In this document: one piece after another, positions 1 to 41,578 of the stretch
How the letters are laid out: each line of letters starts with the position of its first letter
Position numbering within the stretch: the stretch's first letter is position 1
NCBI GenBank assembly: GCA_020442185.1
Contig: JAGRKS010000057.1
Span: 1 to 41,578, forward strand
DNA: 41,578 nt
Direction: 5' to 3'
DNA from: Hyphomicrobiaceae bacterium
Lineage (GTDB): Bacteria > Pseudomonadota > Alphaproteobacteria > Rhizobiales > Hyphomicrobiaceae
Notes under the pieces: generated by a model
Database searches by the model: none
Told to the model about the DNA's origin: nothing
Seen by the model: the letters and a program-made list of their open reading frames with translations, nothing else
Translations under genes and position numbers: made by a program

Positions 1-3000
1 CGCTGACGTCAACGCTCACCACATCGGCGTCGTCGTTCGTCAAGTTGCCGAGCGGCGTCGACACCGGCGCGTCGTTCACAGGTGAAACCGAAATATCGAC
101 GTTTGCCGTGTCGGTCTGGCTGTTACCGTCGGACAGCGTATAGGTCAGCGTCGGCACGGGGCCGTTATAGTTTGCCGCTGGCGCGAACGTGAGATCGCCA
201 TTGGACTGCAAGGTGATCACGCCGATGGCCTGGCCGGTTCCCGTCACCATCGCCGTAGGTGCGCCAAGCGTCAGGACGTCGGGCGAACCGTCGCCGTTCC
301 AATCGATGGTTGCCGAGACGATCGTCAGCGGATCGCTGTCGGGATCGCTGTCGATGCCGTTCGCGGTAATGATGTTGGTAACAAGTGGCGTATCCTCGTT
401 GGTCGATAGCACGTCGTCGACCGCGACCGGCGGTTCATTGGCGTCGCGGTAGTCGAGATCATTCACGAGCGGCACAGCACCAGCGCCGTTCGCGGCGGTG
501 TCATTGTCGGTGTCGGCGAGGTTGAAGGTTGTGCCGCTGAGGTTCTCGTCGTTGACGTCGAAGCCGTCGGTGACGCTGGCGCCCTCGAAGATATCGAGGA
601 GGCCGTCGCCGTCGGTGTCGGTGGTCGAGGTGATGGAGGTGGGCGCGCCGTCGCCGCGCTCGGCGATGTCGGCGGTGCCGTCGTTGTCGCTGTCGACATC
701 GAGATAATCGACCGCGTCGGCGCCGTCGGTGTCGATCGGCGTCAGGCCGTTGGAGCCCATCGGTCCGGTCGTGGGAGTCGCGTCATACGCATCGTCGAGG
801 CCATCGCCGTCCGTGTCGACACCGGAAGGCGCGATGTAGCCATCGGTCGTCTGGGCTTCGACGTTGTCGGTGATGCCGTCGTTATCCGAATCGATGTCGA
901 GGTGGTTTGAAACACCATCAGAATCACTATCGACGGATTGGAGCGACTGGATCGTATAGGTGATTGGAAACGTCGTGAACGTGAACGTTGTCACTTGGTC
1001 GAGCGGCGCTATGACATCGGTTCCGAAAACAAGAAAACTGCTGACACCTGCATTGAACGTAAACGTGCCGAAGTAGTTATCCTCAACAGTGCTCGCAGGA
1101 TTTAGGAGCACCGGGCTGACTGCGCCAGCTGAAATCAGACCAGAAAAAGTGACCGTCTCGTTGGTTGCCGCGGTGGCGGCGGCCTCACCAGCCGCATCCA
1201 GAGAATAGGATACCAGGGCATCGAGACCATTTGCGTTCCCTAGGCCACCCCAACTGCCCGCCTGATCAATCGCTAGAGCGTCAACGAACTGGTTGGGATC
1301 AAAATTGTCAAGATCGATGAATTGAAGTCCCTGGATCAGGACAGCACCAGCCGGCGATGTCGCCGTAATTCGAATGGATTCCGCGGCCCCAGAGCTACTG
1401 TTCGTCGTGACCGAGTTGCCACTGATTGTTGCGCCAAAGTTGTTCGTTATGGTGACGGTAACGTTACCATCAGTCAGAATGATGACCGGCTGGCCATTCA
1501 CCTGGGAAGCGGCGGTAGAAGCGGCGGCATCGTAGGCGAGGGTCGAAGTTACTGGGGCGGACGTTACGAGCGACATCTCGTTTGAATCGATGATGCCGTC
1601 GTTGTCATCGTCGATGTCGACACTGTCGATTACGCCGTCGCCGTCGGTGTCGAGGGTGATCACAATGGTCGAGACGGCGGTGTTCGAAGATGACGTTCCG
1701 TCGTTGACCGTGACGTTGATGGTACGGTCGGCACCAGAGGTAGAGGACGACGAGAAGCCGACGAACTCGATCGCGGTCTGGTAGTCGGCAAGAGTTGCGG
1801 AACCGGTGAGCGTGATGACACCGGTCGCCGGGTTGTAGGCGGAGGCCGTGATGCCGCCCGGCAGGGCTGCCAGAACACTGAGGAGATCGCCGGACTGGGC
1901 GTTGGTCAGCGTGATGGTCGCCGACTGGATGTTGGTGTCGTTGGCATCGGTGATACCGACGTTGACGCCGGCAATGCCGACGGGCGCGGTGTTGGTGGTG
2001 TAGGTCGTCGCGTAGCTGGTCGGCTCGGGTCCAGGGTGGCTCGACGTGATCTGGATATTGTCGAAGTAGCCGAAGTCGGACGCTTCGAGCGCGGTGGACG
2101 CAGTGATGCGTACCGTCGTGTTGGCGGAGATGAAGGCCGAGATGTCGTGCGAGAAGCTCGTGTAGGCCGTGGACGAGTTGCCGTCATATGTTGCGAGCGT
2201 CGTGAAGTTGACGCCATCGGAAGATATCTGGATGGAGACCGTCTCCGCGGTGCCGTCGAGCCCGCCATTGCGGAAGTCATAGGTGAGCGTCGCGCTGGTC
2301 TCGCCCGACAGGTCCATCGCGCGCTGGATGGTGTCGACGCCGTTGTCTGCGTCGGTTATTCGCACCGAGAGATCGCCACCATCGGATACCAAGCGAATAT
2401 CACCGGCCGATGTGCTGGTAGTCTCGCCGGTTTCGACCCAGCTTCCGGTCCAGCCGCTACCACCGGAGTAGGTGTTGGTCTCGAACGTATCGGTGATCGT
2501 CGGGCCGGCTACGACAGGACCCGCATCGGTCGTGTCGAGATCGATCTCAGGAGGCAGATCATAGGTGACGGCAATGTCGCTCAAGGCGACGGCGCCGGTC
2601 GTCACGCCCGCCGTACCGCTGACGTAGAGAACCGTCACGCGACCAACGTTGGCTCCTGTTGTCGAGGTGATCGTGAGTTGGACGGTATCACCGGGATCGC
2701 TATCGCTCGGACCGTCGATGTTGCCGTCGAACTGCTGGGAGTTGGCATTGGCGGTGATCGTATAGGTCTGATTCACGGTCGACAACGGAACCGCGGTGAT
2801 GTCGGCCCCGGACAAGAGGACACCGTTGATATCGTAGGCCTGAACTATGATGCGGTCGTCCCAGCCGCCCGAAGACGCATCGATGTTGCCGACGTTGAAA
2901 CTGACCGAATTGGCGCCGTTGGGAAGCGCGGCACTGTTGAGCACGATGTCGACAAGCTGGCCAACTGTCGTGCTCGTTGTATTGCCTTGGATCACCTGAA

Positions 3001-3958
3001 CGGTGTCGCCGGTGCCGCCATCGCCGAAACCGACGCTGTTGCCGAAAACGACCCCCGTGCCGCTGACCGTGATGCTCATCGCGTTGGTGATGCCACCGAG
3101 CGGGTAGTTGACCGTGTTGCCCTGAATGAGATTGCTCGACGTCGCCCAGTCGTGTGTTGCCGACGACGGAGTGAGCAGGCCGTTCCACTCGACCACCGCG
3201 ATCGCTTCGGCCGATATGCCACCGATCGTCGTCTCGAGTTCCCAGTCGCCGCCGAGAGCTGCTGCACCTGTAAGATCGCTCGAGGCAGCGATGTCGGCAC
3301 CGGTGATGCCGCCGAGGATCATTGCGGCTTCCAGGCCCGCATCCCCTGCCGTGTAGTCGCAACCATAGATCAGGATATCACCGTCGGCCGACAGTGCTTC
3401 CCCGATTATGGTCAGTTCGTCGAGATGTTCACCCTGCATGCTCGCTGCAGTCAGGGTTGTATTTCCCAGGTTGAGGCTGCCCTCGGTGCCATGGCTGATG
3501 ATGTGAATTGCGTCGATATTGGAGCGTCCCGCGAGGGCCTCGGCAATCTGCTCCACGCCATCGCGTTCGCCATCGAGGATGATGATCTCCGCCCCGGAAT
3601 CGATCTGCTCCAGAAACACGTCAATATCGGCAACCGAGCTATCGATGACGATGATGACCGAACCGCTCGTCGTCTCCGCCTCGACCGCCGTCACCGCGTC
3701 GGCCAACGCCTCCAGGGGGTCCTGCCCGAAACCCGTCTGCTGCGCATGCCCGACATCCCCGCCAAGGCCGAAAAACGACGCGCCTCCTGGGCCATCCGTG
3801 ACCTGTTCGGCGGTCTGGGCGGCGGCGGCATCGAATGCAATCCGCTGTTCCAAGGCGCGATAGGACAGCGATTCCTTCAGCAATGCCCTGAGCCTGGAAA
3901 CATGCTGTTCAGCATTAATTGCCACGCGCGACGAAAGGTCATTCTTCAGCTTTTTCAT
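1..3958 (-). CDS. Giant DUF4347 / cadherin-like / TSP3-repeat surface protein, 5' part (3' end outside window)
   Basis: This reading frame is open from an ATG at 3958 to the window edge, giving at least 1319 residues. I translated several stretches across it and found no stop. Residues about 36-47 carry LEQRIAFDAAAA, which resembles the LEPR-XLL-type N-terminal motif of very large secreted proteins. Residues about 95-265 match DUF4347, with IHIISHGTEGSLNLG, ILIYGCDYTAGDAG and SSDLTGAAALGGDWELE. Beta-rich modules follow, then Asp-rich thrombospondin-type-3-like repeats such as DTDGDGVIDSVDIDDDNDG and DIDSDNDGITD that should bind calcium. A cadherin/VCBS-like domain (NEDTPLVTNI, DGNSQTD, VNDAPV) lies at the distal end. 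No classical Sec signal is visible, so export probably uses the upstream secretion genes. It is inferred to be a cell-surface adhesin or matrix protein. The next upstream gene on the same strand ends 299 nt away. Confidence 0.85.
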   Translation of the reverse strand, partial: MKKLKNDLSSRVAINAEQHVSRLRALLKESLSYRALEQRIAFDAAAAQTAEQVTDGPGGASFFGLGGDVGHAQQTGFGQDPLEALADAVTAVEAETTSGSVIIVIDSSVADIDVFLEQIDSGAEIIILDGERDGVEQIAEALAGRSNIDAIHIISHGTEGSLNLGNTTLTAASMQGEHLDELTIIGEALSADGDILIYGCDYTAGDAGLEAAMILGGITGADIAASSDLTGAAALGGDWELETTIGGISAEAIAVVEWNGLLTPSSATHDWATSSNLIQGNTVNYPLGGITNAMSITVSGTGVVFGNSVGFGDGGTGDTVQVIQGNTTSTTVGQLVDIVLNSAALPNGANSVSFNVGNIDASSGGWDDRIIVQAYDINGVLLSGADITAVPLSTVNQTYTITANANSQQFDGNIDGPSDSDPGDTVQLTITSTTGANVGRVTVLYVSGTAGVTTGAVALSDIAVTYDLPPEIDLDTTDAGPVVAGPTITDTFETNTYSGGSGWTGSWVETGETTSTSAGDIRLVSDGGDLSVRITDADNGVDTIQRAMDLSGETSATLTYDFRNGGLDGTAETVSIQISSDGVNFTTLATYDGNSSTAYTSFSHDISAFISANTTVRITASTALEASDFGYFDNIQITSSHPGPEPTSYATTYTTNTAPVGIAGVNVGITDANDTNIQSATITLTNAQSGDLLSVLAALPGGITASAYNPATGVITLTGSATLADYQTAIEFVGFSSSSTSGADRTINVTVNDGTSSSNTAVSTIVITLDTDGDGVIDSVDIDDDNDGIIDSNEMSLVTSAPVTSTLAYDAAASTAASQVNGQPVIILTDGNVTVTITNNFGATISGNSVTTNSSSGAAESIRITATSPAGAVLIQGLQFIDLDNFDPNQFVDALAIDQAGSWGGLGNANGLDALVSYSLDAAGEAAATAATNETVTFSGLISAGAVSPVLLNPASTVEDNYFGTFTFNAGVSSFLVFGTDVIAPLDQVTTFTFTTFPITYTIQSLQSVDSDSDGVSNHLDIDSDNDGITDNVEAQTTDGYIAPSGVDTDGDGLDDAYDATPTTGPMGSNGLTPIDTDGADAVDYLDVDSDNDGTADIAERGDGAPTSITSTTDTDGDGLLDIFEGASVTDGFDVNDENLSGTTFNLADTDNDTAANGAGAVPLVNDLDYRDANEPPVAVDDVLSTNEDTPLVTNIITANGIDSDPDSDPLTIVSATIDWNGDGSPDVLTLGAPTAMVTGTGQAIGVITLQSNGDLTFAPAANYNGPVPTLTYTLSDGNSQTDTANVDISVSPVNDAPVSTPLGNLTNDDADVVSVDVS

Positions 3959-4257
3959 GGTGAGCCATGCTTCCCAAAGGGCAAATAGGCGCAATTCTGC
4001 CATTGCACCAGTTCCGCACAGCATCAGTCCTATACGATTACCGAATTACTAAATTTCGCCCCGTTTTCTACAATCGCAGCGATATTTTCTGTTTCCGGCA
4101 TTTCATACAAATCAAAACAGCTCAAGCAATTTGTCGAAAATTATAAACGTCCGCCAGACAATGAAACACCGGGGAACAGCCATGAAAATTCGCCAATTTC
4201 GGCCAATCCGCTCATCGGTGCCCACCCGCGAAAAAGCCCGAGCCAGACGCCTGCGGA
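3959..4257. promoter_or_regulatory. AT-richer gap before the giant surface-protein gene
   Basis: This 299-nt gap separates the M50/HlyD gene from the giant surface-protein gene. It is clearly poorer in GC than its surroundings, especially at about 4020-4150, as expected for a promoter or leader. No clean rho-independent terminator or sigma-70 box could be assigned. The giant gene may therefore have its own promoter here while still receiving read-through from the secretion genes. Confidence 0.4.
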
Positions 4258-6390
4258 CTAAAAGCCGCTTTCCCGGATAAGCACGCTGACGGCTCGCCGC
4301 CAGAGCCGGTCGGCGAAGCTCTGAGGGACGCCGCCGACGACCGCAAGTCCCCGGATCCGCAGTTCGGGCGGTGCCGCAGGCCCTTCCACCGTCAGCACCA
4401 CAGAATATTGTGCGCTGACCGGAACCGCTTTCCTCTCGAAATCCTCGCTCGTTGCAATGGGCCCGCCGTGGAGAGATGAAAGATCGTCGATCTCGAGCCT
4501 TGCAACACCACCCTCGGCAATATCCGAAACGAATAGTGGCAAACTCGTCCGCGCGCCGTCGTCGGGAATGAAACGCCCCCTGGCTCCGACCGCAATGCGC
4601 CACACGTCCTTTTCTGCCACATATCCGCGCGCCTGCAGCCGTTCAAATTGGACGATTGTGGCGATACTTTCCGTTCTGCCGACAACCCGGCCAGAATGCA
4701 GGTTTTCCGCGACCTCGACGACTTTTCCGGATATCGGCGCCTTGATGATCAGATCCTCGCGAACTTTCTCGAGTCCCCGCTGTTGTGTCCGCAACGTCGT
4801 CAACTCGCGGCGCAGCACATCGCTCTGCTCGCGATCGCTGGCATCGGCCGCAACACGCGCCAGTCTGACTTCCGTGGCACGCACCCGCGTCGCCAAAAGC
4901 CGCAATTCATGCTCGAGTTGATCGGATTTGAGAACAGCGAGCACGGCGCCTTCGGCCACGCGCGTTCCGGGCTCAACGCGGACTTCCAATATTTCGGCCG
5001 CTCGCGGTGGAAACACTTTTTGCAGCACGCTCGGCTCGATGACGACCGGCACTTCCACATCGCGCGACCATGGAACGAGCGCGGCTGCGAGAATTGCTGT
5101 CAGCCCCGTCGCGGTCACCCACGCCCGCCGCCTGCCCCGTATCGCCGGCCATCGCTTCTTCCATTCCATGATTTCCCTCCAGATGGGAACCGCCAGCAAC
5201 AGAACCAACTCCGCTACAAAAAGGAAAATGCCGAGCGCCTTGAAGAAGAACATGTAGACCAGCACGGCAATCGCGAGGAACAGCAGCAGCCTGTAGATCC
5301 ACGTGCACCAGGCATAAGCAATCAGCCAGCCCCGCACATGGCGCGGGAAGGCTTCGGGCGGCGGCTCGCCAAGACCGAACAACACCTCCCGCAAATGCCA
5401 GCGCGCCAACGCAAACGACCGCGGTTGCAGGTTCGCCACCCCGGTCAGATCGGCGAGAAGAAAATAGCCGTCGAAACGCATGAACGGGTTGAGATTGATT
5501 GCAAGGCTCATCAACCACCCTGTCGTGGCGACGATGAAAGCAACGCCCTTTACATTCCCTTCCGGCAGGAAGGTCCACGCGAAGGTTGCGACGGAGGCGA
5601 GCATCAGTTCGACCGCGACGCCGGCCGCGTCGATCGCCAGACGGTCCCGCCGTCGCCCGAGCCGCCACGCATCGGTGACGTCGGTGTAGAGCATCGGCGT
5701 CAGCATCATGAACGCCACGCCCATGGTCGGCACATGGCAACCGAGCCTGACCGCGGTGTAAGCATGGCCCAGCTCATGAAGCGACTTGACGGCGATCAGG
5801 GCCACTGCAAACGCCAGCGCGCCGTCGAGATCGAGAAACGAATGGAACGTGGCGAGAAACGCGTCCCATTGCCGCGACGCGAGGTAGAGACCCAAAATCC
5901 CAATCGTAACGATTGTCGCCGCAGCGGACCGCGAAAAGAGAAACTCTACGTAGGGCCGCGTCGCAACCAGGAAGTTCTGCGGCCTGAAAACCGGAATCTT
6001 GAAGAACAGATAGTTGTGCAGCAAACGCTGGCGCCACATCAGACGCTGACGGGCCGCCTCGCCGGAGAGCCGCCGCCAGTCACCAGCTTCGGCGCTATCG
6101 AGCAGGTTCGACTTGGCGGCGAACTCTATAAAGGCAGCGACGTCGTCCTTGCCGATGTTGCGATCGAAGGTTTCGGCCACGGCGGCCAGCAGCCTGGAAA
6201 CAGTCGCTCCAGGACGCCAGAGTGTGAGGATCTCGAATGTCGGTTGATCGATCTCGATATAGCGATGACAAACCGGGTCGTAGATCAGCCATCGCTCGGA
6301 CGTCTCGGGTTCACCGGTCGGTCGCAGGATCTTGAGATCCTGCCGCAGCATCGGCAGCGTCTCGTCCGGCACGGGCTTCGCCGCAGCCAT
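4258..6390 (-). CDS. PqqD-like / M50 site-2-protease-like / HlyD fusion membrane protein
   Basis: This protein of about 710 residues has three parts. Residues about 15-100 resemble a PqqD-like peptide-binding fold (RWLIYDPVCHRYIEIDQPT). Residues about 135-435 form a multi-helix membrane domain of the M50 type, with zinc motif HELGH at about 205-209 and NPFMRFDGYFLLADL supplying the distal Asp at about 307. Residues about 445-710 form a HlyD-like lipoyl/beta-barrel adaptor (VFPPRAAEILEVRVEPGTRV). Related proteins are annotated as putative peptide zinc metalloproteases or HlyD-family transporters. I place the start at ATG 6390, which shares one base with the TGA of the upstream gene (TGATG) and follows AGGG at good spacing. 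An ATG at 6405 would add five residues. The likely role is to recognise, clip or pass on the exported giant protein at the inner membrane. That role is inferred. Confidence 0.85.
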   Translation of the reverse strand: MAAAKPVPDETLPMLRQDLKILRPTGEPETSERWLIYDPVCHRYIEIDQPTFEILTLWRPGATVSRLLAAVAETFDRNIGKDDVAAFIEFAAKSNLLDSAEAGDWRRLSGEAARQRLMWRQRLLHNYLFFKIPVFRPQNFLVATRPYVEFLFSRSAAATIVTIGILGLYLASRQWDAFLATFHSFLDLDGALAFAVALIAVKSLHELGHAYTAVRLGCHVPTMGVAFMMLTPMLYTDVTDAWRLGRRRDRLAIDAAGVAVELMLASVATFAWTFLPEGNVKGVAFIVATTGWLMSLAINLNPFMRFDGYFLLADLTGVANLQPRSFALARWHLREVLFGLGEPPPEAFPRHVRGWLIAYAWCTWIYRLLLFLAIAVLVYMFFFKALGIFLFVAELVLLLAVPIWREIMEWKKRWPAIRGRRRAWVTATGLTAILAAALVPWSRDVEVPVVIEPSVLQKVFPPRAAEILEVRVEPGTRVAEGAVLAVLKSDQLEHELRLLATRVRATEVRLARVAADASDREQSDVLRRELTTLRTQQRGLEKVREDLIIKAPISGKVVEVAENLHSGRVVGRTESIATIVQFERLQARGYVAEKDVWRIAVGARGRFIPDDGARTSLPLFVSDIAEGGVARLEIDDLSSLHGGPIATSEDFERKAVPVSAQYSVVLTVEGPAAPPELRIRGLAVVGGVPQSFADRLWRRAVSVLIRESGF

Positions 6391-8012
6391 CACATCCCTG
6401 TCCATTGCCGTAGCTTGGCGAATGGCCGCCTGAGTAGGTAGAACCCGAGCGTCACGCGCCCACCGTAGATTTGCGCCGTGCCTCGCGCACCGAGCCGCGC
6501 CGCCGTCTCCCCGTTCGCGAAGGCCGCTGTCACGCGGAACGACAATACCGAGGCGTCGCTCAACTTCGCCTGATAGTTGGCCCGCACGACATGCGCTGGT
6601 ATGGCCGCCAGCGGACTTGAATCGAGAAGCAGCTTCACCGGGGCGCCGTTATTGAGAATGATGGCATCCGCGACCGGAACTTCGATCCGTACTTCCATCG
6701 CCGCGGGATCGGCAATTTCGAGAATGCGCTCACCGACGGTGAGGGGACGGCCTAGCAGTTCCTTCTTATCAGCAAGCACAACCAGCCCGTCACGCGGTGC
6801 CCTGAGCTCGGTCTTGGCCAGCATGTCGGCCGCGAAATTCCGCTCCGCCGTTTTCAGCGCCAGTTCGGCTCGCGCCACGCCCAGCTCGTGACGGCCCCGG
6901 TCGTCCGCGAAGGCGAGTTGCGTCGTCGTGCGCAATCGCGCCTCTGCAACGAGGACCTCCCGTTCGGCGACCTCGAGCCGGTTGCGCAACATCGTGTCGT
7001 CGAACCGCACCAGCAGCGCACCCTTCTCGACACGCTTGTTCGGCTCCACAGGAATATCGTCGATCACACCGTCGATCGGAGCAGCAACCACGAAGGGATC
7101 GCGAGCAACAACTTCGGCGGGCGCAAGCGTGGTCAAGGATACCGGCAGGAAGCCCAGCGCAGCAAAAGCCGTGACCATCGCCAGAACCGCGCGCCGCGTC
7201 GGTCGCAGGCGTCGCAACACATTGGCTTCACTACGCAACGCCGACCATGCGTGCGCGAAGGCACCGCCAAGCCGTTGGGCAACGACGAGGTCGCGCTCCT
7301 GCCATACGACTTCGCGCAACATGAGCATGCCGCCGACAATGGCGCCGCGCCGGTCCGCGAACGGCACCCATAGCGCGTGCTGGAACGGATAGCCTGAAAC
7401 GATTGTGTCGCCGGCGGTTGCGTATGCTGCAAGCTCGAACTCGCAGGGACGTGCGGTCTGCCCTTCGGCGACCAGTCGTGCCGCCGCATTCTCGAAGAAC
7501 CGGACAAGGGGCGATGTCCGGTCGATGGACGCCATGGTCGAAACCGCAACCGCGCGCAATGTTCCGCGTGCTTCCTCGACGACGACAATCTGTCTGGCGC
7601 GTACGATACGTCGCGCTTCGTTGGCGATCAGAATGGCAAGTGTCGAAAGACTATCGGCCCCCCGTGCGTCATCTTCGATCTTCAAGAGCCCGAGAAGACC
7701 AGCATCACGTTCCGCAGAACCGCCGATGTCACCAACGGTCCGCGCGTCCTCGTCCGCCGTCTCTGCGCTTCGAGCAACTGCAGCCCCCTCGGGAGGCAAC
7801 GTCTGTGCCGCGGCCCGAACTTTCCGCTCCACGGCGTCCGCGCGCACCGCTTCAGGCGCCTCACCAGCGCTCGCCGCGGCCGCTTCAATCCGCAGCCTCT
7901 CCAGCTTTGCCATCGCCGTTGTCGCGGCGGTCGGGCCGGTCGTGTTCGCTTTACCGCCACGCGGATCGATCGTTATCGCTGTCCGCGAGGCTTTGGTCGG
8001 TGGCTGCGCCAT
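6390..8012 (-). CDS. GAF-domain / HlyD-family adaptor fusion
   Basis: This protein of about 540 residues joins an Ala-rich N-terminal region (about 1-110), a GAF-like sensor domain (about 115-255, with HALWVPFADRRGAIVGGML), one transmembrane helix (about 277-296, VLAMVTAFAALGFLPVSL) and a periplasmic HlyD-type adaptor. The adaptor has the lipoyl half-motifs VAAPIDGVIDDIPVEPNKRV and LRAPRDGLVVLADKKELLG around a short coiled coil. The topology puts GAF in the cytoplasm and the adaptor in the periplasm. ATG 8012 is preferred because GAGGG lies seven bases upstream; a GTG at 8015 adds one residue. The stop overlaps the next gene as TGATG, so translation is probably coupled. The GAF ligand cannot be told from the sequence. 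Confidence 0.83.
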   Translation of the reverse strand: MAQPPTKASRTAITIDPRGGKANTTGPTAATTAMAKLERLRIEAAAASAGEAPEAVRADAVERKVRAAAQTLPPEGAAVARSAETADEDARTVGDIGGSAERDAGLLGLLKIEDDARGADSLSTLAILIANEARRIVRARQIVVVEEARGTLRAVAVSTMASIDRTSPLVRFFENAAARLVAEGQTARPCEFELAAYATAGDTIVSGYPFQHALWVPFADRRGAIVGGMLMLREVVWQERDLVVAQRLGGAFAHAWSALRSEANVLRRLRPTRRAVLAMVTAFAALGFLPVSLTTLAPAEVVARDPFVVAAPIDGVIDDIPVEPNKRVEKGALLVRFDDTMLRNRLEVAEREVLVAEARLRTTTQLAFADDRGRHELGVARAELALKTAERNFAADMLAKTELRAPRDGLVVLADKKELLGRPLTVGERILEIADPAAMEVRIEVPVADAIILNNGAPVKLLLDSSPLAAIPAHVVRANYQAKLSDASVLSFRVTAAFANGETAARLGARGTAQIYGGRVTLGFYLLRRPFAKLRQWTGM

Positions 8013-8015
8013 CAC

Positions 8016-8864
8016 CTAGCCCTCGTTGGCTGCGAAGTGTGCGGCGCCACTCATTCCCGATAGGATGCCGTCGGTTGCGACATCCTTGCCGAACGCACCG
8101 AACACCTTGACGGTTTGGCTGATGGGATCGACCGCGGCGCCGATACGTGTCACATGCGCGTCGAAGCTGCGGCGCAATTCGTCGACGACGAACGTGAAAC
8201 GATCCCCTGTCCGCAGCCAGCGCAACCAGTCCGACGGCACGATCAGCTCGATTTCCGGTGCGCTATCGTCCAGGATCTCGATGATGGGCCGTCCGGAAAC
8301 CGGGATTTCATGGACATGGATATCCAGAGAAGCGAGACGCCCTGAAAACGGCGCCAGAATGCGGCAGTCGTTGGCGCGTGCCTTGAGCGCGGCAACTTCA
8401 CCGGCCGCCTTGTCGACACGAGCGCGCGAAATCTCGACCTCGTGCTTTCCGATGGCGCGATGCTGGTTCAGCACGAGATTGTTGTCGAGCGACAGCTCCA
8501 TTTCGCGCCGCTGCGCGTCCGATGCCGCGATCTCCGCCTCGTAGCGGCGACAATCGAATGCCACGAGCAGATCTCCGGCGGCGAAGCGGTCTCCCTCCTT
8601 CAGCGGCAACTCGGAGACCCGTGCGAGAAGATCCGTGGCAATCGTCGCCTTGTGCACAGGACGGATAACGCCCCGCGCGGGAAGATCCAGCCGGTCGCTC
8701 TCTGACGCCAACGCCGCCACGGGCGCAACGACACATGCGAGACCAGCGCAGAAGAATACCCGACCAAGAACGAAACGCAGCCCCGCGCGCCACGTGATCC
8801 GTCGCGGCCGGCCCGGCGCATCGCTCTCAATAACGGACGTAGGTCGCTGTCTTGGCCGCACCAC
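8016..8864 (-). CDS. HlyD/RND-type periplasmic adaptor subunit
   Basis: This is a membrane-fusion protein of about 282 residues. An N-terminal hydrophobic segment (LRFVLGRVFFCAGLACVVAPVAAL, quoted in part: FFCAGLACVVAPVAAL) acts as signal or anchor. A lipoyl domain with a short alpha hairpin and a beta-barrel follows (DLPARGVIRPVHKATIATDL, CRILAPFSGRLASLDIHVHE). The product should bridge the inner-membrane parts to the TolC-like protein encoded just upstream. A GTG at 8864 is chosen because AGGAG lies five bases upstream. A TTG at 8879 would add five residues. The gene overlaps the 3' end of the TolC-like gene by 38 nt and ends next to the GAF-HlyD gene, which supports a tight operon. Confidence 0.85.
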   Translation of the reverse strand: MVRPRQRPTSVIESDAPGRPRRITWRAGLRFVLGRVFFCAGLACVVAPVAALASESDRLDLPARGVIRPVHKATIATDLLARVSELPLKEGDRFAAGDLLVAFDCRRYEAEIAASDAQRREMELSLDNNLVLNQHRAIGKHEVEISRARVDKAAGEVAALKARANDCRILAPFSGRLASLDIHVHEIPVSGRPIIEILDDSAPEIELIVPSDWLRWLRTGDRFTFVVDELRRSFDAHVTRIGAAVDPISQTVKVFGAFGKDVATDGILSGMSGAAHFAANEG

Positions 8865-10368
8865 GTTCGCTCCTGCCAATGAGGGCCCTGGCGCGCATGT
8901 CGCCAGCCAGCTCGGAAACCGACAGCTGATGACTCAGCTCGTCGGCGTATGGATCGAGACCCATGGAAGCGAATACGTTGGCGTATGCCGTCTGCACGGC
9001 GGCGAAGGCGATGTCGTGCTTGACCTCGGCAACGAGCGTATTCATTTCTTCGCGGATCAGTGTCTGCTCGCTGATCCGGTCTGCGGATGCTTCGATGCGC
9101 ATCTGCGCCACCAGGCGGCTCTGCACGTCAAGATACTCGGCAGCTGTTGCCAACTCCTTGCGCAAGTGCAGGTACTTCACGCGGCTTACATGCACCTGGG
9201 TCATCACGGCCATGGTCAAGGCCAGCTCGCGTTCGCGCAGGACATCGTCCTGCAGCTCGACCACGCTGCGCTTGGCGGGATACTGGAAAACCTTGAGCAG
9301 GTTCCAAGCAGCCTTGTACCCCCAACCATGCCAGGTATCGTTGAGCAGGAAGGTATTGCTGTCATAGTTGGCGCCAACATAGAGCTGGAACCCGGGAAGC
9401 AGCTCGAGCAGCGCCGCATCCGCTTCGTGACTGTTGATGCGGCGCTTATATGCCACCTCGCGAAGCTCCGGACGGAACTTCATGGCGACACCGATCATCT
9501 CCTCAAGCCCCATCGTCAGACCCGGAGTTCTAGAACTGCGAGGCGGCACCACAAGAGCGAAGTGCGCTTTCGGCTTCAGATTCATGAGCGCCGCGAGTTG
9601 CGATTTCGCGATCTTGAGATCGCGATCGAGTTCCTGGATCGTGCGCTTGATCTCGACGAGTTCGCGCTCATAGGTCAGCGCCGTAATCGGCGACGTCTCG
9701 CGCGCACGGTAAAGCCGCCGCGTACCATCGAGCGCCTGCTGCGTGCGACGTTCGAGCCGGCCGAGGCGTCGCATGAGGCGCTCGGCGCTCACAGCACGCC
9801 AGTACGCCGTCCTGACGTCCTCGACGATGCGCTGGATGACCTTGCGCTTCAGCTCATCAGCGATCAGCACCTTGTCGGCCGCCTGCCGTGCACGGATATA
9901 CGAGAGGCCGAAGTCCAGCACGTTCCAACTGAAACCGATATCCGCCGTCTCGATCCTCTTTTCCTGCGACGTCGCATTGCGGAGCACCACGGGACTGGGA
10001 CCGAGCACGTCACCCGGAAGGACGGTCCTGCTGCTGGTCGCCGAATAATTGTCGCGCCCTGCAAACCCAGTCGAGGCAACAGCGGAGGGCAACAAGCTCC
10101 AGTGCGAGAGATCGAGCTCGGCGACGCGCAACGACTGCTGCATCGCCTCGACACGGAAGTCGAGATTGTAGGCCAACGCACGCGACATCGCCTCCTGGAG
10201 ACCTATGGCGCGCGCAACAGGCTCCTGACCGGCAGTCACCTCCGCGACATTAAGGTCCGCGTTGATCGTCAGCTCGATCTCGGTAAATGGCTCCGGACGC
10301 ACGGCGCAACCCGCAAGGAACACGACGAGCCCAACCGAAATTGTCCTATAGAATGCCAGTCCCCGCAC
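8827..10368 (-). CDS. TolC-family outer-membrane efflux lipoprotein
   Basis: This protein of 513 residues has a lipoprotein signal (VGLVVFLAGC, lipid-bearing Cys21) and long amphipathic helices typical of the TolC/OEP family, with the repeated helix pairs about 60-270 and 290-490. It should form the outer-membrane exit duct that docks with the HlyD-type adaptors encoded downstream. The start is a GTG at 10368; no in-frame ATG lies before the mature domain, and a G-rich stretch sits upstream as a possible ribosome site. It is the first gene of the four-gene secretion operon, and its 3' end overlaps the adaptor gene. No ABC or RND inner-membrane pump lies nearby. Confidence 0.88.
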   Translation of the reverse strand: MRGLAFYRTISVGLVVFLAGCAVRPEPFTEIELTINADLNVAEVTAGQEPVARAIGLQEAMSRALAYNLDFRVEAMQQSLRVAELDLSHWSLLPSAVASTGFAGRDNYSATSSRTVLPGDVLGPSPVVLRNATSQEKRIETADIGFSWNVLDFGLSYIRARQAADKVLIADELKRKVIQRIVEDVRTAYWRAVSAERLMRRLGRLERRTQQALDGTRRLYRARETSPITALTYERELVEIKRTIQELDRDLKIAKSQLAALMNLKPKAHFALVVPPRSSRTPGLTMGLEEMIGVAMKFRPELREVAYKRRINSHEADAALLELLPGFQLYVGANYDSNTFLLNDTWHGWGYKAAWNLLKVFQYPAKRSVVELQDDVLRERELALTMAVMTQVHVSRVKYLHLRKELATAAEYLDVQSRLVAQMRIEASADRISEQTLIREEMNTLVAEVKHDIAFAAVQTAYANVFASMGLDPYADELSHQLSVSELAGDMRARALIGRSERGAAKTATYVRY

Positions 10369-10788
10369 GATGCGCCCCGCCTGCTAGTATCCCCCCGACG
10401 CAAACAGACAAGACCGACACCGAAACAGAACCAACATCGAAGCAACCCGAAACAACAACCCCAGCACGAGTGGCGCCTGCAACGCACCCGCGAAGCTCAG
10501 CAAAAAAGCCCGCCACCACATGGCAAAACGATCGGAAGCTGTACCTTCCGTAAAGGCTTAACTGATTTGCAACGTGTAGTTTAGTCCCAGAGAAGTCAAA
10601 AGGCCGATTGGCGACCTCGTGTTGCCCGCAAGACTCAAGTGCGATGATTTGTGTAGGCCGAACGTTAACCAATTGTTAACGCCTGAAGCCCAGCTCTCTG
10701 CAGGGCGCGGTTTCATTCAAATGTATTCAGAGCTCCTGAAACAGCTCGGCGCGCTCTCACGACGGCGGTTGCGGCGGCCCGGAACCCT
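10369..10788. promoter_or_regulatory. 420-nt gap upstream of the secretion operon
   Basis: This gap lies between the GST stop and the TolC-like gene start, so it should hold the promoter of the secretion operon. It contains a CtrA-type site (listed separately) and AT-rich patches around 10545-10600. I saw no convincing gene here; a minus-strand open frame of about 108 codons has unlikely composition and no recognisable domain. Confidence 0.5.
10664..10680. promoter_or_regulatory. CtrA-type box, TTAA-N7-TTAA
   Basis: The bases GTTAACCAATTGTTAAC contain TTAA (10665-10668), seven bases, then TTAA (10676-10679), an exact match to the full CtrA-binding consensus known from Caulobacter and other alphaproteobacteria. 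The site is also a 7-bp inverted repeat, CGTTAAC/GTTAACG at 10663-10681. It lies about 300 nt upstream of the secretion operon's first codon. Function is inferred from the match only. Confidence 0.5.
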
Positions 10789-11478
10789 TTATTGCCGCGC
10801 CTTCTGGCCGAACAGGACCGACCTCGACCCTTCGTTCACGACCGGTGTGGTATTGATACGATCGGCAATTGCATAGGCACGCCTTACGCTTTCGCGCGCG
10901 CCGATCGTCTCGAACCAGCGCTTCAAATTCGGGAAGTCATCGATATTTTGCTTCTGGCGAAGATGGGGAACAATCCAGGGATATGCGGCCATGTCGGCAA
11001 TTGAATAATCGCCCGAGATGAATTCCCGCCCATCGAGTTGCTTGTTCAATACGCCATAGAGCCTATTTGTCTCTGAAACGTAGCGATCAATTGCATAGGC
11101 AATCTTTTCAGGCGCGTATTGACTGAAATGATGGTTCTGGCCGGCCATCGGGCCCAAGCCACCCATCTGCCAGAATAGCCATTGCAGCGTTTCCGACCGT
11201 CCCCGCAGGTCCAATGGAAGAAAGCGTCCGGTCTTCTCGGCGAGATACAGCAGGATCGCGCCGGATTCGAACATGGCCAGAGGCGGTCCGCCGTCCGCCG
11301 GCTCGTGATCGACGATCGCCGGGATGCGGTTGTTCGGCGCGATCTTCAGGAACTCCGGCCGGAACTGTTCTCCCTTCGATATGTCGACAGGGTGCAGTTC
11401 ATAGGCGATGCCCGCTTCCTCCAGGAAGATCGTGATCTTGTGGCCGTTGGGGGTTGTCCAATAGTAGAGATCGATCAT
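10789..11478 (-). CDS. Glutathione S-transferase, YfcG/YghU (Nu)-like
   Basis: This protein of about 229 residues has an N-terminal thioredoxin-fold GST domain (MIDLYYWTTPNGHKITIFLE, then NNRIPAIVDHEP with the conserved cis-Pro, and FESGAILLYLA) and a C-terminal helical domain (about 90-210, with FISGDYSIADMAAYPW). The TTPNG start of helix one fits the Nu-class YfcG/YghU type, which works as a disulfide-bond reductase using glutathione. I chose the ATG at 11478, with GAGAG nine bases upstream; ATGs at 11487 and 11505 are alternatives. It lies about 118 nt after cbbZ on the same strand and may be co-transcribed with the cbb genes. Confidence 0.85.
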   Translation of the reverse strand: MIDLYYWTTPNGHKITIFLEEAGIAYELHPVDISKGEQFRPEFLKIAPNNRIPAIVDHEPADGGPPLAMFESGAILLYLAEKTGRFLPLDLRGRSETLQWLFWQMGGLGPMAGQNHHFSQYAPEKIAYAIDRYVSETNRLYGVLNKQLDGREFISGDYSIADMAAYPWIVPHLRQKQNIDDFPNLKRWFETIGARESVRRAYAIADRINTTPVVNEGSRSVLFGQKARQ

Positions 11479-11596
11479 GGCGCTCATCTCTCGTCGGTGT
11501 TGCATTTGTCATGCGGAGATTTAGCGCAAACGAACTCCTCGCCCACGCACATTTTCGTGCGGGCGCCGGTCGAGGAGCAAGCCGCACACCGGCGGC

Positions 11597-12289
11597 TCAC
11601 TCGCCGGCGGCTGGGACGAGACCGATATCGAGCGCGAGTTGATGCAAATTGTCGAACGCGTGCCAATGCGGCAGCTCAGCCAGCGGCGCCTTCCGGTATC
11701 CGTTCGCGAACAACGCGAACGCGACCCGCCCGCGCGCCGCCGTCTCGGCGTCGACCTCGCTATCACCGACGTAGAGCGCCGTGTCGGGCGTGCTGGCCAG
11801 AGCATCGATGGCCGAAAGCAGCCCTTCTGGATCGGGCTTGTGGGTCGCGAGCGTGTCGCCACCGATCACGACGGAGAATTTATCACCGAGGCCCACGTCG
11901 CGCAGAACGGCTCGCGCCAGCGCTTCCGACTTGTTGGTACACACGCCGAGGCCGTAGCCAGCCGCCTGGAACGCATCCAGGGCTTCCACGACGCCCGGAT
12001 AGATGACCGTTCGTATAGCCGGTTCCTCCGCATAGAGGCTCTTGAACCGTGCGACCGCCACGCGCGTTTCGGCCTCTGAGGCCTTCGATCCCGCCGCCGC
12101 AAGACAGCGCTCGACGAGCGTTGGAATGCCGTTGCCGACGAACGAGGTCACGGTCGCGATTTCGAGCGGAGCAAGTTGCATCTCCGACATCAGCCGGTTC
12201 GCCGCCGCATGCAGGTCGGGTACGCTGTCCACTAGAGTACCGTCGAGATCGAAGACAATCGCCGTGATCGGCGCCCTACCCTGGCTCAC
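11597..12289 (-). CDS. cbbZ: Phosphoglycolate phosphatase (HAD family)
   Basis: This protein of about 230 residues dephosphorylates 2-phosphoglycolate, the product of RuBisCO's oxygenase reaction. HAD motif I is VFDLDGTLVDS near the N-terminus, motif II is in GVCTNKSEALA, and motifs III-IV are in THKPDPEGLL and YVGDSEVDAETA. The start is taken as GTG 12289: AAGGAG lies six bases upstream, and the GTG overlaps the upstream stop as GTGA. An ATG at 12304 would add five residues but has no ribosome site. The HAD family is certain, and the cbb operon context makes the phosphoglycolate role likely. Confidence 0.88.
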   Translation of the reverse strand: MSQGRAPITAIVFDLDGTLVDSVPDLHAAANRLMSEMQLAPLEIATVTSFVGNGIPTLVERCLAAAGSKASEAETRVAVARFKSLYAEEPAIRTVIYPGVVEALDAFQAAGYGLGVCTNKSEALARAVLRDVGLGDKFSVVIGGDTLATHKPDPEGLLSAIDALASTPDTALYVGDSEVDAETAARGRVAFALFANGYRKAPLAELPHWHAFDNLHQLALDIGLVPAAGE

Positions 12290-12843
12290 GCCGGCTCCTT
12301 CCATTTGATCGAGCAGCCCATGGATGCGATCTGGTGATCTGGGCCGCGCCCGGTCTCGGCGACTTGTTTCATGGCAAGGAAAAGATCGCGACGCAGGTCC
12401 GCCGGTCCTGCTTCCTTGCGCGAGGCGTCGAGGCGTCCGCGATATTGCAGGCCAAGACCGCGATCAAAACCGAAGAAGTCCGGCGTGCAGACGGCGCCGT
12501 AGGCGCGCGCGACTGTTTGCTTCTCATCGTGAAGATAGGGAAACGAGAAGCCCATATCCGCTGCGAAGCGCCTCATGTTGTCGAACGAATCCTCTGGATA
12601 GGCGTCCGCGTCGTTCGAGCAGATCGCAACCGTCGCGATGCCGAGCGGGGCGAGATCATGTGCGTCCCGGACGATTCGATCGATTACGGATCGCACGTAG
12701 GGGCAATGGTTGCAGATAAACATGACAAGCGTGCCATTGCGGCCGGCGACATCGCCAAGCCGCCAGACGCGCCCGTCCGTGCCGCGAAGCTCGAACTCGG
12801 GGGCCTTCCATCCGAAATCACAGATCGGCGTCTCGACCGCCAT
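12286..12843 (-). CDS. Thioredoxin-fold (AhpC/TSA-type) redox protein inside the cbb operon
   Basis: This protein of 185 residues has the AhpC/TSA thioredoxin fold: APEFELRGTDGRVWRLGD, then the active-site stretch MFICNHCPYV with a CxxC (CNHC), and later AVCTPDFFGFD with the family cis-Pro region. Such proteins are often labelled thioredoxin family or peroxiredoxin-like; the substrate is unknown. It lies 48 nt after cbbE and overlaps the cbbZ start by 4 nt, so it is probably translated with cbbZ. The placement suggests redox protection or tuning of the carbon-fixation enzymes. That role is inferred. Confidence 0.8.
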   Translation of the reverse strand: MAVETPICDFGWKAPEFELRGTDGRVWRLGDVAGRNGTLVMFICNHCPYVRSVIDRIVRDAHDLAPLGIATVAICSNDADAYPEDSFDNMRRFAADMGFSFPYLHDEKQTVARAYGAVCTPDFFGFDRGLGLQYRGRLDASRKEAGPADLRRDLFLAMKQVAETGRGPDHQIASMGCSIKWKEPA

Positions 12844-12891
12844 TGATCACGTCCCCGCAGTTCCGCACGCCATTTCAGAGAATCAGAAGAA

Positions 12892-13584
12892 TTAGGCGGC
12901 CTTCGAACGTGCCGCCCCGTCGGCGGCCGCACGGATCGCCGCGATGTTTTCCGCGTAGGCGGCGCGCGTCCCGCCCTTGAACACGGCCGAGCCTGCGACG
13001 AGTACGTTGGCGCCGGCCGCCGCAACCAACGGCGCAGTTTCCGGGGTCACGCCGCCGTCGATCTCGATATCGATCGGCCTGTCGCCGATCATCGCCTTGA
13101 CGCGCTTGACCTTCTCGACCACCGCGGGAATGAACGCCTGCCCGCCGAAGCCAGGATTGACCGTCATCAGCAAAACGAGATCGAGCCGGTCGAGCACGTA
13201 TTCGATGACGCTTTCCGGCGTGGATGGATTGAGCGAGACACCCGCCTTCTTGCCGAGCCCCCGGATGGCCTGGAGCGAGCGGTCGAGATGCGGACCGGCC
13301 TCGGCATGCACGGTGATGATGTCGGCGCCAGCCTCCGCGAAGGCCTGCAGATATGCGTCCGCCGGTGCGATCATGAGGTGGCAATCGAACACCTTCGTCG
13401 AGGCCTTGCGGATCGCCTTGATGATCGGCGGACCGAATGTGATGTTCGGCACGAAGTGGCCATCCATCACATCGAGGTGGATCCAGTCTGCTCCCGCGGC
13501 ATCGACTTCGGAAACCTCGTCGCCGAGTTTTGAGAAATCGGCGGAAAGGATCGAGGGGGCGATAATGACACCGTTGCTGCTCAT
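12892..13584 (-). CDS. cbbE: Ribulose-phosphate 3-epimerase
   Basis: This TIM-barrel enzyme of 230 residues interconverts xylulose 5-phosphate and ribulose 5-phosphate in the Calvin cycle. Hallmarks are [13 protein letters not shown], the metal-binding [35 protein letters not shown] and the late Asp in [14 protein letters not shown]. Its length is normal. Its ATG overlaps the cbbX stop in an ATGA, which indicates coupled translation. The symbol follows the operon (rpe elsewhere). Confidence 0.96.
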
Positions 13585-14519
13585 GATCTTGGCCTTCCTG
13601 GTCCCATCGGATCGTCGAGCCCACCGGAGAAGACGCGGCTCTTACGGATGTCCACCTCTGAAATCGTCGATAGCGCTTTTGCGTCGACCGGTCCGGTTGC
13701 CGACTCGAACAGCCTATTGGCTTGACGAAGGCGTGCACGGTCAAGTGCGTTTCGGATCGATCGAGCATTGGCGAAATGCGGCTGCGAACGGCGCATCGTG
13801 ATGTATTCGGCGAAGGCCTTCGCGGCCGCATCGTCGAACATGTAGTTCTGACTGCCCAGCATGTTGCCCGCGATCGACAGCAACTCGCCGTCTTCGTAGT
13901 CGGGGAAATCAATGTGATGGGCAATCCGCGAGCGGAAACCCGGATTGGACGTGAAGAACTTGTCCATGCGGTCGGCATAGCCAGCGAGGATCACGACCAG
14001 ATCGTCACGGTTGTTTTCCATCACCTGCAGCAGGATCTCGATGGCCTCCTGGCCGTAGTCGCGTTCGTTGTCCGGGCGATAGAGATAGTAGGCCTCGTCG
14101 ATGAAGAGGACGCCGCCGAGCGCACGCTTCAGGACGTCCTTGGTCTTGGGCGCGGTGTGGCCGATGTACTGGCCGACCAGATCGTCGCGGGTGACAGAGA
14201 CGAGGTGCCCCTTGCGGACGTAGCCCAGGCGATGCAGCAGTCCGGCCATCTTGAGCGCGACGGTCGTCTTGCCAGTTCCCGGATTGCCGGTGAAGCTCAT
14301 GTGCAGCGTCGGCGTGTCGTGGGCGAGGCCCATGCTTTTTCGTGCGCGCTCGACGATCAGCAGCGCCGCGATTTCGCGGATGCGCTGCTTGACGGGCTTC
14401 AACCCGACGAGTTCACGGTCGAGTTCGGTGAGGATCTCGGCAACGCCCGAATTCTCGAACTCCTCGGCAAGATTGACGTGTGTCACGACTGTGTTGGCTT
14501 GTGCTGCGGTTTCCGACAT
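13581..14519 (-). CDS. cbbX: Red-type RuBisCO activase CbbX
   Basis: This AAA+ protein of 312 residues removes inhibitory sugar phosphates from red-type (form IC) RuBisCO by pulling on the C-terminus of the large subunit. Walker A is GNPGTGKTT, Walker B is [11 protein letters not shown], and pore-loop residues lie in [11 protein letters not shown]. Sensor and arginine-finger regions lie in [17 protein letters not shown]. The start at 14519 (MSETAAQ) gives the usual CbbX length; an ATG at 14561 would add 14 residues of poor quality. It follows cbbS after 155 nt that hold a strong stem-loop. Confidence 0.96.
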
Positions 14520-14605
14520 TCGGCCTGCCTGTTTCGAGATCGGGATATCCAATGGCGACATTCGTCGTCAAGCGCACCTGCTCGCATCGGTCGCGCTGCC
14601 CGTGC

Positions 14606-14638
14606 CCGACGGCCGTCTCTCCAGGATACGGCCGTCGG
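14606..14638 (-). promoter_or_regulatory. Intercistronic stem-loop between cbbS and cbbX
   Basis: An 11-bp perfect stem pairs CCGACGGCCGT (14606-14616) with ACGGCCGTCGG (14628-14638) around an 11-nt loop. No T-run follows on the minus strand, so it does not look like a simple terminator. It lies in the widest gap inside the cbb operon and could stabilise the cbbLS messenger or reduce read-through into cbbX. Confidence 0.6.
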
Positions 14639-14674
14639 TGGTCTTCTCATAGTTAGGTCGTGACGCGTCCGGGA

Positions 14675-15067
14675 TCAACGGCTGACCGGCTTCCACGAAT
14701 AGCGCTGCGAGCGTCCCTTGATGTCGGTGCGCGTCATGTCGAGCTCCGGCTCGATCTTGGGGCGATTGACGATGAACGACATCATGACGGTTTCCCAGCC
14801 GCGCGTGGAATCGAACGCATTGAGCCGAATGTAGTGGTCAGGATGTGCCTTGCGGCACTCGTCCAGCTCCATCATCACGCCCTTGGCGTCCTTGAGGTCG
14901 AACATGGGGTGCCCGAACATCGACCAGTAGGTGTTCCGCGGATGGGGATCATCGGTATATTCGATGCCGACCGCCCAGCCGCGGCTCAGGCAATACTCGA
15001 CCTGCGCCGTGATTTGCGTGTCCGTGAGGTCGGGGAGAAACGAGAAGCAACCTTGTGTAATGCGCAT
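14675..15067 (-). CDS. cbbS: RuBisCO small subunit, form IC
   Basis: This subunit has 130 residues. It starts MRITQGCFSFLPDLTD and contains YCLSRGWAVGIEYTDDPHPR, MFGHPMFDLKD and VMMELDECRKAHPDHYIR, as in red-type small subunits; the C-terminal extension (TRTDIKGRSQRYSWKPVSR) is also typical of that type. It assembles with CbbL as L8S8. The start at 15067 follows an AGGAG-like site and gives the normal length; the upstream in-frame extension overlaps cbbL and is spurious. Confidence 0.97.
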   Translation of the reverse strand: MRITQGCFSFLPDLTDTQITAQVEYCLSRGWAVGIEYTDDPHPRNTYWSMFGHPMFDLKDAKGVMMELDECRKAHPDHYIRLNAFDSTRGWETVMMSFIVNRPKIEPELDMTRTDIKGRSQRYSWKPVSR

Positions 15068-15090
15068 TGATTTTCTCCTGTTCTCTCGGC

Positions 15091-17683
<2,593 letters not shown>

Positions 17684-17710
17684 GTCTTTCGTCTCCGCTG
17701 TGATTTCAGA

Positions 17711-18919
17711 TCAAGTCGTTGCAACGGTCTGCTTCAGGGCCGCAACACCGGGCATCTCCCGGCCTTCCAGCCATTCGAGGAATGCGCCGCCGGCCGTCGA
17801 AACGTATGTAAAGCGCTCGGTCACACCGGCGCCGTTGAGCGCGGCAACGGTGTCGCCGCCGCCCGCGACCGCGACCAGCCGGCCCGCGGTCACGAGATCA
17901 GCTGCCGCCCGTGCGACCTCGAATGTGCCGGTCCCGAACGGAGCCAGTTCGAACGCGCCGAGCGGGCCATTCCATAGCAGCGTCGCCGAGTTCGCGAGCG
18001 CTTCTGAAATGCGCGCGACCGACGCCGGGCCGACGTCGAGGATCATGCCGCTTTCGGGAACGGCATCGACCGGCAACAGCGCGTGCGGCGCGTTGGCAGC
18101 AAACGCTTCGGCGACGACGACGTCGACCGGCAGGATGATTTCGACGTTGGCATCGCGCGCCTTGGCGAGAATGCGCTCTGCGACCGCCACCATGTCATGC
18201 TCCACGAGCGACGTGCCGATGCCGTGCCCTTCTGCCAGCAGGAACGTGTTGGCCATGCCGCCGCCGATGATAAGGCGGTCCATACGCGACAGCAGGTTCT
18301 CGATCACGGCGATCTTCGACGAGATCTTGGCGCCGCCGACCAGCGCGGCGGTCGGGCGCTTGGGACATTCGAGCGCCGCTTCGAGCGCACAGAGTTCCGC
18401 GGCCATCGTCGGCCCTGCGAATGCCGGAAGCAGCGCCGCGAGCCCCGCGATCGAGGCATGTGCGCGATGAGCAGCCGAGAAGGCGTCGTTTACATAGATG
18501 TCGCCGAGTTTGGCGAGCTGGCGCACGAATTCCGGGTCGCCCTTCTCTTCGCCGGCATGAAACCTCAGGTTCTCGAGCATCGCCACCTCGCCGTCGGCCA
18601 GCGATCCAACGACGGCCTCGGCCTCGGCGCCGACGCAGTCTCCTGCGAACACAACCTGCCGCCCCAAATGGCGCTCGAGAACCTCGGCAACCGGACGGAG
18701 CGTCGCCTCCGCGAGGCGCTGACCCTTCGGACGGCCGAGGTGGGACAGAACCACGACCTTGGCACCCCGTGCCGCGAGTTCGGCAATTCCAGGTGCGACG
18801 CGCGCGATGCGGGTTTCATCGCTGACAACGCCGTCGCGGATCGGCGCATTGAGATCGACCCGCACGAGCACCGTGCGGCCTCTCACATCCGCCTCGGAGA
18901 TCATTCCAACGCCCTTCAT
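17711..18919 (-). CDS. pgk: Phosphoglycerate kinase
   Basis: This two-domain kinase of 402 residues phosphorylates 3-phosphoglycerate with ATP. Motifs include VLVRVDLNAPI, VVLSHLGRPKG, ENLRFHAGEEKGD, NDAFSAAHRAHAS, the nucleotide-site ALVGGAKISSK and VAGGGDTVAAL. It has normal length. The ATG at 18919 has AAAGG upstream; an internal ATG at 18904 is possible. It sits between cbbT and cbbA, so expression is tied to carbon fixation. A cbbG (GAPDH) gene, which often accompanies it, is absent. Confidence 0.97.
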   Translation of the reverse strand: MKGVGMISEADVRGRTVLVRVDLNAPIRDGVVSDETRIARVAPGIAELAARGAKVVVLSHLGRPKGQRLAEATLRPVAEVLERHLGRQVVFAGDCVGAEAEAVVGSLADGEVAMLENLRFHAGEEKGDPEFVRQLAKLGDIYVNDAFSAAHRAHASIAGLAALLPAFAGPTMAAELCALEAALECPKRPTAALVGGAKISSKIAVIENLLSRMDRLIIGGGMANTFLLAEGHGIGTSLVEHDMVAVAERILAKARDANVEIILPVDVVVAEAFAANAPHALLPVDAVPESGMILDVGPASVARISEALANSATLLWNGPLGAFELAPFGTGTFEVARAAADLVTAGRLVAVAGGGDTVAALNGAGVTERFTYVSTAGGAFLEWLEGREMPGVAALKQTVATT

Positions 18920-18957
18920 GGTTCCAAGCCTTTCGTTTCAACCCGTCAAGTTTCGCT

Positions 18958-20961
18958 TCAAGCCGTCAAACGGCGTGCGGCTTCTCTGACCGCTTGCGGG
19001 GTGATCCCGAAATGCTCGTAGAGTTTCGGAGCCGGCGCGGACGCGCCGAACCCGTTCATGCCGATGAAGACACCGTTGTCACCGATCCAGCGATCCCAGC
19101 CGAACCGCGACGCAGCCTCGACAGCGATACGCGGCGCGGTTCCGAGCACGGAAGCGCGGTAGGCGTCATTCTGCTGCTCGAACAGGCTCCAGCACGGCAT
19201 GGAGACGACAGCGGCCGCGACACCATCGGCCGCCAGCAGGTCGGCCGCCGCCACCGCGATCTCGACTTCCGATCCCGTTGCGAGGATCGTCACGGCACGC
19301 TCGCCCTTGGCCTCGCGCAGCACGTAGGCGCCGCGCGCCGATAGGTTGGCGCCGGTGTGCTCCGTTCGCAGCGTTGGCAGCGCCTGCCGCGACAACGCCA
19401 GCACGGACGGTGCGTTGTCGGTCTCGATCGCGGCTTGCCAGCACTCGGCCGTTTCGACGGCGTCGGCGGGGCGGAACACCAATGTATTCGGGGTCGCGCG
19501 CAACATAGCCAGATGCTCGACCGGCTGGTGCGTCGGGCCGTCTTCGCCGAGACCTATCGAATCGTGCGTCATGACGTAGATCACGCGCTGCCCCATCAGC
19601 GCCGACAGCCGCATCGCGCCGCGGGCGTAATCGGTGAACGCCATGAACGTGCCGCCGTAGGGGATGAACCCGCCGTGCAGAGCGATGCCATTCATCGCCG
19701 CGGCCATGCCATGCTCGCGCACGCCGTAGTGCAGGTAGCGGCCGGTGAAATCATCGGGCGTGATCGAGCCCAGCCCCTTCGTGATGGTGTAGTTCGAATG
19801 CGTCAGATCCGCCGAGCCGCCGAGTGTCAGCTCGCTTGCCGCGTTGATGATCCCGAGCACCATTTCCGACGACTTGCGGGTCGCGACCTTGGGGGCCGAC
19901 GAGACCAGTTCCTTGCGATAATCGGCCAAGGCCTCCGATATGTCCTCCGTCGCCCCGGCCATCTGCCGCTCGAAGGCGGGGCCGCGCTCGCAGACGCCAA
20001 CTCGCAACTGCCAGGCCGCCCGCGTTTCCGCGCCACGCTCTCCGACGCGCCGCCACGCCGCGCGAATGTCATCGGGGATCTCGAACGGCGCATGCTGCCA
20101 TCCGAGTGCGGTGCGCGCTCCCGCGATCTCGTCGGCGCCGAGCGGCTCGCCGTGTGCCTTGGCGGTTCCCGCACGTGTCGGCGCGCCGAAGCCGATGACC
20201 GTCCTGCAGGCGATCATCGATGGGCGGTCGGCGACGGCATTGGCTGTCGCGATGGCCCGCTCCACCGCGTCGGCGTCATGGCCATCGACCGATGAGACAT
20301 GCCAGCCGGCAGCGGCGAACCGCTTCATCTGGTCCATCGACGTCGCGAGGCTGGTCGCACCGTCGATCGAGATCTGGTTGTCGTCCCACAGCACCAGAAG
20401 TTTGCCGAGTTTGAGATGTCCCGCCAGATCGATCGCTTCGTGGCTAATGCCTTCCATGAGGCAACCGTCACCGGCGATCACATAGGTATTGTGGTTGACG
20501 AGTTCGGTGCCGAAGCGCGTCTCGAGAAGTCGCTCGGCGATGGCCATCCCGACGGCGGTGGCGATGCCCTGCCCGAGCGGACCCGTGGTCGTCTCGATGC
20601 CGAGCGCATGACCGTATTCGGGGTGACCCGCCGTACGGCTGCCGAGCTGGCGGAAGCTCTTGAGGTCGTCCGTCGTCATGTCCTCGTAGCCGAGCAGGTG
20701 GTGCAATGCGTATTGCAGCATCGAGCCGTGTCCAGCGGAGAGCACGAAGCGGTCCCGGTCGGGCCAGGAGGGTGAGGTCGGATCGATCGACATGAAGCGC
20801 GTGAACAACACCGTCGCGACGTCCGCCATGCCCATCGGCATGCCCGGATGTCCCGATTTCGCGCGCTCGACCGCATCCATGGACAGCGCGCGGATTGCGT
20901 TCGCCATATCCCTTTGCGACACCTCGGAGGCACGCGCTTCGATTTGATCGGCCACAGCCAT
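18958..20961 (-). CDS. cbbT: Transketolase
   Basis: This thiamine-diphosphate enzyme of 667 residues moves two-carbon units in the regenerative half of the Calvin cycle. Visible motifs are [38 protein letters not shown], the ThDP motif [13 protein letters not shown] to [10 protein letters not shown], and the pyrimidine-domain [35 protein letters not shown]. The ATG follows GGAGGAAG. It starts 18 nt after cbbP. Confidence 0.97.
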
Positions 20962-20979
20962 GATGGTTCTTCCTCCAGG

Positions 20980-21855
20980 TCAGACGGCGCGCTTCTTCAT
21001 CTCGATGAGCCGGTGGATCGTCGGCGTCAGGATGAGCTGCATCGCGAGGTCGAGCTTGTTGCCCGGGATGACGATCGAGTTGGCGCGCGACATGAAGCTG
21101 TCGTGGATCATCGAAACGAGGTACGAGAAATCGATGCCACGCGGGCTCTTGAAGCGGATCACCACCAGTGACTCGTCCGGCGTCGGAATCCAGCGGGCGA
21201 TGAACGGGTTCGACGTATCGACCGTCGGAACGCGCTGGAAGTTGATGTCCGTGTGCGTGAATTGCGGACAGATATAGTTCACATAGTCCGGCATGCGCCT
21301 GAGGATGGTGTCGGTCACCGCCTCGGTCGAGTAGCCGCGCGAGGCCTTGTCGCGATGGATCTTCTGTATCCATTCGAGATTGAGCACCGGCACGACGCCG
21401 ATTTTCAGATCCGCATGCCGCGCAATGTCGACCGCATCGGTGACGACTGCGCCGTGCAGGCCCTCGTAGAACAGCAGATCGGTGCCGGGCGGAAAGTCGC
21501 GCCATGGCGTGAAGCAACCCGGCTCGACGCCGAAGCGCGCCGCTTCCTCGTCGTTGTGAATATAGTTGCGGGTCTGGCCGCCGCCCGTTTCACCATAGGT
21601 TTGAAATACGGATTCCAATTCGGCGAACAGGTTCGCTTCGGGGCCGAAGTGGCTGAAGTGCCGATTGCCCGTGGACTCCGCCTGCTTCTGCGCCTCCTTC
21701 ATCGCCGCCCTGTCGAAGCGATGAAAGGCGTCGCCCTCGATTTCGGCGTGGACGATGCCTTCGCGCCGGAAAATCTGCTCGAACGTGTGGCGAACCGTCG
21801 ACGTACCGGCGCCCGACGAACCCGTCACCGAAATGATGGGATGCTTTATGGACAT
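20980..21855 (-). CDS. cbbP: Phosphoribulokinase
   Basis: This kinase of 291 residues makes ribulose 1,5-bisphosphate from ribulose 5-phosphate, the committed step before RuBisCO. The P-loop is SVTGSSGAGTST. EGDAFHRFD holds the catalytic Asp region, LLFYEGLHGAV is the Walker B-like stretch, and RGYSTEAVTDTILRRMPDY is typical of the bacterial octameric class. GGAGAG precedes the ATG. It lies 12 nt after cbbF. Confidence 0.97.
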   Translation of the reverse strand: MSIKHPIISVTGSSGAGTSTVRHTFEQIFRREGIVHAEIEGDAFHRFDRAAMKEAQKQAESTGNRHFSHFGPEANLFAELESVFQTYGETGGGQTRNYIHNDEEAARFGVEPGCFTPWRDFPPGTDLLFYEGLHGAVVTDAVDIARHADLKIGVVPVLNLEWIQKIHRDKASRGYSTEAVTDTILRRMPDYVNYICPQFTHTDINFQRVPTVDTSNPFIARWIPTPDESLVVIRFKSPRGIDFSYLVSMIHDSFMSRANSIVIPGNKLDLAMQLILTPTIHRLIEMKKRAV

Positions 21856-21867
21856 CTCGCGCTCTCC

Positions 21868-22920
21868 TCAGGGCCGGAACAGGCCGCGTTCGTTGAACAA
21901 GGGTGGGGACTGTTCCCGGATGGGCGCATCCACGTGATAGCGCGTGACGCGGTGGACCTTGTCGGCGGAGCCGAAGATGAGCGGCGTTCTCTGATGCAGC
22001 GCGGTCGGCAGAATATCGAGAATGCGGTTGACGCCGTCAGTCGCGCCGCCGCCCGCCTGTTCGAAAATCAGTGCGATCGGATTTGCCTCGTAGACCAGGC
22101 GCAACCGCCCGTTCTCGTAGCCCTTGCGGCCGTCGCGCGGATAGAGATAGATGCCGCCGCGCGCCATGATGCGATAAGCCTCCGCCACCATCGACGCGAC
22201 CCAGCGCATATTGAAGTCCTTGCCGCGCGGTCCTGTCGCGCCAGAGATCAGATCGTCGATGTAGTCGCGCACCGCCCGCGGCCAGTGCCGATAGTTCGAG
22301 GCATTGATCGCGTACTCGTTGCGGTTCTCGGGGATGCGCACGCTTTCGGCGGTCATCCGGAACGTTCCGTCCCGCGGATCGAGCGTGAAGATGTGCGTGC
22401 CGGCCTTGAGCGTCACAACGAGCGCCGTCTGTGGCCCGTAGATAAAAAATCCCGCGGCGAGTTGATCGCGCCCCGGCTGCATCAGCGCCGATTCGATGCG
22501 GCCGGTTCCGGTAGGCGGAACGGGAAAGATCGCAAAAATGGTACCTATCGAAACGTTCGTGTCGATGTTCGACGATCCGTCGAGAGGATCGACCGCGACG
22601 GCGAGAGGGGCTGCGGCATCGATGACGTCGACGCTTTCGCGCTCCTCGGAGCCGATCACTGCGACAGGCGCCGCCGCCATGGCCTCGCGGAACAGGCGAT
22701 CGGCCTCGACGTCGAGAAACTTCTGCTGATCGCCGCCGGACTCCTCGCCCGTGCCGACGACCTTGCCCATATCGCCCTGCAAAGGCCCGATGGCGATCGC
22801 TCGCGACAATGCGGCTCCGGCGGCCGCCAGTACGCTCACTGTCCGCGCGACGTCCGCCCGCCCACCCGCGCTCACAAATGTTTCGAGATGCTCCTCGAGT
22901 GTCTGCAGAGCCTTCTTCAC
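21868..22920 (-). CDS. cbbF: Class I fructose-1,6-bisphosphatase
   Basis: This enzyme of 350 residues hydrolyses fructose 1,6-bisphosphate (in many autotrophs also sedoheptulose 1,7-bisphosphate). The signature VDPLDGSSNIDTNVSIGTIF provides metal ligands, and IGSEERE and the substrate site RWVASMVAEAYRIM are clear. The start is GTG 22920, with GGAGGG six bases upstream. It is the first gene of the cbb operon and is transcribed away from cbbR. Confidence 0.96.
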   Translation of the reverse strand: MKKALQTLEEHLETFVSAGGRADVARTVSVLAAAGAALSRAIAIGPLQGDMGKVVGTGEESGGDQQKFLDVEADRLFREAMAAAPVAVIGSEERESVDVIDAAAPLAVAVDPLDGSSNIDTNVSIGTIFAIFPVPPTGTGRIESALMQPGRDQLAAGFFIYGPQTALVVTLKAGTHIFTLDPRDGTFRMTAESVRIPENRNEYAINASNYRHWPRAVRDYIDDLISGATGPRGKDFNMRWVASMVAEAYRIMARGGIYLYPRDGRKGYENGRLRLVYEANPIALIFEQAGGGATDGVNRILDILPTALHQRTPLIFGSADKVHRVTRYHVDAPIREQSPPLFNERGLFRP

Positions 22921-23076
22921 CGTGCGCCCTCCCTGGCGTCGTCCATCGTTCTCTCCGGTCGCCGCGAGGTCTTTATGCCCGCGAGGGATCGGAACCCCAC
23001 CGTCTGATGCGGTAGTTCGGTTCCCACACTTTAGGGCGGACTAGCACGCCGAACAAAACTGAATTATCTTTGCCCC
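22921..23076. promoter_or_regulatory. Divergent cbbR-cbbF control region
   Basis: These 156 nt separate the divergent cbbR and cbbF genes. In related autotrophs CbbR binds such a region at LysR-type T-N11-A sites. The stretch 23030-23070 is locally AT-richer and is the best candidate, but I could not single out one operator. Confidence 0.6.
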
Positions 23077-24015
23077 ATGAAAAGAAAAACTTTATCCGCG
23101 CCCCTTGCCGGCGTCACGCTGAAGCAGTTGCGCACCCTGGCCGCCGTCATCCGTGAGGGCAGCAATGCCGCCGCCGCCACGAGCCTCAACGTGACGCCGC
23201 CTGCCATCGCACTGCAATTGAAGGCGATCGAGGAAGCTGCGGGCGTGCCATTGATCGAACGCGGCGGCGGCCGCCTCGCGCCGACGGTTGCGGGCGAGGA
23301 ACTGCTTGCCTGCATCGCGCGCGTCGAGAACACACTTGCCGATTGCGCAGAGATCATGCGCACTTTGCGGGACGGCGAAGGCGGCCGCGTCTCGGTTGGC
23401 GTCGTCAGCACTGCGAAGTACTTCGCCCCGCGTGCCTTTGCCGCATTTTCCCGCCAGCATCCGGCCATCGAGATGGATCTTTTCGTCGGCAACCGGGCGG
23501 AAATCGTCGATGAGCTGAAGCGGTTCGGTCGCGACGTCGTGATCATGGGGCGCCCACCCGATCATCTCGACCTCGTCACCGCGTCAATCGGCCCCAATCC
23601 GCATATCGTCATCGCGGCGCCGTCCCATCCCCTCGTCGGCAAGCGGGGGCTCAATCTCGCCGCTCTCGCCAACGAGAAGTGGCTGGTCCGCGAGAATGGC
23701 TCGGGAACGCGGCTCTTGATGGAGCGGGTATTCGACGCAAACGGATTTCAACCGTCGATCGGCATGGAAATCGGTTCGAATGAAACGATCAAGCAGGCGG
23801 TGATGGCGGGCCTTGGCGTCGCATTCATATCAGCGCACACCGTCAGCCTCGAGTTCACGGCGCGTCAGCTTGCCGCGCTCGACGTCAAGTCACTGCCCGC
23901 CATGCGCAACTGGTTCGCCGTTCGGATGGCGGAAAAGCGCCTGCTGCCGGCGGCCGAGTTGCTCTGGGACTACCTGACGACGCGCGGCCGCGACTTCCTG
24001 CCGCGACTGACCTGA
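23077..24015 (+). CDS. cbbR: LysR-type regulator of the cbb operon
   Basis: This protein of 312 residues has an N-terminal winged helix-turn-helix (about 13-72: LKQLRTLAAVIREGSNAAAA, SLNVTPPAIALQLKAIEEAA) and a LysR effector domain (about 98-305, with GRVSVGVVSTAKYFAPRAF and GRPPDHLDLV). CbbR proteins activate cbb operons in response to metabolites such as RuBP or NADPH. Divergent placement beside cbbF is the classic arrangement. No clear Shine-Dalgarno site precedes the ATG, so it may be weakly translated or leaderless. Confidence 0.95.
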   Translation: MKRKTLSAPLAGVTLKQLRTLAAVIREGSNAAAATSLNVTPPAIALQLKAIEEAAGVPLIERGGGRLAPTVAGEELLACIARVENTLADCAEIMRTLRDGEGGRVSVGVVSTAKYFAPRAFAAFSRQHPAIEMDLFVGNRAEIVDELKRFGRDVVIMGRPPDHLDLVTASIGPNPHIVIAAPSHPLVGKRGLNLAALANEKWLVRENGSGTRLLMERVFDANGFQPSIGMEIGSNETIKQAVMAGLGVAFISAHTVSLEFTARQLAALDVKSLPAMRNWFAVRMAEKRLLPAAELLWDYLTTRGRDFLPRLT

Positions 24016-24063
24016 AGCGCTGTGCGATGAGGCCAGTTGCGCCGCCGCGCCGCCGTCCCATCG

Positions 24064-25890
24064 TCACCCCTTTGCCTCGGCAGAGGTTGCCGCAGCCGCC
24101 GCAACGCCCGGCGCTCCGGCGAGCCGCATATCGTTCAGGGCATCGAGCAACGGGGTCAGACCTTCGACGTCCTCGAACACGAACACCTCGATGTCGTTGC
24201 GGGCGTGCTTGCTCCATCCGGCGTTCTCGAGCATCCGGTCGGCCTTCGAGAAGACGCCGTGATTGCGGATATCCTTGACCGCCAGGAATTCCGCCTGCTC
24301 CTCCTCGGTGTATCCGCGCGGATTGTCCTTCATCCAGATCTTGCGCGCTTCCACCAACGCCGACTTGCTCGACAGGCTCTCCTCCTCGAGCAGGATGTCG
24401 AGTTCGTCCTTCTTCCAGAACTGCCAGCGCTTGCGGCGATTGGGCCAGCGGATAAGACCGAGATCGTCGAGCACGCCTGAAAGCTGGTTCATGGCGAGCG
24501 CCTTGTCGGCTTCGCCGGGTGTGTCGGGATCGGCGCTGTAGAGGTTCGGGATGATGAAGTAGCTGTCCTTGAAGTGATGCAGGAAATGCTTGCGCACCCA
24601 CTCGATGTCCGCGCCGGGCGCCCGTGCCGCCGCCGTCCTCATCGCATCCTGGATCTGGCTCACGGTTTCGGGCGCGAAGCGCTTGCGTTCGGGCCGCGGC
24701 GGATTGAGCGCCGTCAGCACGAAGAGCCCGAGGTCGATGCCGAGCGTCGCCAGCAGCGCGATGAGGTCGCGCCCCGTGATCGCCCGTCCGGTGACAGTCG
24801 AATCGCCTGATACGCCGCCGCCCGACGCCACGTAGCTGACGAGGCTACCGGCATACGCGCCCATATTCTCCCAAAGCGACTTGACGGCGTTGGCGACACC
24901 GGCCGGTCCCTCGTTGAACGAGGCGTCCCTGAGGTTGAGCACGGCCGGTTCGCCCGCCTGCTCGGCCGCCTGGTTGAGGCGCTGCGCGAGCGTCGGATCG
25001 TAGCAGGAGAATCCTGGCTGCTTCGGAGGCACCGCAACCGTCGTCGCAATCGCGCGCATCTCTGTCGCGGTCGAGCGCCCGAGCTCGTTCGAGCGCGCCG
25101 CGATCGCGCGTGCCGATCCGCGGATGCGCGCCGCCGCCGCCTCGAACGCCTGCTGGCGTTCAGCGACCGTGTCGCCCGAAAGCTGCGAGGCTGCCTGCTT
25201 CAGCTTCTCGAGATCGGCCTGCACCGGCTCGATCCATGCGGTGGTGACGTTGTCGCGCAACGAGGCGATGCCGTCGCGCACGCTGCGCCGTGCGTTGTAG
25301 AGGGGGCCTCGTCCCGCACCCGAAGTGACGCCGCAGCTCCCACCACTCGTCTCCTCGCGTGCCATCTGGCTGTCAGACCAGGAGACGACGCTGTCGAGCT
25401 GGAGCTTGACCGCGGATATCCGCGCCGCAACCGTCGTCGCGGCATCGCGCGCATCTTCCTGGAGGCCGGCAAGCCCCGTCCGCGTCGCCTCCTCGCCAGC
25501 AATCAGGCTCCACCAGAATCCGTAGCCGAAGCCGATCGACCAGAGCGCGAGGAACAGATAGAGCGGCAACGTCAGGAGCCTGTCGCGCAGCGCGCGCTTG
25601 GCGGCAAAGGTCTCGCGTAGCGCCAGCCACATGAGGAAGGTCAGCGCCACCACGATCGCAATGACGAGTATTTCGTTCGATACCGAAAGCCCGCCGACGA
25701 TTTCACGGCCGTGCGCGCTCGCCGGAGACTGCGAGACACCGATGATGAAATCCGCCATGCCGCTCCACGTGGCATAGCCCGAGATCACCAGCAGCATCAG
25801 CGAGGCGACGCCGATCAGCGTGTTACGGCCGAACAAATATTCGGAAGCTCTGCTCCAGGTTCTGTTGTCGGATTTGGCGGCGGATGCCAT
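24064..25890 (-). CDS. Unrecognised membrane protein with four predicted helices and a large loop
   Basis: This protein of about 608 residues is not one I recognise. Hydrophobic segments lie at about 24-45, 73-92, 107-131 and 375-395. Between the third and fourth is a loop of about 240 residues, mostly helical, rich in Ala/Arg/Glu and coiled-coil-like, with two Cys (about 186 and 296) and the stretch GVTSGAGRGPLYNARR. After the last helix comes a charged soluble domain of about 210 residues (RWPNRRKRWQFWKKDELDI, HGVFSKADRMLENAGWSKHA). The start at 25890 is chosen because AGGGAG lies six bases upstream; longer in-frame starts have no such site. It is convergent with cbbR and lies 322 nt after an ABC exporter gene. 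Confidence 0.75.
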   Translation of the reverse strand: MASAAKSDNRTWSRASEYLFGRNTLIGVASLMLLVISGYATWSGMADFIIGVSQSPASAHGREIVGGLSVSNEILVIAIVVALTFLMWLALRETFAAKRALRDRLLTLPLYLFLALWSIGFGYGFWWSLIAGEEATRTGLAGLQEDARDAATTVAARISAVKLQLDSVVSWSDSQMAREETSGGSCGVTSGAGRGPLYNARRSVRDGIASLRDNVTTAWIEPVQADLEKLKQAASQLSGDTVAERQQAFEAAAARIRGSARAIAARSNELGRSTATEMRAIATTVAVPPKQPGFSCYDPTLAQRLNQAAEQAGEPAVLNLRDASFNEGPAGVANAVKSLWENMGAYAGSLVSYVASGGGVSGDSTVTGRAITGRDLIALLATLGIDLGLFVLTALNPPRPERKRFAPETVSQIQDAMRTAAARAPGADIEWVRKHFLHHFKDSYFIIPNLYSADPDTPGEADKALAMNQLSGVLDDLGLIRWPNRRKRWQFWKKDELDILLEEESLSSKSALVEARKIWMKDNPRGYTEEEQAEFLAVKDIRNHGVFSKADRMLENAGWSKHARNDIEVFVFEDVEGLTPLLDALNDMRLAGAPGVAAAAATSAEAKG

Positions 25891-26212
25891 GGCGAACTCC
25901 CTGATGCACCGGCGGGCGCTTCGCCGCCGGTCCGTGCGGCAGGTTGGCGAAGGTTCCGGTCCACGAACACGACCACAACTGCGAGCAAGTCCGCCCAAAT
26001 GGCCCCGAGGGCCCCGGCCGGCGTCCCGGCGCTTCGACCTCGGCGCCAAGTATCCTCATGGCGAATAGCCCAGTCAGGGAGATTTGTCCCGCCCCATGGC
26101 GCGGGATGCCGGCCGACGGCCGCCACGGCGATGCGCCACGGCAACGCCGTCGAAGGCGGCAGCGATAGCCCGACAATCGCGAAGAGCGCGACCCCTCGGC
26201 CGGACCGCGCGT
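25891..26212. other. 322-nt gap with a GC hairpin
   Basis: No gene is supported here. Just upstream of the membrane-protein gene, about 25908-25931, ACCGGCG and CGCCGGT can pair around GGCGCTT with a small bulge. No T-run follows on the minus strand, so this is not a typical terminator. Confidence 0.4.
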
Positions 26213-28234
26213 CTATTCGGCCGCCTCGCGTCCGAACTGCAGTTTTGCGAGCCGGCCATAGAGCCCTCCCGCGCCGCTCAGTTCCGCATGCGTCCCCTGC
26301 TCGACGATACGTCCCTGGTCCATGACGACGATGCGGTCGGCCTTCTGGACGGTTGCGAGACGGTGCGCGATGACCAGCGTCGTCCGCCCTTCCATGACGC
26401 GCTCCAAGGCACGCTGCACCAGCACCTCGCTTTCGGCATCGAGCGCACTCGTTGCCTCGTCGAGCAGAAGGATCGGCGCATTCTTGAGGATCGCGCGAGC
26501 GATCGCAACACGCTGGCGCTGACCGCCGGAAAGCGACACGCCGCGCTCGCCGAGGCGCGTATCGTAGCGCTGCGGCAAGGCCTTGATGAATTCGGCCGCG
26601 TGCGCGGCTTCGGCCGCCGCCTCGATCTGCTCCCGTGTCGCGTCCGGTGAGCCGTAGGCGATGTTGGCCGCAACGGTATCAGCGAACAAGGCGGTGTCTT
26701 GCGGTACGAGTGCCAACCGCTCGCGCAGATCCTCGAGGCGCGCGTCGCGTATATCGACGCCATCGATGCGCACAGCCCCGCTGTCAGGATCGAAGAACCG
26801 GAACAGAAGCGAGAAGACCGTGCTCTTGCCCGCGCCCGAAGGGCCGACCAGGGCGACGGTTTCGCCCCGAGCGACGGAAAGCGTCAAACCCTCGATCGCG
26901 GGTGTTGCGCTCCGCGACGGGTAGGCGAAGCTGACCGCCTCGAACGACAGCTCACCGCGCGGTGGCTTCGGCATCGGGACGGGATTTTCCGGCGAGCGGA
27001 TCTCCGGCACTTCGGCAAGCAACTCGTTCAGTCGTTCCGCCGCGCCGGCCGCCTGGCTCATCTCGCCCCAGACCTCCGACAATTCCGCCATGGCACCTGC
27101 CGCGAACACGGCATAGAGCACGAACTGGCCGAGACGGCCGCCCGACATCTCGCCGCCGATAACGGACGAGGCACCGAACCACAGCACGCCGGTGACGCTC
27201 GCGACCACGAGGAAAATGGCGAGAGCCGTCAATCCGGCACGCGCCATGAGACGCCGCCGGGCACTCGAGAAGGCATCCTCGACCGCCGCGCCGAAACGGC
27301 CAGACACGACATTTTCGTGGGCGAAAGCCTGCATCGTGCGCACGGCCACGAGATTTTCCGACGCGTAGGCCGACGCCTGCGCCAGGCTGTCCTGCGCTTC
27401 GCGCGACAGCCGTCGTACGACCTTGCCATAGGCGACGAGCGGCAACACGATCGCGGGGATCGCAAGCAGCACCATCGTCGACAGCTGGGGACTGGTGACG
27501 AACATCATGACCAGCGCGCCGATTAGCATGATCGCGTTGCGCAGGGCCTGCGACAGCGCGGTTCCGGCCGCGGCCTTGATCTGCGTCGTATCAGCCGTCA
27601 GGCGGCTCATCACCTCGCCCGAATGTGTTCGCTCGAAGAACGCCGGACCAAGGCGCGTCAGGTGCGCGAAAACGTCTGACCGCAGGTCGGCGACGACCCT
27701 CTCTCCCAGCCAGTTCACCGTATAGAACCGCGCCGAACTCGCGAGCGCCAGCAGTGCGCCGATCGCAATCAGCATGGCGAAGTACTGGTTGATCAGCTGG
27801 CCGTCGGCGCCGGCGAACCCGAAGTCGATCATACGGCGCACGGCGAGGGGGACGACGAGCATCACCGCGGCCGATACGATCAGCGCGAGTAGAGCCGCGG
27901 CAACCATCGATCGGTGGCGCAACAGGTATGGCTTCAGCGCCAACAGCGGACGGAGCGACCGGCGCGCGACCTGTTGTGCATCCCCGGATTCGCCCGGTTG
28001 CGCCCGATCCGTTTCCCGGTGAACGCCTGGGGTCGCGGTCGCTCGCCCTGCTGCCGCGTTCGCCGCACCGGGATTCACGGCGCGGACGCCCTCGACTGCG
28101 GTTGCTCTGATCTCGACGCTCAACGTATCATCCTCGGTATCGTCCTCGATATTTCGTCGCGGCATCAAGCCGGAACCGTCCGCGGCACCCGGCCGTCGGC
28201 GGGCAAAGATGCCCCACAAGACCGGGTGTCTCAA
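26213..28234 (-). CDS. ABC exporter, fused membrane and ATPase domains (MsbA/ABCB type)
   Basis: This half-transporter of up to 673 residues has a poorly conserved N-terminal extension of about 95 residues and six membrane helices (about 108-395). Its ATPase domain carries Walker [10 protein letters not shown], signature LSGGQRQR, Walker [13 protein letters not shown] and switch His in [10 protein letters not shown]. It should act as a homodimer exporting a lipid, peptide or drug; the substrate is unknown. The start is uncertain: ATG 28165 (MPRRNIEDD) is a shorter option. It diverges from rpmE. Confidence 0.9.
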
Positions 28235-28366
28235 GTGTATATGGCGACGGGGCGGCGCGCACTCGCCTCAACCCCGTCTGGCGGCCCGCGACGGACTCCC
28301 AAGGTAGCGGGTGCGGGCGGCATCCCTTGGTGACCTCCCATGGCAGCGGCGCCCGAGCCAGCGCCC

Positions 28367-28394
28367 TTGTCAACCCCAGGGAAGTCGACTATAG
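28367..28394 (+). promoter_or_regulatory. Putative sigma-70 promoter of rpmE
   Basis: TTGTCA (28367-28372) and CTATAG (28389-28394) are spaced by 16 bases, close to the alphaproteobacterial housekeeping consensus. They lie about 90 nt before the rpmE start codon, which leaves a leader long enough for control of translation. Confidence 0.5.
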
Positions 28395-28482
28395 AGGCGC
28401 CTTCCCGATTTCCCGGCATCCCCGGCGGCGCCTCGTCTTCAGCGCGTCCCGCCCGGCTGCCCTTCCGGCCCGGAGCCCAGCC

Positions 28483-28707
28483 ATGAAGAAAGATCCCGAG
28501 GTCCACCCGGACTATCACCAGATCAAGGTCGTCATGACCGACGGGAGCGAGTTCATCACCTACTCGACCTACGGCAAGGAAGGTGACACGCTTTCGCTCG
28601 ATATCGATCCGACATCGCACCCGGCCTGGACCGGTGGCGACGGCAAGCTGATGGATCGCGGCGGTCGCGTCTCGCGCTTCAAGAAGAAGTTCGAAGGTCT
28701 GTTCTGA
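28483..28707 (+). CDS. rpmE: Ribosomal protein bL31, cysteine-free form
   Basis: This 74-residue protein (starting [20 protein letters not shown]) is bL31 of the large ribosomal subunit. Hallmarks are HPAWTGG and [15 protein letters not shown]. It has no Cys, so it is a zinc-independent form, whereas E. coli RpmE has four Cys. The ATG at 28483 gives the family's usual length. A terminator follows about 130 nt downstream. Confidence 0.96.
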
Positions 28708-28836
28708 TCCCGCGCGGCAGCGACGCCATCGTCGTTGCCCGACGATCCTGAACGGCACGCCTGCGGACGGTCCTCTGTTCCAAATGGAGCGATCACGATA
28801 CAAACCGCGGCGCGACGTGACGAACCTCTATATCGC

Positions 28837-28870
28837 AAACGGCCCAGCGTCTCCGCCGGGCCGTTTTTTT
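28837..28870 (+). terminator. Rho-independent terminator after rpmE
   Basis: AAACGGCCC (28837-28845) pairs with GGGCCGTTT (28858-28866), and a run of seven T ends at 28870. This is a standard intrinsic terminator for the plus-strand rpmE transcript. Confidence 0.85.
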
Positions 28871-28937
28871 GTTTGCCATGCTGCGTGTTTTCCATGCTGC
28901 GCGATGGTCAGACCGCAGCCTGTCGCTTCGACCAGGC

Positions 28938-29489
28938 CTATAATCCCTTGGCTGCGAATGCCGCCTCGAGGCGGCTCATCTGATCGCCGACCGGATTCGT
29001 GACGACCGGCGTATCGGCAGACGGCTGGCGATCCAGAAACATCGAGCGGTCGAGCTGGACGATCCGATCGTGCAGTTTGAAACTATCGACGACGAGAGTG
29101 CGCAGTCCTTCCGGCAGATCGGCGAAACCCTTGATATGCGATGGCCGGCCAAGTCCCTGGAGCTTCAACCGCTGGCGCTTGCGGCGCGCTTCCACCGTGG
29201 TGATCTCGCCCTCCTTGAGCGCGCGGCGGATCAGCAGCCACGATGCAAGGTCGAGCAGACGCGTGGTCAGGCGCATGCTCTCAGTTGCATAGAGAACGTT
29301 GACCGGCGACTTCAGCAGCTTTGCTTCGCGTCGCCCCTGTCCGTCGAGATAGGCGGCCGTCTGCTCGACGAGCGACATGCCTTCCTTGAAAACCTGGTCG
29401 AACTGTTCGGAAGCCTGAAAACGCTCTCCGAATGAAACCGTGACACTGGCTGCCACGCGACCGTCCGATAAACTCGTCTCTCTATTCAT
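28938..29489 (-). CDS. rcdA: RcdA-like DUF1465 protein (regulator of CtrA degradation)
   Basis: This all-helical protein of about 183 residues belongs to DUF1465, the family that contains Caulobacter RcdA, an adaptor that helps ClpXP degrade CtrA in the cell cycle. Conserved parts include FQASEQFDQVFKEGMSLVEQ, YLDGQGRREAKLL and YATESMRLTTRLLDLASWLL. The ATG at 29489 begins the conserved sequence; an ATG eight codons upstream is possible. It lies near rpmE and the DUF1192 gene, an order often seen in Hyphomicrobiales. The symbol is by family similarity. Confidence 0.8.
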   Translation of the reverse strand: MNRETSLSDGRVAASVTVSFGERFQASEQFDQVFKEGMSLVEQTAAYLDGQGRREAKLLKSPVNVLYATESMRLTTRLLDLASWLLIRRALKEGEITTVEARRKRQRLKLQGLGRPSHIKGFADLPEGLRTLVVDSFKLHDRIVQLDRSMFLDRQPSADTPVVTNPVGDQMSRLEAAFAAKGL

Positions 29490-29946
29490 GATACGCCGTG
29501 TTACACGCTGCAACTCTACGCTAACCGTCTACGTCAGCCAGCCTGCCAGACCATAGTTAACAAGAAGGGTCGAATCGAGGCGGACGCGTTTCGTATCGGC
29601 ACGTCACGGGCACCATTGCAAAAAAAACGCCGTCCGTGAAGCGAGGCCGCACCCCGTTCGCCGTGATGGCCTCGGCAACGGACCGGCAAGCGACGCCGGC
29701 GCACGCGAGCCCACTGTCAAGTCCACGAACGCCCACACAAAAAAGAGCCGCCTGTTACGGCGGCTCAAAAGTCAACAGGGAGGCGTCAAACGGAGTGGAC
29801 ACAACCACTCACAATCCAGAGGACTGGATAGGATCGATGCTGGCCCGATATGGTTAGGATTAGGTTAAGTCGCGATCGATTTCGCACAATGACTTCTGGC
29901 GCGGCCCTCGACGGCGCATTCACGCAGAGCACCAGCGGCCGTGCAC
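29490..29946. other. 457-nt gap between rcdA and the DUF1192 gene
   Basis: No gene is supported. It holds the minus-strand terminator at 29739-29766 and, at 29854-29868, TTAG-N7-TTAA, a one-mismatch CtrA-like site. The A-run near 29622-29629 is notable in this GC-rich DNA. Confidence 0.5.
29739..29766 (-). terminator. Rho-independent terminator downstream of the DUF1192 gene
   Basis: GAGCCGCC (29745-29752) and GGCGGCTC (29759-29766) form a perfect 8-bp stem with a TGTTAC loop. On the minus strand it is followed by six T (29744-29739). It would end the minus-strand transcript of the DUF1192 gene. Confidence 0.8.
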
Positions 29947-30135
29947 TCACGACTTGAAAAGGGCGCTCGCCGCGGCGCTGTGGGCTCGTTTTGCTGCGAG
30001 CATGGTCTCGATGCGCTCGATCTCGGCCTTCAGTCGGGTGCACATGTCCTCGAGTTCGGTGACGGACAGCACGGAAAGATCGGCACCGATCGTGATCTGT
30101 GCATCAGGCTTCGGCCTCGCGTCTTCCCAATCCAT
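29947..30135 (-). CDS. DUF1192 family small protein
   Basis: This 62-residue protein (MDWEDARPKPDAQITIGADL) matches the DUF1192 family of small alphaproteobacterial proteins of unknown function. A short N-terminal segment is followed by one helix with coiled-coil character (SVTELEDMCTRLKAEIERIE). AAGGGAGG just before the ATG fixes the start. It diverges from the quinone oxidoreductase gene. Confidence 0.85.
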   Translation of the reverse strand: MDWEDARPKPDAQITIGADLSVLSVTELEDMCTRLKAEIERIETMLAAKRAHSAAASALFKS

Positions 30136-30351
30136 CCTCGCCTCCCTTTTCCTTGTCCGCGGATTTCCCGTGACGACGGCGTTCTGGCCGGCAGGGCCGC
30201 GTGGATAGCGGCCGACCAGCCCCGCTACCGGCCAATGCCGCGGCCGCGGATCTCGCCCCTTGTCTTCCGGCGTCCGTGCGGGCATCACATCGCCAGCCGC
30301 TCCGCCGTCAACCGCGCGAGCCATCGACCACGCCAGACGCCAGGATCCACC

Positions 30352-31353
30352 ATGACCAGCCTTCCCGATACCATGACCGCCATTGTCATCGACGGCAAGG
30401 GAGGCCCCGAGGTGCTGAAGCCGCGTCAGGTTCCGGTGCCTTTGCCCGCCGCCGGACAGGTGCTCGTCAAGGTCGCGTCGGCCGGCGTCAACCGCCCCGA
30501 CGTCCTGCAGCGCGAGGGCCTATACCCAGCGCCCAAGGGGCATTCCGATATCCCGGGTCTCGAGGTCGCCGGGACGATCGTCGCGCGCGGCGACGGCGCC
30601 ACGCGGTTTGCGGTCGGCGAGCCCGTGATGGCCCTCGTCAACGGCGGCGGCTATGCCCAATACTGCATCGCGGACGAACCGGCGACGATCGCCGTGCCGG
30701 CGGGGCTTTCGCTTCTCGAAGCCGGCGCCGTGCCGGAAACCTTCTTTACCGTCTGGCACAACGTCTTCGAGCGTGGCGGCCTCGAGCCCGGCGCATGGTT
30801 CATGGTCCACGGCGGCACGTCGGGCATCGGCGTCACCGCGATACAGCTCGCCAAGGCATTCGGCGCCAAAGTGATCGCCACCGCCGGATCGCCCGAGAAA
30901 TGCGACGCCTGCATGAAACTTGGTGCCGATCGCGCGGTCGACTACGGGGCAGAGGATTTTGTCGATGTCGTCCGGGACGTGACCGGAAAGCGCGGCGTCG
31001 ACGTCATTCTCGACATGGTCGGCGGCGACTATGTCGCGCGCAACATCCGCTCGCTCGCCGACGATGGCCGGCTGGTCAATATCGCCTTTCTCAAGGGCTC
31101 CGAGGTAACGATCGACATGATGCGCGTCATGCTGAAACGACTCACCTTGACCGGCTCGACGCTGCGTATTCGCCCAACCGCCGTCAAAGGTCGCATCGCC
31201 GCCGCCATCGCCGAGAAAGTGAACCCGCTGCTCGCCGCCGGCACCGTGAAGGTTATCGTCGATAGCACGTTCGCCCTCGAAGATGCGGCCCGCGCGCACG
31301 AGCGCATCGACAGTGGAGAGCACATCGGCAAGATCGTTCTGACGGTTGCTTGA
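30352..31353 (+). CDS. NAD(P)H-quinone oxidoreductase, PIG3-like (zinc-free MDR family)
   Basis: This protein of 333 residues is a medium-chain dehydrogenase/reductase. It has the N-terminal catalytic fold (GVNRPDVLQREGLYPAPKG, then IPGLEVAGTIVA) and the Rossmann motif HGGTSGIGVTAIQLAKAFGA. No zinc-binding Cys set is visible, which fits the quinone oxidoreductase/PIG3 group that reduces quinones with NAD(P)H. The ATG at 30352 begins conserved sequence. Its neighbourhood (DUF1192, DUF1465, rpmE) is common in Hyphomicrobiales. Confidence 0.9.
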   Translation: MTSLPDTMTAIVIDGKGGPEVLKPRQVPVPLPAAGQVLVKVASAGVNRPDVLQREGLYPAPKGHSDIPGLEVAGTIVARGDGATRFAVGEPVMALVNGGGYAQYCIADEPATIAVPAGLSLLEAGAVPETFFTVWHNVFERGGLEPGAWFMVHGGTSGIGVTAIQLAKAFGAKVIATAGSPEKCDACMKLGADRAVDYGAEDFVDVVRDVTGKRGVDVILDMVGGDYVARNIRSLADDGRLVNIAFLKGSEVTIDMMRVMLKRLTLTGSTLRIRPTAVKGRIAAAIAEKVNPLLAAGTVKVIVDSTFALEDAARAHERIDSGEHIGKIVLTVA

Positions 31354-31773
31354 GGCCGGGCGACATCGCCGCACCTGTTCGGCCAGGTCGTCACTGATTG
31401 CCGTCAGGCCTAGCACGATCGGGAACCCGCACCGCTCCCACTTGCCACGTCGGCGGATTAATCCTTTGCGCCTAAAGCCAATATGAGCCCTCCTGAAACG
31501 CTACCGTCTGCCACAATCGGCGGCTAGTGTTGCGGATCTGACCTTTACCCGCCCTCCGCTGGAAGGTTCCGAGCATACGGCAGAACCATGAGGACCACCA
31601 TCGACCACATGAGTCTACGGCAGTGAGTCTACGGCAGTTTATGCATCGGACGTTTGGCCCAAGGGCTAGCAGCGCGTGTGTAGCAAACGTCAGATGCTCT
31701 GCACGAGACACACGCTCCGGGCCGCTGACGTCAGTCAACGGCCAGATCCGCTGAGCAGACGAGGCAGTCACCC
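31354..31773. other. 420-nt gap with a tandem repeat and a palindrome
   Basis: No gene is supported; composition is less GC-rich than the genes around it. A 14-bp unit, GAGTCTACGGCAGT, occurs twice head to tail at 31611-31638. A 10-bp perfect palindrome, CTGACGTCAG, lies at 31725-31734, about 40 nt before the bactofilin gene. Confidence 0.5.
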
Positions 31774-32451
31774 GTGAGCACATCGATCGACAAGACGAAG
31801 GCCGGCACCATGATCGTCTCCGAAGGAGACGTCGTCACCGCCGAAATCCGCAATTGCCGAAACCTCGTCGTCTTCGGCTATGTCGAAGGCGATGTCGTCA
31901 CCGACGAACTGGTGGTCCATGAAGGGGGGCAACTGTTCGGGCGTGTGAAGGCCGGCACCGCCGACATCAGCGGCACCGTGCAAGGTAATATCGAGATCCG
32001 CAACTTGTGCGCGATCCGAGCCACGGCGGATGTCGCGGGCAACGTGCAGTACGGCCGCTTGTCCGTCGAGCCCGGCGGCTCGTTGACAGCCGAGGTCCGC
32101 AATGTGCCGCCACGTCTCATCGGCGATTTCTCGATTACGGTTTCGCGCGGCGGCACGGTCCGGCTGACCACCTTGGACATCGCCGCTGTTGATCCCGACA
32201 ATGCGGCGAGCGAACTCACCTTCCGCATCACCAACGCCACCGGCGGCCATGTCGCCATGTCATCCGCACCAGCTTCGAGCGTCGAGCACTTCACTCAAGC
32301 CGACGTCGAACGGGGCGACATCATTTTCGTGCATGACGGCGGCAGCGAGCGCCGGGTGCAATTCGACGTCGTCGTCACCGACGCGGCGGGCGCTTCGTCC
32401 GGCTCGCCCAAAACCGTCGAGGTGGTCGTCGCCGATCGCGCAGCTGCTTGA
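31774..32451 (+). CDS. Bactofilin-domain protein fused to a cadherin-like CSPG repeat
   Basis: This protein of 225 residues has two parts. Residues about 10-112 are a bactofilin beta-helix with its six-residue rhythm (MIVSEGDVVTAEIRNCRNLV, GYVEGDVVTDELVVHEGGQL, GTVQGNIEIRNLCAI). Bactofilins polymerise in the cytoplasm next to the membrane and position envelope machinery. Residues about 115-222 resemble a cadherin-like/CSPG (NG2) repeat: AAVDPDNAASELTFRITNA, then FTQADVERGDIIFVHDGG, then VVVTDAAG. Such repeats are normally extracellular. No signal peptide or membrane helix is visible. The start is a GTG at 31774, with GAGG upstream. Confidence is high for the first part and moderate for the second. 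Confidence 0.82.
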   Translation: MSTSIDKTKAGTMIVSEGDVVTAEIRNCRNLVVFGYVEGDVVTDELVVHEGGQLFGRVKAGTADISGTVQGNIEIRNLCAIRATADVAGNVQYGRLSVEPGGSLTAEVRNVPPRLIGDFSITVSRGGTVRLTTLDIAAVDPDNAASELTFRITNATGGHVAMSSAPASSVEHFTQADVERGDIIFVHDGGSERRVQFDVVVTDAAGASSGSPKTVEVVVADRAAA

Positions 32452-32507
32452 CCCTCATAGTCCCCGGCCACACTCTGCCGATGCGCGGGTCCGCAACTGC
32501 AGCCCTG

Positions 32508-33380
32508 CTACCAGGCGAGCGAGGTCATCGCCGCAACCGGCCTGCTCGGAAGTTCATCGAACAATGCCGATACGGCTGAAGCATCGAGACCGTTGCGTGG
32601 ATCGACGTGGATTGCGCTGGCAACGAAGACCGAGCGTATCCCCGCACGCGCAGCGCCGGCGATGTCGGTCTTGACACCGTCTCCTATCGCCAAAATGCGA
32701 TCCTGCGGCACCGGCGCGCCACGCAAAGCCGCTATCCTCGCCGTCGCGAGCGCATAGACGGGGAGGTGAGGCTTGCCGGCGTACGTCACCTTGCCACCGA
32801 GTGCCTGATAGGCTGCCGCCACACCACCTGCACACCATACGATCCGGCCGCCACGCTCCACTTTGAGATCGGGGTTGGCGCAGATCATAGCTAGCCCCCG
32901 CGCGTGAAGGTCGGTGAGGATCGCGGCGTAGTCGTCCGGCGTCTCTGTCTCGTCATCGAACAGGCCCGTACAGACGACCGCGGCGGCCTGCGCCGGCTCG
33001 GTCAAAGTAACACCGAGCCCGTCATAGATGGGCAGATCTCGTTCCGGACCGAGGTGATAGAGCGCCTCGCCGGCATGTGCCGAGATCATCGCGCGGGCGG
33101 CATCGCCGGAGGTGACGATTTCGTCCCATGCCGTGGCGCGGACGCCGATGCGATCGAGCTGCGTCGCGACGCTGGCGGCCGGACGCGGCGCGTTCGACAA
33201 CAAGAGAACCGATCCGCCGCGAGCGCGGAATTCCTCACACGCCGCCACTGCACTTTCGAAGGGGCGGACGCCATTGTGCATCACGCCCCAGATATCGACG
33301 AGCCAGGCATCCGTCGAGGTGGCGAGCGGCGCTATCGAGGCAACGATCGGTATCGCGGCCAGATCGGTTTCGTTCATCAT
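32508..33380 (-). CDS. HAD-superfamily IIA hydrolase (TIGR01459 / NagD-like)
   Basis: This protein of 290 residues has HAD motif I as WLVDIWGVMHNG, motif II as LLLSNAPRP, the IIA cap region about 85-200, then YAGKPHLPVY and motif IV AIGDGVKTDIAGA. It belongs to the NagD-like phosphatases; the physiological substrate is unknown. It follows the degenerate EAL gene after 31 nt on the same strand? No: the EAL gene lies upstream (33412-35799) and this gene comes next, so the two are probably co-transcribed. It converges with the bactofilin gene. Confidence 0.9.
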   Translation of the reverse strand: MMNETDLAAIPIVASIAPLATSTDAWLVDIWGVMHNGVRPFESAVAACEEFRARGGSVLLLSNAPRPAASVATQLDRIGVRATAWDEIVTSGDAARAMISAHAGEALYHLGPERDLPIYDGLGVTLTEPAQAAAVVCTGLFDDETETPDDYAAILTDLHARGLAMICANPDLKVERGGRIVWCAGGVAAAYQALGGKVTYAGKPHLPVYALATARIAALRGAPVPQDRILAIGDGVKTDIAGAARAGIRSVFVASAIHVDPRNGLDASAVSALFDELPSRPVAAMTSLAW

Positions 33381-33411
33381 GCCGCCGGAATGCCTTGGAT
33401 CGGCCGCGAGA

Positions 33412-35799
33412 TCAAGCGGCGGCCGATCGAGTCGCGTTGTTGATCTGAGGTGCCTTCATGCGGCGCGGGCCGCCGAACAGCTGTCCTTGGCCGAGCAGAG
33501 CGCCGAAACCGAACACGCGCGCCCGCTTCGCGTCGTCGTCGATGTGCTCGACGACGAGTGACAGCGAGCGCTCGGCAAAATACTTGCAGATGTCGGCCGC
33601 CGGCAGGACCGCGCCCGGCGCTGGCATGCCGTCCAGGAAGACATCGGCGTCGAGTTTGACGAACGCAAAACCGCTTTCCGTCAGCTCGTCGAAATCCATG
33701 TCGAGATCGGTTACGGCGCGCAGCGCAAACCGGAAGCCGAAGTCTCGCATCTCGACGAGTGTCGACCACTCTGGTGCGCGGAAGCGGCGCACATCGTCCT
33801 GGGCAAATGTCAGCACCAGCTGGCCTGCGAGACTTTCGCGCTCAGACACGACATCGGCAAGCGACGACAGGAAGTCGTCCGACGTCAACGACACACCCTG
33901 GAACGCAGAAAATACGGAACCGGTCTTTCCGCGCTCTTCAAGTCGTTGCGCGAGGTAGGCGGTCTGGTCGAGGCGCATACAGTCGAGCAACGGCAGCACG
34001 GCCTCTGTGCGGTCGGCCGCCGCGACCGGTTCGACGACAATGGGAGCCCCCTCGTCGTCGGTCAGCCGCAACGCCACCTCGTAATGTCGTGCCTGGTTCT
34101 TCTCGAGATCGAGGATCGGCTCCAGGAACACGTCGATACGGCCGGCCTCCAGGGCCTCGGCGATCTTGCGGAACTTCGGATCAATCTGCCGGTTCATGCC
34201 GGCGGCTGATGCCTCGTCCTCTGCCTCCGCAACATGCCCGGCCTCGCCGGGACCAGCCATGGCATCGGCAATTGCCCGGTCCGCCCAAGCATCCGCGCCC
34301 GCGGCATCGTCTTCCGGTCCATATCCCGGCGATGTCTGGCGGTCCGGACCGGCAGACCCGAGAGCCGCATATTCAAGTTCGGTATCGCTCTCGAAGTCCG
34401 ATTGATCGCGGCCCCCCGCGCGCTGGATGACCGGGCCCGAAGCGGCCGGTAGGGGGGGCGGTACCGTGGTCATGGTCGCAATCGGCTGGGCCCGGCGCAT
34501 CAGGGCCTCGACGTCGAAGTCGGCATCGCTCGGCCCGCTGCTCTGCGCACTGGCCGGCGCACTGGCCGGCGCGGGCGCAGGCGGCGATGCTGCCGGTTGG
34601 TGGCCGCGCATGCTATTGGCTGCCTCCCGCAACGCGCCAACGGACCGTTCGATGTCCGCCTCACGCGCCGAATTGTCGCCTGCGCGACCTGCTGGCGGCT
34701 GTGCGACCCCGGCGGAACCGACTTCCGCCGCGAGCTTCTTGATCAAGCCCTGGATCATTTCGACATCGGCCTCACGCGGCGAGATCTCGTCCGCCGCACC
34801 AGCACCGCCGGGGCGGTACGACCAAACGTCGTCACCGTCGCCCGCTTCAGTTTCGGGACGTTGCGAAGCGCCCGCTTCAGGCATCCGCTGTGAGGCGGCG
34901 GCTTGGCCTGCAGGTCCGGTACGCTCGACGCGCTGAGGGGCGGCTGGAGCGACCGCACCTCGCGGCAACGCTCCTTCGAGCGCCGCGCCCGAAGGCGACA
35001 TCCGGCCACCATCAGCGGCCGGTGGCGTGCCGGTCGCGGATTCCGGGGGCGCACTTGGCGCGCGAATGATGTTCGCCATCCGCCCCGCAACGCCCGAAGT
35101 GGCAGCCCGAGCGGGCCCGGCCTCCGGGCCCGCAGCGGCGCGGCCTGTCGGCAGGGAAGGTGGTGTCGCGGACGTGGCCGCCGGCGGAAGCGGTGCGCCC
35201 ATGCCGCGCGGTTCGTCCATAGTGTTGGGGGCTGCTGCGGCTCCGCCGCGCATGTGAGCCGCAACACCGGGTTCGCCTGCGCGAGGGTGCAGCGCCATCG
35301 CCGAGCCGCTGGCAGCCGGACGCTGTGGGACTGCAATGCCGGCCTGGTTGGATCCTGATCCAGCGCCCGGATGAGTTGCGTGCACCGGCGCCGCGGCGGT
35401 CGCCGGCCCGGCTGGCACGGACTTTGGCGCGGCCGGAACCGCATCACTGGCACCGGCCAAGCGGTCCCCGGCCGCACCGATGCGTGCGACATCGGACTTC
35501 AGGCGGTCGAGTTCGGCGCGAAGTTCCTCGATTTGTCCGGCCCTCCGCACGAGGGCGTGCGTCGTCAGCAGCCCGGCATAGAGCGCCAGCGAAACGGTCA
35601 CGGATAGCCAGAAACTGAGTCCGCCCTGCAGCACGAGCCCGAGGCAGAGCGCCAGCGCCACGAGTGCCATGGCCATCATGACGAACCCGTCCGCGAGGCG
35701 GCTCTTCAGCCCCTTACCGGGCGCCGTTCCCATTCCTTTTGCCGCCCTTTTGAGCTTTGCATCTGGCTTTGCCTTTACCGTCTTGTTCGCGTCGACCAT
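33412..35799 (-). CDS. Membrane protein with long disordered linker and degenerate EAL domain
   Basis: This protein of about 795 residues begins with a Lys-rich segment and two membrane helices (about 38-58 and 62-82), then a coiled coil (IEELRAELDRLKSDVARIG). About 400 residues rich in Ala, Pro and Gly follow, and residues about 555-795 are EAL-like. In active EAL phosphodiesterases a set of acidic residues and an Asn bind metal. Here EAL reads YEVALRL, the Asn of the NxS stretch is replaced (FQGVSLTSDD), DDFG reads RDFG, and only VKLDAD and the late Glu (VVEHID) look kept. So it probably binds or senses c-di-GMP, or acts as a scaffold, rather than cleaving it. The start at 35799 (MVDANK) follows GGGGA. 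Confidence 0.85.
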   Translation of the reverse strand: MVDANKTVKAKPDAKLKRAAKGMGTAPGKGLKSRLADGFVMMAMALVALALCLGLVLQGGLSFWLSVTVSLALYAGLLTTHALVRRAGQIEELRAELDRLKSDVARIGAAGDRLAGASDAVPAAPKSVPAGPATAAAPVHATHPGAGSGSNQAGIAVPQRPAASGSAMALHPRAGEPGVAAHMRGGAAAAPNTMDEPRGMGAPLPPAATSATPPSLPTGRAAAGPEAGPARAATSGVAGRMANIIRAPSAPPESATGTPPAADGGRMSPSGAALEGALPRGAVAPAAPQRVERTGPAGQAAASQRMPEAGASQRPETEAGDGDDVWSYRPGGAGAADEISPREADVEMIQGLIKKLAAEVGSAGVAQPPAGRAGDNSAREADIERSVGALREAANSMRGHQPAASPPAPAPASAPASAQSSGPSDADFDVEALMRRAQPIATMTTVPPPLPAASGPVIQRAGGRDQSDFESDTELEYAALGSAGPDRQTSPGYGPEDDAAGADAWADRAIADAMAGPGEAGHVAEAEDEASAAGMNRQIDPKFRKIAEALEAGRIDVFLEPILDLEKNQARHYEVALRLTDDEGAPIVVEPVAAADRTEAVLPLLDCMRLDQTAYLAQRLEERGKTGSVFSAFQGVSLTSDDFLSSLADVVSERESLAGQLVLTFAQDDVRRFRAPEWSTLVEMRDFGFRFALRAVTDLDMDFDELTESGFAFVKLDADVFLDGMPAPGAVLPAADICKYFAERSLSLVVEHIDDDAKRARVFGFGALLGQGQLFGGPRRMKAPQINNATRSAAA

Positions 35800-36019
35800 G
35801 GGTTCCCCGATCCGAAAACCTCGTCGTGAGCACACTCGGGTTGCGCTCAAGCGAGAGATTCGCCAACGATTCGCTTGGCTCAACAGTCCCGATCAGGTCG
35901 GCCAACCGCAACGCATCCAGCGGTTTTTTCACCAGAAAATAGGTGTTTGAAGCACGCTCGGCCGCCGAGTTGTTGCCGCCACGCATCATGGTGTTGCACT
36001 TGCACCCTCGTGGGCGTCA

Positions 36020-37348
36020 TCACGCCAACTGCCTCAGTGCACGGTCGATCGAGTCGCGAATCTGTTCGATATCGGATGCCGTCGCGATCAGCGGAGGCGC
36101 GACCACGAGCGTATCGACAGCAACGCGAATGTAGAGGTCGTGTTCGTGATAGGCGCGATCCATCATCTCGAAGGCGCGGGCGCCGGCCGCTCCCGTCCGC
36201 GACGCAAGGTCGATGCCGCACAGCAGGCCGATCGGGCGGATGTCGACGACGTGCGGTGAACCTCTGAGGCTTATCATGATCTCGGCGAATTCCGCCTCGA
36301 GGGCCTGCGCGCGCGCGAAAAGCGCCTGCTCGCGATAGACGTCGAGCGTCGCCAGTGCCGCCGCCACGCCGAGCGGATGACCCGAATAGGTATAGCCGTG
36401 GAACAACTCGGGCAGATGCTCCGGCCCGGTCATGTGGGCGTCGTAGATGTGCTTGCGCACAAGCACGCCGGATAAAGGCACGGCTCCGTTCGTGACGCCC
36501 TTCGCGAACGTGATCATGTCCGGCACGATACCGTATCGTTGGCTGGCGAAGGCGTGCCCGATCCGGCCGAACGCCGTGATCACCTCGTCGAAGATCAGCA
36601 GGATGCCATGCGCCTCGGTGATCGCGCGCAGCCGTTCGAGATAGCCCTTGGGCGGCGGCAGGCAGCCGGTCGAACCGGCGATCGGCTCGACCACCACGGC
36701 GGCGATGGTCGAAGGATCGTGCAGCCAGATGATCCGCTCGAGTTCCTCCGCGAGATCGCCGCCCCAGTCCGGTTCTCCGATGGAAAACGCCTGCCGCTCC
36801 CGGTCGTAGGTCGTCGCCAGATGATCGACACCGTTGAGCATCGGACCGAACATGCGCCGGTTGGCTGGCAGACCGCCCACAGATATGCCGCCGAAGCCGA
36901 CGCCATGATACCCGCGCTCGCGCCCGATGAACCGCGTCCGCTGTCCTTGCCCGTTCGCCCTGTGGAACGAGATCGCGACCTTGAGCGCGGTATCGACAGC
37001 TTCGCTGCCGGACGAGGCGAGCAGCACGTGATCGAGATCGCCCGGTGCCAGCAAAGCCAGGCGGCTGGCGAGTTCGAAGGCCGCTGGGTGGCCGAAGTGG
37101 AAAGCTGGCGCGTAGTCGAGGGTTGCTGCCGCTTGCTGGATGGCGGCCACGATCCGCGGCTGCCCATGGCCGGCGTTGACGCAGTAGAGGCCGGACGTGG
37201 CGTCGATCACGCGCCGACCGTCGGCCGTTAGGTAATGCATGCCATCGGCGCCGACGAACATGCGCGGACGCGCCTTGAAGGACCGGTTTGCCGTGAACGG
37301 CATCCAGTAGGGTTCGAGCGTATTGGGCTCGCCATATCGTCCGGTCAT
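36020..37348 (-). CDS. Class III aminotransferase (omega-amino acid-pyruvate type)
   Basis: This PLP enzyme of 442 residues has the class III fold: YWMPFTANRSFKARPRMFVG at the N-terminus, SSGSEAVDTALKVA, GYHGVGFGG, LLIFDEVITAFGR with the cofactor Asp, and MITFAKGVTNGAVPLSG with the Schiff-base Lys. The N-terminal WMPF motif is typical of omega-amino acid-pyruvate (beta-alanine) transaminases, so amino donors such as beta-alanine or taurine are likely. GGGAG precedes the ATG. The exact substrate is not set by sequence alone. Confidence 0.92.
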   Translation of the reverse strand: MTGRYGEPNTLEPYWMPFTANRSFKARPRMFVGADGMHYLTADGRRVIDATSGLYCVNAGHGQPRIVAAIQQAAATLDYAPAFHFGHPAAFELASRLALLAPGDLDHVLLASSGSEAVDTALKVAISFHRANGQGQRTRFIGRERGYHGVGFGGISVGGLPANRRMFGPMLNGVDHLATTYDRERQAFSIGEPDWGGDLAEELERIIWLHDPSTIAAVVVEPIAGSTGCLPPPKGYLERLRAITEAHGILLIFDEVITAFGRIGHAFASQRYGIVPDMITFAKGVTNGAVPLSGVLVRKHIYDAHMTGPEHLPELFHGYTYSGHPLGVAAALATLDVYREQALFARAQALEAEFAEIMISLRGSPHVVDIRPIGLLCGIDLASRTGAAGARAFEMMDRAYHEHDLYIRVAVDTLVVAPPLIATASDIEQIRDSIDRALRQLA

Positions 37349-37747
37349 GCCGCGTCTCCCGTCATCATGCCGCGTCGCCCATCATGGTGCGCGCCTTCGT
37401 TGCGGGCCGCCGCGTCGCGACAGAGGCCATAGCAGTCAGGTGCGCGTCGAGACCCAGCGCGTCCCGCGGGCCCAGCGCGCCCCGCAGGCCCAGCGCGTCC
37501 CGCGGGCAGTGTGCAATCGTCGATAGCTTTTCCGCAAGCGACGGGCCAGGTGGCCCGCACTGTGGACAAATCGACTTTGCGGTGGATGACCTGCGTTTTT
37601 TCCCCGCAGCCGCGGTTTAGCCGCAACACTGCCCAGGTCAGACCGCGATCAGCGTCTTGTTTAGCTCTCGTTAGGCGAATCGGCGTGGTATCGTCCGGGC
37701 CGGGCCGTCTTGCGGTTAGTCCTGGCGTAGGCAATGGAGAGAGCCCG
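37349..37747. other. 399-nt divergent gap with an 18-bp tandem repeat
   Basis: This gap lies between the divergent aminotransferase and SDR genes, so it should hold both promoters. It includes three tandem copies of an 18-bp unit (listed separately). Open frames through the repeat exist on both strands but look like by-products of high GC. Confidence 0.5.
37453..37506. repeat. 18-bp tandem repeat, three copies
   Basis: Three head-to-tail copies of CCCAGCGCGTCCCGCGGG lie at 37453-37470, 37471-37488 and 37489-37506. The first and third are identical; the middle one differs at two positions. Confidence 0.9.
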
Positions 37748-38500
37748 ATGTTCATGAGCGTTGTAACTCATTCGCCCGGCGTTCCGGTTTATGCCGAACT
37801 CGCCGGCGCGCGGGTCGTAATTACCGGACTGACACCGGACACGGGCGTCGATCTCGCTCGCGCGTTTGCCGATCACAAATGCCGCGTCGTCGTGCAAACT
37901 CCCGATGATGGCCCCGAAATGGCGGCCGTCGCGACCTTGTTGTCGGAATCGGCCGCCGAGATCGCCCTCTTCACCCAGACATTCGGCGATGCCCACGAAG
38001 CCGTGCGCTTTGCCCAGGGCCCGGCCATGTCTTTCGGCGGGCTCGATGTCGCGATCAATCTCGTACGCATCGGCGCCGCCGATCTTGCCGGCAAGACGTC
38101 GCTCGAGGCAATCGACGACCTCGTTTCCGAGCGCCTGCTCGCGCCCACCCTGATGACGCGCGTGATCGCCAACCGGATGCGTCTCACCATGACCGAGGGT
38201 CTCATCCTCAACGTCGTCATGACCGAGCGCCCGGCCGACGACGCTTCCGAAGTCATGATTGGCATCCTCAGGTCCGCGGTTGCCACCATCACCCGCCGTG
38301 AAGCGCAACAGTGGGCCGGCGAAGGCGTCCGCATCAATGCCGTAGGTCCTCGCGGCTTCATGGATGCGTCGGGCGGCGGTGCCTGCTTGACGTCAGGACC
38401 CGACATCGCCGCTCTCGCGCTCTATCTCGCTGGCCGCAAGGGTCGTCAGCTCTCGGGACACGTTTTCGACGCGGAAGGCGTTGCCACACGGGGCTGCTGA
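37748..38500 (+). CDS. SDR-family protein lacking the usual catalytic residues
   Basis: This 250-residue protein has the fold of short-chain dehydrogenases: ARVVITGLTPDTGVDLARAF at the dinucleotide site, FGGLDVAINLVRIG, GVRINAVGPRGFMD, and LYLAGRKGRQLSGHVFDAEG. The TGxxxGxG loop is altered (TGLTPDTG), and the region that should hold Ser, Tyr-x3-Lys reads NVVMTERPADDASEV to MIGILRSAVAT, without Tyr or Lys. It is probably a non-catalytic or altered family member. GGAGAG six bases before ATG 37748 fixes the start. Confidence 0.82.
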   Translation: MFMSVVTHSPGVPVYAELAGARVVITGLTPDTGVDLARAFADHKCRVVVQTPDDGPEMAAVATLLSESAAEIALFTQTFGDAHEAVRFAQGPAMSFGGLDVAINLVRIGAADLAGKTSLEAIDDLVSERLLAPTLMTRVIANRMRLTMTEGLILNVVMTERPADDASEVMIGILRSAVATITRREAQQWAGEGVRINAVGPRGFMDASGGGACLTSGPDIAALALYLAGRKGRQLSGHVFDAEGVATRGC

Positions 38501-38523
38501 CCCCGCGGGTTTGGCTGTGCCCC

Positions 38524-38575
38524 GGCGGACAGGCGGGAGCCCAGGCGGACAGGCGGGAGCCTAGGCGGACAGGCG
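38524..38575. repeat. 20-bp tandem repeat just after the SDR gene
   Basis: GGCGGACAGGCGGGAGCCCA at 38524-38543 is followed by a copy with one change at 38544-38563 and a partial third copy to about 38575. It lies 24 nt after the SDR stop codon. Confidence 0.9.
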
Positions 38576-38627
38576 TCAGTCGCTTCGGATGGGCGTGCAC
38601 TCGAGCAAACAACCGATGTCCGCCGGC

Positions 38628-39671
38628 TCAGACCTTGCCGTTGCCATGATTGCCGCGACGCTTCTCGGGATGCATGGTCTTGCCGAGAATGTGCTCGTCG
38701 CGACCGATCACGTGTGCGCTGGAGCCGACGATCAGAGGATCCGGCGCCTTGGCCACATGGTGATCCTTGCCCTTGTAGTCGAGCGTCGACAGGAAATGGC
38801 GCATGCAGTTGAGGCGCGCCCGCTTCTTGTCGTCGGATTTCACGATGGTCCACGGGGCATCCGCGGTGTCGGTATAGAAGAACATCGCTTCCTTGGCTTC
38901 GGTATAGTCGTCCCACTTGTCGAGCGAGGCGCGGTCGATCGGCGACAGCTTCCATTGCTTCAGGGGATCCGTGGCGCGCGCCTTGAAGCGCCGCGCCTGC
39001 TCCTCTCGTGTCACCGAGAACCAATACTTGTAGAGGCGTATCCCCGAGCGCACGAGCATGCGCTCGATATCAGGACATTCGCGCATGAATTCGAGATAGT
39101 CGTTGGCGGTGCAGAAATTCATGACCCGTTCGACGCCGGCACGGTTGTACCAGGAGCGATCGAAAAAGACGATCTCGCCACCAGATGGCAGATGCTCGAT
39201 GTAGCGCTGAAAGTACCACTGCGTCCTCTCGCGATCGGTCGGCTTCTCGAGCGCGATGATGCGGGCGCCGCGCGGGTTCAGGTGGTCGGTGAACCTCTTG
39301 ATCGTTCCGCCCTTGCCGGCCGCATCGCGTCCCTCGAAAATCATAACGATGCGCTCGCCAGTTTCCTTCACCCAGGCCTGGACCTTGAGCAGCTCCGTCT
39401 GCAGTTCGGCCAGCTGCGCCTCGTAGTCTCGTGTCCGCAGCTTGGACTGGTAGGGATACTGTCCAGTCTCGAAGGCGTTGCGAATGGCGTCCGGCGAATG
39501 GCGCATTTCGGCAATGCGATGCGATGGAGCGGCAGGCGGCGGCGGCGTCTCCGATGCTGGCGCGGCAGCGACCGGAGCGGAAGAGCCAGCTTCGACCGGG
39601 GACGGAGGCGTGGCAGCCGGCGTCGCCTTGGCGATCGTGGCGGTCGGGGTCGTCTTGCTCGGCCTGCTCAT
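38628..39671 (-). CDS. ppk2: Polyphosphate kinase 2
   Basis: This protein of 347 residues has a disordered Ala/Pro/Thr-rich stretch (about 1-60) followed by a single PPK2 domain. Walker A is FEGRDAAGKGGTIKRF, Walker B is VFFDRSWYNRAGVERVM, and the lid lies in VTREEQARRFKARATDPLK; KLSPIDRASLDKWDDYTEAK is also typical. PPK2 enzymes move phosphate between polyphosphate and nucleotides, most often making GTP or ATP from the diphosphate. AAGGAG precedes the ATG. A FixK/FNR-like site lies about 245 nt upstream. Confidence 0.95.
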   Translation of the reverse strand: MSRPSKTTPTATIAKATPAATPPSPVEAGSSAPVAAAPASETPPPPAAPSHRIAEMRHSPDAIRNAFETGQYPYQSKLRTRDYEAQLAELQTELLKVQAWVKETGERIVMIFEGRDAAGKGGTIKRFTDHLNPRGARIIALEKPTDRERTQWYFQRYIEHLPSGGEIVFFDRSWYNRAGVERVMNFCTANDYLEFMRECPDIERMLVRSGIRLYKYWFSVTREEQARRFKARATDPLKQWKLSPIDRASLDKWDDYTEAKEAMFFYTDTADAPWTIVKSDDKKRARLNCMRHFLSTLDYKGKDHHVAKAPDPLIVGSSAHVIGRDEHILGKTMHPEKRRGNHGNGKV

Positions 39672-40213
39672 ATTCGTTCTCCTTGGACGCCTTGCGGAGA
39701 GCCGTCAGCGCACAAGCCCCTGCACTTGCCAAACTTCTGCATGCGCCCGACTTCTGCATGCGCCAGACGCCGGCACGCTGCAGCACTCCGTACGCGCCCG
39801 ACCACGACAGCGGGCGTGAGACGGATTTAATCCTTTGCCCGCCTGAATCCTGCCCCGCAGGGCGATGCCGGCTGCTCTATGGCAGTATCGTGACAGACAT
39901 CTGACGGCCCATGATTGACATGGATCAATCACGCGTCGGCGCGCCCGCTCGCGCTCCGCCCCTTCGGATCAGGCTCGGCCGCAATGACAGATAGCACTGA
40001 CAACAGATAGCTTTGGCCATGTGCGCCGGCACATCGGCACTCGCGCGAAGTACTCGCCAAAACGGCGGCCGCCGTTCGCATCGGCGGCTTGGCGTCGAGC
40101 CGACTCCTGGTCACCGCTCCGCGATCCAGGCATCCGCGCCTAGATCGCTAGGCGTCAATAGCAAACGCCCGACGCGGATCGGATGGGGCCGCATTGGAAC
40201 GTGGCGCGGGAAA
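39672..40213. other. 542-nt gap between BLUF and ppk2 genes
   Basis: No gene is supported. It holds a FixK/FNR-like box (39913-39930) and a 17-bp tandem duplication, ACTTCTGCATGCGCCCG, at 39733-39766, whose second copy differs at the end. Both lie in the region expected to drive ppk2 on the minus strand. Confidence 0.55.
39913..39930. promoter_or_regulatory. FixK/FNR-like box upstream of ppk2
   Basis: GATTGACATGGATCAATC contains TTGAC-N4-ATCAA, one base from the FixK/FNR consensus TTGAT-N4-ATCAA, within 6-bp inverted arms GATTGA/TCAATC. It lies about 245 nt upstream of the ppk2 start codon. It suggests oxygen- or redox-linked control of ppk2. The binding protein is not encoded in this window. 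Confidence 0.6.
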
Positions 40214-40624
40214 TTAATTCGAGATCATATTGAAGTTCTGGCACAGCGCCCGCATCGGCTCGGACAACCGCGCCAAGACCTCGGGCGGCATCCCGGTCAC
40301 CAGCGCGCCGTGCTCCGCTTCGACCGGCCGTCCCGAAACGTTTGCGAGCATCATGAACCAGCCGTCGAATATGCGTTCGTTGACGGTATCCTCGGAGATC
40401 ACGATGAGTCCGTCGTGACGCGGATCCTTGACGATACGCTCCATCAGCTCCGCAATGACGTCAGCATCGCCTTCCAGCGTCTGCATGAAATTGCTCCCGT
40501 TATAGAGCAGCAGTCCCGTCACGTTCTTTTCCGCATTGCGCGTGGAGGCGGTATGAAGGATGTCGATGAGCATCTTTTCGTTGAACGTCGGCGCGATGGT
40601 GCTCACGTAAATCAATCGGATCAT
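40214..40624 (-). CDS. Short BLUF-domain blue-light photoreceptor
   Basis: This 136-residue protein is a stand-alone BLUF domain with a short C-terminal tail. The flavin-site residues appear as Tyr6 (MIRLIYVST), Asn30 (ASTRNAEKNV) and Gln48 (NFMQTLEGDADV), with a Trp and Met in FDGWFMML. BLUF proteins bind FAD and rearrange a Tyr-Gln hydrogen bond under blue light. There is no output domain, so signalling should be by partner binding. GGGAAAA precedes ATG 40624. No obvious partner gene adjoins it. Confidence 0.92.
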   Translation of the reverse strand: MIRLIYVSTIAPTFNEKMLIDILHTASTRNAEKNVTGLLLYNGSNFMQTLEGDADVIAELMERIVKDPRHDGLIVISEDTVNERIFDGWFMMLANVSGRPVEAEHGALVTGMPPEVLARLSEPMRALCQNFNMISN

Positions 40625-41224
40625 TGTGTTTTCCCGACCTTGTTGTGATCGCTTCGCAGGCTGCCTTGGTCTCGGGTGGTATCGTGGCGCGGCATATTCC
40701 TGCGCAAATTCAGGTTTTGTGCGCCGGATATAGTCTCGCCTGCTACGCTGCAATATTAACTTTCACATGCGGGAAGCGATATTCAGCACACATTGTTCCT
40801 CTTGTTGAGGGCCGCTGAAACGTCGGACGGTGGACTCGTCGCCCAGGCGGCAGACCGCCACCTTTTCCCGTGGACGGTGATGCGGAGCTTCGCCTCTCGT
40901 TTGACCCGACCTTCAGCCGCCCCAGATCGCCCAATGACGACAAACCTCTGACCCGGCGCTTCCCGAACGGGCAGCGGCCGGGATGCTGTGCCCCGTCGAC
41001 CAATTCTTGCCGGCCATCCTGGCCGGACCAGTTCGAACGCGGCGTGTCGGAACTGCGCGCCCGGTTCACACGCCAGTTGCCGGCGACGGGTTTGCGAGCG
41101 GCGACCCGTCGATGACGAAGCGACAACCGAGAACCCGAGGGCCGGCGACACACGGGCTCGCAACACACGGGCTCGCAACATGGCGATCGGCCGGAGATTA
41201 GCGACGAGACGAGCGGCCAGCGAC

Positions 41225-41253
41225 TTGACAGTCCGCCAGCCGCCGCCTATGTC
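41225..41253 (+). promoter_or_regulatory. groES promoter
   Basis: TTGACA (41225-41230) and TATGTC (41248-41253) are 17 bases apart. The shifted reading CTTG with CTATGT also fits the alphaproteobacterial heat-shock sigma factor RpoH, so both factors may use it. Confidence 0.65.
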
Positions 41254-41265
41254 TCCACCGCGCTG

Positions 41266-41292
41266 TTGGCACTCACCAACTGGCAGTGCTAA
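41266..41292 (+). promoter_or_regulatory. CIRCE element (HrcA operator) before groES
   Basis: TTGGCACTC (41266-41274), nine bases, then CAGTGCTAA (41284-41292) match CIRCE (TTAGCACTC-N9-GAGTGCTAA) with one change in each arm. It lies just after the -10 box, where HrcA would block transcription of groES and presumably groEL. Confidence 0.88.
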
Positions 41293-41361
41293 CAGCCCAC
41301 TCATCAATCCAGAATCCGGCCCGGGCAATCGTCCCGCGCCGCCTCACGGAGCAGTTTTCCC

Positions 41362-41578
41362 ATGAAGTTCCGCCCCCTCCACGATCGCGTCGTCGTCAAG
41401 CGCGCGGATGCCGAGACGAAGACGACCGGTGGCATCATCATTCCCGATACCGCTGGCGAGAAGCCGCAGCAGGGCGAAATCGTCGCCGTCGGCCCCGGCG
41501 CCCGCGACGAGACCGGCAAGGTCGTCGCACTCGACGTCAAGAAGGGTGACCGCGTCCTGTTCGGCAAGTGGTCCGGCA
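41362..41578 (+). CDS. groES: Co-chaperonin GroES, 5' part (3' end outside window)
   Basis: The first 72 residues are visible: [18 protein letters not shown], then the mobile loop [20 protein letters not shown], and [19 protein letters not shown]. GroES caps the GroEL chaperonin. The ATG at 41362 follows GGAG. CIRCE and a strong promoter lie upstream, so this is the heat-shock-controlled copy; groEL probably follows beyond the edge. Confidence 0.97.

Follow-up and report, generated by a model that had tools for sequence, protein, structure and literature searches.

A candidate exporter of giant tagged proteins with an M50 membrane fusion in the place of an ABC pump

Proteins of the LEPR and DUF4347 types reach thousands of residues, and their export route is undescribed among the papers that we found. 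Type I secretion, including that of giant adhesins of the LapA and SiiE type, combines a duct made of TolC and HlyD proteins with a giant repeat substrate, and the locus under study raises the question of how such a substrate would leave the cell when the duct is encoded next to it and the pump is not. The window, that is, the whole stretch of DNA that was analysed (41,578 nucleotides, Hyphomicrobiaceae bacterium), is a complete contig in which four machine genes and the gene of a giant protein follow one another on the minus strand, between positions 10368 and 2. We consider, with a probability of about 0.6, that this cluster is a dedicated exporter of giants bearing an N-terminal LExR-xx-FD[AG]A tag, in which an M50 fusion protein takes the place of the ABC pump.

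Read on the minus strand, the first gene (8827-10368, GTG start) encodes an outer-membrane duct protein of the TolC/OEP type with 513 residues (PF02321, 2e-33). It is followed by a short HlyD-type adaptor of 287 aa (8016-8879, minus; HlyD_3 1.5e-14), whose ORF overlaps the OEP gene and has an uncertain start codon, and by a long one of 541 aa (6390-8015, minus; HlyD_3 1.5e-15) that is extended at its N-terminus by about 270 aa. The short adaptor scores 80 bits with RND_mfp, under the cut-off of that profile; as for the long one, its counterpart in a sister cassette (L210:7527-9488) holds a GAF domain above cut-off, and a profile search gave no GAF match in the window's protein. The fourth gene (4258-6405, minus) encodes an inner-membrane PqqD-like/M50/HlyD fusion of 715 aa (HlyD_3 3.5e-11), and the last one (2-4024, minus) a DUF4347 giant of at least 1341 aa (PF14252, 163 bits for a cut-off of 24.6). 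The profile matches thus bear out the channel, the two adaptors, the M50 fusion and the giant that the first-pass annotation had listed, as well as its remark that a pump is missing, there being no ABC or RND pump among the five genes and no ORF of a type I ABC protein in any of the loci read.

The cluster goes beyond chance, since the same gene order is found in a second cassette of the same genome and in relatives from Alpha-, Beta- and Gammaproteobacteria and Nitrospirota. Cassettes of the window's clade (clade A) are found, for instance, in Methylobacterium brachythecii (L033), Neorhizobium sp. JUb45 (L020) and Halomonas cupida (L087). The machine proteins of the two cassettes share 41-53% identity (53% for the OEP proteins). 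We have compared 82 loci, found via the M50 protein and forming clade A, the window's clade: at least two HlyD genes on the same strand lie within 2.5 kb in 68 of them, an OEP gene is present in 52, DUF4347 in 41 and another ORF of at least 900 aa in 21, a motif-bearing giant being visible in 43. No ABC ORF of at least 450 aa was detected in the 81 loci other than the window. The window itself has an ABC exporter gene (26213-28234), rejected as the pump of the cassette as it encodes an MsbA relative (TIGR02204, above cut-off) and not a type I secretion protein; likewise, the ABC ORF beside the M50 gene in L223 is ABC-F/Uup-like and was rejected as an exporter.

The fusion protein scores 26.4 bits with Peptidase_M50, slightly below the cut-off of 27.2, and its sequence and structure model together display the features of an M50 site-2 protease, namely HExxH and NP..xDG motifs within membrane helices and the S2P fold. 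The zinc-protease motif HELGH (residues 210-214; 5764-5778, minus) has H210, E211, L212 and H214 invariant in alignment A1, and HExxH is kept in all 84 clade A rows and in 30 of 30 lower-scoring ones. Within the second metal-site motif, NLNPFMRFDG (residues 304-313; 5467-5496, minus), N304, P307 and M309-G313 are invariant in the same alignment, and PxxR[FY]DG occurs in 81/84 clade A rows. The HlyD part folds like MacA, AcrA and EmrA, a likeness to MacAB-TolC and EmrAB-TolC that ends there, as the cassette adaptor is fused to M50 and those of the two pumps work with an ABC or MFS protein. The N-terminal region (residues 25-98; 6112-6333, minus), a putative tag reader, has in the model an order of strands and helices compatible with PqqD. 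Its assignment to PqqD is weak: PF05402 gives no Pfam match in the window's fusion at E≤0.1 and matches 3 of 18 aligned relatives at this threshold (best E 0.0021), a sequence comparison with solved structures in the PDB returned no match for the region, and the whole M50 model, when compared with known structures, recovered one M50 chain along with domains of the HlyD and biotinyl types, and no PqqD chain. The PqqD part of the fusion proposed at first is therefore less secure than that proposal had it.

The giant is laid out as a DUF4347 domain followed by cadherin/Big-like repeats, and its reading frame runs off the contig end at 1341 aa. The first 79 bases of the contig match part of the genome's other giant gene at 97% identity, and this repeat shared by the two genes is probably what broke the assembly at that point. 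The true start is likely the ATG at 3958. The proposed N-terminal export tag, LEQRIAFDAAAA (ORF residues 58-69; 3818-3853, minus), is backed by a profile of 77 distinct sequence segments; its core reads LEQRIAFD in the window and LEPRIAFD in the second cassette, where the full motif is LEPRIAFDAA. The LExR core close to the N-terminus is also that of the LEPR-XLL family (NF012209), the difference being that in the window's clade FD[AG]A stands in place of LLSAD. Relatives L056, L087, L210, L212 and L217 pass the 17-bit cut-off of that profile, which gives no match for the window's giant at E≤0.1 nor for L046 and L065 at E≤1. Across the cassettes the partners are large repeat proteins, their open frames ranging between about 760 and more than 10,000 aa.

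We have analysed the co-occurrence of these components in two class samples, 241 genomes of Alphaproteobacteria and 323 genomes of the class of G017, using thresholds of E≤1e-30 for M50 and E≤0.001 for DUF4347. As had been anticipated, the two coincide far above chance: among 240 alphaproteobacterial genomes (own genome left out) 11 have M50, 21 DUF4347 and 8 both (p=1.2e-7), the corresponding figures for 322 genomes of the second class (centre genome left out) being 50, 44 and 34 (p=7e-25). Of the 35 genomes with both in the second sample, centre included, 19 have them on one contig and 17 within 8 kb. On the opposing side, M50 without DUF4347 is seen in 3 of 12 genomes in the first sample and in 16 of 51 in the second.

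The tag follows the M50 protein, which agrees with the link suggested by the first-pass annotation: it is present in 11/12 and 34/40 DUF4347 proteins of M50 genomes in the two samples (pooled 45/52), and in 0/20 and 2/9 of those from genomes without detected M50 (pooled 2/29; p=7e-13), the two latter tagged proteins being from G366 and G476. Plainly untagged DUF4347 proteins in M50 genomes amount to three in the second sample (G327, and G544 twice) and four outside the samples (G008 twice, G015 and G016). DUF4347 as the export signal was rejected on two grounds: untagged DUF4347 proteins fill the genomes lacking M50 (20/20 in the first sample, 7/9 in the second), and tagged proteins devoid of DUF4347 adjoin cassettes (L046, L065 twice, L223 and L268). 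These results point to the tag, and not DUF4347, as the common denominator. A strict form of the tag occurs in 3 of 1980 non-DUF4347 ORFs of the loci read, each of the three being a large ORF beside M50, and in none of the reversed sequences; the tag thus marks giants, in an ORF pool drawn mostly from cassette loci. The tag type (FD[AG]A or LLSAD) splits with the M50 clade in 43 and 10 rows with one change, a match reached in 0 of 500 shuffles, and being a single split on the tree it could reflect shared descent.

A first alternative, which we regard as unlikely, is that the giant is exported by a common type I ABC system whose genes lie elsewhere, the role of the cassette being limited to processing, holding or releasing it at the inner membrane. 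Indeed, the own genome contains two PrtD-type ABC proteins above cut-off elsewhere, and among 26 tested genomes with M50 and DUF4347 at least one PrtD is found in 15 and LssB in 3 of the other 11. However, in 8 of the 26 none of PrtD, LssB and HlyB is above cut-off; in five of these eight (G078, G003, G009, G012 and G019) no score clearly exceeds those that the window's MsbA relative reaches, G078 being a 100% complete genome and the other four uncultured assemblies of untold completeness. The case set down beforehand against the proposal, namely that export requires a dedicated ABC exporter elsewhere, may therefore still apply to this organism, although these eight genomes speak against it. 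The cassette moreover brings its own TolC-type channel and two adaptors, and strict RTX nonapeptides are absent from the 15 giant ORFs of relatives with both ends. In respect to type I secretion, then, the HlyD adaptor, the TolC channel and the giant repeat substrate are shared, whereas the cassette lacks a local ABC gene and its giants carry a conserved N-terminal tag, RTX repeats being absent from those relatives that were checked.

In a distinct scenario, about as improbable, the housekeeping SecA drives the giants through SecYEG, and the tag serves to retain or sort them for a periplasmic duct starting at M50/HlyD. Many sister cassettes do hold a SecA-like gene: it adjoins the sister-clade M50 gene in 19 of 31 loci, part of which were chosen for SecA, and occurs in 13 of 20 sister-clade genomes and in 0 of 26 genomes without M50, 7 of the 20 having no dedicated SecA. 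The own genome has one SecA, of housekeeping type; a hidden paralogue was rejected, since the frame of this one match, though only 692 aa long, has the start of a housekeeping SecA and runs into an assembly gap. Also in line with the SecYEG route, DUF4347 proteins with N-termini resembling signal peptides occur in genomes without M50 (L154, L165, L167 and L168). Against it, the tagged leaders are mostly less hydrophobic than these, with a median best 11-residue hydropathy of 1.45 (2/45 above 1.9) versus 1.9-2.8, although the compared stretches differ in length, and a domain scan of four sister SecA-like proteins recognised no others than the DEAD, P-loop and preprotein-binding domains of SecA.

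In clade A, no SecA-like gene was detected in the 82 loci save for a 28-bit match in L064, and a dedicated SecA was likewise missing from the 32 genomes that have an M50 protein of clade A and none known from the sister clade. Clustering of the neighbouring ORFs of at least 100 aa in the 82 loci yielded, as families present in at least 5 loci, the giants, two small incidental families and, in 13 loci, a group with a mean length of 561 aa, none of them a recurring motor gene. These negative results weigh against the proposal as regards the power source in the window's clade. The first-pass term 'ATPase-less' accordingly holds for this clade and fails for the sister clade, often accompanied by a SecA-like gene.

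The closest published relative, a SecA_DEAD/M50/HlyD/GAF-HlyD module, was described by Kamneva, Poudel and Ward in 2015 (PMC4452313), who proposed M50 as the pore and the secondary SecA as the ATPase and, in the sections consulted, named no substrate and called the role completely unknown; the paper reports such a SecA-containing operon from Methylobacterium extorquens AM1, and the terms LEPR, DUF4347 and PqqD are absent from its main text. The module resembles the present cassettes in having an M50 membrane protein and HlyD adaptors in one locus, sometimes with OEP and without ABC, and differs in that the window's clade has OEP within the cluster and the own genome shows no SecA-like gene. 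The first 300,000 characters of PMC8277102 mention neither LEPR nor DUF4347 nor Kamneva, and among the matches listed no open-PMC paper ties M50/HlyD cassettes to DUF4347 or LEPR proteins. As far as the literature was searched, the substrate with its tag, the tag/M50 pairing and the clade lacking SecA are new; the results link the tag with one particular membrane machine and offer a candidate substrate for the 2015 module, which had none.

That M50 cuts a small product from a leader, as in daptide/RiPP pathways, the giant being incidental, is highly improbable. In its favour, daptide_HExxH (NF041824) is the best NCBIfam match of the M50 region; against it, this match reaches 174 bits, far under its cut-off of 300, and the cassette partner is a large repeat protein.

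In the dedicated exporter that we favour, the PqqD-like/M50/HlyD protein would sit where type I systems keep the ABC pump, the two HlyD adaptors and the TolC-type channel completing the duct. The PqqD-like domain may bind the tag in the cytoplasm and the M50 membrane part may guide the chain entering the duct, possibly clipping the leader. The push would come from a motor of the SecA type, which the sister clade would have as a dedicated protein, whereas the window's clade would use the housekeeping SecA or another source. If so, protein export would proceed without an ABC, RND or MFS pump, with an intramembrane-protease homologue holding the place of the pump, and the power source would be testable, since many sister cassettes bring their own SecA and those of the window's clade none. 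More tentatively, and at somewhat less than even odds, these cassettes may represent a separate Gram-negative export class, in which an M50 translocon, by means of its PqqD-like domain, reads the tag (LExR-xx-FDAA or LEPR-LLSAD) as an address, giants pass through the HlyD/TolC duct on SecA-type or proton-driven power with no ABC or RND pump, and matched tag/receptor pairs allow two systems side by side per cell.

The DUF4347 domain of the giant (3203-3655, minus) models as a caspase-like clan CD cysteine peptidase with putative activity, judged from the fold and the invariant His/Cys dyad (ORF His 178 and Cys 222), and, standing after the tag, it may cut the giant after export so as to release or anchor it. 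The same fold and His/Cys pair are found in Tce1 (PA0256), a putative T6SS cysteine-protease effector carrying DUF4347 according to two reports (PMC13323088, PMC8262886); there the domain is T6SS cargo, whereas here it comes first among the domains of a giant protein predicted to lie at the cell surface.

Five closely spaced genes on the minus strand of the window, running from 10368 down to 2, encode in order a TolC/OEP channel, a short HlyD, a long HlyD, a PqqD-like/M50/HlyD fusion (M50) and a DUF4347 giant, the latter being incomplete as its gene runs off the contig end. The ORF of the giant opens at 4024, the ATG at 3958 (MKKLKNDL) being the more natural start, and residues 58–69 of this ORF correspond to LEQRIAFDAAAA, a tag of the LExR type. 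The DUF4347 domain (3203–3655) directly behind the tag takes, when modelled, a caspase-like fold (clan CD) with an invariant His/Cys pair; this domain may enable the giants to cut themselves. The window spans an entire contig of a 4.0 Mb draft genome, and that genome holds a second cassette (locus L007, contig C75) with the same order of giant, M50, HlyD, HlyD and OEP; its giant has the tag LEPRIAFDAA, and the four machine proteins of the two cassettes are 41–53% identical. The L007 giant, too, continues beyond its contig end, and window 1–79 is 97% identical to L007 447–525, inside the other giant gene, the assembly break at the window start being probably due to a repeat common to both giant genes.

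The co-occurrence of M50 and DUF4347 is evident in two class samples. Among 241 Alphaproteobacteria genomes, M50 was found in 12, DUF4347 in 22 (19 over the family cut-off) and both in 9 (p=1.2e-7, own genome excluded), and among 323 genomes of the class of genome G017 the respective numbers are 51, 45 (44 over cut-off) and 35 (p=7e-25, centre genome excluded), with p values that treat genomes as independent. The two lie on a single contig in 7 of the 9 former genomes (read by eye) and in 19 of the 35 latter, 17 of these within 8 kb between match starts. Reading the N-termini of the DUF4347 proteins across both samples indicates that the tag goes along with M50 rather than with DUF4347 itself: the strict tag is present in 11/12 (first sample) and 34/40 (second sample) DUF4347 proteins of M50 genomes, and in 0/20 and 2/9 (G366 and G476) of those from genomes without M50 (pooled p=7e-13, proteins within one genome not being independent). 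Excluded from these counts are, in the first sample, G120, G148, G160, G175, G214 and G243 (weak partial matches only, not fetched) and L129 (a locus without ORF call), and in the second G320 (no DUF4347 ORF), G433 (truncated) and a weak partial match in G444. Among the 12, the sole untagged protein corresponds to the latter half of a broken frame, and the six among the 40 comprise three near-variants outside the pattern (LEPRILMSA, LEPRIMMSA, LEPRILLAA) and three plainly without tag (G327, and two in G544). Untagged DUF4347 proteins in M50 genomes (G544, G327, G008, G015, G016) mostly have DUF4347 near the N-terminus; those at L154, L165, L167 and L168, from genomes without detected M50, have signal-peptide-like N-termini and no tag. 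Among 1980 non-DUF4347 ORFs (≥200 aa) of the loci read, the strict tag occurs in three (L046, L223, L268), each a large ORF adjoining the M50 gene, and in no reversed sequence, a looser pattern adding two ORFs, both in L065. This shows that the tag marks giants, the 1980-ORF count being silent on its frequency elsewhere because most loci read are cassette loci.

A search with the M50 fusion yielded 3877 related proteins out of 7998 candidates scored, and at least 582 stretches encoding a relative in named genomes, of which the best 80, retained for locus reading, come from Alpha-, Beta- and Gammaproteobacteria, from Nitrospirota and from a small number of further groups. These and the two own cassettes were labelled with profiles built in this analysis: of the 82 loci, 68 have at least two same-strand HlyD genes within 2.5 kb, 52 an OEP, 41 a DUF4347, 21 a different ORF of ≥900 aa and 20 neither of the latter two, many of these lying on short contigs. 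Tagged giants are not seen at 39 loci; when 20 of these were traced into whole genomes, DUF4347 was found in 17, all with at least one tagged DUF4347 protein (that of G003, LEPRLLYDG, recognised by eye), and four untagged ones stand beside tagged ones (two in G008, one each in G015 and G016). Among the DUF4347 proteins of G003, G156 and G507 are some whose open frames reach roughly 9,600 to 10,500 aa. A group of unlabelled proteins with a mean length of 561 aa, the longest of which has an N-terminus resembling a membrane sensor, recurs in 13/82 loci, all of clade A and including L041 and L073.

Two types of tag can be distinguished, corresponding to the M50 clade of the window (clade A) and to its sister clade. 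Outside the positions set by the search patterns (E, R and the D or S/A column), the FD type has A at +9 (97%), T at +13 (85%) and P at +2 (67%) in 77 distinct windows, and the LLSAD type E at −2 (96%) and D at +9 (77%) in 27. In a tree of 53 M50 proteins one fully supported branch splits the types, with 0/500 shuffles equally clean; this shows an association and not repeated matching, because the split is one event. G312 fits the scheme poorly and is absent from the tree; its M50 is frame-split and scores low, and its tag reads LENRIVLDAA. The two kinds of cassette are neighbours at L257, where one contig carries, on opposite strands, a cassette of clade A whose giant is tagged FDAA and a sister cassette that includes a SecA-like gene.

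Such a SecA-like gene lies directly 3′ of M50 in 19/31 sister loci; roughly one in three of these loci had been selected because the gene was already known there, and in the first-fetched set the count is 6/14. SecA_DEAD, SecA_PP_bind and P-loop domains are recognised in the four proteins scanned, and six sequences share GEGKT without variation. A search of 80 genomes found the gene in 13/20 with the sister clade, in 0/26 without M50 and in 0/32 with clade A M50 and no known sister-clade M50; in G002 and G527, which have both clades, it adjoins the sister-clade M50. The own genome has a single SecA of housekeeping type. Regarding type I ABC families, PrtD is over cut-off in 15/26 genomes with M50 and DUF4347 (two copies in the own genome); in the remaining 11, the set to which the LssB and HlyB searches were applied, LssB is over cut-off in three and HlyB in none, leaving 8/26 without any of the three, and LssB, searched also in the own genome, is not over cut-off there. 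An ABC ORF of at least 450 aa occurs among the 82 loci only in the window, an MsbA relative (26213–28234) about 16 kb away from the cluster.

We consider the function of the cassette to be the export of tagged giants, and beyond gene content, association and folds we infer its steps as follows. The PqqD-like domain would read the tag at the cytoplasmic face, and the chain would then pass M50 and enter a duct built from HlyD modules and TolC. The weakest step is the power source, which by gene content would be of SecA type in the sister clade, and in the clade of the window could be the housekeeping SecA, the proton motive force or a distant ABC. The sister cassettes with a SecA-like gene are the module described by Kamneva and colleagues 2015 (PMC4452313), who suggested that SecA serves as the ATPase and M50 as the pore, and termed its broader role completely unknown. 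This SecA/M50/HlyD type is already known, without a substrate; in the open PMC literature searched no mention was found of the clade lacking SecA, of the substrate or of the tag with its two types, all of which appear to be new.

The remainder of the window, so far as scanned, consists of ordinary genes. An EAL-domain protein of 823 aa (33412–35883) scores under the cut-offs of TipF and LapD, and Calvin-cycle genes on the minus strand (15091–22920) encode the RuBisCO large subunit, phosphoglycerate kinase, transketolase and fructose-bisphosphatase.
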